A stretch of 64,000 bases of DNA from contig NZ_CP095757.1 of the NCBI RefSeq assembly GCF_023093535.1, positions 2,790,001 to 2,854,000 on the forward strand, in the 5' to 3' direction. Of the stretch, positions 1 through 64,000 are shown piece by piece. The DNA is from Halovivax limisalsi. Its GTDB lineage: Archaea; Halobacteriota; Halobacteria; Halobacteriales; Natrialbaceae. The number at the start of each line of letters is the position of its first letter. The first letter of the stretch is position 1. The notes beneath the pieces were generated by a model, which saw only the letters and a program-made list of their open reading frames with translations, made no database searches and was not told where the DNA came from. The position numbers and the translations under genes were made by a program.

Positions 1-2
1 CT

Positions 3-2015
3 CGACCGATGGCCTCGCCGCCGTTCGAGTACGCCGACGAGTTGCGCGCCGACGTCATCGCGATCGACGACGGACCGGGCTCGTCGGGGCCACAGCGTCT
101 GGATCGGAACAGGGACGGCACCATCGGGGCGAAGATCCAGCGAGCCCAGCGCGAGGCGTACGAACGCGGGTATTCGAACCTGACGATCGTCGTCGAGAGT
201 TCCTATCACCGGGGCTGGAAACAACACTTCCAGCGGGCGATGACGAACGGGTCGGCGGACGTCTCGACGGACCTCGACGAATTCCCGAGGGTGGACGACA
301 ACCGCGCCGTCAGAGTCGACGTTTCGGATCTGTACGAACGCGAGCCGGCGTCGTTCGTCGTCGCGGCCGACCACGGCCTCTCGGGGAGCCTCGTCTCGAA
401 TCACGTCATCACCCCGCCCGGGGGCGCGCCCGGTCGAAACACCGTCGAGTTCACGGCCGAGATCGAAAACGTCGGCGGCACGATCGGCGGGACGTCCGTC
501 GAGTTCGACGTACTGGGTGCCGGCATCGATCGGGAGACGACCGTCGACGACCTCGCACCCGGCGACTCGAAGAACGTCACCTTCGACGTCCCGTACGGGG
601 AGATAAACGGGCTTTCGACCGGCGAATCCTACGACTATACGATCACGGTCGAGGATGGGACTGGTCTGAAATCCGAGGGGTCGTTCTTCGTCGCGGAGTC
701 CGCCGGCCCGCGCCTCGAAGTGACGAACGCGTCCGCGACGAAACGGTCCGCCGTGGCATCGCCAGGGCCGGACGAACAAATCGTGATCGAGGCGGATGTG
801 ACGAACACCGGGGGATCGAACGCGACCGACGGCGAGATCGCGCTCTCGCTCGAGCTCCCGGAGTACGACTTCGACGATCCGTACAACCTGACCGAGATGG
901 ACCCCTTCACCGTCGATCGGACGGTCGGTGCATCCGCACCAGTCAGGTGGACCATCAATAGCACGTCGCTGCTCGGCGCCGAACACGACTTTACGGTCTC
1001 GGCGGTCGACAATACGGATCCCGACGGTGAAGACGGTGGGACATTCGCCAACGAGAACGGCCCCGACGTCGGCGATACGGAACTGATACTGCCCGGCGGG
1101 TCGAACGTCAACGTCTCCGTGCTGGGGACCGAGATCGGGACCGAGGCCGACGCGAACAACAACGTGCGCTGGGGGGCCGCGTTTGGCAGCATCTACACCC
1201 AGCCCGTCGAGTCGGGCGACTTCGTCGGGGACTCGATCGACCCGACCGGCCCGGCGGAGCGGGTCGAGGGCGTCCCGTGGCACGATCAAAACCTCAACCG
1301 GTGGGACGATCACCGAACGATCTTTTCGCACTCCTTCACGACGGAAGAGCGCGTCAGTTTGTTGTTCCAGGCCCGATCGTACTACACGTGTTCGTACGGC
1401 GGCCCGAACAGCTACGGCGGGCACAAGTACAGCGACTCGACGACGATCGGTTCGACGCTGTATCACCACTACGACTGTCCAACAGGGTTAGAGTACGACC
1501 CGTTGGTCGAAATCGAGGCTGACGCCGGTGCCGAGAAGACGAACGTCCGCGTCCTGAGTCAAGAGGACAACGTCCTGCCGCAACTCGATCCCGGTATCGA
1601 GATACAGCAGAGTGCGAAAGACCTCCTCGAACGCCCGGAAGTGGATATCAATGTCACCGAACTGCCCGACGGCTCGGCGGAACTCGACCTCGACGACAAC
1701 GAGTACATCTTCGTCTTCGAACTGACTCACTACCCGGGCATGACGGGCACCGGTTGCTATGTCGATCCGTCCGTCTCACCGGACGAGTACTGGCAAAAGG
1801 CGTTCGACTGCCCGAACGACCCCGACTTCAACGACATGCTCGTCCACGTCGACGTCGAGTCGATGGACCCGGAACCGTACGATTTCCGGGGGACGTTCGA
1901 CGGTGGAAACGGACTCGACGCGCCCTTCGGACCCGGCGATCCGGCCGACTCTGACGAGACGATCGATCCCGGCCCCTCCGTCGAGGTCGGGTCCGGCGAA
2001 CTGATCATCGGCTAA
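3..2015 (+). CDS. Large secreted surface protein with CARDB-like domains (5' partial)
   Basis: The reading frame is open to the left edge of the window, so the protein starts upstream and about 670 C-terminal residues are visible. It resembles the next gene: both have an 'ESxYHxGW' segment followed by an aromatic-rich helix, then β-sandwich stretches with 'NTGG' and 'NVGG' turns typical of CARDB or archaeal Ig-like domains, then a Cys- and Tyr-rich central part and a Pro/Gly/Asp tail. There are several N-x-S/T sequons, and no membrane segment in the visible part. Likely exported and glycosylated; an N-terminal pilin-like anchor, as in the next gene, is inferred and not seen. Function unknown; adhesion or a surface-fibre role is plausible. 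Confidence 0.7.
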   Translation, partial: RPMASPPFEYADELRADVIAIDDGPGSSGPQRLDRNRDGTIGAKIQRAQREAYERGYSNLTIVVESSYHRGWKQHFQRAMTNGSADVSTDLDEFPRVDDNRAVRVDVSDLYEREPASFVVAADHGLSGSLVSNHVITPPGGAPGRNTVEFTAEIENVGGTIGGTSVEFDVLGAGIDRETTVDDLAPGDSKNVTFDVPYGEINGLSTGESYDYTITVEDGTGLKSEGSFFVAESAGPRLEVTNASATKRSAVASPGPDEQIVIEADVTNTGGSNATDGEIALSLELPEYDFDDPYNLTEMDPFTVDRTVGASAPVRWTINSTSLLGAEHDFTVSAVDNTDPDGEDGGTFANENGPDVGDTELILPGGSNVNVSVLGTEIGTEADANNNVRWGAAFGSIYTQPVESGDFVGDSIDPTGPAERVEGVPWHDQNLNRWDDHRTIFSHSFTTEERVSLLFQARSYYTCSYGGPNSYGGHKYSDSTTIGSTLYHHYDCPTGLEYDPLVEIEADAGAEKTNVRVLSQEDNVLPQLDPGIEIQQSAKDLLERPEVDINVTELPDGSAELDLDDNEYIFVFELTHYPGMTGTGCYVDPSVSPDEYWQKAFDCPNDPDFNDMLVHVDVESMDPEPYDFRGTFDGGNGLDAPFGPGDPADSDETIDPGPSVEVGSGELIIG

Positions 2016-2195
2016 GTCCGGAGGCGACCGGTGACCGGCACCGACCGGAGCCGTTCGCTGTCGGAACGGAGCCAGCCAGTGTTGCGGAGACGGCGTCGAG
2101 CGCTAGTCGGGAATCCAATTGACCCCAACCATTACCACATGTAATTTTTGCTGTTGAAAATAGGGACCGATATTATTTATTTTGATTCGGATTGA

Positions 2196-2212
2196 ATCGG
2201 CATTCGGCCGAT
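2196..2212. promoter_or_regulatory. Inverted repeat beside a probable promoter
   Basis: ATCGGC and GCCGAT flank a 5-base spacer inside an unusually A/T-rich stretch (about 2110-2250). A T-rich TTTTAG element follows at about 2217-2222, 28-33 bases before the ATG at 2250, which fits a TATA box for a leaderless transcript. A palindrome just upstream of a TATA box is where an archaeal regulator could bind; no regulator is identified. Confidence 0.3.
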
Positions 2213-2249
2213 ACTCTTTTAGATTGAAGGCGCAATAGTACGATAGAAT

Positions 2250-4709
2250 ATGGGGGACCGGGGGTTCGAAGTTAGTCGCGGTAGCGGCAGGTATCGAAGC
2301 GGCGACCACGGGGTGACGCCCGTCGTCGGCATCATCCTGCTACTGGGGATGGTGTTCGTCGGCGCCGCAGTGGTAGCGTCGTCGGGAGTGATTATGATCG
2401 ACGCGCTCGAGACCGAATCGGAAACCGAACGAGCGCTCGACTGCCTCGATCGGACTGATCACAGCGTCGAGACGTTGCTGCGTGCGGACAAACTGGAGTC
2501 GATTCCGTGCGATTCGACGTTCACCGACGACGGCACCGTCACGATCAGACTGCTCGACGAGAACGGGGCCGCGCTCGAAACGGTCACGATCGACAAACTG
2601 GGCGCCTTCGAGTACGACCTCGACAGTCGAACCGTCGGCTATCAGAGCGGCGGCGTCTTTCTGCTGCGCGACGGCTCGGTCACCGTTCACCGGGCCCCCG
2701 ACGTCGGGTTCGGATTCGGTTCCGGTCACTCCCTCGAAAACCAGTCGCTCGATCTCGGTTTTCTCAACATGACCGAATCACGGCCGGGAGGGAAGTTCAC
2801 GCGTATGCGTCACGACCAGCAACGCTCCACCGCCGCGAGCGACGAGCTCGCCGCTGCGCTCGAGAAACCGTACCGCGATATCGAGATCACCGTCGAGAGC
2901 CGCTATCACGAGGGCTGGGCCGTACACCTCCGTGAGGCGTTCTACGCCGATTCGTACAGTAACGTCTCCGTCGCGGACGATGCCACCGCAGGGACGGCGA
3001 CCGTCACCATCCAGAACGCGAAACCACAGCAGCCTCATTTCGAGGTGACCGACGTCACCCCAGCCGACTGGGCCGTTCCCTACGGACCCGACGAGGCCTT
3101 CGCCGTCAACGTCACCGTGACGAATACGGGTACCGCGTCCGGGTCCGAAACCATCGTTCTCGAGGTGCCCGAAGCCGACGACGGAACGAAAACCGTCTCG
3201 ACCGGCACCCTGAACCCCGGGGAATCGGTCACCAAGAAAGTGTCGTTCGGGACGGAGCGGATTCCGTCGGGTTCGCCGAGCCCGGAAACGCTCGACGTTG
3301 ACGCGTACGATAACTACGAGTACACCGTCTCGACGAGCGACGGATCCGCACAGGGATCGTTCTACCTGAGCTTCCCGGACGAAGCCCTCTATCGCATCGA
3401 GTCGTTCGCCCGGACGATCGATGAGCCCTTCGTCAACATCACCGCGGACGTCCGCAACGTCGGCGAAGTCGAAGCGCCCATCGATACGACCCTGACCCTC
3501 GATAGTGACAGCGACGAACTCCCGGATCCGGTCAAAACCTATCAGCACACGCTCTCGACGGGGCCCTGGAACGAATCGACGCTCGAGTATTCGCTCAACA
3601 AGAGCGTGCTGCCCGACGCCAACTACACCTACACGCTCGAGTTGCACAACGAGGGCGACGCCGCGACGGTGTGTTCGAACTACCCCGACGCCTGTACCCG
3701 ATCGGGCACGTTCCGGATCGAGGACGGCGTCGTGGGCGATCCGGGTGAGGTCATCGTCACCGAACCGACGCAGGTCCGAGTGAGCATTATCGGGACCGAG
3801 ATTTCCAACGAGCGCGAAACTTGGAGCGGCTACTACGACAAATACTGGGATCCGGTGACCGCCTCGGCCGTCGTCGGCGACAAGCGCTATCGATTCAAGC
3901 CGGACGGCACGGTCGAACAAATTCCGCTCGACCAGCCCCACTACACGCCGGACGGCAAAACGATGGACGACTACGATCTCAACACCTATGATTCCCAGCG
4001 GAAGGTGTACGACTTCGAGACGAACATGACGTCGGGATCCGTGACGATCGAGGCCACGCGATGGCAGTGTCAGAACAACCACTTCAGCAGTGAGAACATC
4101 GTCTACAAAGAGGCCGATGGTGACTGGCACTACGACTGTCCCAGCTACTATTACGGCGAGCCCACCACCGTCGACACGAACGACGGGGTCGCGACCTCGG
4201 ATTCGGGCTTCGTCATGACGCGGGATTCCGAGCGCAACTACGTGCCCGACATTCCGCCGGGCTATCCGCGACAGCGAAGCGTCCAGGAGGTCTTCGAGGA
4301 CGGGACAAACAACATCACGCTCGAAAATAATCACCTCCAGCTCGGACAGAACGACTTCGCGTTCATGATGGAGGCGACGATGGATCGAGAACAGTTGATC
4401 GACGAGTACGAACACGAGTACGACGGGCCGTACGACCTCTACACGGACAATCAGACGGAACTGAACCTCGCGGCCTGGGATATCGTGAAGAACTATCGAG
4501 ATGATAGTTCGATGGATCCGAACTACAACGACGTCATCGGCGTCGTCCAGATCGACGGCGGCGGGCGCTACATCGATCTCGACGGGGTCCTGGAGGACTA
4601 CCGAATCGACAAATCGGGTGTTTCTCCGACCGTCGTCAGCAATAGCGACGACTACGACCCGCCAGGCCCGACGATTACGTCCGGGCCGGGCGTCATCGAA
4701 ATCTCCTGA
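2250..4709 (+). CDS. Pilin-anchored giant surface protein with CARDB-like domains
   Basis: 819 residues. The N terminus has a short charged leader ending in 'DHG', then 'VTPVVGIILLLGMVFVGA' and further hydrophobic residues (about 29-53). This matches the class III signal and H-domain of archaeal type IV pilins, processed by a PibD-like peptidase. Behind it lie about 760 soluble residues: an 'ESRYHEGW' motif (about 214), CARDB-like β-sandwich repeats with 'TNTGT' and 'RNVGE' turns (about 260-490), then a Tyr/Asp/Cys-rich region ending in Pro/Gly. It is a homologue of the preceding gene, 234 bases away on the same strand. Pilins are normally 120-200 residues, so this looks like a pilin-type anchor on a large extracellular body. 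Adhesion is inferred. Confidence 0.75.
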   Translation: MGDRGFEVSRGSGRYRSGDHGVTPVVGIILLLGMVFVGAAVVASSGVIMIDALETESETERALDCLDRTDHSVETLLRADKLESIPCDSTFTDDGTVTIRLLDENGAALETVTIDKLGAFEYDLDSRTVGYQSGGVFLLRDGSVTVHRAPDVGFGFGSGHSLENQSLDLGFLNMTESRPGGKFTRMRHDQQRSTAASDELAAALEKPYRDIEITVESRYHEGWAVHLREAFYADSYSNVSVADDATAGTATVTIQNAKPQQPHFEVTDVTPADWAVPYGPDEAFAVNVTVTNTGTASGSETIVLEVPEADDGTKTVSTGTLNPGESVTKKVSFGTERIPSGSPSPETLDVDAYDNYEYTVSTSDGSAQGSFYLSFPDEALYRIESFARTIDEPFVNITADVRNVGEVEAPIDTTLTLDSDSDELPDPVKTYQHTLSTGPWNESTLEYSLNKSVLPDANYTYTLELHNEGDAATVCSNYPDACTRSGTFRIEDGVVGDPGEVIVTEPTQVRVSIIGTEISNERETWSGYYDKYWDPVTASAVVGDKRYRFKPDGTVEQIPLDQPHYTPDGKTMDDYDLNTYDSQRKVYDFETNMTSGSVTIEATRWQCQNNHFSSENIVYKEADGDWHYDCPSYYYGEPTTVDTNDGVATSDSGFVMTRDSERNYVPDIPPGYPRQRSVQEVFEDGTNNITLENNHLQLGQNDFAFMMEATMDREQLIDEYEHEYDGPYDLYTDNQTELNLAAWDIVKNYRDDSSMDPNYNDVIGVVQIDGGGRYIDLDGVLEDYRIDKSGVSPTVVSNSDDYDPPGPTITSGPGVIEIS

Positions 4710-4779
4710 ATAGACCGGATCCGTTCTCACCCCACAGGAATCGAATACGCCAGCAGGTCGAACTCGCTGATGCGGTGGG

Positions 4780-5427
4780 TTACGTCGCGGCGTCGATCGT
4801 CGCCTGCACGTCGCTCCAGACCTCATCCGGCGTCCCTTCGCCGTCGACGCGTTCGAGCTGGCCGCGCTCGTCGTAATAGTCGATTACTGGTTCCGTGTTC
4901 TCGCGGTAGACGCGCAGTCGCTCGCGGACGGTCTCCTCGGTGTCGTCGTCGCGCTGGATCAGTTCGCCCCCGCACTCGTCGCAGACGCCCGGCTCGTCGG
5001 GCTGATCGAACTCGACGTGGTAGTTCGCGCCGCACTCAGAACAGACGCGTCGGCCCGTCAGCCGGTCGACGAGTTCGGATTCAGTCACGTCGAGGTACAG
5101 CACGACGTCGAGATCCGTCATCTCGGACAGTTCGGCGGCCTGATCCATGTTACGCGGATAGCCATCGAGGACGAACCCGTCCGCCGCCTCGAGCGCTTGC
5201 GCGACGATTTCGTTCACCACTTCGTCCGGGACGAGTTCGCCGCGGTCCATGAATTCGCGCGGGGTGTCGTGTGCAACGTCGAGGTGCGAGATGTCCATCT
5301 CGCTGTTCGCTCGCAGGGCGTCCCCCGTCGTCACGTGCTCGACGTCGTACGCCTCAGCGATATTCGCACTCTGCGTCCCCTTTCCGGCCCCGGGCGCTCC
5401 AAGGATGAGAATACGTGGCTCTGCCAT
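4780..5427 (-). CDS. adk: Adenylate kinase
   Basis: 215 residues. It interconverts ATP + AMP and 2 ADP in the cytoplasm. The P-loop '[10 protein letters not shown]' is at residues 10-19, followed by the AMP-binding region, 'LDGYPRN', and a LID with a four-Cys zinc-type knuckle ('CSECG' and 'CDECGG'). This is the bacterial/long-LID type of adenylate kinase, not the trimeric archaeal type. I chose the internal ATG at 5427 because it gives the family's usual start (MAEPRILIL) and lies 26 bases from a TTTAT box; the upstream frame is not conserved-looking. It is on the same strand as secY but about 33 kb downstream of it. Confidence 0.95.
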
Positions 5428-5799
5428 ACCGGGGCGTTCATCGGGCCCGCATAAAGGTTTAAAGAAACGCGTCGTCCAGCAGGTCGGTCGGGTTCGTCGC
5501 ATCGAGGGCCGGTCGACTATCGCTGCGCGATTGCGGTCGTCGCAACGTCACGCTCGGAAGGCCCGAGGTGCAACGGACGGTTACCCGAACGAATTCGGCG
5601 TTACCGATACGACCGTCGGAGCGAGAACGATAGAACCAAGGGCTGGCCCTCGAAGTGACGTCCGTGGACAAGCGGAATGGCCGGCGATCCCGACGAGGGC
5701 CGGCACTCGAGCGACGCTGGGAGGCCGTCGTCGGACCGTTCCCAAATAGATAAGTATACCCGGTCGACATCGTCCGATAAGAAGCCCCGATAAACCGAG
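5428..5799. other. 372-base intergenic region, adk / coxB
   Basis: The adk promoter sits at the left end. At the right, an A/T-rich stretch (about 5744-5757, AATAGATAAGTATA) lies about 50 bases before the coxB start and may be its promoter. Open frames crossing the region are Arg-rich in both directions and look like non-coding high-G+C sequence. No RNA gene or repeat seen. Confidence 0.5.
5451..5463 (-). promoter_or_regulatory. TATA elements of adk
   Basis: On the minus strand TTTAAA and then TTTAT lie 33 and 26 bases before the adk ATG. The spacing fits a haloarchaeal TATA box with a leaderless mRNA. Confidence 0.45.
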
Positions 5800-6783
5800 G
5801 TGAATACAATTTACGCCGAATTAGTGACTCCGATGCAAGCGACACGCGCCGACGTGTTCGAGTTGATCTTCCTGGTCTTTCTCGGACTCGGGACGATCGT
5901 CGGTATCGTCGTCGTGTCGTACATCATGTACAACGCGTACAAGTATCGCGACGCCGAACACATCGAGGATCCGACGCCCGAAAAACGCCCCGTACTTGGG
6001 GAGTTACCGGTGGGCGGGCAGGGCGGCCGAAAACTCTTCCTCTCGTTCATCGTCAGCGCGATCATCGTCGTCTCGCTGATCATCTGGACCTACAGCTGGC
6101 TGCTGTACGTCGAAGAGGGACCGGACCAGCTCGACGACGAGAACGCCGTCGAGATCGACGTCGAGGCCTCGGCGTTTACGTTCCTCTACAACTACGACTA
6201 CCTGGACACCGAATACACCACCGCGCAGAACCTCGTCGTGCCCGCCGATCGACCGGTGCAGGTCAACGTGACCTCGAACGACGTCTGGCACACGTTCGGC
6301 ATACCGAGGGAACGGGTAAAAGCCGACGCGCTCCCCGGTGAATACGACGTAACCTGGTTCGAGCCGAGCGAGCCCGGCTACTACGAGAACGCCGTCCAGT
6401 GTTTCGAACTCTGCGGACCCGGCCACAGCGCCATGGGGTCGAACCTGGTGGTCGTCGAAGCGTCGCTGTACGACGCGGCGGTCGAAGCAGAGGCCGTGGG
6501 CGACCTCGCGAGTGCGATCGAAGACGGCGACCTGGCCGCCGACGCCTCGCCGGACGAGTTCGAGAACCTCATCGCGGAACAGCAATCGGAGGACGGAACC
6601 GATGGAGAGAGTGATACGGGCACCGGTAACGAGACTGACACCGGTAGTGGAAACGAGACCACAGCCGATGGCGGAAACGAGACCGACGCCGGCTCGGGCA
6701 ACGAGACCGACGCTGGATCGGGCAACGAAAGTGCACGCGTTGGATCCGGTGACCGGATCGCCGCGGGAGGTGTCGATCGATGA
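5800..6783 (+). CDS. coxB: Cytochrome c/quinol oxidase subunit II (CuA)
   Basis: 327 residues. It accepts electrons at the outer membrane face and passes them to subunit I. Two membrane helices (about 19-42 and 79-103) precede a cupredoxin domain holding the CuA site: His164, Cys201, Glu203, Cys205, His209 and Met212 in 'CFELCGPGHSAM'. The complete CuA ligands argue for a cytochrome- or cupredoxin-type donor, not a quinol. A GTG start follows a GAGG ribosome site; the ATG at 5833 is an alternative. The last 50 or so residues are a Gly/Asp/Thr tail with five N-E-T/S sequons, outside the cell by topology. The stop overlaps the next start (ATGA), so translation is probably coupled. Confidence 0.95.
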   Translation: MNTIYAELVTPMQATRADVFELIFLVFLGLGTIVGIVVVSYIMYNAYKYRDAEHIEDPTPEKRPVLGELPVGGQGGRKLFLSFIVSAIIVVSLIIWTYSWLLYVEEGPDQLDDENAVEIDVEASAFTFLYNYDYLDTEYTTAQNLVVPADRPVQVNVTSNDVWHTFGIPRERVKADALPGEYDVTWFEPSEPGYYENAVQCFELCGPGHSAMGSNLVVVEASLYDAAVEAEAVGDLASAIEDGDLAADASPDEFENLIAEQQSEDGTDGESDTGTGNETDTGSGNETTADGGNETDAGSGNETDAGSGNESARVGSGDRIAAGGVDR

Positions 6784-9365
6784 GTGACCTTCCGCCCCGT
6801 CGATCGCTCAAGCGCTGGCTCGTCACGACCAACCACAAGGATATCGGCATCCTCTACCTGAGCACCGCGCTCGTCTTCCTCCTCCTCGGCGGACTCCTCG
6901 CGCTGATCTTCCGGGCCCAGCTCTGGGAGGCGGGAGGCACGGGCCTGCTCAGTCACGCCGAGTTCAACCAGTCGGTGAGTACGCACGGGCTGATCATGGT
7001 CTTCTGGTTCCTCTCGCCGATCGCCACCGGGTTCGCGAACTACCTGGTACCGTTACAGATCGGGGCGAAGGACCTCGCGTTCCCGCGACTGAACGCGCTC
7101 TCGTACTGGTTCTACCTCTTCTCGGGGGTCATGCTGTTCATCTCGTTCTTCATGGGCGGTTCCTGGAGCGGCGGCTGGACGATCTACGCCCCGCTGAACG
7201 TCCCCATGTACACGCCGCCGGCACCCGGCGAACCGACCATCGGCGGGACGATGGCGCTCATCGCCCTGACGATGTTCGTCCTCTCGATCACGCTCGGGAC
7301 GGTCAACTTCCTCACGACGATCCACCGCATGCGTGCGGAGGGGCTCGGCCTGTGGAACATGCCGCTTTTCACCTGGTCGTGGCTGCTGACCGTCTGGATG
7401 ATGCTCTTCGCGTTCGCCGCCTTGCTGGCGGCGCTGTTGTTGCTCGTCACCGACCACGTGATGCTCACGCAGTACTTCGCGACCGACCAGGGCTCCTCAC
7501 TATTGTGGGCGCACCTCTTCTGGTTCTTCGGCCACCCGGAGGTGTACATCGTCTTCTTCCCCGCGCTGGGGATCATGTTCGAGGCGTTCCAGACCTTCTG
7601 CGGTCGGCGCCTCGTCGGCCGGAAGTGGATCATCATCGCGATGATCCTCGTGGCCGTCCAGTCGTTCCTCGTCTGGATGCACCACATGTTCCTGACGACG
7701 ATCAACCTCGAGGTCAAGACGCTCTACATGGCGACGACCATCGGCATCTCGCTGCCGTTCGACCTGATGGTCTTCGCGCTAATCTACACGATGGTCAAGG
7801 GCCGGGTCAGGTTCACGACGCCGTTCCTGTTCTCGCTGGGCGCGCTCGTGCTGTTCATCCTCGGCGGGATCACCGGCGTCTTCCTCGGCGCGGTCGTGCT
7901 TGACTACGAGTTCCGCGGCACCTACTGGGTCGTGGCGCACTTCCACTACGTGATGGTCGCCGGCGTGACGGCGCTCGTCGGCGGGCTCTACTACTGGTGG
8001 CCCAAAATTTCGGGCCGCATGTACCACGAGTTCCTGGGTAAACTCCACTTCGTGGCCTACTTCGTCGGATTCAACCTGCTGTACTTCCCGATGTTCCTCA
8101 CATGGGAGACGCCGCGACGCGTCTTCCACTACCCGGTCGGCGACCAGATCTGGCACCAGGCGGCGACGGTCGGAGCCTACGTCTTCGGCTTCTCGTTCCT
8201 GCTCCTGTTCGCCAACTTCGCCTGGAGTCTGGTCTACGGCCCGAAGGCGCCGGACAACCCGTGGAAGTTCTCCCGCACCGCGGAGTGGGCGATCCCCTCG
8301 CCGCCGCCGCTCGACAACTGGCCGGGCCGACCGAGTTACGCCACCGGCAAGCTCGAGTTCGTCGACGACGCCACGACGGCCGACACCGCGACCGACGGCG
8401 GACCCGCGGCGACCGACGGCGGGACGGCCACGGCCGACGAAGCCGTGGCGCACGACCAGGCCGAGGACGTCCACGGGGCGGTACACGCCGACCACGCGAG
8501 CATCTGGCCGATGCTGATCGGCTTCAGCACGTTCGTGATGTTCATCGGCCTCTCCGGCATGAACGAGATCGTGGTCCACTTCCTCAGCGACGAGATTATC
8601 GCCCACCTCGGCACCGACGGCCTGTCCGCGCCGTCCGTCTCCGCCGAATCCGTCATCGAGAGCACGACCGGCGAATCGACGGCCCTCACGACGACAAACT
8701 ACGTCTTCGGCGGGCTCTTCGTCGGCGGCATCGGCCTCATGCTGATCTCGCTCTTCCAGTTCGGCCGCGAGCAGTTCCACGCGCCGACGATGGAGATCGC
8801 CGAGCGCTGGCCGTTCGAGAACATCGGCACGACCAAGCTGGGCGTCTGGTTCTTCCTCGCCTCGGACGTCATCGTCTTCGGTGCCGTGATCGGCGCGTAC
8901 CTCTTCATGCGCATCTGGGCCGGCTGGGGTAACTTCAGTCCGATTCCCGAGTACACCTGGGCCGGACTGCTCAACACCTACATCCTGCTCACCTCGAGCT
9001 TCACGGTCATCCTCGGACTCGTGATGGCCGAACGCTCGAACAAGAAGGGGCTGATGGCCTCGCTCGGGGCCACGATCCTGCTCGGGTTCGCGTTCATGGG
9101 CGTGAAGGCCTGGGAGTGGACCGGCAAGTTCGCCGACGGCGACTACTGGTTCCACGGCCTCGAGTACTCGCTGTACTACGTCACAACGGGCCTGCACGCG
9201 CTGCACGTGATTCTGGGCCTGCTCGTCGGCGGGTTCATGCTCTATCGCGTCTACACGATCGGCGCCTACCTCGAAGACGAACGGCCCGTGGAGTACTTCG
9301 GCCTCTACTGGCACTTCGTCGACATCGTCTGGGTCATCCTCTTCCCGCTGTTCTACCTCCTGTAG
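6780..9365 (+). CDS. coxA: Fused cytochrome oxidase subunits I and III
   Basis: 861 residues. Residues 1 to about 528 are subunit I, with the low-spin haem His in 'STHGLIMVFW', the CuB/Tyr motif 'GHPEVY', the 'HH' pair in 'WMHHMF', and 'HFHYVMV' for the haem a3 and CuB ligands. An Ala/Thr/Asp-rich, membrane-free linker (about 529-575) leads to a subunit III domain with about seven helices, including 'KLGVWFFLASDVIVFGAV' and 'GLHALHVILG'. The complex reduces O2 to water and pumps protons. CoxA-CoxC fusions are known in haloarchaea. The start overlaps the coxB stop by 4 bases. Confidence 0.95.
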   Translation: MSDLPPRRSLKRWLVTTNHKDIGILYLSTALVFLLLGGLLALIFRAQLWEAGGTGLLSHAEFNQSVSTHGLIMVFWFLSPIATGFANYLVPLQIGAKDLAFPRLNALSYWFYLFSGVMLFISFFMGGSWSGGWTIYAPLNVPMYTPPAPGEPTIGGTMALIALTMFVLSITLGTVNFLTTIHRMRAEGLGLWNMPLFTWSWLLTVWMMLFAFAALLAALLLLVTDHVMLTQYFATDQGSSLLWAHLFWFFGHPEVYIVFFPALGIMFEAFQTFCGRRLVGRKWIIIAMILVAVQSFLVWMHHMFLTTINLEVKTLYMATTIGISLPFDLMVFALIYTMVKGRVRFTTPFLFSLGALVLFILGGITGVFLGAVVLDYEFRGTYWVVAHFHYVMVAGVTALVGGLYYWWPKISGRMYHEFLGKLHFVAYFVGFNLLYFPMFLTWETPRRVFHYPVGDQIWHQAATVGAYVFGFSFLLLFANFAWSLVYGPKAPDNPWKFSRTAEWAIPSPPPLDNWPGRPSYATGKLEFVDDATTADTATDGGPAATDGGTATADEAVAHDQAEDVHGAVHADHASIWPMLIGFSTFVMFIGLSGMNEIVVHFLSDEIIAHLGTDGLSAPSVSAESVIESTTGESTALTTTNYVFGGLFVGGIGLMLISLFQFGREQFHAPTMEIAERWPFENIGTTKLGVWFFLASDVIVFGAVIGAYLFMRIWAGWGNFSPIPEYTWAGLLNTYILLTSSFTVILGLVMAERSNKKGLMASLGATILLGFAFMGVKAWEWTGKFADGDYWFHGLEYSLYYVTTGLHALHVILGLLVGGFMLYRVYTIGAYLEDERPVEYFGLYWHFVDIVWVILFPLFYLL

Positions 9366-9381
9366 ACCCGGACGGGCTCGA

Positions 9382-9386
9382 TTTTT
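9382..9386 (+). terminator. T-run after the oxidase gene
   Basis: Five consecutive T residues lie 17 bases after the stop of the fused oxidase gene, preceded by G/C-rich sequence. Archaeal terminators are often simple T-runs; this short one is only a candidate. Confidence 0.3.
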
Positions 9387-9625
9387 CGGGTTCCCGATAC
9401 GAGATCAGTATCCGACGACCGGTCCGTGCGATCGATCAGCGTCTCGCTCGCGGATTCAGGGCCAGCAGGACAGCGTTCTCTCTCTCACACCCGTCCACGT
9501 TGGCTCGGCTGGCAATCGCTGACGACCCGGGCCCCACGCAATCGGTTCCGATCGGCGTCCCCGGATGCGACCGGTCGGCGTTACATTCGACGGGGGAGAC
9601 GACCGGACGATTCGCATGAGGAAGC

Positions 9626-9630
9626 TATAA
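9626..9630 (+). promoter_or_regulatory. TATA box of the subunit IV gene
   Basis: TATAA is centred 29 bases before the ATG at 9657, the expected distance for a leaderless haloarchaeal transcript. It supports separate transcription of the small subunit gene after the 291-base gap behind coxA, which otherwise holds nothing I can recognise. Confidence 0.5.
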
Positions 9631-9656
9631 GTGACCGCCTCACCGACGATACAGCA

Positions 9657-9920
9657 ATGACGAGCGTCAGGAACTACACCATCATCTACGCGCTGTTGCT
9701 GGCAGCCGGCACCGGCAAGTTCCTCTTCACCGAGATATCAGCCATTCCGCACGATCTCGCAATCGGCGGAATTCTGGTACTGGCGTTGATCAAGGTCCTG
9801 CTCATCGCCGGGTTCTTCCAGCATCTCAAGGACGAGCCCCGCTCGGTCTCCTACACGATGGGCCTCTCGGTGTTCATGGTGTTCCTGCTCGTACTCGCCG
9901 CCGGGTACTCGATCCAGTAA
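9657..9920 (+). CDS. Cytochrome oxidase subunit IV-like membrane protein
   Basis: 87 residues with three predicted helices (about 6-22, 32-53 and 63-85). 'LALIKVLLIAGFFQHLKDEP' is the signature of the prokaryotic caa3-type subunit IV family (COX4_pro), which stabilises the oxidase. I use the ATG at 9657 instead of longer upstream starts: the upstream frame is Arg/Ser-rich and unlike a membrane protein, and a TATA box is correctly placed for this ATG. Its position behind the fused oxidase gene supports the assignment. Confidence 0.85.
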   Translation: MTSVRNYTIIYALLLAAGTGKFLFTEISAIPHDLAIGGILVLALIKVLLIAGFFQHLKDEPRSVSYTMGLSVFMVFLLVLAAGYSIQ

Positions 9921-10041
9921 ACCGCGCGCACGGACGAACGTGTCGACCGTTCGTATTTGCTCGTTGGCCGCCCACCGGCCGCGCTCGGGGGCGGCCTCGA
10001 CCGACGGGGCAGCGCGTCAGCGCTCGCGCGCCAAAATCGGC

Positions 10042-11397
10042 TCACCCCGAGAGTTCGAAGCGAACGGTTCCCTCCTCGGTTCGGTTCATGTTGTTATCGA
10101 GGAGGCCGGCCGCCTCGTACGAGATGGGGCCCGGCACCTGGTGAGCGTGGGGCCCGGGCTCGTCCCCGACGTAGATGACATTCGGATCGGTACCGACGTC
10201 GGCCAGGAGCTGCCACGTCGAGACGCTGGTTCCGGCCGCGGTGTCGACAAGCTCCCTGGCGCCCTCCTCGGTCATGCCATCCGCCGCGTCCGCGGCTGGC
10301 TCCTGCTCGCCTCTGAGGATGGCGATCGCCGTCTGCAGTTCCTCGTTCGGCGGTTCCGCCGCCTCGAGCCGCGATAGCGGTACGTCCTCGAGGTACTGTC
10401 GGGGATCGCTCTCCGGGTCGTTCATATCGCCGAACTGGATGGCGCCCGGCGGACAGGCATCTTCGCACGCGGTACGCCCGATGAACTCCTCGCCGCGCGA
10501 ACCGTCCTGACGTGACGGACAGAAGGTGCACTTGCTCATGACGCCGCGCGGCGCCCGGCTCGACACCGGGCGACCGCGAGCGTCGTAGTAGTGATCCTCC
10601 TCGATCTCGCTCAGCGGAACGTTCGGTTCGTCCCACTGGAAGTAGTTGACGCCGTAGGGACAGGCCACCTGGCAGTAGCGACAGCCGATGCAAACGTCGT
10701 AGTCCGTCAGCACGAGCCCGTCGGACGCGCGCGTGTGACGGGCCGTCGTCGGACACACCTTCTCGCAGGGCGCGTCGGTACAGTGCTGACAGGGCCTGAT
10801 GAGTCTGCCCTGCCCGGAGTTGAGTTCCGCCTCGGGGTCGTCCCAGTCGAGGACGTACATCCAGTTCATGCCGGGATCCCACCGGTGTTCCTCCTGACAC
10901 GCCTGGATGCACGCCAGACAGCCGTCGCAGACTTCGACGTCGAGGCTCATTCCCCACTGAACGCCGGACTCGTCCCCGTCTTCGGCTGCTGTGGCCGCCT
11001 GGGCCGTGTCCGCTTCGTCGTCGACCGTCCCCAGCGCACCGAGGCCCAGGAACGCCCCGCCGGCGCCCATCTTCTTGAGGACCTCGCGTCTGTCGACGTC
11101 GTCGCCGAAGAGACCGGCTCCGTCGTCAGCGTCCACGGCGGTTTCGTAGGCCTCGAGCGTGGGGCGGTCGTCCCGTCCGAACTCGGCTTCGACCGCCTCG
11201 TGGTAGCGGTCGTGGAACGCGGCCTCCGAGAGTTCGCCCTCGGTGACCTTCATGGCGTCCCTGGCCATCTCCATTCCGAGCTGGGTGTCGTACTCGGTCT
11301 CTTCGAGCATCGCCTCCAGTTCGGCCTCCCACTCGGCTCCCATCGGATGGAAGGATTCTTCGTCCGCTTCGTCCGATCCGGACGGTACTTCGGTCAT
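10042..11397 (-). CDS. DMSO-reductase-type four-cluster Fe-S electron-transfer protein
   Basis: 451 residues. Four Cys groups of the DmsB/NrfC/PsrB family are visible: Cys157/160/163/167, Cys203/206/211/215, Cys236/239/242/246, and a last set in 'CTFCPSR' and 'CEDACPPGA'. In such proteins these bind four [4Fe-4S] clusters linking a molybdopterin subunit to a membrane subunit. An acidic helical domain of about 100 residues precedes 'DRREVLKKMGAGGAFLGLGA', which resembles a twin-arginine signal but sits far inside the protein. No molybdopterin or NrfD-type partner is in the window, so it is an orphan here. Its start is overlapped by a small upstream ORF (ATGA), and the gene is divergent from the HiPIP-cupredoxin gene. 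Confidence 0.85.
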   Translation of the reverse strand: MTEVPSGSDEADEESFHPMGAEWEAELEAMLEETEYDTQLGMEMARDAMKVTEGELSEAAFHDRYHEAVEAEFGRDDRPTLEAYETAVDADDGAGLFGDDVDRREVLKKMGAGGAFLGLGALGTVDDEADTAQAATAAEDGDESGVQWGMSLDVEVCDGCLACIQACQEEHRWDPGMNWMYVLDWDDPEAELNSGQGRLIRPCQHCTDAPCEKVCPTTARHTRASDGLVLTDYDVCIGCRYCQVACPYGVNYFQWDEPNVPLSEIEEDHYYDARGRPVSSRAPRGVMSKCTFCPSRQDGSRGEEFIGRTACEDACPPGAIQFGDMNDPESDPRQYLEDVPLSRLEAAEPPNEELQTAIAILRGEQEPAADAADGMTEEGARELVDTAAGTSVSTWQLLADVGTDPNVIYVGDEPGPHAHQVPGPISYEAAGLLDNNMNRTEEGTVRFELSG

Positions 11398-11486
11398 TGC
11401 GATCCCCCATCCGGATCCTCCGCGAGGCGGCCGTCGATCGATGCTGCCGACCCTCCCGATCGAATGCGCACGACGAACCCTGACAT
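11394..11486 (-). CDS. Candidate 30-codon leader ORF before the Fe-S gene
   Basis: An ATG at 11486 opens 30 codons (MSGFVVRIRSGG...) ending in TGA within ATGA, where the ATG is the start of the Fe-S gene. A TATATAA element (11519-11525 on the plus strand) is centred about 36 bases upstream of this ATG, so the transcript would include it with a leader of about 10 bases. Translational coupling would explain the roughly 100-base leader of the main gene. There is no homologue in the window beyond a weak resemblance to the leaders at 20646 and 23799. Not proven coding. Confidence 0.35.
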   Translation of the reverse strand: MSGFVVRIRSGGSAASIDGRLAEDPDGGSQ

Positions 11487-11518
11487 AGCCTTTCGTGGCG
11501 GCTTTCAACAACGATCCC

Positions 11519-11525
11519 TATATAA
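11519..11525 (-). promoter_or_regulatory. TATA box of the Fe-S protein transcript
   Basis: TTATATA on the minus strand is the only strong TATA-like sequence upstream of the Fe-S gene. It predicts a transcription start near 11496, ahead of the 30-codon leader ORF. Confidence 0.45.
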
Positions 11526-11614
11526 CCGTATCCCGGCTGAGAAACCGGTCAATCGCGCCGGTATTCGACGAGCTCCCGGCCGGCGTCGACGGATCCCGGC
11601 GTGCAGGCGGGGAA

Positions 11615-11620
11615 TTATAA
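11615..11620 (+). promoter_or_regulatory. TATA box of the HiPIP-cupredoxin gene
   Basis: TTATAA is centred about 27 bases before the ATG at 11645, which fits a leaderless mRNA. With the divergent TATA box at 11519-11525 it forms a roughly 90-base shared control region. Confidence 0.55.
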
Positions 11621-11644
11621 CGGCGAACGGTGTAGAGGCGGGCC

Positions 11645-12412
11645 ATGGAGAACCGGGACGAGTCCGCGCCCCCATCGCGACGGCGCTTGCTCTATCTCGC
11701 AGCGGGCGGGTCCATCGCGGGGCTCTCGGGGTGTCTCAACTTGCCGCCGGCGGACGGAGAACTCGCCCACCGGGAGCCGCCGGCGGACTACTGCCTGGAC
11801 GACCTCGAGGAGGACGTCCCCGAGAGCGAGCGGACGTCGCTGAGCATCAGCGGAATCGACCGAAAACCCCCGGGTGAACTCACTTCGAAACAGGAAGCTG
11901 GCTACGTGTGCCACGCGGTCGACGGTAATCTCTGTGGAAACTGTCGGTTCTACATCGACGACAAGAACGGCGACGCCATCGGCGCCTGCACGGAAGTGGC
12001 CGGGCAGGTTCGATCGGTCGACTGGTGCGGGCTATGGGCGCCGCGCGAGGAGATCGCGACGGACGAGGCGGCCGAATCCGTCGAAATCGAACCCGGAACG
12101 CGCATCGAATTCGACGGCCAGACGTCCGGCTGGGTCGGTATCGCGCCGAGTTCGATCGAGGGCCTGACGAACCCGTCGCTCGTCCTCCACGACGGTGAAT
12201 CCTACGAGATCGGCTGGAGTCAGGGCGACGGCGCCCCCCACAATATCGCGATCTACGGGGACAGCAACGAGGTCATCGACGGTCTGCAAACGCCGATCGT
12301 CGAGGATCCCGGCGACGATCAGTGGCTCGAGTTCGAGGCCAACAGCGAGATGGTGACCTACATCTGCGAGGTCCACCCGAACACGATGGTCGGAGAGATC
12401 GATCTGGCGTGA
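11645..12412 (+). CDS. Tat lipoprotein fusing a HiPIP domain to a cupredoxin
   Basis: 255 residues. 'SRRRLLYLAAGG' followed by 'LSGC' gives a twin-arginine signal and lipobox, with Cys30 as the lipidated residue. Residues about 85-135 carry Cys97, Cys100, Cys115 and Cys128; the C-x2-C-x14-C-x12-C spacing with 'CGNCRFY' and 'DWCGLWAP' matches high-potential iron-sulfur proteins. Residues about 145-255 form a halocyanin-like cupredoxin with ligands His199 ('APHNI'), Cys241, His244 and Met248 ('CEVHPNTM'). It should carry a [4Fe-4S] cluster and a type 1 copper on the outer membrane face. The neighbouring oxidase makes it a candidate electron donor to CuA. The domain calls rest on motif spacing. 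Confidence 0.85.
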   Translation: MENRDESAPPSRRRLLYLAAGGSIAGLSGCLNLPPADGELAHREPPADYCLDDLEEDVPESERTSLSISGIDRKPPGELTSKQEAGYVCHAVDGNLCGNCRFYIDDKNGDAIGACTEVAGQVRSVDWCGLWAPREEIATDEAAESVEIEPGTRIEFDGQTSGWVGIAPSSIEGLTNPSLVLHDGESYEIGWSQGDGAPHNIAIYGDSNEVIDGLQTPIVEDPGDDQWLEFEANSEMVTYICEVHPNTMVGEIDLA

Positions 12413-12486
12413 GGGACGCTCGCTTGCTCCGCCACCGGTAATTGGGATCGAGATTCCAACCGACCGAGTCGCTCGCCAGTCGTGGG

Positions 12487-13404
12487 TCAGCAGTACGGTT
12501 CGCAGACTCGCTCGATCCCCGATTCCAGATCGACGGTCGGTCGCCACCCCGTCGCCGCACGCGGTTTACCGGCGTCGGCGAGCGTGTCGTGGACGTAGAC
12601 GTCCGCCGGGATCGGGTTTTCGACGTACTCGGGATCGACGGCGGTACCGAGCGCCTCGTTTATCATCGCGACGACCGCTTCGAAGTCGGTGGCTCGTCCG
12701 GTTCCGACGTTGTAGATTCCGTCGAGTTCGTGCTCCGCGGCACGCTCGAACGCGCGAACGACGTCGTCGACGTGCGTGAAATCCCGCGTCTGGCTTCCGT
12801 CGCCGTACAGCTCCGGCGGCTCCCCGCCGGCGATGTCGGCCGCGAACTGCGCGATCACGTTGGTGTACTGGTCCTTGTGCGCCTCGGCGCCGTCGTAGCC
12901 CTGGTAGACCGAGAAGAGGCGGAGACCGGCCGCGCTCATGCCGTAGTGGTGCGAGACGTACTCGGCGTAGCGCTCGCGGGCCAGCTTCGACGCCTCGTAG
13001 CCCGTCCGAGCGGTCACGGCTACGTCCTCGGGGGTGGGCTCCGTCCGGCTCCCGTAGATCGACGACGTCGACGCGTAGACCACCGTATCGCAACCGTCTC
13101 GACGGGCCTGATCGACCACGTTCGCGAATCCCTCGACGTTGATGCGCGCGCCGTCGGCCGGATCGGCTTCGTGCATCGGGTACGACGAGCGTGCTGCCAG
13201 GTGAAAGACGACGTCCACGTCGGTCGGGAGGTCGTCCTCGAGGACGCTCCGCCGCCGGTACTCGACGGCGGGCTCGAGGTTCGCCGGCGTTCCGAGCGAT
13301 TCGTCGTCCACGGCGATCACGTCGTGTTCTGCGGAGAGCGCATTTGCGAGGTTCGACCCGATGAAGCCGGCGCCGCCCGTGACGGAGACGCGAGTGTTCC
13401 GCAT
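12487..13404 (-). CDS. NAD-dependent NDP-sugar epimerase/dehydratase
   Basis: 305 residues, extended SDR family. The Rossmann motif 'GGAGFIGSNL' is near the N terminus, then 'FHLAARSS', 'STSSIYG' and the catalytic 'YEASK' (Tyr-x3-Lys), 'RLFSVYQGY', and 'RDFTHVDDVV' typical of UDP-glucose 4-epimerase and related enzymes. The exact substrate cannot be told. The start at 13404 (MRNTRVSVTGG) puts the Rossmann strand at the N terminus; a longer upstream frame reads into non-conserved sequence. It follows a glycosyltransferase-like gene on the same strand by 77 bases, so they probably form one operon. Confidence 0.9.
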   Translation of the reverse strand: MRNTRVSVTGGAGFIGSNLANALSAEHDVIAVDDESLGTPANLEPAVEYRRRSVLEDDLPTDVDVVFHLAARSSYPMHEADPADGARINVEGFANVVDQARRDGCDTVVYASTSSIYGSRTEPTPEDVAVTARTGYEASKLARERYAEYVSHHYGMSAAGLRLFSVYQGYDGAEAHKDQYTNVIAQFAADIAGGEPPELYGDGSQTRDFTHVDDVVRAFERAAEHELDGIYNVGTGRATDFEAVVAMINEALGTAVDPEYVENPIPADVYVHDTLADAGKPRAATGWRPTVDLESGIERVCEPYC

Positions 13405-13481
13405 GGGCGCGTAGACGGTGGCATCGTGGAAAGTGCCCGAACATGCGAGTGACGGGCCCTCGAGACGGACGGGGCGACGGC

Positions 13482-14987
13482 TCAGAACCCGCGCGACGTC
13501 CGCACGAACGTCGGCGTCCCCGGATCGGCCGCGTCGGCCCAGCCGAGCGCGCGGAGCGCGTTGATCGCGTCGACGGTCGAAACCGCCGAGTACGGTTCGT
13601 CCCGCTCGAGGCCGGCGGTCCCGGGGATCCGGTCGAGGAGTTCGTCGAGCGCGATTCGGTCCCCGTCGATTCGGTGCATCGCGGCTGCAACCCTCGAAAC
13701 CGCTCCACCGCAACCGCTTTCGCTGCCGAGCCCATCACCATCCGTTTCGACGCGCTCACCGTCCGCCGCGGAGTCACCCGGCGAGTACCGCTGGACCTTC
13801 GAGTCGATCCGCCGACGGAGGTCTTCGTGCGTCCGCGCGCCGACGCGCTCGGGCGACCGAACGGTCCGGAGGTGCTCGACGAGCGAGCGGTTCGCCGCGA
13901 CCGCGTCGTCCCACCGTTCGACCGCCCGGACGACGAGCGATTCGAGGTCCTCGATCGGCCCGACCAGCGGGTGGTCGTCGGGCACGCAGTCGTACACCCA
14001 CGGCTCGTCGCGCAGGCACAGCACCTGCCCGCTCGCGGCCTGCTCGAACCAGGTCCGGGCGAGCGTCTCGTACTCGCTGGCGCAGATCGCGAGATCCCCG
14101 CGTGCGAGGGCCCGTTCGTACGTCTCGCGGTCGGCGCGCGGACGAGCCTCGACCCACTCCCGCTCGGCGTACCTCGCGGGGAGATCCTCCACGCTCGTCA
14201 CGAGGGTCCGGATTCCGAACCGCTCGCGGAGCGTCTCGGCGACGTCGAAGACGACGTCCGCGCGTTTCTTCTCCCAGAGCGAGCCGGCGACGTGGAGCCA
14301 CTCGGGTTCGTCGGGGTACGTTTCCTCGAACCGGTCGAACTCGACGGGGCTGTAAATCACGCGACTCCGGTCCAGCGTCGCCTCGAGGACGTCCGGGCGG
14401 AGGAAGTCGGCGGCGTGTTCGCGGAATTCGCGGGCGTCGACCGGCGCGGTGAACCAGGCCCCGTCAGCGAGGGCGATTTCGCACAGCTCCATCCGTCCCT
14501 GGTAGGCGTTCCGATAGGAGCAGTAGCGGTACTTCCTGGGGATCTGCAGGTCGTGAACGTTGGCGACGACGTCGAACGGCCGGACGCGCGCCGCCCACTG
14601 GTCGACGCGTTCGAGCAACCACTTCACGAGCGTTCGACGCCCCACGCGACGGCCGTCGACGACGACGTCGACGAACCCGCCGGGCTCGTAGATCTCCCGC
14701 TCGATCGCCTGCAGTTCGGCGTCGCTGTAGCCGCCTTCGGTGAACATCGCCGTCGGCTCCAGCTCCGCGCCCGCCGGCTCGGCCTCCAGCAGGGTCACCC
14801 GCTCCCGATCGGCGTGGACGTCGGCCGCGTCGTAGTCGGCCGCCTCGCGCGGCGGGAGGAGCCAGTAGACGTGGACGCGCGGATCCCGGTCGAGCCACGC
14901 GCTCACCCAGGCGATCGCGTCGTTGACCGTGCCGTTGGCGGAGAGGTCGTCGCGACGGTACACTTCCGGGATCAACAGTATCCGCAT
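13482..14987 (-). CDS. Glycosyltransferase-like protein (divergent GT-B fold)
   Basis: 501 residues. The N terminus 'MRILLIPEVYRRDD', a middle 'VVANVHDLQIPRKYRYCSYRN', and a second half with 'LHVAGSLWEKKRADVVFD' and 'CASEYETLARTWFEQAASGQ' follow the GT-B layout: an N-terminal acceptor domain and a C-terminal nucleotide-sugar domain with the Glu-rich motif. The last 60 or so residues (from 'MHRIDGDRIALDELLDR') look like a separate small helical domain. Similarity to standard GT4 enzymes is weak, so donor and acceptor are unknown. It lies upstream of, and is probably co-transcribed with, the epimerase. Confidence 0.65.
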   Translation of the reverse strand: MRILLIPEVYRRDDLSANGTVNDAIAWVSAWLDRDPRVHVYWLLPPREAADYDAADVHADRERVTLLEAEPAGAELEPTAMFTEGGYSDAELQAIEREIYEPGGFVDVVVDGRRVGRRTLVKWLLERVDQWAARVRPFDVVANVHDLQIPRKYRYCSYRNAYQGRMELCEIALADGAWFTAPVDAREFREHAADFLRPDVLEATLDRSRVIYSPVEFDRFEETYPDEPEWLHVAGSLWEKKRADVVFDVAETLRERFGIRTLVTSVEDLPARYAEREWVEARPRADRETYERALARGDLAICASEYETLARTWFEQAASGQVLCLRDEPWVYDCVPDDHPLVGPIEDLESLVVRAVERWDDAVAANRSLVEHLRTVRSPERVGARTHEDLRRRIDSKVQRYSPGDSAADGERVETDGDGLGSESGCGGAVSRVAAAMHRIDGDRIALDELLDRIPGTAGLERDEPYSAVSTVDAINALRALGWADAADPGTPTFVRTSRGF

Positions 14988-15094
14988 CGGTTTCCGGGCC
15001 CTACTACGAGGAGGGGCTTACACCTTCCACGGACGAGGGCTGCACTGTCACCGTCGGCGATTATGTCGCCCGCTCGCATACTTCGTAGAACCGC

Positions 15095-16075
15095 ATGGAC
15101 GAGTCGTACGGCGCGTCGACCGGTGACGGGTTCACCGCCAGAGGGACGCGGTGGCTGTTGCTCACCGGAAACAGACTCCTCGTTTCGCTCCTCTTCCTGC
15201 TCGGCGTCGGTTCGGCGTTCGTCGTCGTGGCGATCCTCGAGCTCGCGACGGTGACCACTCCCCGGCGCATGATGTGGTTCCTCAACGGCGCCGTCAACGG
15301 ACTGTTGACGCTGATTCCCATCACGGTCGGCGTCAACCAGATCGTCCTCTCCCACGAATTCGGATCGATCGAGGACCTCCGCGAGCGGCGTACGACCGTC
15401 ACGGAATTTCGAGAGCGCGTCGAGGACCTCGCCGAAACCGGCGTGGCCTCGCCCCACGCGTCGACGTTCTTTCAGACGCTGCTCTCCGCGATCTCTGCGA
15501 CGGCCGAAGAGCTCCAGCACCGGTCGGCCCCGCCTGAAGGAGGGCGGACGACGCCGGAAATAGGGTCGATCGCCGAATCGATCGGCGGCGAAGCGGATCG
15601 TGCGAACGAGGAGCTGGATGCGAACGGGGAGAGCATGCTCCGGACGTTGCTCGTCGTCCTCTTCTACAGAAATAGCCACCAGTTTCACGAAATTAGACGG
15701 CTGCGAGAGCGATCTTCCGACCGCGGAGAAGGGGGTACGGACGGCCTCCAACGAATGTACGAGTTGTTCCTCGAGGTGGACGCCGCGCGACAGTTCCTCA
15801 AAACGGTGGTCGTCGAACGGCAGCTGGCCCGCCTCTCGCGGTACCTCGTCTACACCGGGATTCCGGCGGTGACGGTCGCCGCGGTCGGCATTTTCACCTA
15901 CCGCGACATCGCGGGCGTAACGCTGCCGCGCGTCGCGCTCGTCGCCGTCGCGGGAACGATCGTCGTCTCGACGCTCGCCCCGCTCGCCGTCCTCAGCGCG
16001 TACGTGCTCCAGGTGGCGACGATCGCGCGTCGGACGGCCGCGTACGGTCCGTTCGTCCCCGAATCGGACGAGTGA
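15095..16075 (+). CDS. Four-helix membrane protein, paralogue of 30515-31534
   Basis: 326 residues. Two helices near the N terminus (about 21-45 and 61-84), a soluble central part of about 150 residues, then two helices near the C terminus. It shares several blocks with the protein at 30515-31534: 'LTGNRL', 'VNQIVLSHEF' against 'INQLVLSREL', 'ARQFLK' against 'ARQYFK', 'ARLSRYLVYTGIPAV' against 'ARLSKLMLYVGAPAV', and 'VATIARRTA' against 'IATIAQRTV'. I do not recognise the function. Both copies lie inside the glycan island. A TTATG stretch about 30 bases before the ATG may be its promoter. Confidence 0.7.
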   Translation: MDESYGASTGDGFTARGTRWLLLTGNRLLVSLLFLLGVGSAFVVVAILELATVTTPRRMMWFLNGAVNGLLTLIPITVGVNQIVLSHEFGSIEDLRERRTTVTEFRERVEDLAETGVASPHASTFFQTLLSAISATAEELQHRSAPPEGGRTTPEIGSIAESIGGEADRANEELDANGESMLRTLLVVLFYRNSHQFHEIRRLRERSSDRGEGGTDGLQRMYELFLEVDAARQFLKTVVVERQLARLSRYLVYTGIPAVTVAAVGIFTYRDIAGVTLPRVALVAVAGTIVVSTLAPLAVLSAYVLQVATIARRTAAYGPFVPESDE

Positions 16076-16240
16076 CGCTCGCGCGTGGTTCGCGCGACGG
16101 GACGAGTGGTCACGGGTCGCCATCGAACGCACGCTCGGTTTCGAAATCGCGAGGCTCCGACGGATCCCGCTGGCGGCCCGGATGCTGCTCGCTGCAGAAC
16201 TAAGTGCACGACCCGTGTCGGGGAGCAGCGGTGAGACACC

Positions 16241-16507
16241 GTGACCGACGACGAAGCTAGTCAGACGACGACCGATCACGAGACGATCCGGGAGTGGGCG
16301 GAAGAGCGCGGCGGTCGCCCCGCGCGCGTCGAAGGAACGGGCGACGGCGACGGCGGGCTCCTCCGAATCGACTTCGGCGACCAGGACGATGACCTCGAGG
16401 AATTATCCTGGGACGAGTTCTTCGATGAGTTCGAGGACAGCGACCTCGCGCTCGTCTACGAGGAGGACAGTCGGTTCTCGAAGCTCGTGAATCGCGACGC
16501 GGCATGA
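16241..16507 (+). CDS. Small conserved acidic protein ('WAEERGGRPA' family)
   Basis: 88 residues, soluble and very acidic. The sequence 'IREWAEERGGRPARVEGTG' followed by 'LRIDFGD', 'ELSWDEFFDEFE' and 'LALVYEED' is, as I recall it, a small conserved protein in haloarchaea and many bacteria, often misannotated as a 1,4-α-glucan branching enzyme. Its real function is unknown to me. It starts with GTG and overlaps the next gene by 4 bases (ATGA), so it is the first cistron of a four-gene operon. Confidence 0.7.
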   Translation: MTDDEASQTTTDHETIREWAEERGGRPARVEGTGDGDGGLLRIDFGDQDDDLEELSWDEFFDEFEDSDLALVYEEDSRFSKLVNRDAA

Positions 16508-17490
16508 CCGACGAGGTCGACGACCGTAACGGGCCGTCCGCCGGCCAGCCCCTCGTGAGCGTCGTCCTTCCGACGTACGAGCGCGCACCCGCGCTCCAAG
16601 GGGCCATCGACAGCGTCCTCGACCAGACGTACGATGAGGTCGAACTGATCGTGGTCGACGGCGGGTCCACGGACGGGACGCGGGCGGTCGTCGAGTCCGT
16701 CGAGGATCCGCACCTGACGTACGTCCGACGGGACTCGCCGCGAGGGGTGAGCGCCGCGCGAAACCTGGGGATCGACCGATCGAACGGCGACCTCGTCGCC
16801 TTCGTCGACGCCGACGACCGCTGGCGCCCGGAGAAGCTCCGAGAGCAGGTGTCGGCGCTGCGAGGCAGCCCACCCGAGTACGGCGTCGCGTACTGCGGCA
16901 TCGGGAAGCGGGACGGCGAGCCGATCGCCCGCGCAGGCGCGTCCGGCGACGTGCGCGAGGACCTTCGCCACCTCGCCGTCCCGACGTACACCTCGACGCT
17001 CCTCGCGCGGCGGGGCGCACTCGAACGCGTCGGCGGGTTCGACGAATCGCTCCCGTGCTTCGAGGACTGGGAGCTCTGTCTGCGCCTCTCCCGCGACTGT
17101 GCGTTCGCGTACGTGGACGAACCGCTCGTCGAGAAGGGGGCCGAGACGCCGGGCGAGAACGTCTCGGCCGACCCCGCGAACCTCGCGATCGCCGTCGACC
17201 GACTCTTCGCACGGTACGACCTCCCGCGCGACGCGCGGGCGCGGCTACTCGCCGACGTCGGTGCGACGTACTGCGAGTCCGGCGGCGTCCGGGAGGGACG
17301 GCGGTACCTCGCTCGAGCGGTGCGCCTCGACCCGACCCGGTTGAATCCGATCGCGGCGTACCTGTTCTCGCTCACCGGCTCGGACGCCGCGTACGGGGCC
17401 GGAATGGGCGGCGTGTACGCCTTCCAACGGCGGTTGCGCCGGTTCGTCGGAGCCGGCGTCGAGGCGTCCGACGGGGTGATCGGTCGATGA
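16504..17490 (+). CDS. Family 2 glycosyltransferase
   Basis: 328 residues. A GT-A catalytic domain at the N terminus has 'VSVVLPTYERAPALQGAID', 'LIVVDGGSTDGT', 'SAARNLGI' and 'VAFVDADDRW', where the DxD-type Asp residues hold the metal and nucleotide sugar; 'CFEDWELCLRLSR' marks the acceptor side. The C-terminal part is helical and Arg-rich with no clear membrane helix, so it probably works at the inner membrane face. It overlaps both neighbours by 4 bases (ATGA), a sign of tight translational coupling. Confidence 0.92.
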   Translation: MTDEVDDRNGPSAGQPLVSVVLPTYERAPALQGAIDSVLDQTYDEVELIVVDGGSTDGTRAVVESVEDPHLTYVRRDSPRGVSAARNLGIDRSNGDLVAFVDADDRWRPEKLREQVSALRGSPPEYGVAYCGIGKRDGEPIARAGASGDVREDLRHLAVPTYTSTLLARRGALERVGGFDESLPCFEDWELCLRLSRDCAFAYVDEPLVEKGAETPGENVSADPANLAIAVDRLFARYDLPRDARARLLADVGATYCESGGVREGRRYLARAVRLDPTRLNPIAAYLFSLTGSDAAYGAGMGGVYAFQRRLRRFVGAGVEASDGVIGR

Positions 17491-19256
17491 GGGGCCCGTC
17501 CGGACCGGATCCACCTCCGTCCGAACCGAACGTCCTCCTGATCGTCGTCGACGCCTGTCGTGCCGACGCGCTCGGGCCGTACGGCGCAAGCGTATTCGAC
17601 CGCCGGGGAGAGCCGGGATCGGACGCTTCGCATCGCCCCGCGGAAACGCCAGCGGCGGCGTCGCTCGCGGCCGGCGGGACCGTCTTCCGCCGCGCGATCT
17701 CCCCGGCTCCGTGGACGTTGCCGAGCGCGACGAGCCTGCTCACCGGGCTGGATCCCGCCGAACACGGGGCAACCTCGCTGCGCTACGAGTACGACGGCGA
17801 CCGCGGGCGCCGCCCCCTCCAGCAGGCCCTCTCTTCGGCGGGCTACCGGACGATCCACCTCTCGCCCAAAACGTGGATCGGCGACTGGCTCCCGCAGGGG
17901 TCCGGATTCGATCGCGTCGACGAGTTCACCGGGCCCGACCACCGCCGCTTCGAGGGCGGCCGAGACGTCCGCGAGCTCTCCCGGGGCGTGGCCCGCGGGC
18001 CTCGGTGGTACGCGACGGTGATCCGACGCGCGCTGGCCGCCGACGCACCGCTGCGCAGCCTCGGGAACGCCGCGGCGTTCAAACTGTCGGAGGCGACGGG
18101 GGACGCCTGGCTGGACGACGTCCGCGCGTCCGAGCGGGCGGTCCGGCTCGCCGACGAGCGATTCGCCGAGGCGGCCGCGAATCCCGACGGTCGGCCGTTC
18201 TTCATGTACGTCCACCTCATGGACCCGCACCTGCCGTTCTACGTCCCGGCGGACCACCGGACGGACGCGGTGCGCCCGCCGGGCTGTGACGACTACGCCG
18301 ACGAACGCCGGTACCTGGCGTCGCTGATGGATGATCTCTGGGCGATCCGCACCGGTGACCGACGCCTCTCGCCCGACGAGGTGACGTACCTGCGAACGCG
18401 CTACGCCGACGAGGTTCGGTACGCCGATCGCGCGGTCGGGCGGTTGCTCGACTCCCTGAACGAGCGCGGATTGTCCGACCGGACCGTGGTCGTGCTCACC
18501 GGCGACCACGGCGAACACCTCGGGGAGCGCGTCGTCGCGAGCGACTCCCGCGACGGCGCCGAGGCGACAGAACGAACCCGCGACGGGACGGAGCGGACCC
18601 TCCTCGACCATCAGGCGTCGATCCGCCTTCCCCTCTTGCGCGTCCCCCTCGTCGCGCGCTACCCGGGCGTCTTCGACGGCGGGGAGCGGACGGACCTCGT
18701 ACAACCCCACTACGTGGCGGAGACGGTCCGGGCGCTCGCCGGGCTCGAGTACGATCCGTCGCGGTCGTTGCTACCGGACGACGATCACCGGAGCGTCGCC
18801 CGGGCGTCGTACGAGGGCGTCGTGCGATCGCACCCGCCCGACGGCGTCCCGACCGAGAAGCTGTTTCGTCGGCGCCGAACCGCCGTTCTCGGCCGGTGGA
18901 AACTCGATCTCGTCGTCGGCGACCGGTCCGGACCGTCGGAGTCGACCGCGACGACCGGAACCGTCGGATCGGCCGGAACGGGCGACAGCGCTCGCTTCCG
19001 TGCGAGTCGGATCGACTGGGGCGCGAACGAGGCGGAAACCGTGCCCCTCGACGCGATCCCAGACGACGTCCGAACCCGTCTCGAGGACGCGCTCGGGACG
19101 ATCGACGCCAGCGCGACGGACGACGCGGAGTCGGCGGACGAGGGAAGCGGCGGTGACGCTGCCGTTGATCGAACCGGATCCGACGCGGGGGACGCCGACG
19201 AGCGAGATATCCCCGCCGGCGTCGAAGATCGCCTCTCCCAACTCGGGTACCGGTGA
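17487..19256 (+). CDS. Sulfatase / alkaline-phosphatase-superfamily enzyme
   Basis: 589 residues. 'NVLLIVVDACRADALGPYG' gives the first metal-binding Asp; 'MDPHLPFYVP' and 'LTGDHGEHLGE' give the others. The catalytic position reads 'PWTLPSATSLLTG', so Thr77 takes the place of the Cys or Ser that becomes formylglycine in true sulfatases (C-x-P-S-R). A Thr nucleophile occurs in phosphoglycerol and phosphoethanolamine transferases of this superfamily, so phosphoryl transfer to a glycan is possible. There is no signal peptide or membrane helix. Low-complexity acidic stretches lie near 18,540-18,600 and at the C terminus. I chose the ATG at 17487, overlapping the GT2 stop; the frame upstream of it is not coding. 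Confidence 0.85.
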   Translation: MRGPSGPDPPPSEPNVLLIVVDACRADALGPYGASVFDRRGEPGSDASHRPAETPAAASLAAGGTVFRRAISPAPWTLPSATSLLTGLDPAEHGATSLRYEYDGDRGRRPLQQALSSAGYRTIHLSPKTWIGDWLPQGSGFDRVDEFTGPDHRRFEGGRDVRELSRGVARGPRWYATVIRRALAADAPLRSLGNAAAFKLSEATGDAWLDDVRASERAVRLADERFAEAAANPDGRPFFMYVHLMDPHLPFYVPADHRTDAVRPPGCDDYADERRYLASLMDDLWAIRTGDRRLSPDEVTYLRTRYADEVRYADRAVGRLLDSLNERGLSDRTVVVLTGDHGEHLGERVVASDSRDGAEATERTRDGTERTLLDHQASIRLPLLRVPLVARYPGVFDGGERTDLVQPHYVAETVRALAGLEYDPSRSLLPDDDHRSVARASYEGVVRSHPPDGVPTEKLFRRRRTAVLGRWKLDLVVGDRSGPSESTATTGTVGSAGTGDSARFRASRIDWGANEAETVPLDAIPDDVRTRLEDALGTIDASATDDAESADEGSGGDAAVDRTGSDAGDADERDIPAGVEDRLSQLGYR

Positions 19257-20614
19257 CGATGCGTATCTGTCTGCTCTCCGACGGCTACCCGCCGTGGGAT
19301 GCCGGCGGTGCCCAGACCATCACCGCCCGGCTGGCCGAGGGGTACGTCGACAACGGGCACGACGCACACGTAATCACGACGGTCGACGACCGGGCGGACC
19401 GCGGTCGATCGATCGAGAACGGCGTCGTCGTCCATCGGGTGTGGACGCCCCGGCCGCGCTGCGTACTCCCGTACCTCACGCTACGAAATCCGCTGGTCGC
19501 CGACGCGCTTCCGGGGCTTCTCACCGACATCGCACCCGACGTCGTCCACGCGCACAACGTCCACTACCTCTCCAACGAGAGCCTCCGAATCGCGGACGAA
19601 CGCGGCCTCCCCGTCGTGAAGACGTTCCACGACGCGGGAACCGTCTCCTACGGCGAACTCACGACCGTGGCCGACCGCGCCCCTGACGGATTCGCGGACG
19701 ACGCCGACGCTCCGGCGCTCCCGGACTCGGCGTACAAAGTCTCGCCGGTCGAGCAGGCGCTCGAACAGAAGCTCCGCTACGTCCCGATTCGCAACCCTGC
19801 CAACCGTCGCTGCCTCTCCCGGTGCGTCGACGTCGGGATCGCCGTCAGCAGGGCGCTCCGACGAGGACTGGCCGTCAACGGCGTCGACTGTTCGCGGGTG
19901 ATCCACAACGGAGTCGACGCCGCACGGTTCGATCGCGAAGCGGACGTCGCGGCCCCCGCGGAGGCCGAGTTCCGCCGCCGACACGGGCTCGGCGACGGCC
20001 CGTTCGTCTGCTTCGCCGGCCGAACGAGCTACGAGAAGGGCGCGGCCCACCTCGCCGCCGCGTTCGCAGACCTCGTCGAGAACCGAGGAGCCGAAAGCGA
20101 GAACGGCCTCACGAACGCACGGCTCCTCGTGACCGGCGACGATAGCTACGTGGCGGACATGCGCCGCATCGCCGGTCCGGCCGCCGATCGCATCGTCGCG
20201 ACCGGGTGGATCCCCCGACCGGCCCTCCGAACCGCGCTGCGGTCGGCTCGCGTCGTCGCCTCGCCCGCCGTCTACCTCGATCCGTTCCCGACCGTCAACC
20301 TCGAGGCGTTCGCGGCCGGGACGCCCGTCGTGACGACGGCGTTCGGCGGCGCGTCCGAACTCGTCGACGACGGCGTCGACGGACGAATCGTCGATCCGCG
20401 CGACGTGCGGGCGCTCGCCGACGCGCTCGGGCCGATCCTCGGAGACGCCGATCGCGCGTCCGCCTGCGGGGCTAGCGGCCGCGAGAAGGTTCGCGATCGC
20501 TTCACCCTCGACGCGCAGGTCGAGGCGTACCTGGAAGTGCTCGAAGCGGTTCGTTGGGGCCAGAGACCACCCGACGAGGAGGGAACGACGCCTCCTCACG
20601 AAAGCAAGTGGTAG
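19253..20614 (+). CDS. Family 4 glycosyltransferase
   Basis: 453 residues, GT-B fold. The N-terminal domain has 'GGAQTITARLAEGY' and 'DVVHAHNVHYL'; the C-terminal domain has 'FAGRTSYEKGAAHLAAAF' and 'VYLDPFPTVNLEAFAAGTPVV', the usual donor-binding Glu motif, then 'GGASELVDDGVDG'. Likely a retaining transferase using a nucleotide sugar at the inner membrane face. The start is GTG at 19253, overlapping the previous stop (GTGA), with an ATG two codons later as alternative. It is the last gene of the operon that begins at 16241; a new TATA box follows its stop at once. Confidence 0.92.
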   Translation: MTMRICLLSDGYPPWDAGGAQTITARLAEGYVDNGHDAHVITTVDDRADRGRSIENGVVVHRVWTPRPRCVLPYLTLRNPLVADALPGLLTDIAPDVVHAHNVHYLSNESLRIADERGLPVVKTFHDAGTVSYGELTTVADRAPDGFADDADAPALPDSAYKVSPVEQALEQKLRYVPIRNPANRRCLSRCVDVGIAVSRALRRGLAVNGVDCSRVIHNGVDAARFDREADVAAPAEAEFRRRHGLGDGPFVCFAGRTSYEKGAAHLAAAFADLVENRGAESENGLTNARLLVTGDDSYVADMRRIAGPAADRIVATGWIPRPALRTALRSARVVASPAVYLDPFPTVNLEAFAAGTPVVTTAFGGASELVDDGVDGRIVDPRDVRALADALGPILGDADRASACGASGREKVRDRFTLDAQVEAYLEVLEAVRWGQRPPDEEGTTPPHESKW

Positions 20615-20615
20615 C

Positions 20616-20621
20616 TATTTA
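20616..20621 (+). promoter_or_regulatory. TATA box of the leader-ORF / ino1 transcript
   Basis: TATTTA begins one base after the preceding TAG stop and is centred 27 bases before the ATG at 20646. This is the spacing for a leaderless transcript that begins at the leader ORF, not at ino1. Confidence 0.55.
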
Positions 20622-20645
20622 CAGACGCGCGGTGTCGACGTACGC

Positions 20646-20753
20646 ATGGATTTCGTTCCGAGCCTTCGGTCGACGGAGCAAAGTCGTCGCGCATCGGCGA
20701 TCGATCCGACCGGTCGAGCGAGCGCATCCGTCGAACGGGGTGACCGGCGGTGA
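20646..20753 (+). CDS. 35-codon leaderless leader ORF (FVPS-STEQ-RR family)
   Basis: ATG at 20646, 35 codons, TGA overlapping the GTG start of ino1 (GTGA). The peptide begins MDFVPSLRSTEQSRR; a second leader at 23799 begins MAFVPSAPSTEQLRR, 11 of 15 residues identical. Codons for shared residues differ sharply (Ser6 AGC/TCA, Arg15 CGC/AGG, Arg14 CGT/CGG), which points to selection on the peptide and not on the DNA. The rest is Ala/Ser/Arg-rich and not conserved. No signal peptide or membrane helix. A role as a translation-coupled leader that regulates the downstream gene, or as a small protein in its own right, is inferred. Confidence 0.65.
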   Translation: MDFVPSLRSTEQSRRASAIDPTGRASASVERGDRR

Positions 20754-21991
20754 CCGACGTCGGCGTCTGGTTCGTCGGCGCTCGGGGGAACATCGCGACG
20801 ACGGCGATCGTCGGCGCGCTGGCCATCGCCCGGGGCGAAACGGCCACGACGGGGATGGTCACCGAGCGACCGCCCTGCGAGACGCTCGACCTGCCGGACG
20901 TCGGCGACCTGACCTTCGCCGGTCACGACATTCGGAATCGCAGCCTCCGCGACGCCGCCGAACGGCTCGAAGCCGGCGGTGGCGTTCCGTCGAACGACAC
21001 GATAGAGGCGGTCGCGGACGAACTCGAGACGATCGACGAGCGCGTGTGCCGCGGGACGGCGCTGAACTGCGGGCCCCGGGTGAGGGAACTGGCCGACGGT
21101 CCCCCGCTCGAGGCGGACCGATCGGTCGCCGAGATCGTCGAACGGCTCCGCGACGACTACGCCGCGTTTCGCGACCGCCACGATCTCGATCGGGTGATCG
21201 TCGTCAACGTCGCCTCGACCGAACCCGAGCTGTCGAACCCGAAACGCTACGCCGATCGGGCGGCGATCGAACGGGCGATCGAAGCGGACGACCGCGAGCT
21301 GCCCGCGAGTTCGCTCTACGCGTACGCCGCGCTCGCCGACGGGCACCCCTACGCGAACTTCACGCCGAGTCCCGGCAGTTCCCTCGGCGGGCTGCGTGAA
21401 CTCGCCGTCGACGAGGACGTCCCCCACACGGGCGCGGACGGGAAAACCGGCGAATCGCTCGTGAAGGCGGCGCTCGCCCCGATGTTCGCCGGGCGGAATC
21501 TGCGCGTCATGAGCTGGGAGGCCCACAACGTCCTCGGGAACACGGACGGCCACGTCCTCGAAGACGATCGGAACAAGGCCGGAAAACTGGCGAGTAAAGG
21601 GGGAATTCTCGACGGGATACTCCCGGAGATCGACCACGATCGCGTTCGAATCGACTACACGCCGTCGCTCGGCGACTGGAAGACCGCCTGGGACTACGTC
21701 CACTTCGAGGGCTTCCTGGAGACGGAGATGAAAATGCAGTTCACGTGGGAGGGCTCCGACTCGGCGCTGGCGGCGCCGCTGACGCTCGACCTCGCGCGCC
21801 TGCTCTCCCACGCCGACGAGCGGGGCGAGTCCGGCCTCCAGCGCCACCTCGCCTCGTTTTTCAAGGCCCCGGTCGACGTCGACGAGCACGACCTCTCCCG
21901 ACAGCTCGACATGCTGTCCGAGTACGTCGAGGAGCGGACGGGGGAGCGTCCCGGCGAACCGTTGCCGTCCCCTGAAGCGCGAACCGATTGA
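20750..21991 (+). CDS. ino1: myo-Inositol-1-phosphate synthase
   Basis: 413 residues. It converts glucose 6-phosphate to L-myo-inositol 1-phosphate with NAD. The Rossmann start 'VGVWFVGARGNIATTAIVGA' is followed by 'NVASTEPEL', 'YAALADGHPYANFTPSPG' and the core 'DGKTGESLVKAALAPMFAGRNLRVMSWEAHNVLGN', shown here only in part as evidence: 'GADGKTGESLVKAALAP'. The second half has 'GFLETEMKMQFTWEGSDS'. The product could feed archaetidylinositol lipids or inositol-containing glycans or solutes; the island setting favours a surface role. The start is GTG at 20750, overlapped by the leader ORF, with GGCGG just upstream. Confidence 0.93.
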   Translation: MTDVGVWFVGARGNIATTAIVGALAIARGETATTGMVTERPPCETLDLPDVGDLTFAGHDIRNRSLRDAAERLEAGGGVPSNDTIEAVADELETIDERVCRGTALNCGPRVRELADGPPLEADRSVAEIVERLRDDYAAFRDRHDLDRVIVVNVASTEPELSNPKRYADRAAIERAIEADDRELPASSLYAYAALADGHPYANFTPSPGSSLGGLRELAVDEDVPHTGADGKTGESLVKAALAPMFAGRNLRVMSWEAHNVLGNTDGHVLEDDRNKAGKLASKGGILDGILPEIDHDRVRIDYTPSLGDWKTAWDYVHFEGFLETEMKMQFTWEGSDSALAAPLTLDLARLLSHADERGESGLQRHLASFFKAPVDVDEHDLSRQLDMLSEYVEERTGERPGEPLPSPEARTD

Positions 21992-22051
21992 CGGTGGTTC
22001 CGACGGGCGGCGGGAACGGGCGGTCGTATCGTCGGTTCGTTCGTCCTCCCG

Positions 22052-23524
22052 CTAGTGCACCGCCCGGACCGGTTCGTCGGCGCCGAGGAAGCCGCGAGCG
22101 GCGAGCGCGGCCGCGACGACGGTCCTCCGAGCGCGCCGGTCCTGGGCCAGCAGGAGCGTCAGGTACGTGGCGACGCCCAGAGCGCTAACGAGCGCGACTT
22201 CACCCGGCCCGGGGGCGGAGCCGAGCCGGGTGAGTCCGGCCACGACGGCGGCCATCCCCGCGGCGCTTCGAAACTGGATCCGGAGCGGGTCGGGGAATCG
22301 AGGGACGGTCGCACCGTTCCGGCGGAGCGCCCTGTGGAGGCGATCCCAGCGGAGCGACTCCGCGGCGATCGTCGCCGCGATCACGCCGATCGGACCGACG
22401 GTCAGGACGAGGGGGACCCCGAGCGCGAAATTGACGGCGACGGTCACCGCCGAGATTCTGAAGGCGGTGTCCGGTCGCCCCATCCCCTTGACGGCGCTGT
22501 CGAGGGGTTCTCGCTGGGTCTGGAGGATCCGATAGACGGCGATCCCCCCGAGCAAGGGGACGGTCGCCGCGTACGCCGAGCCGTAGATCGCCTCGACGAC
22601 GGCGTCGCCGAGGAAGACGACGATCACGAGCAGCGGGATCGCGATCGCGCTCGTGTAGGAGATCGCGGCCGTGACGGTCTCGCCGATCGCGAGATCCCTG
22701 CTCGACAGATCGCTAACTTTGCTGATGAGCCCGTCCATCACGACGCCCGAGACGAGCGTCGCCAGTCCCGTCACCGAGAGGGCGACCTCGTAGAAGCCGA
22801 CCGACGCCGTCAATCCGACCCACCCGAGAAGGAAGACGTCGAACCGGGTGTAGGCCTTCCCGACGATGTTCGTGGGGACGTTGTACCTCGCGTACTCCCA
22901 GACGCGGACCGCCGTTGCCCGGGTCGGGACCGCAGGTCGAAGTCCGAGGAGCCAGAAGAGGACGGGCAGGAAACACAGGGTTGCGACGACGAATCCCGCG
23001 GTCATCCCCGTCACGCCGAAGCCGAGGACGACGAGTCCGAACTGGAGGACGGTCTTCAGCACCTCCCGACCCAGGTCGATCCAGTGGGTGACGCCGAACC
23101 GTCCCGTTCCCGCGAGCAGGAACTGGAGCGGGAGGAACGTCGACATCGAGACGAAGAGCGCGACGGCGAGGACGGGCGCGTTCGGGATCCCGGTGTACGC
23201 GATCAGGAGGTCGCGACCGACGAACGCGAGGGTCGCGGCGACGGTCCCGCAGGCGACGGTCGCGCCGAGGGTCAGCCCGAGGAGCTCCTCGTTCGACGTG
23301 TCCACCTCCGCGAGGCGCTTCTGGCACGCCCCGCCCAGGCCGTGCGGGACGCGGTTCGCGAACTGGACGACCGAGAGCAGGAGGAAGAAGCCCCCGAACA
23401 CCGCTGGACCGAGCTCGCGGGCGAAGTACGCGGTGGCCGCGAAGCCGAACAGGTACATCGCCAGCCTCGCAGCTACCCCTTTGAGCGTTTCGCGGCCGAA
23501 CGAAACGTCGTCTGGCGTGGTCAT
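22052..23524 (-). CDS. Polysaccharide flippase (Wzx/MOP superfamily)
   Basis: 490 residues with about 12-14 hydrophobic helices along the whole length. 'GFAATAYFARELGPAVFGGFFLLLSVV' near the N terminus is the typical opening of Wzx/RfbX-type flippases, and 'VGKAYTRFDVFLLGWVGLTASVGFYEVALSV' is the matching central segment (shown partly: 'RFDVFLLGWVGL'). It would move a lipid-linked glycan across the membrane. I start at ATG 23524 (MTTPDDVSFG), which places the first helix normally; a GTG 29 codons upstream is possible but adds a non-conserved extension. It is flanked by divergent and convergent glycan genes. Confidence 0.9.
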   Translation of the reverse strand: MTTPDDVSFGRETLKGVAARLAMYLFGFAATAYFARELGPAVFGGFFLLLSVVQFANRVPHGLGGACQKRLAEVDTSNEELLGLTLGATVACGTVAATLAFVGRDLLIAYTGIPNAPVLAVALFVSMSTFLPLQFLLAGTGRFGVTHWIDLGREVLKTVLQFGLVVLGFGVTGMTAGFVVATLCFLPVLFWLLGLRPAVPTRATAVRVWEYARYNVPTNIVGKAYTRFDVFLLGWVGLTASVGFYEVALSVTGLATLVSGVVMDGLISKVSDLSSRDLAIGETVTAAISYTSAIAIPLLVIVVFLGDAVVEAIYGSAYAATVPLLGGIAVYRILQTQREPLDSAVKGMGRPDTAFRISAVTVAVNFALGVPLVLTVGPIGVIAATIAAESLRWDRLHRALRRNGATVPRFPDPLRIQFRSAAGMAAVVAGLTRLGSAPGPGEVALVSALGVATYLTLLLAQDRRARRTVVAAALAARGFLGADEPVRAVH

Positions 23525-23769
23525 TATCGCCTCGTTGCCCGGAGCCAACGATCCGCTACTCCGGGACAGCGGTTGATTACCGTCGACGAATCGGTGCGCG
23601 GCACACCCCACCTCGGGGGATGCCCGTTGAGAACTTTCCGGTCACCGTCGGCCGTGCGAGTCGGTCACGTTCCGACGTTAGACAGGTAATTCGGCGTTAC
23701 CCATCACGCGTCCGACGGAACGGGTTCTGAGCGACGAGTTCGTTCAGGAACGGAGAGGGGCGTGACAGC
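23525..23769. other. Intergenic region before the second leader ORF
   Basis: The 372 bases between the flippase and the next glycosyltransferase hold a TATA box and a leader ORF at the right end (listed separately). The left 245 bases show no gene, clear repeat or RNA structure; they should hold the divergent flippase promoter, but no strong TATA box stands out. Confidence 0.45.
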
Positions 23770-23774
23770 TATAA
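23770..23774 (+). promoter_or_regulatory. TATA box of the leader-ORF / GT4 transcript
   Basis: TATAA is centred 27 bases before the ATG at 23799, the same spacing as for the leader at 20646. It implies a leaderless mRNA whose first codon is that of the leader ORF. Confidence 0.6.
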
Positions 23775-23798
23775 GCGATCGAACGGCGTGGAGTGGCC

Positions 23799-23900
23799 AT
23801 GGCGTTCGTTCCGTCAGCTCCGTCGACGGAGCAACTGCGGAGGGAGGAGACGAACGGGGCCGGGACGGAGTTCGACGACGGACGGGTTTCGTTCCCATGA
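23799..23900 (+). CDS. 33-codon leaderless leader ORF (FVPS-STEQ-RR family)
   Basis: ATG at 23799, 33 codons, ending in TGA inside the ATGA that starts the glycosyltransferase at 23897. It begins MAFVPSAPSTEQLRR, matching the leader before ino1 at 11 of 15 positions, while the C-terminal halves differ (acidic here, Ser/Arg-rich there). Shared residues use different codons, so the similarity is at peptide level. The small size, exact TATA spacing and overlap with the next start suggest a translated leader or small protein. No domain recognised. Confidence 0.65.
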   Translation: MAFVPSAPSTEQLRREETNGAGTEFDDGRVSFP

Positions 23901-25312
23901 GAATCCTGCTCGCCGCCCACGCCCTCCCGCCGGCTACCCGCGGGGGAACCGAACTGTACACCGTCCGCCTCGCCGAAAAATTCGCCGCCCGAGGACACGC
24001 CGTGACCGTCGCCGCACCGCGAGGTGCGGACGCCACCGTCGAGGGGGCCACCGTCGTCGAACTCCCGGACGCCGCCCCTCGACCCGAAGACGGCGTCGGC
24101 CTCTCCCGCGCCGCGGGCGTCGAGCAACCCGAAATCGACGACGCCGTCTCGACCCTGTTCGACGAGGGCAGTTCGACGGCGGATATCGTCCACCTCCAGC
24201 ACTTCAAAGGACTATCGTCGGGAATTCCGTCCCTGTGCGCCGACCGCGGCGTCCCGTGCATCGCGACGCTCCACGATTTCTGGACGCTCTGCCACCGCGA
24301 GCAACTCAGGAAACCCGACGGCACGCCGTGTTCCGGTCCGACGTCGATCGCCAAGTGCGCGGAGTGCTACGCGGACGCGGTCGCGCGGTTCGCGGCCGAA
24401 TCGTCGGACGGGACCGACGCGGAGCGGATCCGCCCCGGCCTCGAGTCCGGTTTCGCCGATGCCGTGGCGCGCCGAACGCGCGGCCTCCGCCGAGCGCTCG
24501 GCGACTGCGACCGCCTCGTGTCGCCGTCCCGGTATCTGCGGGACGTCTTCGTCGACTTCGGATTCGATTCGGCTCGAATCGTGCATCGACGGAACGGAAT
24601 CCGAACCGACGAGTTTCGCGGCTCGACGTTCGATGCCGACACGCCGCTCCAGATCGGGTACGCCGGCCGAATCGCCGAGTCGAAGGGAGTCCACCTGCTC
24701 GTGGAAGCGCTTGATCACATCTCGGCGGACGTCGACCTCCACGTCCACGGCAGCTTCTCCCCCGACGAGGAGCCGTACCACGCGAGCCTTCGGGACGCCG
24801 CGAGGCGAATCGAGGGGAGCGCGGAGCGGGATCGGATTCGGTTCCACGGCAGCTATCCCGATGCGCCCGCCGTCTTCGACGCGCTCGACGTCTTCGTCCT
24901 GCCCTCGATCTGGGTCGAGAACAGCCCGCTGGTGATCCAGGAGGCATTCGCCGCCGGCGTCCCCGTCGTCACCGGCGATCGCGGCGGGATGGCTGAACTC
25001 GTTACCCACGGCGACGACGGCCTCACCGTCCCCGTAGGCGACGTCGACGCGCTCGCCGAGGCGCTCGAGCGCCTCGCCGTCGATCCCGAACTCGTCCGGC
25101 GGCTCAGGGCCGGCGTCGAACCGCCGACAGAGCTGGACGACCACGCGACCGAACTGCTGGCGCTCTACCGCGAGCAGCTTAGAGCGGACGGGAGCGACGA
25201 GTCCGGCGGACGACCCGAAGGGCGAAACGAATCCGGCGGGAGGCAGTCCGCCGGAGCCGACGCGGCGGAGGAAAGCGAGAACCCGTACGGGACGAACCGG
25301 GATGACCCATGA
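23897..25312 (+). CDS. Family 4 glycosyltransferase with Cys-rich insert
   Basis: 471 residues, GT-B fold. 'MRILLAAHALPPATRGGTELYT' opens the N-terminal domain (shown in part: 'ATRGGTELYTVRLAEKFA'). 'LHDFWTLCHREQL' with later 'CSGP' and 'CAECYAD' is a Cys-bearing insert seen in a subgroup of GT4 enzymes. The donor domain has 'GYAGRIAESKGVHLLVEAL' and 'SIWVENSPLVIQEAFAAG'. The C-terminal 45 residues are a Gly/Glu/Arg-rich, probably disordered tail. The ATG at 23897 is chosen because the GT-B fold begins there and it overlaps the leader ORF stop. It overlaps the next gene by 4 bases. Confidence 0.92.
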   Translation: MRILLAAHALPPATRGGTELYTVRLAEKFAARGHAVTVAAPRGADATVEGATVVELPDAAPRPEDGVGLSRAAGVEQPEIDDAVSTLFDEGSSTADIVHLQHFKGLSSGIPSLCADRGVPCIATLHDFWTLCHREQLRKPDGTPCSGPTSIAKCAECYADAVARFAAESSDGTDAERIRPGLESGFADAVARRTRGLRRALGDCDRLVSPSRYLRDVFVDFGFDSARIVHRRNGIRTDEFRGSTFDADTPLQIGYAGRIAESKGVHLLVEALDHISADVDLHVHGSFSPDEEPYHASLRDAARRIEGSAERDRIRFHGSYPDAPAVFDALDVFVLPSIWVENSPLVIQEAFAAGVPVVTGDRGGMAELVTHGDDGLTVPVGDVDALAEALERLAVDPELVRRLRAGVEPPTELDDHATELLALYREQLRADGSDESGGRPEGRNESGGRQSAGADAAEESENPYGTNRDDP

Positions 25313-26619
25313 GCTCGATCCTCATTCTCACCCGCGAACTCCCGTACCCGCCGAACGCGGGAGACCGCATCGTGACGCACGGCTACGTTCGGGGCCTCGC
25401 AGAGCGCGGTCACGAGGTGCACGTTCTGACCTACAGGTCGGGCGAGTCGCTCGCGGACGTGGCCGAGCTTCGCGAGCACTGCGAGTCCGTTGTCCGCATT
25501 CCCGGAACATCGTCTCCGCTCCCCCCGGCGGCGAGAACGCTCGCCAAGGCGGCGCGCGGACGGTCGGACGTGATGGCCATGTTCGACTCGTCCACATTTC
25601 GCGAGGCGACGGCCCGCCGCGTCGCGGCCGTCGAACCGGACGCCGTCCTCGCCCAGCACCCCTACATCGGGCAGGTCTTTCGGGAGCGGTCGGTCCGCGA
25701 CGCCGCGCGAGACGTCGGCGCGCAGCTGGTGACGAACGCGCACGTGTTAGAGTACGCGGCCCACGAGCGCCGCCGGGAGTTCGCCGACGACCTCCGGACG
25801 CGAGCCGAACTGGCCCTGGAGGTCCCGCGCCTCCGACGCGCGGAACTGGCCGCCTACCGGGCGTCGGACCTGACCATCGTTCTGGGAGCGGAAGACGAGC
25901 GGCGCCTGCGGAGCCGCGGCGTCGGCCCGGTCTCGCGCCAGCGGGTCGGTCTCCCGGTCGACTCGTACGAGCCGGCACCCCTGCCGCCCGGACCGGCGCC
26001 CGCAGGTAACGGCGGGGTCGTCGAAGACCGGCACGACCCAGGTGCGGACGCTCGACGCAGTTCGAGCCACCGAGGGAAGTCCGCCCGAGGGTCGGATCCC
26101 GATCGCCTCCTCTTCTTCGGCTCGTACGACTGGTTCCCGAACGAGGACGCGGCGCTCGTCCTCGGCCGGCGGATCTTCCCCCGGATTCGAAACGCACGTC
26201 CCGAAGCGGAACTCGAACTCGCCGGTCGCGGCGCGAACGACCGGATCGAGTCTCTCGGCGATCGCCCCGGTATTACCTTCCGCGGCGAGGTCGCGAATCT
26301 CGAATCGGTCGTCCGCAGCGCGGACGTCGTAGTCGCACCGCTCCGCGTCGGCGGCGGCGTCCGCATCAAGGTCCTCGAGTCGATGGCCTGGCGCCTCCCG
26401 GTCGTAACGACCGAAGCCGGGTTCGAGGGCGTGGCGGCCTCGCCGGGTGAGGACCTCCTCGTCGCCGGCGACGCGGACCAGTTCGTCGACGCGACGGTCT
26501 CGCTCCTGCGGAACGCCGACGAGCGCCGTCGCGTCGCCGCGAACGCTCGCGGGACGATCGCGGAGCGATACTCGATCGACCGAGTCGCGCCCGAAGTCGA
26601 GACCGCACTGGGCGTCTAA
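25309..26619 (+). CDS. Family 4 glycosyltransferase (Stp1-like)
   Basis: 436 residues. 'YPPNAGDRIVTHGYVRGLAERGH' at the start, 'LLFFGSYDWFPNEDAALVL' in the middle and 'APLRVGGGVRIKVLESMAWR' near the end resemble the sugar transferases tied to exopolysaccharide systems, where the last motif contacts the nucleotide sugar. A Gly/Pro/Asp/Arg-rich insert (about residues 222-260) separates the domains. The ATG overlaps the previous stop (ATGA), so the two transferases form one operon under the leader-ORF promoter. Sugar and acceptor are unknown. Confidence 0.9.
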   Translation: MSSILILTRELPYPPNAGDRIVTHGYVRGLAERGHEVHVLTYRSGESLADVAELREHCESVVRIPGTSSPLPPAARTLAKAARGRSDVMAMFDSSTFREATARRVAAVEPDAVLAQHPYIGQVFRERSVRDAARDVGAQLVTNAHVLEYAAHERRREFADDLRTRAELALEVPRLRRAELAAYRASDLTIVLGAEDERRLRSRGVGPVSRQRVGLPVDSYEPAPLPPGPAPAGNGGVVEDRHDPGADARRSSSHRGKSARGSDPDRLLFFGSYDWFPNEDAALVLGRRIFPRIRNARPEAELELAGRGANDRIESLGDRPGITFRGEVANLESVVRSADVVVAPLRVGGGVRIKVLESMAWRLPVVTTEAGFEGVAASPGEDLLVAGDADQFVDATVSLLRNADERRRVAANARGTIAERYSIDRVAPEVETALGV

Positions 26620-26712
26620 CGGAGATCTGCCGTCGGGTTCAGTGCCGATCGGAACTCGGGATCCGGCACCCCGCCGCGAAACGTGATGCGGAACGCGAAC
26701 GCACGGGCGCTG

Positions 26713-27903
26713 CTATCGGCTCTCGACGCGTCCGCCCGCCACTTCCCGCCCCACCGCCGCGCGAACGCGTTCCATCAACTCGAGCGTCCAGGCGCTCTGG
26801 GAAAGCGGGACCGGCGGCTGTTCGCCCCGTTCGAGCGCTTTCGCGGCCTCGTTGATCAGGTAGTAGTGACCGTCCGGACTCGTCTCGAGGTGGACGTCGA
26901 GGTCGTCTTCGATCCGCGATTTCGCGTAGCGAACGGCCTCGTTCCCGGCACCCTCGATCGCGAACCGGAACTTCTCGAGGTGGCGCCGAATTCGTTCGTT
27001 CTGGAAGTGGTACGGCCCGGCCGCCGCGTCGTGGACGTCCACGGTCATCGTCGGAACGTCGACGTGTAACGAGGCGTCCGTGCCGTAGATCCGAACCCCG
27101 TTGTCCCGTGCGGACCCGCTGAGAACGGTGATCGAACAGAGGACGTCGCGCTCGGTCACGTACTGGATCGTCACTCCGTCGTAGGCGACGCCCGAACGTT
27201 CGCCCTCAGCTTCCGTCTCGGTCCCGTCCCCGCCGCCGGCACCGACGCCCGGCGCTTCGGCCCCGTCACCACCGTCGTACTCGCCGAAGGTGCGGGTCCG
27301 CGCATCGATGCCCTCCGGCGTTCGCGGGGCGCCGCCGAGCCCGATCGCGAGGTAGAGCGGATGCGGTAATCCCTCCTCCAGATCCCCGCCGGGCAGGTCG
27401 AGGACCCACGCGCCGCGGTACGTTTCGTCCGGCGATCCCTCGCCGGCCGCGGTCACCTCGACGGCCCGCACGTCGCCGATCTCACCGGTCGCGACGCGTC
27501 GGCGCACGTCGCGGATCACCGGATAGTAGAGCCAGTTGTGAACGACCGAAATCGGCACGCCGGCGTCGGCGGCCGTCGATCGGAGCTGCTCAAGTTCCAG
27601 GGCCGTTTCGGTGGCGGGTTTTTGCACGAGAACGGGGACGCCCGCCTCGATCGCTCGCGACGCGAGGTCCGCGTGCGTCTGCACCGGCGTCGCGACGTGC
27701 ACCCAATCGAGACGCTCGGTTTCGAAAAGGTCGTCGGCGTCCGCGTAGGCCCGGCAGCCGTACGCCGTCGCGGCTTCCCGCGCCCGTTCGTACTCGAGGT
27801 CGCAGACGGCGACCAGTTCGGTTCGCGGGTTCCGGTCGAGCGCGGGAAGGTGGTTGTTCCGCGAGACGATGCCGGTGCCGATGACGGCGGTCCCGAGCGC
27901 CAT
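26713..27903 (-). CDS. Gfo/Idh/MocA-family oxidoreductase (first copy)
   Basis: 396 residues. The Rossmann motif 'AVIGTGIVSRNNHLPAL', 'HVATPVQTH' and 'VQKPATET' (the family's E-K-P motif with Gln for Glu) mark the NAD(P)-binding half; the C-terminal β-sheet domain follows. A Gly/Glu-rich insert of about 30 residues sits near the middle (about 225-255). Enzymes of this family oxidise or reduce sugars and sugar nucleotides. The start is ATG at 27903; a further ATG five codons upstream is less likely. Position in the glycan island suggests precursor synthesis; substrate unknown. Confidence 0.88.
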   Translation of the reverse strand: MALGTAVIGTGIVSRNNHLPALDRNPRTELVAVCDLEYERAREAATAYGCRAYADADDLFETERLDWVHVATPVQTHADLASRAIEAGVPVLVQKPATETALELEQLRSTAADAGVPISVVHNWLYYPVIRDVRRRVATGEIGDVRAVEVTAAGEGSPDETYRGAWVLDLPGGDLEEGLPHPLYLAIGLGGAPRTPEGIDARTRTFGEYDGGDGAEAPGVGAGGGDGTETEAEGERSGVAYDGVTIQYVTERDVLCSITVLSGSARDNGVRIYGTDASLHVDVPTMTVDVHDAAAGPYHFQNERIRRHLEKFRFAIEGAGNEAVRYAKSRIEDDLDVHLETSPDGHYYLINEAAKALERGEQPPVPLSQSAWTLELMERVRAAVGREVAGGRVESR

Positions 27904-28263
27904 AACGGAAGCGACCACCCTCCGACCGAAATAGACCGCCCCGTCAGTGGCAGCGTCCCTCCTGGCCCTCGACGGCGAGGCGAAGCGATAGCGACGAGTT
28001 ACCGGTGAGCACGTCCCCCCTCCGAAGACACAGTCCTCAGTTCGGTCTCACCGGTTGAGAACTCGACGTGAAACCGAGGGGTGCGTCTCGCTCGGCCGAC
28101 ACCGCAAACGGCGTTCGTACTTCACCGGCGCCGAACCGGTCGTCCACTCGCGGCGGGGGGCGCCGAATCGCACCGCGCGTGGGCACTTGCCCTCGCTCAC
28201 CGCCGTTCGTCCCAGACCGGACGAGCCGCTCTCGATCGGGCGGTGACGGCCGGTAGACGGGAA
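27904..28263. other. 360-base intergenic region with no gene seen
   Basis: Lies between two minus-strand genes. No convincing coding frame: short open frames are Arg-rich and lack start signals. No inverted repeat of note. It should hold the promoter of the Gfo/Idh/MocA gene; GTCTATTTCGG on the minus strand near 27930 is a possible TATA element. Confidence 0.4.
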
Positions 28264-29466
28264 TCACGCCTCGGTACGGTCGTGCCGACGGCGAGCCCGT
28301 CGGTCGCTCCGTGCGGAACGATCGGCATCGATCTCGTCGTCACGGAGCGCCTCCCTGACGATCGAGCGCATCTCCTCGCGGAACCGTTTGCGACCGAAGC
28401 GCGCTTCCACCCGCGCCGGATCGAGGCGAACCTCGCGACGCCGATCGGGATTCGAGAGCACGTCATCGATCTGCTCGACTGCCTCCCCGGGCGTTCGATA
28501 GCAGAGTGCGTCGCGACGGTCGACGACGTCCCGCTGGCCGCCGTTATCGGGGACGAACGCGACGGCGCCGGCGGCGACCAGTTCGGCGACCGCCATCCCG
28601 AAGTGCTCGTGACGCTTCCCGTGAAGCCCGTACCGGTGCGTACAGAGTAATTCGACCAGGTCCGCGCGCGGAAGCTCCCCCTCGATGGTGACGTGGTCCC
28701 GATCGGCGGCCATCGCCTCCAGCTCGCGACGGTAGTCGGGGTCGTAGGACGGACCGACGACGTGCTGGTGTACGTCGTGGCCCCGCTCGCGAACCTCGTC
28801 GACGATGCGGATCGTCTCGTCGACGTTCTTGTACCGGGCGAGTCGCCCGACGGTGACGAACCCGTCTTCCCGTTCGTCCCAGGGCAGCGGGTCGAAGCCG
28901 CTCGTATCGACCGGCGGGTAGACCACGCGCGGGCGGACGCCGTAGACGTCCTGGACGACGTTCGCCATCCAGCGCGAATTGGTGAGGAGTCTCCCCCGGC
29001 GGATCCGCTCGGCGTCGTAGCCGCCCGCGCGGTAGCTCAGCCGATCGTACAGGTGGTCGACGAATCCGTCTTCGCCGACGCGTTTGGAGACGACGAGCCG
29101 GCCGAACCGCGGGGTGTGGACGTACTGGACGGCCGGCGGTTCGGGACTGAGTTCGTTGTCGGTGCTCACGACGAGATCGTACTCGTCGCGGTGACGGGCG
29201 ACGTGTCGGTTGAGCAGGGCGTTGCGCAGATTGTACAGGGGAACGTCGACCAGGTCCAGGGCCCGATCGACGACGGGCGCTCGTCGCACGGGAAGCGGGT
29301 CGACGTCCGTGTTGAAGTACCGATTCAGTTCTTCGAGGTCCGGCGTCGTCAGGGTGAGGAGGTGGACCTCGTGGCCGTCCTGGAGGGCCTCGAGGACGGT
29401 CATGCAAACGCCCTCCCCGCCGCCTTTCGCCGCCAGGTCGGTGTGGGCTACGGCAATACGGGCCAT
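28264..29466 (-). CDS. Family 4 glycosyltransferase, paralogue of 37343-38539
   Basis: 400 residues. 'KGGGEGVCMTVLEALQDGHEV' (N-terminal domain), 'QYVHTPRFG', 'VVYPPVDTSGF', 'VTVGRLARYKNVDETIRIVD' and 'HRYGLHGKRHEHFGMAVAELV' align block for block with the transferase at 37343. The shared 'HGKxxEHFGMAVAEL' is the donor-binding Glu motif. The start at 29466 (MARIAVAH) matches the paralogue's start. The C terminus has a basic Arg/Asp-rich tail the paralogue lacks. A T-rich CACCTTTGCC about 30 bases upstream may be an internal promoter; the sugar isomerase gene ends 59 bases upstream. Confidence 0.9.
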   Translation of the reverse strand: MARIAVAHTDLAAKGGGEGVCMTVLEALQDGHEVHLLTLTTPDLEELNRYFNTDVDPLPVRRAPVVDRALDLVDVPLYNLRNALLNRHVARHRDEYDLVVSTDNELSPEPPAVQYVHTPRFGRLVVSKRVGEDGFVDHLYDRLSYRAGGYDAERIRRGRLLTNSRWMANVVQDVYGVRPRVVYPPVDTSGFDPLPWDEREDGFVTVGRLARYKNVDETIRIVDEVRERGHDVHQHVVGPSYDPDYRRELEAMAADRDHVTIEGELPRADLVELLCTHRYGLHGKRHEHFGMAVAELVAAGAVAFVPDNGGQRDVVDRRDALCYRTPGEAVEQIDDVLSNPDRRREVRLDPARVEARFGRKRFREEMRSIVREALRDDEIDADRSARSDRRARRRHDRTEA

Positions 29467-29525
29467 CTGGTGGCGACGTCCACGGCGACGGGCAAAGGTG
29501 TGGGCCGGCGAGCGACGGCGAGGGA

Positions 29526-30314
29526 TCACGAACCGTCGCGAAGCGCGTCGAGCGCCTCGGCTCCCCGCTCGAGCGACGCCGCCGGATCGTCGGGGTCGTC
29601 GTGTTCGTAGATCAGCCACTCGGTCCCGGCGTCGCGAGCGGCCGCCGCGCAGGCGGACGGGTCGACGTCGCCCTCACCGAGTTCGACCGGACGTCCGTCG
29701 GCCGCGTCGACGTCCTTCAGGTGGACCAGCGGAACGCGTCCGTCGAGGCGCTCCAGCAGTTCGACGGGGTCGTAGCCGGCCGCGACCGCCCAGCCGACGT
29801 CGAGTTCGATCGAGAGGGCGGGACCGCTCTCGTCCGCGAACAGTTCGAACGCGCTTCGGCCCTCTTCGTCCTCGTTCGCCGCGACGCCTCCCGCCTCCTC
29901 GCCTCCGTCGAGCGCTGCGAACTCGTGGTCGTGGTTGTGGTACGCGAGGTCGAAGCCTCGCTTCTCCCATCGCCGCGCGAGCGTCTCCAGCCGTGCCGCC
30001 GTCTCGCACACCGCCGATGCGCTCTCGAAGTGCGTTTCGTCCAGGTACGGGACGACCAACCGGCGACACTCGATCGCGCCGTAGAACGAGGCGACGCCGT
30101 CGGGATCATCTTCGAGCGACTCGACGCCGACGTGGGCTCCCGCCGGAGTCAGGGTTTCCGCCTCGAGAACGGACCGCGTCCGCTCTGCCGACGTCTCCCC
30201 GAACCCCGCGAACTCCACGCCGTCGAACGCGGTCGTGCCGACTCGGGCCAGCAGCGATGGAAGCGATTCCCCGAGCGCTCGGAGCGTGTACAACTGGACC
30301 GCGGTTCGAACCAT
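29526..30314 (-). CDS. Sugar phosphate isomerase/epimerase (xylose-isomerase-like TIM barrel)
   Basis: 262 residues. 'AVQLYTLRALGES', 'FDGVEFAGF', 'LAYHNHDHEF', 'LSIELDVGWAVAAGYDPVELL' and 'PLVHLKDVD' are the strand ends of the AP-endonuclease-2/xylose-isomerase barrel, with the His and Asp/Glu residues that bind the metal. It probably interconverts keto and aldo forms or epimers of a sugar or inositol derivative. An acidic insert (about 135-150) is a halophilic feature. It lies upstream of a glycosyltransferase on the same strand. The exact substrate cannot be inferred. Confidence 0.85.
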   Translation of the reverse strand: MVRTAVQLYTLRALGESLPSLLARVGTTAFDGVEFAGFGETSAERTRSVLEAETLTPAGAHVGVESLEDDPDGVASFYGAIECRRLVVPYLDETHFESASAVCETAARLETLARRWEKRGFDLAYHNHDHEFAALDGGEEAGGVAANEDEEGRSAFELFADESGPALSIELDVGWAVAAGYDPVELLERLDGRVPLVHLKDVDAADGRPVELGEGDVDPSACAAAARDAGTEWLIYEHDDPDDPAASLERGAEALDALRDGS

Positions 30315-30514
30315 AGTGGCGGTACTCGATCGACGAAGAAAGAACGGTGGCGGTCTCTCACTCGATCTGGACGTTCATCGTCCCAGATCTCGAACGCTGC
30401 GTCCGTTTGGGGACACAGTCCGGCAACGGGACCCGCGACGATCGGACGAACGAAGCAGCCGCCCACTCACCGAATCTCGGCCCGCCGTCCGTACACGACC
30501 GGACGGTCTCACAG

Positions 30515-31534
30515 CTACTGGATATCGATGTCGGATTCTCGCTCCTCCGTCGAGAAGGGCGTGATAGCGACGGTGCGTTGGGCGATCGTTGCGATGCGCA
30601 AGACGAACGAGAAGAGCACGATAAGCGGAAGGATTCCGAGTATCAGGACCGCCGGAACGATAACGTCGAGATGACTCGCCGTGACTGGCGGTTCCGCCGT
30701 GCTCGCATAAATCAACAGGAGGAGGAGCGAGCTCCCGACCGCCGGCGCTCCGACGTAGAGCATGAGTTTGGACAACCGGGCGAGTTCGGACTGGACGTAA
30801 ATCGATTTGAAATACTGCCGGGCGATGTCGACCTGTTTCAAACACCGTACGAGGTCGTCGAGTTCCCCGGTCGCCGCGGGCGGGAGTGCGTCCGCGGACT
30901 CCGTGCGAATCCGCAACGCTTCGTTCAGCTGTCGGGAGAAATCCGTCTCCAGCGTGGCGGCGAGCGCGCTGAACACGCCGCTCTGAGAGCGCTCGACGAT
31001 CGTAGAAATGTGAGCGGTTCGGGCCGCGAGTTCGGAGACGAGATCGGCCACGTCGGCGGCGAGTTCGGAATCGTCCGCGCTCGCGACGGTGCCGTCGAAT
31101 CGGCGTGCCGTGTCTCGGGTGCCGGCGAGCAGAACCGTGAGAAAGCCCGTCGGCGTGACCGGGACCGTCGGTTCGCCGGTCGTCTCGCCGACCTGCGCCC
31201 GATACTCGATGACGGCGTCGATTTGCTCGCGTAGCTCCTTCGGCGTCTTCAATTCCCGGGACAGCACGAGTTGATTGATCGAGAGGACGATCGTGAGCAG
31301 GGCCACGTTACCCGCGATGAGTCCCTGAAAGAGGTAGAGCATCCGCGTCGTGTTAGTTACGATGACGATGTCGGAATACTGGAGGCCGACGACGAAGAGG
31401 GCAAAGACGGCCGCCAACAGGCCGGCGAGAACGAGGCGGTTCCCGGTGAGCGTAAACCACGCAGCCGGGGACGAGCGGAACTTCTGCAGTCCTCGTTCGA
31501 GCCGCGCGAGGCCATCGATTCCCGTGGGAGCCAT
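30515..31534 (-). CDS. Four-helix membrane protein, paralogue of 15095-16075
   Basis: 339 residues. Helices at about 38-58 and 68-85, a soluble, partly helical centre, and two helices near the C terminus (about 265-285 and 296-320). It shares 'LTGNRL', 'INQLVLSREL', 'ARLSKLMLYVGAPAV' and 'RIATIAQRTV' with the protein at 15095. The membrane ends are conserved and the central region has diverged. Function unknown. The 200-base stretch upstream of the sugar isomerase, between the two genes, shows no gene. A T-run (GCGTTTTTCC) about 27 bases before the start may be the promoter. Confidence 0.7.
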   Translation of the reverse strand: MAPTGIDGLARLERGLQKFRSSPAAWFTLTGNRLVLAGLLAAVFALFVVGLQYSDIVIVTNTTRMLYLFQGLIAGNVALLTIVLSINQLVLSRELKTPKELREQIDAVIEYRAQVGETTGEPTVPVTPTGFLTVLLAGTRDTARRFDGTVASADDSELAADVADLVSELAARTAHISTIVERSQSGVFSALAATLETDFSRQLNEALRIRTESADALPPAATGELDDLVRCLKQVDIARQYFKSIYVQSELARLSKLMLYVGAPAVGSSLLLLLIYASTAEPPVTASHLDVIVPAVLILGILPLIVLFSFVLRIATIAQRTVAITPFSTEERESDIDIQ

Positions 31535-31580
31535 GGTCCGTGTACGGGAGAATCGGGAAAAACGCTGGTGGGACGGACCG

Positions 31581-32945
31581 TCACTCGACGTCCGGTCCGG
31601 AGTCGCGGTCGAGGAACGGGATTTCCTCCTCCAGGATCTCGCGCTCGAAGTAGAGGAGTTCGACGAAGAACACCGCGATGGCGATGAGGATCACGGTGAC
31701 GAACGTGCCCCGCTCGGCGGTGTAGAGGTGATAGAGCATCAGGGCGAACGAGAGGGTCCCGCCGATCACCCCGACGGCCGGCCAGATCGCGGTGATTCGT
31801 TCGGACGCGCGCTGGGTAACTGCGAGCCCGCTCATCCCGCTGAAGACCACGATGAACGAGAGGGAGGCGAACGCGGTGATGGCCGAGAGGCTCCCGTACG
31901 CGGTGAACGCCGCCGTCACCGCGCCCAGGATGAGCAACGTCCTGGTCGGGACGCCGCTCGCGCTCGCGTCGCCCGCCCGGTCGGGGAGCAGGTCGTCGGT
32001 CAGCAGCCCCTTCGCGAAGTAGCCGGCCGAGAACATCGTCGCGTTGATCGCGCTCCCGGTCGAGAACAGGGCGGAGAGCGAGATGACGACGGCGGCCGCG
32101 TCCGCCAACCCGACCGGCCCCGCCATCGTCGACGCGGCGTCGACCAGCGCGGTGTGGGGATTGGTCTGGACGGCCTCCGGCGCGAGGTTGTAGGTCACCA
32201 CCGCCACGAGGACGTAGATCGAGACGGCGGCCGGGATCGAGAGGGCGATCGCCTTCGGGATCGTCTCCAGCGGGTCGACGACGCTCTCCTGGTCGTAGAA
32301 TAGCAACTGCCAGCCCTGGAACGCGACGAACGAGACGGCGGCCGCCACGATCGGACTGACCGTCGTGAATCGCGACGCCCCGACCGAGACGGGGTCGGAC
32401 GAGACGGTGAGCGCGTAGCCGACGCCGGCCAGCCCGAACGCGACGAGTACGAGGACCTTGACCGAGGTGAGGACATTCTCCGCCGACCCCGTGGCGCGCG
32501 CTCCGAGCAGGTTCAGCGCGACGAACCCCGCGACGACGAGGACGGAGACGAACGGTCGGAGCGCGAGACCGCCGATCGACTCCGGCACCGCCGGGAGGGT
32601 GACGGAGAACTCGGCGAACGCGAACGCGTACATCGCCATCGAACCGACGTACCCGAACAGCAGCGTCCACCCGATCATCCCCGCGAGCGTCGAGTTCCCG
32701 GTGAACGACTGGACGAACGTCACAGACCCACCGCCGCCGTCGCCCTCGCTCCCGACGAGTTCGTTCAATCGAACGTACGAATAGGCGGCGCAACTCGTGA
32801 CGATGCCGGCGAGGACGAACGCGAACCAGGTGGCGGCGTGGGTGATCTCGGCGACGACCCCGAGCACGGCGTAGATCCCGCCGCCGATCATGCCGCCGAG
32901 CGCGATCGAAACGGCCTCCGTGAGCCCGAAGCTCCCGTCGCTCAC
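31581..32945 (-). CDS. APC-family amino acid permease
   Basis: 454 residues with about 12 helices. 'GLTEAVSIALGGMIGGGIYAVLG' at the N terminus holds the unwound 'GGxIGGGIY' substrate-binding segment of the APC superfamily; 'VSFVAFQGWQLLFYDQESVVDP' is the matching sixth-helix region (shown in part: 'FVAFQGWQLLFYDQES'). The substrate is unknown; amino acids or polyamines are typical. The start is GTG at 32945. The C-terminal tail is short and acidic. It has no obvious link to the glycan genes around it. Confidence 0.88.
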   Translation of the reverse strand: MSDGSFGLTEAVSIALGGMIGGGIYAVLGVVAEITHAATWFAFVLAGIVTSCAAYSYVRLNELVGSEGDGGGGSVTFVQSFTGNSTLAGMIGWTLLFGYVGSMAMYAFAFAEFSVTLPAVPESIGGLALRPFVSVLVVAGFVALNLLGARATGSAENVLTSVKVLVLVAFGLAGVGYALTVSSDPVSVGASRFTTVSPIVAAAVSFVAFQGWQLLFYDQESVVDPLETIPKAIALSIPAAVSIYVLVAVVTYNLAPEAVQTNPHTALVDAASTMAGPVGLADAAAVVISLSALFSTGSAINATMFSAGYFAKGLLTDDLLPDRAGDASASGVPTRTLLILGAVTAAFTAYGSLSAITAFASLSFIVVFSGMSGLAVTQRASERITAIWPAVGVIGGTLSFALMLYHLYTAERGTFVTVILIAIAVFFVELLYFEREILEEEIPFLDRDSGPDVE

Positions 32946-33151
32946 GGCGGATTCGACGCCGCCGCGGCAGTTATAACATGCCCTCGCGACCGCAACCCGG
33001 CGATCGGACCCTGGTTCGCCGGTTCGACCCGTCAGCGCGACCCGCGCGGATACCGCTCCAGGCCAGCCCCTCCGGGCGTATTCGACGTTCCGATCCAGTT
33101 GAACGGATCGTCACCGCCGTTTTACCACGATCACCGTCGTGCACCACCACG

Positions 33152-33856
33152 ATGGCTACGGAGTCAGCGGACGACGTCGACGCGACCGACGAGGAGCACC
33201 GCGAGATCGGCCGCGGCTTGCTGACCGGCGAGATGGGACCGAGCTCGGCGGTCGCCCACCTCTATCGGGGCGAGATCCACCGAATGCGGTTCTGGCGCGA
33301 ACGCCTCGACCAGACGACCTACTGGGCGATCGTCATCATGAGCGGCGTGCTCACGTGGACGTTCGCCAGTCGGGATCGGCCCCACTACCTCCTGCTGATC
33401 GGAGCGGCGGCCCTGACCACGTTCCTCGTCATCGAGGCGCGGCGCTACCGCGGCTACGACATCTGGCGCGGTCGGGTGCGCACCCTCCAGCGCAACGTCT
33501 TCGCCTACGGGCTCGATCCGTCGCTCGGGGTCGCCGACGGCGCGTGGCGACGCGAACTCGGCGAGGACTACCGCCAGCCGACCATCAAAATCACCGCCGA
33601 GGAGGCGATCGCCCACCGACTCAGACGTGTCTACCTGGCGCTGTTTACGATCACGCTCGCGGCGTGGATCGTTCGGGTCGCCGCCTTCGCCGACGGTTCC
33701 TGGCCGGCCAGCGCGGCCGTCGGCGACGTTCCGGGAACGGTCGTGACCGGCCTGGTCGCGCTCTGGTACCTCGCCGCCGTCGTGATCGGCCTCCGCCCGC
33801 GAACCTGGCAGGCCGAGGACGAACTGCACCACCGAGCGGTGGGCGAGCACCGGTGA
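33152..33856 (+). CDS. DUF2270-type membrane protein
   Basis: 234 residues. An acidic N terminus leads to 'SAVAHLYRGEIHRMRFWRERLD' (in part: 'VAHLYRGEIHRMRFWR') followed by helices at about 57-73 and 79-97 and two more near the C terminus; 'EARRYRGYDIWRGRVRTLQRN' matches the conserved loop of the DUF2270 family of integral membrane proteins as I remember it. Function unknown. The ATG at 33152 is chosen over upstream starts because a TTTTA element lies about 30 bases before it and the upstream frame is not conserved-looking. The stretch from the divergent permease is 206 bases. Confidence 0.8.
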   Translation: MATESADDVDATDEEHREIGRGLLTGEMGPSSAVAHLYRGEIHRMRFWRERLDQTTYWAIVIMSGVLTWTFASRDRPHYLLLIGAAALTTFLVIEARRYRGYDIWRGRVRTLQRNVFAYGLDPSLGVADGAWRRELGEDYRQPTIKITAEEAIAHRLRRVYLALFTITLAAWIVRVAAFADGSWPASAAVGDVPGTVVTGLVALWYLAAVVIGLRPRTWQAEDELHHRAVGEHR

Positions 33857-33902
33857 CCGGCGGCGAGACGAAACCGACGGCCGCCGGGCGGTATAACCCG
33901 CG

Positions 33903-34946
33903 CTATTCGGTCGGCGACGGCGGGGTCGTCGACGGTTCGGCCTCGTCGATCGTCGCACGGACGTCGACCGTCCGCCCCTCGTCGGCGGCGCGATAGGCGG
34001 CCTCCGTCAGCGCCGTGATCCGGAGCCCGACGTCGCCGGGGACGGCCGGTTCGGCCTCGCCGCGGACCGCGTCGAGGAAGTTCGAAAGTTTCCGGTCGGT
34101 CAGCGTCTCGAAGTCGGCGCCGTCCGCGATTTCACCGTCGTAGGTCGGCCCGTCGCGCTCGGTGACTCGGAGGGAGGCGCCATCGAAGGCGAGCCGACCG
34201 TCGGTGCCCCAGATCGTGTACCCCTCGGCCGGTTCGCCGTCGACGCCGTCGCCGCGAACCGACACGCTCGCGGTCACCGGGCGGCCGTCTCGCTCGAGCG
34301 CCATCGCGAGCGCGGCGTCCGTGTCGACGCCCGGTTCGTCGAAGGACAGCTGCGCCGAGACGGATCGCGGCGTCGTCCCCGTCGTCCACAGGAGCGCGTC
34401 GAGCAGGTGCGAACCGGAGTCGTAGAGCTGGCCGCCGCCCGAGAGCGCGGGGTCCGTCCGCCAGGTCCCGCGCTGGACGTCGATCCAGTCCTGCGAGAGG
34501 TGAGCGGCGGCGGCGCGGACGTCGCCGATCCGACCGGAATCGACGATCCGTTTGACCTCGACGAACGCCGGGTGGAAGTGACGCTGGTAGCCGACCGCCA
34601 GCGTCCGGTCGCGACGGTCCGCGGCGGTCACCAGCTCGACCGCGTCGGCGACGTCGGTCACCATCGGCTTCTCGACGAACACGTCGAGGCCCGCCTCGAG
34701 GCACGCCATCGCCTGCTCGTGGTGGAGCGCGTGGGGCGTCGCGATCACCGCGGCGTCGGGCTCGGTGGCCTCGAGCACGGCCCCGATGTCCGCGGACGCC
34801 GGTGCATCGTACGCCCGTTCGAATCGGTCGCGCGCGTCGGCCGAGACGTCGACGCCGGCGACGACGTCGGCGTTCAGGTCCGCGAGCGATCGGAGGAGCA
34901 CCCGACCGAGGCCGCCGAGGCCGACGACAGCTACCGAAGGAGTCAT
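33903..34946 (-). CDS. Gfo/Idh/MocA-family oxidoreductase (second copy)
   Basis: 347 residues. 'VAVVGLGGLGRVLLRSLADL' (Rossmann), 'AVIATPHALHHEQAM', 'VEKPMVTD' with the full E-K-P motif, and 'GTWRTDPALSGGGQLYDSGSH' (in part: 'ALSGGGQLYDSGSHLLDAL') with the catalytic His region. It resembles sugar or inositol dehydrogenases more closely than the copy at 26713. It may act on a nucleotide sugar or on inositol; ino1 is 12 kb away on the same island. It ends 46 bases from the DUF2270 gene, convergent. Confidence 0.88.
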   Translation of the reverse strand: MTPSVAVVGLGGLGRVLLRSLADLNADVVAGVDVSADARDRFERAYDAPASADIGAVLEATEPDAAVIATPHALHHEQAMACLEAGLDVFVEKPMVTDVADAVELVTAADRRDRTLAVGYQRHFHPAFVEVKRIVDSGRIGDVRAAAAHLSQDWIDVQRGTWRTDPALSGGGQLYDSGSHLLDALLWTTGTTPRSVSAQLSFDEPGVDTDAALAMALERDGRPVTASVSVRGDGVDGEPAEGYTIWGTDGRLAFDGASLRVTERDGPTYDGEIADGADFETLTDRKLSNFLDAVRGEAEPAVPGDVGLRITALTEAAYRAADEGRTVDVRATIDEAEPSTTPPSPTE

Positions 34947-35092
34947 ACTCCATCACGGCATCACCGGCAAAAACGGGTTGGCGCCCACCTGTTCACCCAT
35001 TAAGTGGGGAACCGTTCGCCGGGAAGCGTGATAGACGAACGGAGAAGGGATCCCGCCCGGCGACCACGTTCGTGGCGTTCCGATCGCTCGCG

Positions 35093-35905
35093 CTACAGCG
35101 CCGTCGCTCCCGCCGCGACGGGCAGGGCGATTCCGGTGACGAACTCGGCGTCGTCGCTCGAGAGCCACATGAACGCGGCGCTGACGTCCTCCGGCTGGAG
35201 GATCTCGTCGAGAAGGTTATCCGAGCCCGACTGTTCGGCGATTTCGGCGACGTCCTCGTCGATGCTCTCGACGATACCGCCGGTCATGGGCGTGTCGACC
35301 GCGGTGGGACAGACCGCGTTGACCGTGATATCGTGCGGGGCGAGTTCGACCGCGAGCGTCTTCGTCAGGCCGATCACGCCGTGCTTGGCGGCCGTGTAGT
35401 GACCGAGGCCCGGAGAGGCGACGAATCCCGCGGTGGAGGACGTGTTGACGATGCGTCCGCCGTCGCCGCGGTCGATCATGTGTTGGCCGACGTGCTTGGC
35501 GGTGAGCCACATCCCCTTCAGGTTGACGTCGAGGGCGAGATCCCAGGTTTCACTCTCCAGGGCCACGAGCTCCCCGACCGGCGCGACGCCCGCGTTGTTC
35601 GCGAGGACGTCGATCCCGCCGAACGTCGAGACTGCGGCCTCGACGGCGGCTTCGACCGCCGACTCGTCGGTCACGTCCAGCTCGAGCCCGATCGCCGTCG
35701 CCCCTCGCTCCTCGGCGAGCGCGACCGTCTCGTCCAGCTCCTCTCGGCCGGAGAGGTCGTACGTCGAGGGGTCGGCGGTTTCGCAGACGTCCGTCGCGAC
35801 GACGTTCGCCCCGTTCTCGGCGTACCTGAGCGCGTGCGATCGCCCCTGGCCCCGCGCCGCGCCGGTCACCAGCGCCGTCTTCCCGTCGAAGTCGTATCGA
35901 ACCAT
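35093..35905 (-). CDS. Short-chain dehydrogenase/reductase
   Basis: 270 residues. 'ALVTGAARGQGRSHALRYAENG' opens the Rossmann fold (in part: 'TGAARGQGRSHA'); 'NNAGVAP', 'NTSSTAGF' and 'YTAAK' give the catalytic Ser-Tyr-Lys set. The 'GAARGQGRSHA' and following 'ATDVCE' resemble the SDR group described as mycofactocin-coupled; no mycofactocin genes are in the window, so that remains a guess. NAD-dependent alcohol or sugar oxidation is likely. An ATTTTGG stretch about 30 bases upstream may be the TATA box. Confidence 0.85.
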   Translation of the reverse strand: MVRYDFDGKTALVTGAARGQGRSHALRYAENGANVVATDVCETADPSTYDLSGREELDETVALAEERGATAIGLELDVTDESAVEAAVEAAVSTFGGIDVLANNAGVAPVGELVALESETWDLALDVNLKGMWLTAKHVGQHMIDRGDGGRIVNTSSTAGFVASPGLGHYTAAKHGVIGLTKTLAVELAPHDITVNAVCPTAVDTPMTGGIVESIDEDVAEIAEQSGSDNLLDEILQPEDVSAAFMWLSSDDAEFVTGIALPVAAGATAL

Positions 35906-36059
35906 CGAACCCGATCACCCACGACCGCCACCACCAAAATGGTTGAACGTGACGCGACACCGAATCGGTCGATCACCCGCAGTAGGGACAGCGTACACCG
36001 ACGGTTCCGCGTCGGGCTCGCACGCGTTATATGAGGGCCATCGTCGACAGTACGCCACC

Positions 36060-37322
36060 GTGCACGTCGCGATCGCAGCCCACGACCTCTATCCGGATCC
36101 GGGATCGGGCGGGTCCGGACGGTACGTCTTCGAGATCGGGCGGCGACTGGTCGATCGCGGGCACGACGTCTCCGTTCTCACGCGTCGGCGGGGCGACGTC
36201 CCGGAACGCGAGCGAGTCGCCGGAACGGCCGTCTACCGGTACGATCTCGAGATCGCGAACCGCAACGCGGCGACGATCGGACGACGACTGCCCGGTTCGC
36301 TCGCGCAGGCCGGCGCTCACGTTCGGGCGATCGAGTCGGGTCGACCGCCCGACGTTCTCAGCCTCCAGGGGCCGGTGACCGGCCCGCTACTCTCGGCGCT
36401 CGCGGACGACCGGATTCCGCGCTCCCTGACCTTCCACAGCGCCTGGCCGACCGAATACCGCATTCGAACGCGCTCGTCCGGACGGAGCGCCGTCCGACGG
36501 GGGCTCAACGCCGCCCTCAGACGAATCGTCGAGGGGCGCTCCCTCGCCGCCTGCGACGAGGTGATCGCGCTCAGCGCGTTCGTCCGCGACCGAATCGTGC
36601 GGTCGTACGACGGCGTCCCCGAGCCGGTCGTGATTCCCGGCGGCGTCGACCTCGAACGATACTCGCCGGACGCGGCGGGAACCGGTCCGACGGCCCGGGT
36701 TCCCGGCGAGGCGGGCGTCTCAGCCGACGGCGCACGGGACGGTTCACTACCGGGCGATCCGGCCTTCCTGACGGTCCGCCGGCTCGCCGAGCGGATGGGC
36801 CATCCGCTCCTCCTGGAGGCGTTCGCGTCGGTCAGCGAGCGGTACCCGGACGCCCGACTCTACCTCGCGGGCGACGGCCCGCTGCGGGACCGCCTCGAGC
36901 GCCGGAGCGTCGACCTCGATGTCGACGACGCGGTGACGTTCCTCGGCTACGTCCCCGACAGTCGCCTCCCCGCGACGTACGCCGCGGCCGACGCGTTCGT
37001 CTTACCGACCACGGAACTCGAGGGGTTCGGCCTGGCGACGCTTGAGGCCCTCGCCTCGGGAACGCCGGTCATCGCGACGCCGGTCGGAGCGACGCCGGAG
37101 GTTCTCGGCGGTCTGTCGGGGCTCGAGGACTTTTCCGGCCCGTCCATCGTTCGCTCCGTCACCGCAGACGCGATCGCGGCGGCGATGGCGGAGTGGCGGG
37201 CGCTGTCCGACGCGGACCGCGCCGCCGCCGGTCGCGCCTGTCGGCGATACGTCGAGCGATGTTACCCGTGGGAACGGACGGTGCGCGAACTCGAACGCCG
37301 GTACGAACTGCTCTCGAAGTGA
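36060..37322 (+). CDS. Family 4 glycosyltransferase
   Basis: 420 residues. 'DPGSGGSGRYVFEIGRRLVDRG' (in part: 'GGSGRYVFEIGRRLVDRG') in the N-terminal domain, 'IPGGVDLERYSP', 'YLAGDGPLRDRLE' and 'PTTELEGFGLATLEALASG' in the donor domain are GT4 hallmarks. The start is inferred as GTG at 36060, just before 'HVAIAAHDLYP'; a TTATAT element centred about 33 bases upstream supports it. An ATG further upstream in frame would add non-conserved sequence overlapping the divergent SDR. It converges on the transferase at 37343 with 20 bases between. Confidence 0.9.
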   Translation: MHVAIAAHDLYPDPGSGGSGRYVFEIGRRLVDRGHDVSVLTRRRGDVPERERVAGTAVYRYDLEIANRNAATIGRRLPGSLAQAGAHVRAIESGRPPDVLSLQGPVTGPLLSALADDRIPRSLTFHSAWPTEYRIRTRSSGRSAVRRGLNAALRRIVEGRSLAACDEVIALSAFVRDRIVRSYDGVPEPVVIPGGVDLERYSPDAAGTGPTARVPGEAGVSADGARDGSLPGDPAFLTVRRLAERMGHPLLLEAFASVSERYPDARLYLAGDGPLRDRLERRSVDLDVDDAVTFLGYVPDSRLPATYAAADAFVLPTTELEGFGLATLEALASGTPVIATPVGATPEVLGGLSGLEDFSGPSIVRSVTADAIAAAMAEWRALSDADRAAAGRACRRYVERCYPWERTVRELERRYELLSK

Positions 37323-37342
37323 TCGCTGCCGCGCACTCGGTC

Positions 37343-38539
37343 TCACTCTCCGCGTTCGCTGGCGCCGGCTTTGCTCACCGGTTCGGTCTCTCGAACCGGT
37401 TCGCCGAGGGCCTCGGCAACCACCGCTCGAATCTCGTCCTTGAATCGTTCACGGCCGAACCGTCGCTCGATCTCCGCCCGATCGATGCGTAGCTCCCGCT
37501 GCAGTGCCCGGTTCGAGAGCACCCTGTCGATTCGCTCGACCGCGTCGGCGACCGACTCGTACTCGAGTTCGGAACGGTCGCCGACGATATCGTGTTGCCC
37601 GCCGTTGGCCGGGATGAAGGGAATCGCCCCGCCGGCGGCGAGTTCGGCCACGGCCATTCCGAAGTGCTCGTACTCCTTTCCGTGCAGCCCGTAGCGGTGC
37701 GAACAGATCAGCTCGACCAGCCGCTCGCGAGGGAGTTCGCCCTCGAGAATGACGTACTCGCGGTCGGCGGCCATCGCAGCCACCTCCCGGCGGTACTCCT
37801 CGTCCACCGTCGGCCCGACGACGTGGAAGTGAACGTCGTGGCCGCGATCGCGAACGCCGTCGACGATCTCGATCAGTTCGACGATCCGCTTGCTCCGCTC
37901 GATGCGGCCGACGGCGACGAAGCCGTCCTCGCGTTCGCCCCAGGGAACGTCGTCGAATTCCGCGGTATCGACGGGCGGATAGCACACTCGCGGCTCCGCC
38001 CCGTACGCGTCGGCGACGACCTCGGCGGTCCACGTCGAGTTCGCGAGCAGCGTACACTCGCGCAGCTCCGCCAGGTCGATCTCGCCGACGGTCGTACAGA
38101 GTCGCTCGTAGAACGAATCCGCCTCCACCGTCGGGTGGAAGATGTGCTCGCGATTGTCGAGGCTGACCGTCCAATCGAACGGAAAGTGGACGTACTGGAC
38201 GGCGTCCGGGCCGAGGCCGAGTTCGTTGATCGTGCTCACGAGCAGGTCGAACTCGGCGGCGCGGTTCCTCGCGTACCGCCCGAGCAAGGCGTTCTGGAGG
38301 ATGTAGTATGTGAGTCCGTATCGCTCGTGCACCCACGGTGCGATGGTGCCCGCCCGTTCGACGGTGACGTCGGTGACCGCCGTGTTGAAGTACGCGTTGA
38401 GTGCGTCGAGATCCGGCTCGGTCAGGGTCAAGAGGGTGACGTCGTGGCCGTCCTGTACCGATTCGAGGACGTTCATACAAACCGCCTCTCCACCACCCTT
38501 CGAACCGAGGTCCATGTGGACGACTCCTATCTTCGCCAT
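37343..38539 (-). CDS. Family 4 glycosyltransferase, paralogue of 28264-29466
   Basis: 398 residues. 'GSKGGGEAVCMNVLESVQDGH', 'QYVHFPFDW', 'VCYPPVDTAEF', 'VAVGRIERSKRIVELIEIVD' and 'HGKEYEHFGMAVAELAAGG' match the transferase at 28264. The two probably add related sugars or arose by duplication within the island. It marks the right end of the glycan region; secY begins its coding end about 430 bases further right. The start ATG at 38539 matches the paralogue's N terminus; GCTTTTGACG about 35 bases upstream is a weak promoter candidate. Confidence 0.9.
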   Translation of the reverse strand: MAKIGVVHMDLGSKGGGEAVCMNVLESVQDGHDVTLLTLTEPDLDALNAYFNTAVTDVTVERAGTIAPWVHERYGLTYYILQNALLGRYARNRAAEFDLLVSTINELGLGPDAVQYVHFPFDWTVSLDNREHIFHPTVEADSFYERLCTTVGEIDLAELRECTLLANSTWTAEVVADAYGAEPRVCYPPVDTAEFDDVPWGEREDGFVAVGRIERSKRIVELIEIVDGVRDRGHDVHFHVVGPTVDEEYRREVAAMAADREYVILEGELPRERLVELICSHRYGLHGKEYEHFGMAVAELAAGGAIPFIPANGGQHDIVGDRSELEYESVADAVERIDRVLSNRALQRELRIDRAEIERRFGRERFKDEIRAVVAEALGEPVRETEPVSKAGASERGE

Positions 38540-38969
38540 TTATATCGGCCATCACAATCCCCGATGGCGGCGTCAAAAGCCCTTGTGCGCGAATTCTCCG
38601 TAAAGGGGACATTGGGAGCTCGACGGATGCGAACGGACCAGCGTTTGCACCAATTGCAGGTGAGAAGCATCTCCCTACTGGAAGGCGATCTCTCGAACCC
38701 TCGGGAGCCGTAGAGCCGGAGGCCGAATTCGGTCAGCGTGATACGCCGCCGAGTTACGCCGTCCGTACCCGCGACGGATCCTCCGGCGGCGACTTCCCAT
38801 CGGCGCATCGGCCACTGGTTTCGGGCCAGCGCATTCACAGAGTCGATACGGTAAATCGCCGTCACCGACAGGGTACGGGCCGTCGAGCCAGCATCTAGCG
38901 TTGGGTACGATAGTATTGGAAAGAAACGGCCCGGACGTCACGGCGAACAGAGATAAGCGAAGCTGATCC
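38540..38969. other. 430-base intergenic region between glycan island and secY
   Basis: Open frames here (up to 112 codons, minus strand) are Arg- and Cys-rich with no recognisable family and no good start, so I do not call a gene. On the minus strand a T-rich GTTTCTTTCC near 38,920 could end the ribosomal-SecY transcript. No tRNA end, transposon end or clear direct repeat was seen, though this is one border of the region that separates secY from adk. Confidence 0.4.
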
Positions 38970-40436
38970 TCACTCCTTGCCGAACATCTGGCGCATCATC
39001 GGGTGCATCTCCATCATCTGCTCTTCGGCGATCTCCTCGTAGAGCTTGTAGGTGATGGAGACCGCAAGCAGCAGGCCCGTCCCGGTGACGCCGCCGATGG
39101 TGCCGAGCATGTTCGCCCAGACCGCAAGCAGGCCGACGAGCGCGCCGCCGATGACGGTCACCTGCGGGATGTAGCGCTCCATGACCTTCTCGACGACGCC
39201 GACGTTCTGGCGGAAGCCGGGGATCTGCATCCCGGAGTTCTGGATCTGCTCGGCCGTCGAGTCCGGCCCCATGCCGGTCGTTTCCACCCAGAAGACGGCG
39301 AAGATGGCGCCGCCGAGGACCATGAACGTCAGGTCGACGCTCAGCCGGATCAGCACCTGCCAGGTCTCCTGCGTGACGCCCGGGTCCCACCACATCCAGT
39401 CTTCCGGCCGGTAGATCGGCGCCGTGTAGTAGAAGAAGCCGCTGACCGGCTGGCCGTTGCTGCCGTACTGGCCCAGCCAGGTCGGCAGCCAACCCTGACT
39501 GTTGAGGATCTGGCCCAGGAACTGGATGTTCGCCTGCAGCGCGCGAACGAGGATCATCGGCAGGACGCTCGCGTAGATGAGCTTGACCGGGAACCGACCG
39601 CGGGCGCCTTTCACCCGCGAGTGACTCAGCGGAATCTCGACGCGGACCGACTCCGCGTAGACGACGATCGCGAAGATGAGCACCGTCGTCAGTAACGCGA
39701 TGATCTGTCCTTCGGTCACCAGCAACGAGTACAGTCCGTCGCTGGTGGCGAGCGAGCCGATATCGGACTGGCCGGTGACGATCTGATACCAGCTGTAGAA
39801 GAACCCGTCGGGATTCAACGCGAGGAAGCCGGCGACCAGCCGCTGGCTGACCCCCGCGATGATGAAGAGGCCGACCCCGCTGCCGACGCCCCAGTTCGAG
39901 ACGACCTCGTCCATGTAGAGGATGAGGATCCCCCCGACGAAGATCTGTAAGAACATGATGACCTGGACGCCGGTCGACCCGAAGGTCATCCCGCCCAGCT
40001 GGAGCTGCGACACTGCCGGAAGGAAGCCACCTTGCCCGCCCGCGAACACCATCGGCGCCGCCGTCAGCGCCGTCATTACGATGACGAGCAGCTTCTGGAG
40101 GCCCTGGTAGAGGACCTGATCGCGCGGGTCGTCCGTGTCCAGCCCGAGCAGGTTCGCCCCGCCGAGCAGTTGCAAGACGATGCTCGCCGTGACGATCGGG
40201 CCGATCCCGACCTGCAATATCGAGCCCTGCTGGCCGGCCAGGATCGCGCGGAACTGGCCGAAGAGGTCCTCTCCGCCCTGGGCCGACCCCAGGATGGCGA
40301 TGTTCGTCAGGAAGAAATACAGTACCAGGATCGCCCCCGTCCACATGAGCTTGCGCTTGAAGGGAACGTGTCCCTCCGGTCTGCGGACCGAGGGCATTCG
40401 CGTCAGCACCGGTTCGGCGACTTCCTTCCAGCCCAT
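38970..40436 (-). CDS. secY: Protein translocase subunit SecY
   Basis: 488 residues, ten predicted helices. It forms the membrane pore for protein export and insertion. 'FKRKLMWTGAILVLYFFLTNI' starts helix 1; 'LGGANLLGLDTDDPRDQVLYQG' and 'IGPIVTASIVLQLLGG' are typical SecY segments; 'GYIPQVTVIGGALVGLLAV' type sequence ('RYIPQVTVIGGALVGLLAV') is near the C terminus. It directly follows uL15, as in the archaeal spc operon, and is the last gene of the cluster here. Adenylate kinase, next in many Euryarchaeota, is instead 33 kb away. Confidence 0.97.
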   Translation of the reverse strand: MGWKEVAEPVLTRMPSVRRPEGHVPFKRKLMWTGAILVLYFFLTNIAILGSAQGGEDLFGQFRAILAGQQGSILQVGIGPIVTASIVLQLLGGANLLGLDTDDPRDQVLYQGLQKLLVIVMTALTAAPMVFAGGQGGFLPAVSQLQLGGMTFGSTGVQVIMFLQIFVGGILILYMDEVVSNWGVGSGVGLFIIAGVSQRLVAGFLALNPDGFFYSWYQIVTGQSDIGSLATSDGLYSLLVTEGQIIALLTTVLIFAIVVYAESVRVEIPLSHSRVKGARGRFPVKLIYASVLPMILVRALQANIQFLGQILNSQGWLPTWLGQYGSNGQPVSGFFYYTAPIYRPEDWMWWDPGVTQETWQVLIRLSVDLTFMVLGGAIFAVFWVETTGMGPDSTAEQIQNSGMQIPGFRQNVGVVEKVMERYIPQVTVIGGALVGLLAVWANMLGTIGGVTGTGLLLAVSITYKLYEEIAEEQMMEMHPMMRQMFGKE

Positions 40437-40439
40437 ATA

Positions 40440-40928
40440 TTAGTCCTCTGTCTCCTCGTCTTCGTCCGGTTCGGCAGCGAGTTCTTCGCCGCGCTCGGAC
40501 AGGACGGCTGCCCCGCCGGCCGCTTCGAGCTTCTCGCTCGCGCCGTCGGAGAACGCGTCCGCGGTGACCTCGAGCGCCTCGTAGACCTGTCCCGAACCCA
40601 GGACCTTCACGACGTCGACCTCGTGGCCGTCCTCGACGACGTCTCGCGCGTCGATGGCGTAGCCGTCCTCGGTCTCCTCGGCCAGGCCGTCGTCGACGAG
40701 CAACGGGACGTCCTCGTCGAGTTCGCGAACGTCGACCTCCGCGACGGTCGGCTGTGCGTCCTGGGGCCGTTTGAAGCCGTGTTTGTGCTTCGGTTCGTAG
40801 TTGTGGAACTCGTGCTTTGATCGCCCTGCACGGCCGCGTCCGCCGCGGTTGCCGGCCCCACGCCGGTTCTTGTGCGTCCCGCCGCCGTGGGTTCGCGAGC
40901 CGCGCTGGCGTCGTTTTTTACTCGTCAT
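40440..40928 (-). CDS. rpl15: Ribosomal protein uL15
   Basis: 162 residues. 'MTSKKRRQRGSRTHGGGTHK' and the Gly/Arg-rich 'NRRGAGNRGGRGRAGRSKHE' are the basic N-terminal extension that enters the large-subunit rRNA core; the C-terminal domain is acidic. 'KGxGxG'-type turns are changed as in other haloarchaea. It lies between uL30 and SecY, its canonical place. Confidence 0.96.
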   Translation of the reverse strand: MTSKKRRQRGSRTHGGGTHKNRRGAGNRGGRGRAGRSKHEFHNYEPKHKHGFKRPQDAQPTVAEVDVRELDEDVPLLVDDGLAEETEDGYAIDARDVVEDGHEVDVVKVLGSGQVYEALEVTADAFSDGASEKLEAAGGAAVLSERGEELAAEPDEDEETED

Positions 40929-40930
40929 GG

Positions 40931-41398
40931 TTAGCGCATCGATTCTAGCAGGTCGTTAATCTGCTCCGTTGTATGCTTTCCGAGTTGGCCACCCTCTCCC
41001 GTCGGCTTCTTGATACCGGCGTGCCCGCCCCGCGGCGGGTGCAGGCGAAGCGTCGGCGAGAGTCCCTCCTCGCGAAGCGTCGTTTCCTCCTGAATCAGCG
41101 CCTCGGCGAGCGCCTCGAAGTCGTCGTAGTCGGTGTGGTCGGCGAGCCAGGCCTCGTCGACGTCGGCCTGGCGCCCCGCTTCGGGCTCGCTCCGGTTCTC
41201 GAGGATCCGCGCGAGCACCTCCGCGCTCGGCTCGCCGTAGGCCACGTAGTCGTGGACCTTCGTGAGCATGCCGCGGTAGGCGTCCGTGTCCGGAACGAGC
41301 GTCGCGTGATTCACCTCGGGCACGTTGAGCATCGAGAGCGTATCGTCGACCGCGTCGGAGCGATCGACCGTGCCGCGCAACTGGACGACGGCCTTCAT
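40931..41398 (-). CDS. rpl30: Ribosomal protein uL30
   Basis: 155 residues, the long archaeal form. '[21 protein letters not shown]' (in part: '[20 protein letters not shown]') and the C-terminal '[14 protein letters not shown]' are characteristic. The ATG at 41398 overlaps the uS5 stop by 4 bases; longer frames upstream run through uS5 in another phase and are not coding. Confidence 0.95.
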
Positions 41399-42045
41399 CG
41401 CTCGGCCACCTCGACGTCGGCGCTGGCCGGACCGGCCTGCATCCGCGACTGCGAGGCGTTCTCGAGCGCGTTGAACGTCGCCTTCGCGAGGTTGACCGTC
41501 GTCCGGGTGTTGCCGTGACTCTTCGTCCAGGCGTTCTCGATCCCGGCGAGTTCGAGCACCGCGCGAACGGTGTCGCTCGCCGCGAGCCCGAGCCCTTCCG
41601 GTGCCGGGATCAGTTCGACTTCGACCGAGCCGGCCTTCCCGTTCGTTCGGTGGGTCAGCGAGTGGGGCCGATCGGAGCGATCCTCCCACGAGCCCGAGCC
41701 GCGGGGCACTTCGATCATGTTGAGCTTCGCGATGCCGATCGCCTTCTGGATCGCGGAGCCGACCTGGTCGTCGCGGCCCTCGGCGTAGCCGACGAAGCCG
41801 TTCTGGTCGCCGACGACGACCACGCAGCGGAACTTCACGCGCCGCCCCGAGTCGGTCATCCGCTGGACCATGTTGATGTCGAGCACCTCGTCGGACAGCC
41901 CCGGGAGGAGTTGGTCGACGATTTCGGGCTCCTTCAGCGGGAGCCCGGAGTTCAGCGCCGCCGACATCGAGTCGATCTCGCCGTCCTGTACCATCCGTCC
42001 GAGTCGCGTGACGGGTTCCCACCCGTCGTCGTAGCCGTTACTCAT
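41395..42045 (-). CDS. rps5: Ribosomal protein uS5
   Basis: 216 residues. '[17 protein letters not shown]' and '[20 protein letters not shown]' carry the double-stranded-RNA-binding S5 domain; 'GSGSWE' follows. It takes part in small-subunit decoding fidelity. The start ATG at 42045 ([10 protein letters not shown]) matches archaeal S5; the start overlaps the end of uL18. Confidence 0.96.
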
Positions 42046-42589
42046 TGCTGATCGCCTCACGTACCTCGTCGAAGTGCGCCGGCAGCGCCGTCGCGTCGAA
42101 GTCGCCGCTGTAGAGCGAGTCCTCGAGCGACTCGGCGTACTCGGCGATGTGCTCGCCGCGCGTTCGCGACCAGTCCGCGAGGACGCTGTCGTTGTGCGGG
42201 ATGTCCAGGCCAGCGTCGATCGCGCCCTCCTGGACCGCGAACACCTTGTTCCCCGGCGTCGCCGTGTGCAGGCCGAGGTCGAGGACCGCCTCCTCGAGGC
42301 CGGCCTCGACGGCGCGGGTGCCGGCCAGCAGGCCGGTCAGGTAGGCCGCGGGGAGGTTGCTCGTCGGCGCCTCCCAGCCGTACTCGGCGAGGTCGCCCGA
42401 GTGTGCGCTCGCGTGTGTCTCGTCGCCCTGGGGGCCCGGAGTGATCAGCTGCGCCCTGACGTGGGCGTTCGACGTCCGCGCCACGAGGCGCGGCTTGCCC
42501 GATTTCAGCAGGCGCAACCGCTGATGGTAGTCCGTCCGGACCTCCCGGCGACGTCGCATCGGTACCTTATATCGTGGTCCTGTTGCCAT
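42038..42589 (-). CDS. rpl18: Ribosomal protein uL18
   Basis: 183 residues. '[21 protein letters not shown]' (in part: '[20 protein letters not shown]') and '[19 protein letters not shown]' are archaeal L18 signatures. It binds 5S rRNA. Its ATG overlaps the stop of eL19 by one base (TAATG on the coding strand), and its end overlaps uS5. Confidence 0.96.
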
Positions 42590-43038
42590 TATGCGTCACC
42601 GTACTCGTTTTCGATGAAGGTCAGCATGTAGCGGACGCTGCGGAACTCGCCCCCACCGGCCTTCCGGTAGAGTTCGCGGTACTCGGTCGGCGTGAGCTCG
42701 CCCGAGTCGCGCAGTTCGCGCAGCTTCCGTCGCTGAGCCCGAATCTGATTTCGCCACTGTTCTCGCTCGTCCTGGCGGGCGCCCGCCTTGCCGCGTCGCT
42801 TGCCCTGGCCCTTCCGATGGCCGTACGCGCGCTTTTCGTTGCGCTCGCGGGCGCGACCGCGGGAGTTGCCGCGGGCGTCCTCGGCGCGGATCGTGCCCTC
42901 GTCGACGAGTTCGCGGATCTCCTCGCGCGTGATCGCCTGAGCGATCTCGCCCTGGGCGTCGGGGTCGAACCAGATGCGGTTCTTGCCGACGTCGAGGACG
43001 TCCGCCGCGAGGCGTTTCTGCGCGCTCAGGTCCGTCAT
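42589..43038 (-). CDS. rpl19e: Ribosomal protein eL19
   Basis: 149 residues. '[23 protein letters not shown]' start (in part: '[18 protein letters not shown]') and the basic '[15 protein letters not shown]' helix-loop are typical of the archaeal/eukaryotic protein. Compact gene packing: it overlaps eL32 by 4 bases and touches uL18. Confidence 0.96.
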
Positions 43039-43820
43039 TCGTCCACCTCCACTTCGACGTAGGTCGGGTTGAGAACGCGAATGCCCGCGTCCTCGGCCTG
43101 CTCCTCGATGCGCTCGCGCTTGCGAGCCCCGACGGAGCCGGCGATGCGGACGGCCTCGGTGTCGCCGTCGACGCCCTCGAGGTCGTCCGTGTTCTCGACG
43201 TAGACCTCCTCGAAGCCGCTCGGGTGCTTGCCCCGGACGGCCGTCGGCGTCCGGTAGCCCGACTCGACTTTGTCGCCTTTGCCCTTCACGCCGCGGCGCT
43301 GCTTCGAGAGCCCGCCGCGCGGTCGACGCCAGGATTCCGGCGTGCGCTTTTTCTTGTGGTAGTCCTGGCGCTTGAACTGCGGTTTGCCCTCGTGGCGACG
43401 TCGGGTCAGGAGTTCGGCCTCCTCGTCGGAGAGTTCCGGCTCCTTCTCCGTCAGCCCGCGGGGTTGGAGTTCGGTCTCGACGTCCTCGGCCTCGGCCGGT
43501 TCCTCGGCTTCGGGTTCGGCCTCGTCCTCGATCTCGGCCTCGGTCTCCGCTTCGACCTCGAGATCGCCGACGTCGGCCTTGATGCGTGCGGCCAGCGCCA
43601 TGCCGATTCCCTCGACGTCGGCCAGGTCGTCCTGGGACGCCTCGCGAACGTCGTCGACGGCGCCGTAGCCGGCCTCGCGGAGCGCGTCGGCCTTGCTCTC
43701 GCCGACGCCGCTGATGTCTTCGAGGGTCTCGGGACCGGTGTCAGTCTCGGTGCCGGCCGGTTCGTCCGCGTCTTCGGATTCGGCCAGTTCGTCTGCGTTT
43801 TCGGGTTCGTCGTCTGCCAT
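43035..43820 (-). CDS. rpl32e: Ribosomal protein eL32 with N-terminal HhH extension
   Basis: 261 residues, about twice the core length of eL32. The eL32 core occupies the C-terminal 130 residues ('[20 protein letters not shown]', '[14 protein letters not shown]', '[15 protein letters not shown]'). Before it come an acidic lead, a helix-hairpin-helix pair ('[20 protein letters not shown]' and '[19 protein letters not shown]') and a Glu/Ala-rich linker. HhH-extended eL32 is known in haloarchaea; the extension may bind rRNA or DNA. Confidence 0.95.
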
Positions 43821-43822
43821 CG

Positions 43823-44359
43823 TCAGGCACCTCCTTTCTGCGGTTTGGCGGTGATGTAGACGCCGTCCTGGAAGACGCGGGTGTCCTTGCCGCTGACCTG
43901 CGTCAGCTGCTCGATGTCCGCGGCCGTCTGGCCGACGTGTTCCTTGTTGGGCCCGGAGAGCGTGATGGCCTCGCCATCGACGCTCACCCGAGTATCACCG
44001 TGGATCGTCGTGCGTCGCGGTGCCTTCTCGCCGAGGAAGTTCTCGATGACGACCTCGTCGCCCTCGACGGTGACCTGCATGGGGAAGTGCGAGTAGAAGA
44101 CCTCCATCTCGTACTCCCAGCCCTCGGTCACGCCGTGGAAGGCGTTGCGGACGTGGCTCTCGAACGTGCCGACGGTCGCGTTCGTCTTCGCGTCGTCGGC
44201 GTCGCTCTCGATGACCACCTGGTCGCCATCCGTCTCGACGGTGACGTCGGGGTACCAGAGGCGACGGCTGACCGTCCCCTCGGGACCCTCGACCGTCACG
44301 TCGAGGTGGTCGACCTCGACGGTTACGTCGTCGGGTATGGTGAGTGTTGTTCGTGCCAT
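43823..44359 (-). CDS. rpl6: Ribosomal protein uL6
   Basis: 178 residues with two L6 domains. '[22 protein letters not shown]' (in part: '[19 protein letters not shown]') and '[20 protein letters not shown]' are the conserved signatures. It binds 23S rRNA near the factor-binding site. Spacing to uS8 is 4 bases. Confidence 0.96.
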
Positions 44360-44363
44360 TGTG

Positions 44364-44756
44364 CTAGTATACGTACGCGATCACCTGACCCCCGATACCG
44401 CGCTCGCGCGCCTCGTAGTGGCTCATGATGCCCTCGCTCGTCGTGACGACGAGCGCGCCGAAGTCCCGAGCGGGGAGAAAGCGCTTCTCCCACTTCTCGA
44501 ACTCGTCGGCGCCGGCGCTGTAGCGTGGCTTGACGGGGCCGCACTCGTTGATCGCTCCGTTCAATTCGACCTCGAACTGACCGCCCTTGCCGTCGTCGAC
44601 GTGCGCGAAGCCGTCGATGTACCCGTGGTCGTAGAAGACCTCGAGCACCTGGCCGATCACGTTCGAGGCGGGCCTGACGTCGTGACTCAGGTGACCGACG
44701 CTCTCGGCGTTGTCGATGCCCGAGAGCGCGTTACTGAGCGGATCGTTTCCTGTCAT
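44364..44756 (-). CDS. rps8: Ribosomal protein uS8
   Basis: 130 residues. '[19 protein letters not shown]' and the C-terminal '[19 protein letters not shown]' are the S8 hallmarks; it binds the central domain of 16S rRNA. The ATG at 44756 overlaps the uS14 stop by 4 bases (ATGA). The longer upstream frame is uS14 read in another phase. Confidence 0.96.
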
Positions 44757-44929
44757 CGGTACTTCTTGAATCCCATACTGCGAGCGATATCCCGGAAGCA
44801 CTGTCGGCAGAGGTTGATGTCGTACTTGCCGACGAGGCCCTGCTTACGTCCGCACCGCTGGCAGGCCTCCCGCTGGCCGGTGCGCTTTGTGGCGTGCTCG
44901 CCCGTCTGTTCGGTTTCACTCTCACTCAT
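44753..44929 (-). CDS. rps14: Ribosomal protein uS14 (zinc type)
   Basis: 58 residues, a small gene that is easily missed. It ends '...[21 protein letters not shown]' (in part: '[18 protein letters not shown]'), the universal S14 C terminus. Cys23, Cys26, Cys41 and Cys44 form a C-x2-C / C-x2-C zinc site. The first 20 residues are a haloarchaeal acidic/Thr-rich extension. It lies between uL5 and uS8 as in all archaeal spc operons and overlaps both neighbours. Confidence 0.96.
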
Positions 44930-45455
44930 CGTCTACCTCCACGTCGAAGGTCGCCTCGAGGAACGAAATCGCGTCCTCGGGGGTCAGTCGGTGGTTCGAC
45001 GGAATCGATCGGCTGGCCTGGTCGCGCTTGGCGACGCGGTAGCCCGGACGGACCAGGTTGACGGTCACGTCGAGGCCGTAGATTCCGATGTTCGGATCGT
45101 ACTCCTGACCGGGGAAGTCCGTGTGCTCGGCGACGCCGAAGCTGAAGTTCCCCGTCTCGTCGAACTGACTCGCCGACAGGTCGGCGATCGCCAGCGCTGT
45201 CTCGAGGAAGTCGGTGGCGGCCTCGCCGCGCAGCGTGACCTTCGTCCCGATCGGTTCGCCCTGGCGGATCCCGAAGTCGGGCTCCGTCCCGGACGCGAGC
45301 GTGCGAACGCTCTCCTGACCGGTGACGTCCTCGATGATATCCTCGGCGTCCGCGAGCTCGCGACCGCCCTGCCCGACGCCCATGTGCACGACGACCTTCT
45401 CGACGCGCGGTTCGCGCATCGCGTGAAAGTCGGCCGCGGATTCGGCGTCGCTCAT
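44922..45455 (-). CDS. rpl5: Ribosomal protein uL5
   Basis: 177 residues. '[20 protein letters not shown]' and '[20 protein letters not shown]' with '[19 protein letters not shown]' are L5 signatures. It anchors 5S rRNA in the central protuberance. Overlaps uS14 by 8 bases and eS4 by 4. Confidence 0.96.
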
Positions 45456-46333
45456 TCGTCCTCACCTCCGTCCGCCTCGTCGGCCGAGGCGTCCTCGGTA
45501 TCGTCGTCGGAGACGTCCTCGGTCTCGGCAGTCTCGCCGGATTCGGCGTCGGCCGCTTCGGTTCCGGTATCGTCATCCTCGGAGCCGGTATCGACGGTCG
45601 CCTCGTCCGACGCGCTCGCTGCATCGTCGTCGACGAAGTTCTCGTCGATGACGACGACGTACTCCTCGACGGTCTCGAACGGGTCGTCCGCCGCGGCTTC
45701 CGCGGCCGGTTCGACGTGGACGATGTTGGAGCCGCTGCCGGCCGTGACCTCGATCTCGGCGATCCGGCCGACCTTGCCCGCGTGATTCCCGCGGACGGCC
45801 GTCACGAGCGCACCCTCCTCGTAGGGGAAGTGCGCGACGATCTCCTTGTCCTCGTTGTCGACGACGATCGAGTCGGTCGCGCCGTAGGTCGCCTCGTCGT
45901 CGACGGTGACGTTGGTACCGTCGTGCAACGAGAGCTGAGTCACTCCGCCGGTGACCTGGCGCTTGCCCTCGACCTTTCCGAGGCGGCTCTCGGCCGCCTC
46001 GGCGTCGATCGCGGTCAGCGCGAGCCGACCGCCCTCGTCGGGGAAGACGCGGTAGTACTCGTCACGATCGGGGAACGCGACGATGTCGAACATCCCGATC
46101 GGGCGTTCCTCGTCGTTGATCGCGTCGCCGTTGACGATCACCGCGTCGTTCGAGAGCGCGTAGCGCGCCTCCTTGCGGTTGTCGACGTACGCGAGGACGT
46201 CCCGCAGCAGGATGAGCAGCGGAACGCCGTCTTCGCCGTGCGGTCCGGCCCCGGCCTTCACCGTGAAGGTGTCGGTCTTTCGCTCGACCGGCCAGGAGTT
46301 CGGTACCGAGAGTCGTTTCTGGTGCTTGCTCAT
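45452..46333 (-). CDS. rps4e: Ribosomal protein eS4 with long acidic tail
   Basis: 293 residues; the family core is about 235. '[20 protein letters not shown]', an S4 RNA-binding segment ('[20 protein letters not shown]') and a KOW motif ('[17 protein letters not shown]') make up the core. The last 58 or so residues are almost only Asp, Glu, Ser, Ala and Thr, a disordered halophilic tail seen as the repetitive GA-rich DNA at about 45,455-45,630. Confidence 0.95.
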
Positions 46334-46686
46334 TCGGTATCACCTTCGAGGCGCGCCTCGCGGCGATCGTCGCTCAGGTCGAGCTCCGTGATGCGGACGT
46401 TCGACGCGTCGAGCGGTCGCGGCACCTCTTCGCCGTCGGCCGTCTCGATCGTCACGTCCTCGACGTGGATGACGCCGTCGCGAAGCGAGACGGAGAGCAC
46501 CTCGCCCTCCGTTCCGGCGTGGTCGCCGCGCATCACTTCGACCGTGTCACCGGCGTTGACGCGCGTGCGGCGCGCGTCGTACTCCTCGCGGAGCTCGTCG
46601 GTGAGCGTCGCGTGCAGTTGCGTGCCGCGCTGGTGCAGCGGGGCGCGCTCGGTCTGATTTCGCTGTGTGCGTGGTTGCTTGCTCAT
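46330..46686 (-). CDS. rpl24: Ribosomal protein uL24
   Basis: 118 residues. '[21 protein letters not shown]' start (in part: '[18 protein letters not shown]') and the KOW motif '[20 protein letters not shown]' are diagnostic. It starts folding of 23S rRNA during assembly. The start overlaps nothing; 4 bases separate it from uL14, and its end overlaps eS4. Confidence 0.96.
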
Positions 46687-46690
46687 GGTT

Positions 46691-47089
46691 CTATACGATC
46701 ATCGTGGCGGTGCTCGCGATGGCGCCGAAGCGTTCGGCGACCTCGCGGGCGATCGGTCCCTTGATCTCCGTGCCGCGGGGTTCCTCGTTCTCGTCGATGA
46801 TGACCGCCGCGTTGTCCTCGAACTTCATGCGCGTCCCGTCCGGGCGCCGAACGGTCTGGCGCTGGCGGACGATGACGGCCTCGAGCACCTGACGGCGCAT
46901 CTCGGGCGTCCCCTTCGTGACGGAGACGGTCACCTTGTCGCCGAGGCCGGCTCGCGGCTGGCGGTTCTTCGTGCCGTGGTAGCCCGCCACGCTGATAACC
47001 TTCAGCTGGCGCGCGCCCGTGTTGTCGGCACAGGTGACCAGCGACCCCTTCTTGAGTCCCTGCGTGACGTCGGCCTTGATCGCCTCCAT
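46691..47089 (-). CDS. rpl14: Ribosomal protein uL14
   Basis: 132 residues. '[20 protein letters not shown]', '[19 protein letters not shown]' and '[16 protein letters not shown]' are typical. I use the ATG at 47089, which overlaps the uS17 stop by 3 bases within ATGA; a GTG one codon earlier would add only one residue. Confidence 0.97.
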
Positions 47090-47532
47090 CACTGCTCACC
47101 TGCCTCGACTTCGGACGCCTCGGTGACGTCGCCGGTCGAGAGCTCTCGATCCGGTTCGGACTCGCGAGTGAGGTCCGCGACGTCGGTTTCGGACGCCTCC
47201 TGGGTTACTTCGACGACCACGTGCGATTTCGTCTTCGACAGTGGTCGGGTCTCTGCGATCTTGACCGCGTCGCCGACCGAGAGCGGCTCGAGCACGCCCG
47301 GCACGTGTGCCGGGATGCGCGAGCGACGCTTCATGTACCGATCGTACTTCGGTACGGCCACGTCGTACTCTCGCTCGACGACGACGGTCCGATCCATGTC
47401 CGTCGACACGACCTGCCCTTCGAGGACCTGGCCTCGAACGGGAAGGTCGCCGTAGAACGGACACGTCTCGTAGTCGTATTCCTCCGGGTTCTCCGGCTCC
47501 GGAGGGGTGTCTACATCTAGTCCTATTGCCAT
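47089..47532 (-). CDS. rps17: Ribosomal protein uS17 with extended C terminus
   Basis: 147 residues; archaeal uS17 is usually near 110. '[20 protein letters not shown]' and '[20 protein letters not shown]' with '[10 protein letters not shown]' form the OB-fold core. The final 35 residues are a Glu/Ser/Thr-rich tail that looks disordered. It overlaps both rnp1 and uL14. Confidence 0.95.
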
Positions 47533-48029
47533 GGTGAATCTCCTGCCGTTTCGGTACGGCGGGCCGGTCGTTCCTGCAGGCGCGATCCATCGACCGTAAC
47601 GTAGGCCACGCCCTCGCCGGCGGCGCGGGGGCGGTCCCCATCGGGGCCGTCGCCGCGACAGCTGGCGGCATCGCCGCCAGCTCGGTCCGAATCGGACGAT
47701 CCGTCGTCCGATTCGGGTTGAGTGTCGGCCAGTTTGGACGCGGTCCCCGGGGCCTTCCGGTCCCCGGCGGCGTCATCTGTGATCGCGAATTCGAACGTCG
47801 TTCCCGCCTTCGGTACCGTGACCACCCGAGTCTCGCCGTCGCGACTGTCGGCAGGCTCGTCGCCTCCCGGTTCCGCTTCGAGCGGAACGCACTCGATCCG
47901 GAGGGTGTTAGTCGTCTCGAGGACGACTCGCCCCTCGATACCCACGCGGCCGGGGTCGTCGCTCTCGACGACCCTGACCGGCAGGCCGGTGAGTTCGTGT
48001 CGCGGCAGCGTCTCGGGTGTCAGTGGCAT
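47523..48029 (-). CDS. rnp1: RNase P protein component 1 (Rpp29/Pop4)
   Basis: 168 residues. '[20 protein letters not shown]' and '[17 protein letters not shown]' start the Sm-like barrel; '[14 protein letters not shown]' and the C-terminal '[19 protein letters not shown]' complete it. Between them lies a long Gly/Asp/Ser-rich insert (about residues 90-140) that interrupts the barrel. Rpp29 helps the RNase P RNA bind pre-tRNA leaders. Its place between uL29 and uS17 is standard in archaea. The start is ATG at 48029. Confidence 0.93.
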
Positions 48030-48031
48030 GG

Positions 48032-48241
48032 TTACTCCTCTAAATCGCCTTCCTCGCGCTGAACCGTCTTGATCCGCGCGATCGTCTTGCCGAGCTCGTT
48101 GATGCGACCCGGATTCTCCGGGGCCCCACCGGCCGCGAGGACGGACTTCTGGTTCAGCAGTTCCGTCTCGAGTTCCTCGAGTTCGGCCTCGCGCTCGGGC
48201 GGGGTCATGTCGCGGATCTCCTCGACGTGGAGGATCGCCAT
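48032..48241 (-). CDS. rpl29: Ribosomal protein uL29
   Basis: 69 residues. '[20 protein letters not shown]' and '[15 protein letters not shown]' are the two-helix L29 hairpin near the exit tunnel. The start touches the uS3 stop (1-base overlap). Confidence 0.96.
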
Positions 48242-49227
48242 CAGGCGTCACCTCCCTCGTCTTCGTCGGCATCCGCAGCCGCCTCGGATTCGTCGTCCGC
48301 TCCTTCCTCGCCCTCCATCTCCGCGACGAGTTCCTCGGCTTCGGCCTCGACCTCCTCGTCGAGGTCCTCGGTGACCTCGTCGGCAGCGGCGTCGGCTTCG
48401 GCCTCGTCGGCGTCGGTCTCGTCTTCGACCGTCTCCTCGACGACCGCTTCCTCGATGGCCTCCTCGACGACCTCTTCGTCGAGTTCCTCGGCCTCTTCGT
48501 CGGTCGGCTCGGCGGCCTCGTCCGCGGCGGCATCGGCCCCGTCGGCCTCGCCCTCCTCGGGCGTGCCTTCGAGCAGTTCCTCGACGCCTTCGTTCGCCTC
48601 GACGGCGTCCGGGACGACTTCTTCGGGATCGAGGTCGTCGTGAACCTGGAAGTCGTCGGGCAGTTCGGCACCCGGCGGAATGATCTTCACGTCGACGCCG
48701 ATCGTGCCGAGCTTCATGACGGCGACGCCCTGGCCGTGGTCGACGACCTCGTCGGCGGGCTCGCCGTTGTGCTTGATGTAGCCGCGGTTGAATTTCTCGA
48801 CGCGCGAGCGCGCACCCGTGACCTTTCCGGAGAGGACGATCTCGGCGCCGAGCGCGCCGGCGTCCATGATGCGGTCGATCGTCGTGTGGCCCGCCTTCCG
48901 GAAGTACCAGCCGCGCTCTAAGGCGTTGGCCAGTCGATCCGCGACGATGCGGGCGTTGAGGTCGGGTTCGTCGACCTCCTGGACGTCGATCTGCGGATCC
49001 TCGAGGTTGAATCGCTCCTCGAGGGCCGTCGTCACCTTCCGGATGTTTTCGCCGCCCTTGCCGATGACCATCCCCGGCTTCTCGGCCTTGAGGACGATCT
49101 GCGTGCCCATCGGCGTCTGGGCGACGTCCATCCCGCCGTAGCCGGCGCGGCCGAGTTCCTCTGCGAAGAACTCGTCGATCTGCGAGCGACGAAGCCCGTT
49201 CTGGATGAACTCGTGTTCGTCCGCCAT
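48241..49227 (-). CDS. rps3: Ribosomal protein uS3 with long acidic tail
   Basis: 328 residues; the structured part is about 205. '[20 protein letters not shown]' and '[15 protein letters not shown]' give the KH domain; '[15 protein letters not shown]' ends the core. From about residue 205 the sequence is nearly all Glu, Asp and Ala (GA-rich DNA at 48,244-48,600). It lines the mRNA entry tunnel. The acidic tail is unusually long and resembles that of eS4. Confidence 0.95.
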
Positions 49228-49700
49228 CAGGCATCACCCTCCGTCTCGGGCTCGGCGACGACGATCTCGACGTCGACCTGGGGCGTGTTCCAGGCCGTCG
49301 CGCGACCCATCGCCCGGGGCTTGCGCCCCATCGACTCGCCGACCTTGTGGGCGGCGACGTGGTCGATCAGCATCGACTCGCCGTCGAAGCCCTGCTGGGT
49401 GGCGTTCGCGACGACGTTCTCGAGCAGGTCGAGAAACGCCCCGCCCGCCTTCTCGGGGTACTTGCCCGCGTCCCAGCCGTCGACGTCCGAGCGGTGCCCG
49501 GCGCCGGTGTTGTGGGACTTGAACGGGACCGAGCGGTCGCCCGCGACGACGGCTTCCAGGTACTCCCGGGCGTCGCCGACGGACATGCCCTTGATCTCGC
49601 GGGCGATCTCCTTGCTGTGCTTGTGGCTCATGTGGCGCTCCCGGAGCATGGCTTTCGCCGTCGTGTCCGGATCCGCGTCGACTGAGTAGCTAATTCCCAT
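49227..49700 (-). CDS. rpl22: Ribosomal protein uL22
   Basis: 157 residues. 'MGISYSVDADPDTTAKAMLR' and 'SHKHSKEIAREIKGMSVGDA' are archaeal L22 features; its loop lines the exit tunnel. One-base overlap with the uS3 start. Confidence 0.96.
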   Translation of the reverse strand: MGISYSVDADPDTTAKAMLRERHMSHKHSKEIAREIKGMSVGDAREYLEAVVAGDRSVPFKSHNTGAGHRSDVDGWDAGKYPEKAGGAFLDLLENVVANATQQGFDGESMLIDHVAAHKVGESMGRKPRAMGRATAWNTPQVDVEIVVAEPETEGDA

Positions 49701-49707
49701 GCGTGGA

Positions 49708-50130
49708 TCACTTCAGTGGTACGAACTTCGAGGAGCGGGTCGCGCCGATACCGGCCTGTCCGTGTTCGACGGACGTGCGGGTGAGCTGGAACTCGCCCAG
49801 GTAGTGACCGAGCATCTCGGGCTCGACCTGCACGCGGCCGAACTCCTGGCCGTCGTAGACGGCGAAGGTCAGGCCGACGAACTCCGGTAGCACCGGCATG
49901 TTGCGCAGGTGCGTCCGGATCGGGTCGTTCGCCGTCTCCTCGTCGGTTCGGTTGCGAGCTTTCTCGAGCAGCTTCTCCTGCTCGTGGGACAGCCCGCGCT
50001 CGATGCTTCGCCGCTTGCGTGCGGGCAACAGTTCCGCGACCTCGTCGAGATCCATCTCCTGCAACTCGTCGAGCGTGTAGCCGCGGTAGGTGAATTCACC
50101 TTCGCGGCCGGTTCTGTACTCCTGACTCAT
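49708..50130 (-). CDS. rps19: Ribosomal protein uS19
   Basis: 140 residues. '[20 protein letters not shown]', '[20 protein letters not shown]' and '[20 protein letters not shown]' with '[13 protein letters not shown]' are S19 signatures of the archaeal/eukaryotic type. Overlaps uL2 by 4 bases. Confidence 0.96.
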
Positions 50131-50849
50131 TTGTTACCACCCCGGCCGGTCCGGCGCGAGGCGATGTCGCCGACCTTCCGCCCCGGCGGGGCGTCCCGCG
50201 AGACGGACTTCGGACGACCGGGATGCTGGCGACCGCCGCCACCGAACGGGTGGTCGACGGCGTTCATGGCGACGCCACGAACGCGGGGCCACTTCGTCCC
50301 CCGTGCGCGCATCTTGTGGTACTTGTTTCCGGCCTTGACGAACGGCTTCTCCGTGCGGCCGCCGCCGGCCACGACGCCGATCGTCGCGCGGCAGCTGGGG
50401 TCGAGGCGCTTCGTCTCGCCGCTCGGCAGCTGGACGACCGCCGCGTTGCGGTCGTGCGTGATCAGGTCCGCGTTGACGCCCGACGCGCGCGCGAACTTCC
50501 CGCCGTCGCCGGGCTTGGCCTCGACGTTACAGATCGGAACGCCCTCCGGAATCTCCGAGAGGGGGAGCGTGTTCCCCGGCTTGATCTCGGCGGAGATGCC
50601 GATCTGGAGCTCCTCGCCGACCGTGATGCCTTCCGGTGCGAGGACGAGGCGACGGTCGCCGTCCTCGAACTCGATGGCCGCGACCGGCGCCGAGCGGGCG
50701 GGGTCGTGCTCGATGTCGACGACCGTTCCGCTGACGACGTCCGTATCCTCGAGCGTCCGGTGCTCGAGGTTGGCCTTGTATCGGTGCGACGGCGCGCGGA
50801 ACGTCGGACCGCCGCGCCCGCGTCGCTGCCCCTGAATGCGTCGTCCCAT
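50127..50849 (-). CDS. rpl2: Ribosomal protein uL2
   Basis: 240 residues. '[20 protein letters not shown]' at the start and '[20 protein letters not shown]' near the end hold the universally conserved His close to the peptidyl-transferase centre. Standard position between uL23 and uS19. Confidence 0.97.
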
Positions 50850-50851
50850 CG

Positions 50852-51106
50852 TCAGAACACCCCGATTCGCGAGGCGACTTCTTGCGCGTCGTCGGCCTCG
50901 TCGAGCGTGACGATTGCTTTCTTCTTGCCTTTCATCGTTACCTGCGTGTTGAGTCCCGTGACGGAGACGTCGAAGCGCGACTCGACTTCGTCGCGAATCT
51001 CCGGCTTCGTCGCGTCGGGATCGACGACGAACTGGAGCTTGTTCTCGAAGTCCATGTCGTTCATCGCCTTCTCGGTCACGAGCGGGTAGTCGATGAGTCC
51101 GCTCAT
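50852..51106 (-). CDS. rpl23: Ribosomal protein uL23
   Basis: 84 residues. 'LIDYPLVTEKAMNDMDFENK' and 'LNTQVTMKGKKKAIVTLDEA' identify it. It lies at the tunnel exit where SRP docks. The ATG at 51106 overlaps the uL4 stop; longer upstream frames are uL4 read in another phase. Confidence 0.96.
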   Translation of the reverse strand: MSGLIDYPLVTEKAMNDMDFENKLQFVVDPDATKPEIRDEVESRFDVSVTGLNTQVTMKGKKKAIVTLDEADDAQEVASRIGVF

Positions 51107-51855
51107 CGCTCGCTCACCTCCTCGACGGCCGATTCCGTCCAGACGGTGAGTCGCCCCGGATGACCGCCCGGCGCGAGGTCCTCCACGTTGACCTCCGCCG
51201 CCGTGGCGACGTCGGCGCCCGCGATGTTGCGCGCGGCCCGCGACGGGCCGACGTCGCTCGAGGTCACGAAGAGGATCGACTTGGGCTGCTTGTACTTGCG
51301 CCCGCGGGTCGTCCCGCGACCGGCGCGCACGGAGCGGCCGTCCTCGGCGCGCTCGACGTCGGCGTCGAGCCCGGTCGCTTCCAGGAAGGAGACGACGTCC
51401 TTCGTCTTCTCGAGCGACTCGAATTCGTCGTCGACGACGACCGGGACGTCGATCCCGTCGTCGAACGCGTGACCGCGTTCGGCGACGAGCTCGGCGTCGG
51501 CCGTCGCCGCGATCGCGCTCCGCGTCGCGAGCTTTCGTTCGTTCGTGTTGATCGATTCTGTCGGGTCGGCCTCGGCTTTCGGCGGGTGGGCCTTGCGTCC
51601 GCCGACAGCCTGGGGGACGCGCCGCGCGCGGCCGCCCTGCTGGGGGACGTGGGCCATCCCCCGGCCGCTGCCGGGGCTCTCCGCCGAGGTTCGCATGCCC
51701 GCGAACTCGTCGGCGCCGTGGGCCTGGGTTCGGTTCGCCTGGGCGACGGTCACGGCGCGGCCGATCAGGTCCGGGCGATACGCCGTCTCGAAGATCGCCG
51801 GGAGTTCGACCGTGCCCGCGTCGTCGCCGTCCAGGTCGTGTACTGTTGCCTCCAT
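51103..51855 (-). CDS. rpl4: Ribosomal protein uL4
   Basis: 250 residues. 'GTVELPAIFETAYRPDLIGR' start and the tunnel loop 'GSGRGMAHVPQQGGRARRVP' are typical of archaeal L4. Overlaps uL23; three bases separate it from uL3. Confidence 0.97.
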   Translation of the reverse strand: MEATVHDLDGDDAGTVELPAIFETAYRPDLIGRAVTVAQANRTQAHGADEFAGMRTSAESPGSGRGMAHVPQQGGRARRVPQAVGGRKAHPPKAEADPTESINTNERKLATRSAIAATADAELVAERGHAFDDGIDVPVVVDDEFESLEKTKDVVSFLEATGLDADVERAEDGRSVRAGRGTTRGRKYKQPKSILFVTSSDVGPSRAARNIAGADVATAAEVNVEDLAPGGHPGRLTVWTESAVEEVSER

Positions 51856-51858
51856 AGA

Positions 51859-52881
51859 TTATCCCTGATTCGATGCGGTGGAGACGAACCGGACCTCGGG
51901 ATCGAGGCGCGGCTGGTCTCCGGGTCGGATCGCCGGGCGGAAGCGAACGAGTCGCTGCGATGGCCCGGGGAGCGAGCCCTTGATCAACGCGTGCGGGCCG
52001 TCGACTTCGCCGTAGTTGACGAAGCCGCCGTCGACCGTCGCGTCGGCGCCGTCGCCGATGGCGAGCAGGCGCTTGTTGAGTTCGGTGCGCTGGTGGTACC
52101 CGGTCTGGCCCTGCTGGGGAACCGTCGAGCGAACGCGGCTCGGGTTCCACGGGCCCAGGTTGCCGATGCGTCGGCGCCAGCCCTGGCGGGCGTGTTTGCC
52201 CTTGCGCTTCTGGACGCCCCAGCGCTTGACGGGGCCCTGGGTGCCCTTCCCTTTCGTGACGCCGCTGGAGTCGACGTACTCGCCGGCGCGGAACACGTCG
52301 TTCATCGCGTGTTCGCCGCCGTCCTCGGCGAGCAGCTCGAGTCCGTACTCGACGCGCTCGTCGACCGAACCGCCGCCGACGCGCGTCTCCATGACGTCGG
52401 GTTTGGTCTTCGGCACGGACGGGATCTCCGCCGGCGTGGTGTACGTGATCGCGCGGACGTCGTCCACCCGGCCCTCCTCGTGGGCGGCCGTGAACTCGTC
52501 CGCGGCGGCGTCACTGTCGTACTCGTCGCCGGGCAGGTCGAGCGTGCGCTCGAGTTCCGCGTCGAGCTCGTCCGCCCAGACCTCGGCGACCGGCTGTTGT
52601 CCGTATGGCGTTTCCTCGTACGCTCGCAGCGCCGCGACGCGCATCGGCGGCGTCTCCACGATGGTGACCGGGACGGTCGTCTCCATCCCTTCGGTCGGCG
52701 AGTTGGCGGCGTCGTCGACCGTCACCACGTGGGTCATGCCGGCCTTGTAGCCCGCGAAGCCCTGGAGCGTCGGCTGTCCGTCGTCATCCGGCCACGAGCG
52801 GAATCGAGGGACCTCGCTGGTCGCCCGCTTGCGTGGGCCGAATCCGAGTGAGCCTTTGCGTGGTGTGTTTGCTTGTGGCAT
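51859..52881 (-). CDS. rpl3: Ribosomal protein uL3
   Basis: 340 residues. 'RKGSLGFGPRKRATSEVPRF', 'FAGYKAGMTHVVTVDD' and 'KGKGTQGPVKRWGVQKRKGK' with 'GNLGPWNPSRVRSTVPQQGQ' are diagnostic of archaeal L3. It is the first ribosomal gene of the cluster, after a SPOUT-like gene four bases upstream. Confidence 0.97.
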   Translation of the reverse strand: MPQANTPRKGSLGFGPRKRATSEVPRFRSWPDDDGQPTLQGFAGYKAGMTHVVTVDDAANSPTEGMETTVPVTIVETPPMRVAALRAYEETPYGQQPVAEVWADELDAELERTLDLPGDEYDSDAAADEFTAAHEEGRVDDVRAITYTTPAEIPSVPKTKPDVMETRVGGGSVDERVEYGLELLAEDGGEHAMNDVFRAGEYVDSSGVTKGKGTQGPVKRWGVQKRKGKHARQGWRRRIGNLGPWNPSRVRSTVPQQGQTGYHQRTELNKRLLAIGDGADATVDGGFVNYGEVDGPHALIKGSLPGPSQRLVRFRPAIRPGDQPRLDPEVRFVSTASNQG

Positions 52882-52885
52882 CGTA

Positions 52886-53761
52886 TCACGCTCTCAGTGA
52901 GAGGCAGGCGAGGGTGGCGAACAGAGCCTCCTCCGTTCGCACGACCTCGCTGCCCTGGTCCGGAACCGTGTTCAGCCAGAGGTCGAACCCCGGATCGGCG
53001 CTGGGTTCGACTCCGTCCGTCGCCTCGCCGTCCGCGGTGGACGCCGAGCCGACTCGTGACTCCTCGATTCCGAGGATGTCCGGCAGCCCTCTGTCGGGCG
53101 AGCCGAACGCGACGGTCATGCCGTCGCGCTCGACGCGTCCGGCCAGCGTCTCGAGTCGTCCGACGGTGAGCGGATCACCGTAGCGGGACGACGCGATGCG
53201 AACGCCGGCGTCCTCACGGCCGAGTGCCCCGGAGAGGTCCGTCCGCTCGATCGATAGCCCCGGAAGGGGCTCGTCTTCGAGCTTCGCCCGGACCGGTCGT
53301 CGCGAAGAGATCCTGACGGTCACGCGCTCCCCCTCCTCGACCGCCATTTTCGGCGGTGCGGTGAGGGAGATCGGGTGTTGCAGTCCGCAATTGACCCGGA
53401 CGCGGCCTTCAGGTCCGACCTCGGTCACGATCCCTCGTCTTAACGACCCCGAACCGTTGGATTCGGAGCCGGTCTGCGACGACGCGCGGAGCGGCGGCAG
53501 GATGCCCGCGTACTCCAGTTCGTCCCGCTTGCCCCACGCCTCGGTTTTGAGGTAGGGGGGCGTCGCGGCGTACCGCAGCACGGTTTCGACGAACCCGCCG
53601 TCGAATCGACCGGTCTCGCCCTCCCGATCGGGGAAGACGACCAGCCGATCCGCCCGGAAGATCGTCGCCGCGCGGGCGACGTATCCGAGTTTGCGAGTTG
53701 CCTCGCGTTTGTCCTCGGCTTCGCGAGCGATCGACGACGGCACGAGTACGCTGACGGTCAT
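52886..53761 (-). CDS. SPOUT-fold RNA methyltransferase-like protein (C9orf114/SPOUT1 type)
   Basis: 291 residues. 'VSVLVPSSIAREAEDKREAT', 'KLGYVARAATIFRADRLVVF' and 'LRYAATPPYLKTEAWGKRDELEYAG' (in part: 'RYAATPPYLKTEAWGKRDEL') mark the archaeal DUF171/SPOUT1 family; an OB-like insert ('GRVRVNCGLQHPISLTAPP') sits in the middle. By family it should bind or methylate rRNA, with S-adenosylmethionine in the C-terminal knot. It heads the ribosomal operon, as in other haloarchaea. The acidic stretch near the C terminus is lineage-specific. Confidence 0.85.
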   Translation of the reverse strand: MTVSVLVPSSIAREAEDKREATRKLGYVARAATIFRADRLVVFPDREGETGRFDGGFVETVLRYAATPPYLKTEAWGKRDELEYAGILPPLRASSQTGSESNGSGSLRRGIVTEVGPEGRVRVNCGLQHPISLTAPPKMAVEEGERVTVRISSRRPVRAKLEDEPLPGLSIERTDLSGALGREDAGVRIASSRYGDPLTVGRLETLAGRVERDGMTVAFGSPDRGLPDILGIEESRVGSASTADGEATDGVEPSADPGFDLWLNTVPDQGSEVVRTEEALFATLACLSLRA

Positions 53762-53818
53762 ACCGTAGCGCTTCGGCGCCTCGTCACTAGACTGTAGCGA
53801 TTGCTTGCGGACAAGGTC

Positions 53819-53824
53819 TTAAAA
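53819..53824 (-). promoter_or_regulatory. TATA box of the ribosomal superoperon
   Basis: TTTTAA on the minus strand is centred 60 bases before the first start (53761), predicting transcription from about 53,794 and a leader of about 33 bases. It is the best TATA candidate upstream of the whole SPOUT-uL3...SecY cluster. Confidence 0.45.
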
Positions 53825-54010
53825 GGGTGGCGAAACGGTTCGGGACTGAGACGGCCTGTCACCCGCGAATACGTGGTAGTCGGGGACACAGTACGTCGCG
53901 ATATACTGTTCGGCCGGAGTGACGGCTCGAAAACGGGCAGAATCGGCCCGTCAACCGGTATCCTCCTCCGATGGCCGAAACCGTGTCACGGCGTGGCGAA
54001 ACGGCCGCCT

Positions 54011-54050
54011 TTCGCAACCCTTATACCCCCATCGCGGCCTACATGGGAGT
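54011..54050 (+). promoter_or_regulatory. tRNA-Gly promoter, shared with tRNA-Thr
   Basis: TTCGCAACCCTTATA followed by a G/C stretch and GGCCTACATGGGAGT aligns without gaps to 62551-62590 upstream of tRNA-Thr (TTCGCAATCCTTATG... CCCTACGTGTGAGT). TTATA at 54021-54025 is centred 36 bases before the mature tRNA, predicting a leader of about 9 bases. Confidence 0.55.
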
Positions 54051-54058
54051 GCAACAGG

Positions 54059-54129
54059 GCGCTGGTAGTGTAGTGGTATCACGTGACCTTGCCATGGTCA
54101 CAACCTGGGTTCAAATCCCAGCCAGCGCA
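54059..54129 (+). tRNA. tRNA-Gly (GCC)
   Basis: 71 bases fold as a cloverleaf. Acceptor GCGCTGG pairs with CCAGCGC, D-arm GTG/CAC, anticodon stem TGACC/GGTCA with loop TTGCCAT (anticodon GCC), T-arm CTGGG-TTCAAAT-CCCAG, discriminator A. No intron and no encoded CCA. A run of T follows at once. The last 22 bases occur again 148 bases downstream (see repeats). Confidence 0.97.
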
Positions 54130-54134
54130 TTTTT
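54130..54134 (+). terminator. T-run behind tRNA-Gly
   Basis: Five T residues directly follow the discriminator base. Such runs end many archaeal tRNA transcripts. It is also part of the left arm of the 54131-54190 hairpin. Confidence 0.45.
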
Positions 54135-54190
54135 CCGAACTCAACGTTCGTGAGCACTGCGTAGCAGTGCGAACACCGGAGTTCGGAAAA
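54131..54190. repeat. Perfect 12-base inverted repeat with inner hairpin
   Basis: TTTTCCGAACTC (54131-54142) is the exact reverse complement of GAGTTCGGAAAA (54179-54190). Inside it, GCACTGC and GCAGTGC (54154-54170) form a second perfect 7-base stem with a GTA loop. The two stems could form a long cruciform or a processed RNA stem-loop behind tRNA-Gly. A degenerate version (CGAGCGG... GCGTAGCGTCGCGAG) follows the second tRNA-end copy at about 54,300. Confidence 0.7.
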
Positions 54191-54277
54191 GTCGCCCTGA
54201 TTTGAATTACGGAAGACCCAGCTCACGAGCGAAGCGAGTGAGACCGTCTTCAGGTGGTTCAAATCCCAGCCAGCGCA

Positions 54278-54710
54278 CTTCTCCGAGCGCTATATCGCGA
54301 GCGGCGCGTAGCGTCGCGAGTATCCGTGATCCCAGTCGGCGAACTTCTTGCCGCGAGTAAATTCGCGAGCGCCAGCCATGGGATTCAGCGTTGGCCTGCG
54401 AGTACGGTGCAGTGATCGACTCCCCAGTCGTGAGAAACAGTGGATTGGTCACCGGTAGGAGGCCCCTGCCAAAAGAGCCGAACCGATCGCCGCGGCAGGG
54501 CAACCGGTCGCGATATCGGACCCAGCCACTGCAACGCCAAGCAGCAAACGCCGTGGGGCGGTGGGTTCTGTCGACCCGGTCGAAGACTCCCGGACGGTAA
54601 ATCCATACCAAATCAAGATAGTCACGATTCTCAATACGTGTCACAGCCGATTACCTTTTGTACCCAGCGAGGCTACAAGCAAGCGAGCGACCGAAGGTCC
54701 CGCACCGCCA
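54278..54710. other. Non-coding stretch between tRNA-tail copy and HalOD1 gene
   Basis: With the tRNA-tail repeat region before it, this makes about 580 bases without a convincing gene. Open frames on both strands (up to 145 codons, minus) are rich in Arg, Trp and Cys and run straight through the repeats, so I reject them. It begins with a degraded copy of the hairpin (about 54,285-54,325). A T-rich CCTTTTGTACC at about 54,653-54,663 is a promoter candidate for the HalOD1 gene. Confidence 0.45.
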
Positions 54711-55055
54711 ATGCAAACTGAAATTACCCGCACTACCGAAACTGACGAACTCCACTACGACGAGGCCAACGACCGGTTCGAGCTCTCCTACGATCCCGAA
54801 GGGAGCGCGACGCTCCTCACGACGATCGTCCACGGTCTGACGTCGGTCGTCGACGTCGACGTCTCCCAGGGTGAGTTCTCACTCTACGACAGCGTCGACC
54901 CCGACGCGCTGGAACGGATCTTCAGCCCGAAGGCTGACGGCGAGGCCCGCACGGGCGGCCACGTCGCCTTCACCGCCCTCGAATGTGAAGTATACGTCCA
55001 CGCGAACGGCGACATCTACATCCACCCGCCGCCACAGGTCCAGCGACCGAACTGA
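54711..55055 (+). CDS. HalOD1 output-domain protein
   Basis: 114 residues. 'DELHYDEANDRFELSYDPEG' and 'DPDALERIFSPKADGEARTG' followed by 'VAFTALECEVYVHANGDIYI' match HalOD1, a small haloarchaeal domain also found at the ends of signalling proteins. It stands alone, so it may be an independent regulator; what it binds is unknown. The ATG at 54711 gives the usual start of stand-alone members; the frame upstream is not conserved-looking. Confidence 0.8.
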   Translation: MQTEITRTTETDELHYDEANDRFELSYDPEGSATLLTTIVHGLTSVVDVDVSQGEFSLYDSVDPDALERIFSPKADGEARTGGHVAFTALECEVYVHANGDIYIHPPPQVQRPN

Positions 55056-55202
55056 TCGTGCCTCGGCTTCGATCGGAGCCGTCCGTCCCGCTTCAGATCG
55101 CCGCGAGCGACGCCGACTTATCGGCGGCGGCCCCGAGCGGGCACAGCGACGGCGACCGACGACACCTCCGGTTTTAGGACCGGTCGGCACGAATGGCTGG
55201 GT

Positions 55203-55517
55203 ATGACCGTAATCGGATTTCTTAGCACCGCACCGGCGACCGACGAGAGCATGGCCGAAGCCGTTGCAGGGGCAATCGAAGCGATCGACGAGACGGGCCT
55301 GGCCTACGAGACGGGACCGATGGGGACGACGATCGAAGCCGACTCGATGGGCGAATTGCTCGCGGCCGTCGAGGCGGCCCACGAGTCGATCGACGCGGAT
55401 CGCGTGAGTACGTTCCTCAAGGTCGACGACAAGCGGACGAGCGACGAATCGGCGAGCGAGAAGGTGGCGGCCGTGGAGGATCACCTCGGTCGTGAGGCGC
55501 GCGGCGATCGGAACTGA
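55203..55517 (+). CDS. MTH1187-family thiamine-binding protein
   Basis: 104 residues. 'VIGFLSTAPATDESMAEAVAGAIEAI' (in part: 'ATDESMAEAVAGAIEAIDET') and 'YETGPMGTTIEADSMGELLAAV' (in part: 'YETGPMGTTIEADSMGELL') are the family signatures. The ferredoxin-like fold binds thiamine or its pyrimidine part. A TTTTAG element lies about 28 bases before the ATG, fitting a leaderless mRNA. Confidence 0.88.
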   Translation: MTVIGFLSTAPATDESMAEAVAGAIEAIDETGLAYETGPMGTTIEADSMGELLAAVEAAHESIDADRVSTFLKVDDKRTSDESASEKVAAVEDHLGREARGDRN

Positions 55518-55623
55518 AGCACTACCGAATTGCGGGGGCGGATCGGTCGCCGCCAGCGGATCCGGTTCGCCGTTGACGCACCCCGCCGACCGGCACGGCA
55601 GCGCTGTACGAGCCGCCGGGCCG

Positions 55624-56916
55624 TCACTCGTTCGCACGCGTGGATCCACTCGTCGAACGGCCGCCCAAGACCGAACCGAGGCCGACGGCGAGCAGGATCG
55701 ACAGGCCGGTCCCGACGATCGCGAACGCGGCCATCGTGACGAAGAACGCCGGCGTGGAGACGCCGAGGACGTAGCCGCCGATCGCGATCGAGGTGGCGCC
55801 GAACCCGAACTCGCCGAGGTAGGTGTAGCCGTAGGAGAGTCCGCGCGACCCCGGCGGCGTGTAGACGGCGACGGCGTCCTGGTAGAACGGCTGAATCGCG
55901 AAGAGGACGAAGCCGAACGTGGCGCTGAGCGCGATCACCGCCACGAGGCCGACCGTACCGCTCACCTCGAGCGAGAGGATCGGGACGAACGTCAGAGCCA
56001 GCGCGGCGAGGACGGCGAAGAACGCGGCCAGGCCGGTGCTCGGACTGATTCGGTCGGTCAGGGTCCCGCCGACGTACTGGCCGGCGATGCCGACGACGAG
56101 CAAGCCGACGTAGATGTAATCGCCCGGTTCGATCCCTTGCAGGGTCGGGCCGGGGTCGAATCCGGAGAGCGCCGCCGAACTGTGGAGTAACTCCGGCAGG
56201 TAGGTCAGCATGCCGCGGTAGAACAGTCCCTCGAACGTCACGATCACGAACACGAGCGCGAACGCGCTCGCGAAGAGGGTTCGCGTGTCGCCCAGCAAGT
56301 CAGAGAGCGAGAGCGCCTCGTCCGGTCCGGCGTCGGCGTCCGGGTCGACCGCCGCCGTCGGATCGAAGTCGGCCCGGAGGCCGTAGAGCGCCGCGATCAT
56401 GCCCGGAACGGCGAGGGCGAGCGCAGCCCGTTGCCAGGAGAGGCCCGCGACCATCAGCGTCGCCGCGACGAACGGGCCGAGCGCGATGCCGACGTTCCCC
56501 GCCATGCCGTGCCAGGCGAAGACGCGGCCGCGCCGGTCGACGCCGGTGCTGATGAGCGAGAGGCCGGCGGGGTGGTAGATGCTGGCGGCGGTGCCCCAGC
56601 AGACGAGGCCGATCGCGATCCCGGCCAGCGATCCGGCGAGCGCGAGGACGACGAACGACGCGCTCATCCCGGCCAGACACGCGACGACGAGCCGTTTCGG
56701 CCCGAATCGATCGGCGAGCACGCCGGCCGGCAGGGCGCCGAGGCCGAACGGCGCGTAGCCCAGCGCGACGATCAGTCCGACGAGCACCGTCGGGACGTCG
56801 AACTCGGCGAGCCAGACGACGAGGAAGATCGGGATCGACGTCTCGAACCAGTGGACGAGGCCGTGGCCGGTCATCGTGAACGCGGCGATCGCGCGATCGT
56901 TTCGATCGAGGGCCAT
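55624..56916 (-). CDS. Major facilitator superfamily transporter
   Basis: 430 residues with 12 predicted helices in two halves. 'GVLADRFGPKRLVVACLAGM' is the loop 2-3 motif (G-x-x-x-D-R-x-G-x-R/K), and 'GGTLTDRISPSTGLAAFFAV' is its repeat in the second half. A short acidic linker separates the halves. Substrate unknown; there is no informative neighbour. Confidence 0.88.
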   Translation of the reverse strand: MALDRNDRAIAAFTMTGHGLVHWFETSIPIFLVVWLAEFDVPTVLVGLIVALGYAPFGLGALPAGVLADRFGPKRLVVACLAGMSASFVVLALAGSLAGIAIGLVCWGTAASIYHPAGLSLISTGVDRRGRVFAWHGMAGNVGIALGPFVAATLMVAGLSWQRAALALAVPGMIAALYGLRADFDPTAAVDPDADAGPDEALSLSDLLGDTRTLFASAFALVFVIVTFEGLFYRGMLTYLPELLHSSAALSGFDPGPTLQGIEPGDYIYVGLLVVGIAGQYVGGTLTDRISPSTGLAAFFAVLAALALTFVPILSLEVSGTVGLVAVIALSATFGFVLFAIQPFYQDAVAVYTPPGSRGLSYGYTYLGEFGFGATSIAIGGYVLGVSTPAFFVTMAAFAIVGTGLSILLAVGLGSVLGGRSTSGSTRANE

Positions 56917-57042
56917 TTATTCGGTCTGACTGAGAGGCTCGCTCGACGGTACTTAGCACCTGTGGATCGGGCAGTCGAGTCCGGTTGACGGATAACCGCG
57001 CCCGGTCGACGGGGCGCTGCCCTCCGGCCGAAACCGCACGGT

Positions 57043-57816
57043 TCAGGCCAGGTCGAGCGCTTCTCGATCGACGCCGGCGAGTCGCGCGAGTGCGTCGGCT
57101 TCGAGCAGGTGACACTCGCCCGGGATCACGAGCAGGTGCAGCGGGTCCCCGAACTCGCGACTCGCGAGTTCCGACATCCGTCCGCCGTCGACGACCGGAT
57201 CGGGCGAGCCCGCCCGGGCCACGACGACGCCGACGAGATCCGGGTACGCCTCGGAGAGGAGATCGGCCGCCACGTCGCCGCGCATGTACTCGCCCTCCGC
57301 AGCCTTGATGTCCAGAAACACGAGCGTGTGGAGCCCGCGCTCGCGATTCTCTGCGATCGTGTCGGTGACGCTCGCGGGCAGCCCGTCGGCGCCGTGGGCC
57401 CAGGGAAACGGGAGCGTCGTCGACGGGCCGAAGCGATAGTTCTGGAGGCCGGTGAGGCCGCTCGCTGCGGTCTGTGCGGTCACGCCGTGAATGATTCGGG
57501 TGTCGACGTCGCGCTCCTCGGCGCGCAACCGCAGGTCGACGTGGGTCGTCGAAATCATCGTGTCGCCGGCGGTGCAGAAGACGACGTCGTCGGATGCCGC
57601 CGCCTCGAGGATGGGCTCGGGATCCTGCTCGACGCCGGCGCGGTCGCGGACCTCGATCTCGACGTCGTGGTGGGCGGAAAGCGCCTCGAAACTCGCGCCG
57701 ATCAGTTCGCTGGTGTAGCGCTCGGCGAAGACCCGATCGGCGGTTCGAATCGCCTCGCGGCCCTCGACGGTGATCGAGCGCTCGTCGTAGAGGCCGAGGC
57801 CGACGAAGGTGAGCAT
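57043..57816 (-). CDS. dph5: Diphthine synthase
   Basis: 257 residues. It transfers methyl groups from S-adenosylmethionine to the modified His of elongation factor 2 on the way to diphthamide. 'MLTFVGLGLYDERSITVEGR', 'VFCTAGDTMISTTHVDLRLR' and 'VIHGVTAQTAASGLTGLQNY'-type sequence ('IIHGVTAQTAASGLTGLQNY') with 'GPSTTLPFPW' are characteristic of the archaeal enzyme. Confidence 0.95.
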   Translation of the reverse strand: MLTFVGLGLYDERSITVEGREAIRTADRVFAERYTSELIGASFEALSAHHDVEIEVRDRAGVEQDPEPILEAAASDDVVFCTAGDTMISTTHVDLRLRAEERDVDTRIIHGVTAQTAASGLTGLQNYRFGPSTTLPFPWAHGADGLPASVTDTIAENRERGLHTLVFLDIKAAEGEYMRGDVAADLLSEAYPDLVGVVVARAGSPDPVVDGGRMSELASREFGDPLHLLVIPGECHLLEADALARLAGVDREALDLA

Positions 57817-57869
57817 ACCCCCACCTCGCGGTCGAGCGTCTTAGGCGAACGGATCCGCGGTGGCGGGGT

Positions 57870-58271
57870 TCAGGTCTCGTCCGACAGGATCGCTTCGAGT
57901 TCGACCTCGACGAGGTGGTCGGGATCGATCAGGCGCTCGACCTGGACCATCGTCGCTGCGGGTCGTACGTCGCCGAAGTACTCGGCGTGGGCCGAACCGA
58001 TCTCGGGCCAGTCGTCGACGTCCGTGACGTACAGCCGCGTGCGAACGACGTCCGACGCCGTCGCGCCGGTTTCTTCGAGTGCTTCGATCGCGAGGCCGAG
58101 CGCGTACCGGGTTTGCCTGCCGGGGTCGCCCACCCCGACGACCGCGCCGTCTTCGCCCGTCGCGGTCGTCCCCGCGACGTGGACGGTGTCACCCGCGCGG
58201 ACGGCGCGCGAGTAGCCGACGGCGTCCTCCCACTCGGTGCCGCTCGAAACCCGTTGACGCGGTCGCGTCAT
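57870..58271 (-). CDS. RidA-family (YjgF/UK114) protein
   Basis: 133 residues. 'YSRAVRAGDTVHVAGTTATG', 'RYALGLAIEALEETGATASD' and 'VVRTRLYVTDVDDWPEIGSA' with 'RPAATMVQVERLIDPDHLVE' follow the family. Canonical RidA hydrolyses enamine/imine intermediates using an Arg in 'R-P-A/P-R'; here the Arg is followed by 'PAAT', as in several non-canonical groups. Function therefore open. Confidence 0.85.
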   Translation of the reverse strand: MTRPRQRVSSGTEWEDAVGYSRAVRAGDTVHVAGTTATGEDGAVVGVGDPGRQTRYALGLAIEALEETGATASDVVRTRLYVTDVDDWPEIGSAHAEYFGDVRPAATMVQVERLIDPDHLVEVELEAILSDET

Positions 58272-58440
58272 ACGCGAACGTCGCGAACCGGGTCGAAAAC
58301 GCTGCCGGTGTGACCGCGGGCGAAACCCGGTCGATCGGATTCGATCGGTTCGACGTGGCGGACGAGCGTGGATGCGACGAATCGATTCAACGGGGAGGGC
58401 CGAATCGACAGTGGCTGGGTGAGACGACGGGCGACCCGTC

Positions 58441-59604
58441 TCAGAACAGGGCGTTCAGTTCGCCGCCGGTGTCGACGAGCGCGTCGAGCTGGTCCGTACT
58501 GGCCGCGTCGATCTCCGCGACGCGATCCTGCGTCTCGATGGCGACCTGCTGAAGCTGGTCGATGCGGGACACGTCGGTGACGCCGGAGCAGAGGACCGTG
58601 GCCCCGACGGTGTCGTCGGTCGGACGCGGATAGTCGCCGCCGCGAACTTCCATGCTGCCCGTCTCGTCCTCGAGCCACGATCGGCCGCGCTCGATGCCCT
58701 TCCGATCGAGGTGCTCCGACGGACCGGAGACGACGACGAGCGAGCGATCGGTGCTGTCGACCGAACACGGGAGGGTCAGCCGGCCCAGCGTGGCCTTGCG
58801 AACCAGGCTCGTCATCCGGTTCGTCGCGGCGGCCCCGTCCGTCACCGACTCGCTCCCCGTCAGTTTCCCCAACAGCGAGCCGGACGATTCGACCGTCTCG
58901 GTCGCGTAGCCGACGGTGGAGACGCCGCCGCCCGAGAGCGTGTTGATCACCTCCGATGCGTCGACGACGCTCTCGGCGACCGCACCCGTCTCGTGAACCT
59001 CGCCGGCGCCGAAGAGGACGCCGAAGCGCTCGACGATCTCCCGGTTGATCGCCGCGTAGCCGCCTTCCATCGATTCGCCCGCCCGGCGCCAGACGTCGTT
59101 GTCGAAGACGAGCAGGTTGTCGACCTCGTCGACGAACGTCTGGAACGAACGGGCCGCGTTGAGGGTGTAAATCCCGCCCTCGTCCGTCGCCGGGAGGACG
59201 CCCAGCCCGTAGACGGGGACCGTGTAGAGGTACTTGAGGTGCTTCGCGAGGACGGGCGCGCCGCCGGAACCGGTTCCGCCGCCCAGGCCGGCGACGATCA
59301 GGAACGCGTCGATCTCGTGGACCGGAATCGAGTCGATCGCCGCCTGAATCTCGTCGATGTCTGCCGAGGCGATCTCGGCGCCGAGTTCGTTGTCGGCACC
59401 GACGCCGTGTCCGCGCACCCGGGACTGCCCGATGAGGACCTGCTTTTCCTCCGGTATACGCTCGAGGCCGGCCAAGTCGGCCGCGGCGGTGTTGACCGCG
59501 ACGGCGTCGGCGACGAAGCTGCTCCGCCGGTCGGCGTCGTACGCGAGGAATCGGTCGACGATCTTTCCCCCTGCTTGCCCGAATCCGATGAGTGCGAGTT
59601 TCAT
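58441..59604 (-). CDS. cetZ: CetZ tubulin/FtsZ-family cytoskeletal protein
   Basis: 387 residues. 'MKLALIGFGQAGGKIVDRFL' start, 'GHGVGADNELG' (T3 region) and the GTP-binding signature 'GLGGGTGSGGAP' (residues 107-117) with 'FDNDVWRRAGESM' identify CetZ. It binds GTP and assembles at the membrane; family members control cell shape and motility in haloarchaea. I start at ATG 59604, as all CetZ begin there; a longer frame upstream is Arg-rich. The C-terminal end lacks the FtsZ tail. Confidence 0.93.
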   Translation of the reverse strand: MKLALIGFGQAGGKIVDRFLAYDADRRSSFVADAVAVNTAAADLAGLERIPEEKQVLIGQSRVRGHGVGADNELGAEIASADIDEIQAAIDSIPVHEIDAFLIVAGLGGGTGSGGAPVLAKHLKYLYTVPVYGLGVLPATDEGGIYTLNAARSFQTFVDEVDNLLVFDNDVWRRAGESMEGGYAAINREIVERFGVLFGAGEVHETGAVAESVVDASEVINTLSGGGVSTVGYATETVESSGSLLGKLTGSESVTDGAAATNRMTSLVRKATLGRLTLPCSVDSTDRSLVVVSGPSEHLDRKGIERGRSWLEDETGSMEVRGGDYPRPTDDTVGATVLCSGVTDVSRIDQLQQVAIETQDRVAEIDAASTDQLDALVDTGGELNALF

Positions 59605-59852
59605 GGTCTCTCGATCCGCGACCCGCGTCGATCTGCGGCCCGCGTGCGATGGATGCCGCAACCGCTCTCCCCTTCGTTACGCGATACGTACGCGATCGTG
59701 ACTCACTGCGAGCCGTTACGTTCAGCCGGTAATGAGTGTCTACCGGGCGTGTCGGTCAGGGTCTCGGACTGGTAGACCGGCAGCGCTGCGGTCGCTCGAC
59801 CATCACCTGCGCGGTGACTGATAGCGGTTGAGCCGCTCGTCGAAGTTCCGAC

Positions 59853-60836
59853 TCACTCGTGGCCTTCGATCGGAACGGGTTCGGACGGTTCGTCGACGTA
59901 CTCGAGATCGGAGTCCGAGATCGAGACGTCGACCGCCTCGACGGCTTCCTCGAGGTGTTCGACGCTCGAAACGCCGACGATCGGCGCGGTGACGGGCTCG
60001 CGATGGAGGTGCCAGGCGAGGGTGAACTGGGCCATCGAGACGCCGTACTCCGCGGCCAGTTCCTCGATGCGTCGGTTGATCTCCTCGCCGCCACCGGCCC
60101 GGTAGATGGCGTGGCGATCAGGTCGCCGTTCGTTCTCACGCCTGGCCCGGGGCGTCGTGTCGAACTCGTCGTGGGGGCGAGTGAGGTAGCCGCGGGCCAG
60201 GGGGCTCCACGGAACCACGCCGATACCCTCGCGCTCGCACAGCGGGAGCATCTCGCGGTCCTCCTCGCGATAGACCGGGTTGTAGTGATTCTGCATGGAG
60301 ACGAAGCGCTCGAGCCCGAGCCGATCGCTCGTGTGAAGCGCGTCTGCGAACTGGTGGGCCCACATCGACGACGCGCCCAGGTAGCGCACCTGGTTGCGCC
60401 GGACGGCGTCGTCGAGCGCGCGGAGCGTCTCCTCGATCGGCGTCTCGTAATCCCATCGGTGGATCTGGTAGAGGTCGAGCGTATCGAGCCCGAGTCGGTC
60501 GAGCGAGTTCGACAGTTCCTGCTCGATCGCCTTCCGGGAGAGTCCCTGCGCGTTCGGATCGTCGTCGTCCATCGAGAAGTACACCTTCGAGGCGACGACG
60601 AGCTCGTCGCGATCGTAGTCGGCGAGCACGTCGCCGATGAGGGACTCGCTCTCGCCGTCGCGGTAGACGTTCGCCGTGTCGATGAAGGTGATGCCGAGGT
60701 CGATCGCGCGTTCGAGGATCTCGCGACTCTCCGCGGCGTCGAGCTTCCAGCCGCTCCCGTCGTAGCCGAGGTTCATCGTTCCGAGGCCGATGCGACTGAC
60801 GGTCAGGCCCGAGTCACCGAGCGTGGTGTACTCCAT
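59853..60836 (-). CDS. Aldo/keto reductase
   Basis: 327 residues. 'MEYTTLGDSGLTVSRIGLGT', 'FIDTANVYRDGESESLIGD' (catalytic Asp and Tyr), 'VVASKVYFSM' (Lys) and 'LYQIHRWDYETPIEETLRAL' (His) give the complete tetrad of the voltage-channel-β-like AKR group. NADPH-dependent reduction of carbonyls is likely. The start ATG at 60836 fits; the longer frame upstream is not conserved. A 248-base gap to CetZ shows no gene. Confidence 0.9.
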   Translation of the reverse strand: MEYTTLGDSGLTVSRIGLGTMNLGYDGSGWKLDAAESREILERAIDLGITFIDTANVYRDGESESLIGDVLADYDRDELVVASKVYFSMDDDDPNAQGLSRKAIEQELSNSLDRLGLDTLDLYQIHRWDYETPIEETLRALDDAVRRNQVRYLGASSMWAHQFADALHTSDRLGLERFVSMQNHYNPVYREEDREMLPLCEREGIGVVPWSPLARGYLTRPHDEFDTTPRARRENERRPDRHAIYRAGGGEEINRRIEELAAEYGVSMAQFTLAWHLHREPVTAPIVGVSSVEHLEEAVEAVDVSISDSDLEYVDEPSEPVPIEGHE

Positions 60837-60927
60837 GAGGAGTATCGCGGACGCCAGGACCAAAACTCTCGACCTTCCGGAAGGGCCACTGAAATGAGGA
60901 CCGGGCCCGATGCGATCGGTCGCCGCG

Positions 60928-61374
60928 TCAGAACCCGATATGCGAGGTCGACGACGGTACGTCGTCATCGCCGTCGAGGTCGTCCGCCGGGGAGGTCTCG
61001 GCCGCGTCGATCCCGCCCTCGTTCGCGAACGAGACGCTCCGATCGGAGAGGTAGACCGCACCGTCCTCGACCGTCGTCTCGACAGGGACGAGTCGGGTCC
61101 CGGCGGCGTCGCCGTTGTCGCAGTCGCCGGCGCACGAGTCGAACGTCGAGCCGTGGCGCGGACAGACGATCTCGCCGTCGCGGATCGCCGCCCCGCGGCC
61201 GACGTCCAGGCGCTGGGACTCGTGCGGACAGCGATTGATCCAGCCTTCGACGCCGTCCTCGCAGGGCACCAGGATCACTTCGTCGAGTTCGCCGTAGGAA
61301 TCGCGGACGGTGAACAGCCACGAGCCCTCCTCGTGGACAGTGTCGACCGTCGTCAAACGCGTCCCGTCGGTCAT
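60928..61374 (-). CDS. Rieske [2Fe-2S] protein
   Basis: 148 residues. 'NRCPHESQRLDVGRG' (Cys49, His51) and 'IVCPRHGSTFDSCAGDC' (Cys71, His74) supply the cluster ligands, the spacing of soluble Rieske ferredoxins. Two extra Cys (81 and 85) closely follow the second pair. The C-terminal 30 residues are an acidic/Ser-rich tail. No membrane segment, so it is probably a cytoplasmic ferredoxin for an oxygenase or reductase, not part of a bc1 complex. Partner unknown. Confidence 0.88.
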   Translation of the reverse strand: MTDGTRLTTVDTVHEEGSWLFTVRDSYGELDEVILVPCEDGVEGWINRCPHESQRLDVGRGAAIRDGEIVCPRHGSTFDSCAGDCDNGDAAGTRLVPVETTVEDGAVYLSDRSVSFANEGGIDAAETSPADDLDGDDDVPSSTSHIGF

Positions 61375-61536
61375 GCACGCCCGTTTCGGTCCATCACCTA
61401 TAACGTCCGTGACTCGGACCGGACGGCGAGATCGTCCCGCGACGCCGAGCACGGTAGATCGAACGGTGTCGCGTCGGATCGAAGCCGCGGCGGTCGGAAG
61501 CGACATCGTTAGGGACGGTCGCCCGCGAGAGCGGGT

Positions 61537-62535
61537 ATGGAAGTGCCGTGCGTCCGGGTGCGCCGCGAGGACGGCGAGGCGACGCGTCGCCGACTTGCCG
61601 CCGAAGATCTCGTGGCCGACACGTTCGAGATCACCCACGAGGACGGCTGGCTCTACATCCCCGTGACCGACGCGCATGCGGTGCCTGCGGACCTCGACCT
61701 CGTCGATCGCGAGGCGCCCGAACGGGAGACCCAGACGACGCCGGCGGAGCTGCTGGGATTCGAACCCTCCTACGAGCGCCTCGGCCGGGCCGCGATCCTC
61801 GACGAGGACGACACGGACCGCGCGCGCGAGATCGCGGCCGCGATCGTCGAATCGGACCTGCCGGTCGAGACGGTGCTGAACAAAGCCTCGAAAGTCAAGG
61901 GCGAAACGCGCGTGCGCGACTGGGAGGTCCTCGCGGGCGAGGGATCCGACGACGGAGCGAGTACCGAAGTCGTTCACCGCGAGTACGGTCACGCGTTCGC
62001 CCTCGACGTCGCCGAGGTCTACTTCTCGCCCCGTCTCGCGACGGAGCGCCACCGCGTGGCCGAGCAGGTCGCGGCCGGCGACCGCGTCGTCGACATGTTC
62101 GCCGGCGTCGGGCCGTTCGCCATCCCCATGGCCGCCCGCGGCGCCGACGTCGTCGGCGTCGACGTCAACCCGCGCGCGATCGAGTACCTCCGCGAAAACG
62201 CCGAGCGAAACGGCGTGGCCGATCGGGTGACCGCGATCGACGCGGACGTGCGCGATGTCGCCGCCGAGTACGCGGGCTGGGCCGACCGCATCGTGATGAA
62301 CCTGCCCCACAGCGCCGACGACTTCCTCGACGCCGCCGTCGCGATCGCCGGCGACGACTGTACGATCCACTACTACGACATTCAGCACGAGGACGACCCT
62401 TTCGGCCCCGGCGAACGCGCGATTCGCGAGGTCGCCGAGCCCGAGTACGACGTCTCGGTCGAGACCGAACGAGTGGTCAGATCCTACGCGCCCCACGAGT
62501 GCAACGTCTGTCTCGACGTTCGCCTGACCCGGTGA
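61537..62535 (+). CDS. trm5: tRNA (guanine37-N1)-methyltransferase
   Basis: 332 residues. The SAM-binding motif 'VVDMFAGVGPFAIPMAARGA' and the catalytic 'MNLPHSADDFLDAA' (N-L-P) are those of the Trm5/TYW2 family; 'VLNKASKVKGETRVRDWEVL' and 'YFSPRLATERHRVAEQV' are the preceding D2 and linker parts. It methylates G37 of tRNAs to prevent frameshifting. A Taw2/TYW2-type aminocarboxypropyl transferase is the alternative, but the N-L-P-x-x-A motif favours Trm5. A tRNA gene follows 112 bases later. Confidence 0.87.
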   Translation: MEVPCVRVRREDGEATRRRLAAEDLVADTFEITHEDGWLYIPVTDAHAVPADLDLVDREAPERETQTTPAELLGFEPSYERLGRAAILDEDDTDRAREIAAAIVESDLPVETVLNKASKVKGETRVRDWEVLAGEGSDDGASTEVVHREYGHAFALDVAEVYFSPRLATERHRVAEQVAAGDRVVDMFAGVGPFAIPMAARGADVVGVDVNPRAIEYLRENAERNGVADRVTAIDADVRDVAAEYAGWADRIVMNLPHSADDFLDAAVAIAGDDCTIHYYDIQHEDDPFGPGERAIREVAEPEYDVSVETERVVRSYAPHECNVCLDVRLTR

Positions 62536-62550
62536 CCCGTCCCGGATCGA

Positions 62551-62590
62551 TTCGCAATCCTTATGGCTGGTATCGGCCCTACGTGTGAGT
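62551..62590 (+). promoter_or_regulatory. tRNA-Thr promoter, shared with tRNA-Gly
   Basis: This block aligns to 54011-54050 with a 14-base core TTCGCAAYCCTTAT and a second part CCTACRTGKGAGT. Here the TATA-like TTAT (62561-62564) lies about 85 bases before the mature tRNA, against 36 for tRNA-Gly, predicting a 5' leader near 58 bases. The leader holds a CGGCGA... TCGCCG stem at about 62,602-62,620. Confidence 0.5.
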
Positions 62591-62647
62591 GAACGCGGGC
62601 CCGGCGAACGCGCTTCGCCGAGAATGGTGCGCGAACGACGCGAGCGT

Positions 62648-62721
62648 GCCGGTGTAGCTCAGACTGGCAGAGCGAATCCTTCGTAAGGATTAGGTCGAGG
62701 GTTCAAATCCCTCCACCGGCT
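62648..62721 (+). tRNA. tRNA-Thr (CGU)
   Basis: 74 bases fold as a cloverleaf. Acceptor GCCGGTG pairs with CACCGGC, D-arm GCTC/GAGC, anticodon stem AATCC/GGATT with loop TTCGTAA (anticodon CGT, read as CGU), T-arm GAGGG-TTCAAAT-CCCTC, discriminator T. No intron, no encoded CCA. It reads ACG codons. Confidence 0.97.
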
Positions 62722-62854
62722 TGTTGCTGCAAACAATTCGTGAGCAGCAACAGGCGTTGCGGGATTTGAATCAGGGAGAGCGCAGTCTCGCGAACGCAGT
62801 GAGGGAGGAAGCGATCGACCGTGGTTCACAATCCCTCCACCGGCTTGTTGCTGC
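62706..62854 (+). repeat. 25-base direct repeat of the tRNA-Thr 3' end and beyond
   Basis: The 25 bases 62706-62730 (AATCCCTCCACCGGCTTGTT plus GCTGC) recur exactly at 62830-62854, offset 124 bases. Similarity extends on both sides to about 50 bases (GGTTCA before; ACAATTCG-GAGCAG after). Between the copies lies GGGATTTGAATC (62761-62772), whose reverse complement matches the tRNA T-arm at 11 of 12 positions. The layout parallels that behind tRNA-Gly. The remaining bases to 62919 show no gene. Confidence 0.75.
62722..62752. repeat. Perfect 9-base hairpin behind tRNA-Thr
   Basis: TGTTGCTGC (62722-62730) is the exact reverse complement of GCAGCAACA (62744-62752), with a 13-base loop. It begins one base after the tRNA, mirroring the hairpin behind tRNA-Gly. 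A mutated version (TGTTGCTGC... GCAGTCAA) follows the second tRNA-end copy. Confidence 0.7.
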
Positions 62855-62919
62855 GGACAATTCGCGAGCAGTCAATCGCCTTCGGAGGGGTTCGAACGAG
62901 GGGTAGGATCGCCGCCCGC

Positions 62920-64000
62920 TCACTCTTGGGGCTCGCCTGCCGCAGGTAGCGTGACCGTGAACGTCGTCCCCTCGCCGGGGTCGGAGTCGACCCGGATCTT
63001 GCCGTCGTGGCGCTCGACGATGCGCTGACAGAGCGCCAGCCCGATCCCCATGCCCGCGTGTTCGTCGCGGCCGTGTAAGCGGTTGAACACCTCGAAAATG
63101 TCGTCCTGGTAGTCCGGATCGATCCCGATCCCCCGATCGCTGACCGTCAGTTGCCACCGGTCGCCGTCGCGCTCGGCTCCGACGTGGATCCGCGGGGGCT
63201 CGTCGCCGCTGTATTCGATCGCGTTGTCGAGTAAGTTCTGGAAGAGTTGGCGAAGTTGGCTCGCATCACCCTCGACGCGGGGTAGCGACTCGCTCGTGAT
63301 CTCGGCATCGCTCTCTTCGATCTGTAGCCGGAGATCGTCCAGCACGTCGTCGAGGGTGGCCTGGAGATCGACGGGTTCGAACGGCTCACCCTTCGTTTCG
63401 ACGCGGGAGTACTCAAGCAGCGCGTCGATCATCTCGCGCATGCGCTCGGCGCCGTCGACGGCAAACTCGACGAACTCCCGGCCGTCCGCGTCGAGTTCGT
63501 CGCCGTACCGGCGTTCGAGCAACTGGAGGTAGCTCGACACCATCCGTAGCGGCTCCTGCAGGTCGTGACTGGCCGCGTACGCGAACTGTTCGAGGCGTTC
63601 GTTGGACGCCTCGAGTCTGCGCTGGTACTCCTTGCGCTCGGTGATGTCGACGAGGGTGACGACCGCGCGGGTCACCTCGCCGTCCGCGTTCCGAACGGGC
63701 GTGCCGTGGTTCAAAACGATCCGGCGTTCCCCGTCGAAGCCCTCGATTTCGATCTCGTCCGGATCGGTCACCTCTTCGCCCCGGAGCGCACGCGCCAGCG
63801 GCCACTCGTGGGGCTCGACGGGCTCTCCCGTGTCCGCCCACCAGGCGTCGTACGCCTCGTACTCGGCGACGGACTCGGATTCGGCGACCTCGCCGCCCCA
63901 GATCGCCTCGGCGGCCTCGTTCCACTCGACGATCTCGCCGTCGGCTTCGGCGACGAAGACGGCGACCGGGAGCACGTCGATGAGCGCCCGGAGCTGGTTC
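62920..64000 (-). CDS. PAS-domain sensor histidine kinase (5' partial)
   Basis: The frame runs off the right edge, so the N terminus is missing; about 360 residues are visible. The end of one PAS domain ('VAVFVAEADGEIVEWNEAAE' to 'VVTLVDITERKEYQRRLEAS') is followed by a HisKA dimerisation helix with the phosphorylated His in 'FAYAASHDLQEPLRMVSSYL', then an HATPase domain with 'NLLDNAIEYSG' (N box), 'VSDRGIGIDPDY' (G1) and 'GMGIGLALCQRIVERH' (G2). Soluble in the part seen. Ligand and response regulator unknown. Confidence 0.92.
   Translation of the reverse strand, partial: NQLRALIDVLPVAVFVAEADGEIVEWNEAAEAIWGGEVAESESVAEYEAYDAWWADTGEPVEPHEWPLARALRGEEVTDPDEIEIEGFDGERRIVLNHGTPVRNADGEVTRAVVTLVDITERKEYQRRLEASNERLEQFAYAASHDLQEPLRMVSSYLQLLERRYGDELDADGREFVEFAVDGAERMREMIDALLEYSRVETKGEPFEPVDLQATLDDVLDDLRLQIEESDAEITSESLPRVEGDASQLRQLFQNLLDNAIEYSGDEPPRIHVGAERDGDRWQLTVSDRGIGIDPDYQDDIFEVFNRLHGRDEHAGMGIGLALCQRIVERHDGKIRVDSDPGEGTTFTVTLPAAGEPQE

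Follow-up and report, generated by a model that had tools for sequence, protein, structure and literature searches.

Two short ORFs in the 64,000-nt stretch of the Halovivax limisalsi genome analyzed here (the window) raise the question of why they begin alike. One precedes ino1 and the other a glycosyltransferase gene (GT4b), and an earlier note had described them as leaders of 35 and 33 codons whose ATGs lie 27 bases from the center of a TATA box, whose stops overlap the next gene's start, and whose first 15 residues match at 11 positions. This anatomy was borne out (Table 1): both ORFs are in place, the overlaps are GTGA before ino1 and ATGA before the GT4 gene, 11/15 residues match, and the distances are 27 nt for leader 1 and 26 nt for leader 2. 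The note had further proposed a conserved family of small proteins or leader peptides. We found instead that, judged from the sequence comparisons below, the likeness of the leaders is largely that of a nucleic-acid element, TCSGYCGACGGAGYAA, together with a 15-nt flank, and not that of a peptide.

Table 1. Coordinates of the leader ORFs, their shared block, and the neighboring genes in the window.
Feature	Position	Strand	Remarks
GT4a glycosyltransferase	19253..20614	+	5' of ino1 promoter; syntenic in related clusters
ino1 TATA-like box TATTTA	20616..20621	+	center 27 nt 5' of leader 1 ATG
Block common to both leaders, copy 1	20645..20681	+	CATGGATTTCGTTCCG--AGCCTTCGGTCGACGGAGCAA
Leader ORF 1, 35 aa	20646..20753	+	stop overlaps ino1 start
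Promoter-proximal element copy 1, TCGGTCGACGGAGCAA	20666..20681	+	codes for STEQ residues
GTGA, leader 1 stop and ino1 start	20750..20753	+	
ino1, myo-inositol-1-phosphate synthase	20750..21991	+	PF07994, PF01658
Polysaccharide flippase gene, between ino1 and GT4b	22052..23611	-	PF13440
TATA-like box TATAAG of GT4b transcript	23770..23775	+	center 26 nt 5' of leader 2 ATG
Block common to both leaders, copy 2	23798..23834	+	CATGGCGTTCGTTCCGTCAGC--TCCGTCGACGGAGCAA
Leader ORF 2, 33 aa	23799..23900	+	stop overlaps GT4b start
Promoter-proximal element copy 2, TCCGTCGACGGAGCAA	23819..23834	+	
ATGA, leader 2 stop and GT4b start	23897..23900	+	
GT4b glycosyltransferase	23897..25312	+	PF13692, PF00534; adjoins ino1 in four related clusters
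GT4c glycosyltransferase	25309..26619	+	next gene of inferred ancestral operon; 4-base overlap with GT4b

The same nine-gene cluster was found in four genomes of another haloarchaeal family (G395, G433, G451, and G454), all of which keep the order GT2-sulfatase-GT4a-ino1-GT4b-GT4c-MocA-GT4d, with ino1 directly followed by GT4b. In the window, a flippase gene on the reverse strand stands between the two, and tblastn detected no match to this gene in the four related clusters (L156-L159). The polarity of this difference, gain here versus loss elsewhere, is judged from a single genome compared with four that all belong to the same family. Our literature search retrieved no paper on haloarchaeal ino1 together with glycosyltransferases.

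Chance does not account for the likeness of the two leaders. Identity at 31 of 45 bases was reached by a single one of 49,455 pairs of ATG-anchored gene starts (464 kb of the same genome) and, when those ATGs of the window that follow a TATA box were paired (325 pairs), by the leader pair alone; two motif matches in one shuffled window were seen in 0 of 100 cases. Gapped local scores as high did occur in 12 of 20,000 random gene-start pairs when the register was ignored, as would suit two unrelated short ORFs that happen to look alike; however, such likeness is far rarer once both ATGs are required to align, and orthologous promoters carry the element as well. This explanation is hardly credible and can be regarded as largely excluded.

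A leader-peptide family, whose conserved N terminus would sense translation state or a sugar and control cell-surface operons, could explain the 11 matching residues, and both frames are indeed open and correctly coupled. Moreover, Ser6, Arg14, and Arg15 agree despite different codons, which leaves small residual support for selection on the peptide. The codon argument built on these residues did not hold, however. Seven of the 10 identical non-Met residues share their codon (TTC GTT CCG and TCG ACG GAG CAA); the AGC/TCA difference at Ser6 vanishes once gaps are allowed, since the best alignment has two gaps of 2 nt and sets AGC against an AGC two bases further on; and Arg14 and Arg15 both lie outside the homologous block, past which identity drops to 3/9 and then to 13/57. 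Homologous peptides beyond chance matches were absent from 60 relatives (also at relaxed stringency), 125 genomes of the family, and 382 genomes of the order, while the motif gave 12 matches in 84,980 GTDB genomes, all bacterial, at chance level, and none a homologue. The host genome has two occurrences of the peptide core, and its frequency elsewhere is that expected by chance. The sole full motif match of the order search (G018) was rejected, as it sits mid-frame inside an 825-codon frame. Between the two leader copies pN/pS was 0.87, a value based on 15 codons only. GT4b orthologues among the first 60 relatives reached at best 38% identity, too distant for a dN/dS of leader 2; true orthologues were found later, in the family of G395. 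The leader peptides at related ino1 clusters are quite different (for example, MYGKIALDRGYSANDRPSGGGGST, MHGRSSYELGHRASSRGSDGGEAR, and MTVGWGTMKLDQ), and the residues that match in the window map to the DNA element and the 15 nt that flank it. Because homologous leaders are missing and pN/pS is near 1, both of which the earlier note had itself named as counting against its proposal, the peptide family is unsupported, and we consider it improbable.

The residues STEQ are the translation of the element (TCG ACG GAG CAA). In the other family, TCSGYCGACGGAGYAA is found exactly at ino1 promoters in three genomes (G395, G433, and G451) and with 14/16 matches in the fourth (G454); at all four it lies just 3' of the TATA box and outside any STEQ-type peptide, and in the first three a TTTAT box begins 14 nt 5' of it and the start codon follows at a distance of 128 nt. 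Among 1,500 background stretches of 260 nt, 14/16 matches occurred in 0.07% and 15/16 in none. At these orthologous promoters the element is conserved above its flanks, with 15/16 matches between G395 and G433 as compared to 13/40, 3/20, and 14/40 in the flanks past the TATA region. Exact copies number 10 in 391 haloarchaeal genomes, with 3 at ino1/GT4b promoters (2 in the window and 1 at ino1 of G395) and 7 without visible link to these promoters. Each half of the block alone has no further zero-mismatch copy in its own genome; other copies carry 1-2 mismatches. In the window, GCTCCGTCGACGGAGC (23817-23832; element copy 2 with the two preceding bases) is a perfect 16-bp palindrome.

The element may serve as a binding site for a putative regulator or as an RNA element. 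Like the RosR motif TCGnCGACGAGnTCGnCGAC (PMC4287449) and the TrmB motifs (PMC10817205), it is GC-rich, partly palindromic, and near haloarchaeal gene starts. By-eye comparison showed that TCSGYCGACGGAGYAA departs from the RosR consensus (PMC4287449), as it has one extra base between the CGAC and AG parts and misses the second half. An element working in the transcript, through a 5'-end hairpin, stability, or ribosome loading, would agree with the location of the block within the first 36 nt of the predicted window transcript and with a possible 6-bp hairpin in copy 2. Yet folding was no better than that of shuffled sequence (z -1.2 and -1.1), no Rfam covariance model matched, and related genomes place the element mostly 5' of the expected start site, which makes this version very improbable. 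Alternatively, both promoters might have gained the block independently as a functional site of one regulon, with no copying between them. The element alone is kept at four other ino1 promoters with fixed TATA spacing, copy 2 is the better palindrome, and the DNA 5' of the two block copies is unalike (10/40 identical). The window copies, however, also have ATGGnnTTCGTTCCG in common, which is absent from the ino1 promoters of the other genomes, and 31/34 of their aligned bases are identical, with two 2-nt gaps. Shared ancestry of the block is therefore the simpler account, and we regard independent gain as unlikely.

What the ORFs themselves might do is suggested by their position. The earlier note had placed them as the first cistrons of cell-surface operons, and leaderless-type cistrons coupled by a 4-base overlap fit the anatomy best. 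Both show the 4-base stop/start overlap of termination-reinitiation, and their TATA boxes lie at about the 27 nt 5' of the start codon expected for leaderless transcripts. The ino1 transcript putatively starts at the leader 1 ATG, and no TATA-like sequence was found immediately 5' of the ino1 GTG (best match 4/8), whose context, GTGACCGACGTCGGCGTCTGG, is the same in G433. In all four related clusters the ino1 start is overlapped by the stop codon of another ORF (GTGA or ATGA), and coupled leaders of unrelated sequence also precede ino1 in several other haloarchaeal lineages. The coupled arrangement of leader 2 has a P of 0.011 against shuffled sequence; a coupled ORF of the leader 1 type arises in 2-3% of shuffled segments. 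The ORFs probably act as translationally coupled leaders that deliver ribosomes. As a genome-wide habit, leader ORFs are rare and partly due to chance, since the arrangement was found at 6 of 333 genes under a strict TATA rule (a scan whose start-codon limit missed leader 2) versus 1-4 with the TATA window shifted.

Such coupling has precedent in Haloferax volcanii, where reporters revealed strict coupling at overlapping stop and start codons (Huber et al. 2019, PMC6728339), which is gone at a stop/start distance of ~20 nt (Huber et al. 2023, PMC10666635). These pairs likewise have 4-base ATGA/GTGA overlaps, a downstream gene without its own promoter signal, and a haloarchaeal host; however, both partners are ordinary genes, whereas the upstream partner here is a leader of 33-35 codons that is not conserved in sequence and whose coupling is predicted. 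In the same species, leaderless transcripts make up 72% of coding transcripts, and small uORFs (15-31 aa), one of them 5' of a glycan flippase gene, lie between the start site and the main gene in long 5' UTRs (Babski et al. 2016, PMC4983044). Coding potential and a low isoelectric point were the criteria by which these uORFs were chosen; by contrast, leader 1 is basic (pI 11.2), and both window leaders begin at the putative start site. The leaderless uORFs proposed for mycobacteria (reviewed in PMC12548453) are also short, and their role would be ribosome delivery to a coupled gene; the window leaders differ in being archaeal and in holding a DNA element.

Together, these data are best read as an ancestral ino1-GT4-GT4 operon that appears to have been split, with a copy of the 5' segment of the ino1 leader now heading the detached half. 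Transcription would start at or near the leader ATG, which the TATA box precedes by 26-27 nt, and a ribosome would initiate there without a 5' UTR, terminate at the overlapping UGA, and reinitiate on GT4b or on ino1, whose GTG start is weak. The peptide itself would be a by-product. One promoter would originally have served ino1-GT4b-GT4c, and the ~37 nt that open the ino1 leader, with the element in them, would have been copied ahead of GT4b. The detached half would in this way have come under the same control and gained a new 5' cistron to couple to. We consider this combination of coupled leader cistrons, a common promoter-proximal element, and a split operon with a copied segment reasonably likely as a whole.

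Several observations sit uneasily with it. The DNA around the window copies is mostly unalike, promoters included, which leaves a stretch of 37 nt as the basis for proposing a copying step. Simple copying also gives no reason for the homologous block to start no more than one base from the ATG. The position of the element differs as well: in the window it lies 20 nt 3' of the leader ATG, but in the related clusters it lies between the TATA box and the expected start site.

That several haloarchaeal lineages have coupled leaders ahead of ino1, and that the encoded peptides are free to vary, suggests a use of leaderless leader ORFs as ribosome loaders in archaea. To our knowledge, such ORFs have been proposed for bacteria and hardly tested in archaea. 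More tentatively, haloarchaeal ino1 may be controlled via a leaderless coupled leader ORF whose position, and not its sequence, is what has been retained, and the split operon may have stayed co-regulated through the copied promoter-proximal leader segment. If true, archaea would have an equivalent of bacterial leader-ORF control, here acting on the supply of inositol and cell-surface glycans. The locus offers a concrete example, open to testing, of how a split operon may be repaired, with the same element, a new promoter, and a new coupling partner. It also illustrates how a DNA element, once translated, can pass for conserved peptides, which is a pitfall when small proteins are sought in GC-rich genomes.

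Registered on their ATGs, the short leader ORFs preceding ino1 (myo-inositol-1-phosphate synthase; leader 1) and the GT4 glycosyltransferase gene GT4b (leader 2) are identical at 31 of 45 bases, a value equaled by 1 of 49,455 background gene-start pairs (464 kb, same genome). When the window's TATA-preceded ATGs are compared pairwise (325 pairs), the leader pair alone reaches it. Outside a shared block of ~37 nt, identity is 10/40 upstream and 13/57 downstream. Thus, the likeness reported in the earlier note is real. Both ORFs also end in the 4-base stop/start overlaps described there, and a TATA-like box, assigned by eye and simple scoring, lies 27 nt (leader 1) or 26 nt (leader 2) from the ATG; scoring of the region upstream of the ino1 GTG itself found no TATA-like sequence. 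Coupled ORFs arose in ~2% (leader 1) and ~1% (leader 2) of composition-matched shuffled segments, and a chance origin is therefore unlikely for either arrangement. In the host genome (haloarchaeal-type, 3.89 Mb), coupled leaders are rare (at most ~2% of genes under a strict rule) and partly due to chance. The background scan also returned a TATA-led short ORF, MSGFVVRIRSGGSAASIDGRLAEDPDGGSQ, on the minus strand (52514-52603 on the reverse complement), with a 4-base overlap with the next gene. Separately, AT skew is strongly negative over ~14 kb (40001-54000; -0.16 to -0.35) and differs in the rest of the window.

Features of the ino1-GT4b region (within-window coordinates)
Feature	Position	Remarks
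Leader ORF 1, MDFVPSLRSTEQSRRASAIDPTGRASASVERGDRR	20646-20753	stop within GTGA, the ino1 start
ino1	20750-21991	PF07994 and PF01658
Flippase gene	22052-23611	opposite strand, between ino1 and GT4b
Leader ORF 2, MAFVPSAPSTEQLRREETNGAGTEFDDGRVSFP	23799-23900	stop within ATGA, the GT4b start
GT4 glycosyltransferase (GT4b)	23897-25312	

The same note had read the leaders as a peptide family, which our searches did not uphold. The core pattern occurs in the host genome at leaders 1 and 2 only, in 0 of 60 relatives, and at 12 sites, all bacterial, in 84,980 GTDB species genomes; relaxed-stringency searches gave no convincing homologue. Their sole full match sits within an 825-codon frame and was rejected as a leader. 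The argument from divergent codons was likewise not confirmed, as 7 of 10 identical non-Met residues share their codon and the Ser6 AGC/TCA mismatch vanishes in the best gapped alignment (two 2-nt gaps). The suggested dN/dS check gave a pN/pS of 0.87 for the pair; differences spread evenly over codon positions (4, 5, 5), and the peptides have unlike net charge (pI 11.2 versus 4.4). Judged from these sequence comparisons, the leaders are not a peptide family.

The window ino1 clusters with that of G395, a genome of another haloarchaeal family (tree support 93/96), whose ino1 promoter carries TCCGTCGACGGAGTAA, a 15/16 match to the second half of the block, the 16-nt element encoding STEQ. G433 and G451, which belong to the same family as G395, have TCCGCCGACGGAGTAA at the ino1 promoter, and in all three the element lies 128 nt upstream of the ino1 start and 14 nt past the start of a TTTAT box; a fourth member of the family, G454, carries the variant ACCGCCGACGGAGGAA downstream of a TATA-like box. 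Between G395 and G433, 15/16 bases are kept in the element, versus 13/40, 3/20, and 14/40 in flanks beyond the TATA region. None of the four related-genome sites lies within an FVPS..STEQ reading frame, so the STEQ residues result from translating a nucleic-acid element. The exact pattern TCSGYCGACGGAGYAA has 10 sites in 391 haloarchaeal genomes (roughly 1.4 Gb by estimate). Of these, two lie in the window and one at the G395 ino1; the other seven show no visible tie to such promoters. The element is partly palindromic (TCCGTCGACGGA, extending to GCTCCGTCGACGGAGC in copy 2), which would suit a dimeric DNA-binding protein as a putative binder. A RosR site was rejected, as the element departs from the published consensus (PMC4287449). 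Because the element sits inside the leader in the window but precedes the expected start site in related genomes, its mode of action may differ between them or be RNA-level. In G454 (loci L125/L159), the TATA box and ACCGCCGACGGAGGAA are followed by a ~68-codon leaderless-type ORF that terminates within the ino1 start, GTGA, and a second CGACGGAGCA follows an ATG ~120 nt further on.

All four related clusters have an ORF ending in a GTGA/ATGA overlap with ino1, with a different peptide in each lineage. Outside this cluster, TATA-led coupled leaders precede ino1 in several lineages, including the window's own family (MTRRERATAA..., MLRTERTKRES..., MTDHSRPLS..., MSEHAQ...) and another (MQRRTSEPIGKQ...); in other lineages, ino1 is directly leaderless. 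The coupled state takes 5 changes on the ino1 tree versus 10.4 in shuffles, and within clades the leader frame remains open and the overlap is retained. Peptide constraint is absent in one genus (pN/pS 1.15 versus 0.18 for ino1) and up to moderate elsewhere (0.41-0.64). In G279 (L082), indels relative to L083 put the ino1 leader in another frame, with the overlap kept (offset +8, not +1). Because overlaps are kept in open frames while peptides vary, even after this frame change, the pattern fits selection for ribosome delivery, not for a product. A short ORF delivering ribosomes has been proposed earlier (PMC12548453). In Haloferax volcanii, leaderless starts are the rule (PMC4983044), and reporter assays have demonstrated termination-reinitiation at like overlaps of stop and start codons (PMC6728339, PMC10666635).

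Several genera of the window's family share a CATAAC(A/G)AA box before ino1 (L058, L060-L064, L066 [one genus], L008/L068, L009, L011/L076/L077/L081-L083/L087), with an ATG 31-34 nt downstream that opens an ORF of 30-42 codons whose stop overlaps the ino1 start; one such genus retains frame and overlap despite the pN/pS of 1.15. Family f6 (L065, L072-L075) has another type of leader, MQRRxSEPIGKQGSExQ..., with fair conservation inside a genus (pN/pS of 0.48, against 1.1-2.9 in the other frames); it opens with ATGCAGCGACGGA, in which the core of the window's element, CGACGGA, is present. Genome G288 has, besides an intact ino1 on contig C2, a second one in three overlapping, seemingly frameshifted pieces (C12:438675-439820).

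Gene order is the same in the related genomes (GT2, sulfatase, GT4a, ino1, GT4b, GT4c, then divergent MocA-type oxidoreductase and GT4d), at about 48-71% identity to the window. In all four, GT4b lies directly 3' of ino1 (G395 and G454 have no more than a few bases between the two genes), and no flippase homologue was found in the 19 kb of cluster sequence. The simplest history, its polarity set by one genome against four, would be a single ancestral promoter for ino1-GT4b-GT4c and an operon later split in the window's lineage, with a copy of the ino1 leader's 5' portion (carrying the element) placed ahead of GT4b. Less probably, the element may have been gained independently at both promoters. 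Under copying, the detached half would have gained the same element together with a new upstream ORF replacing ino1 as its coupling partner.
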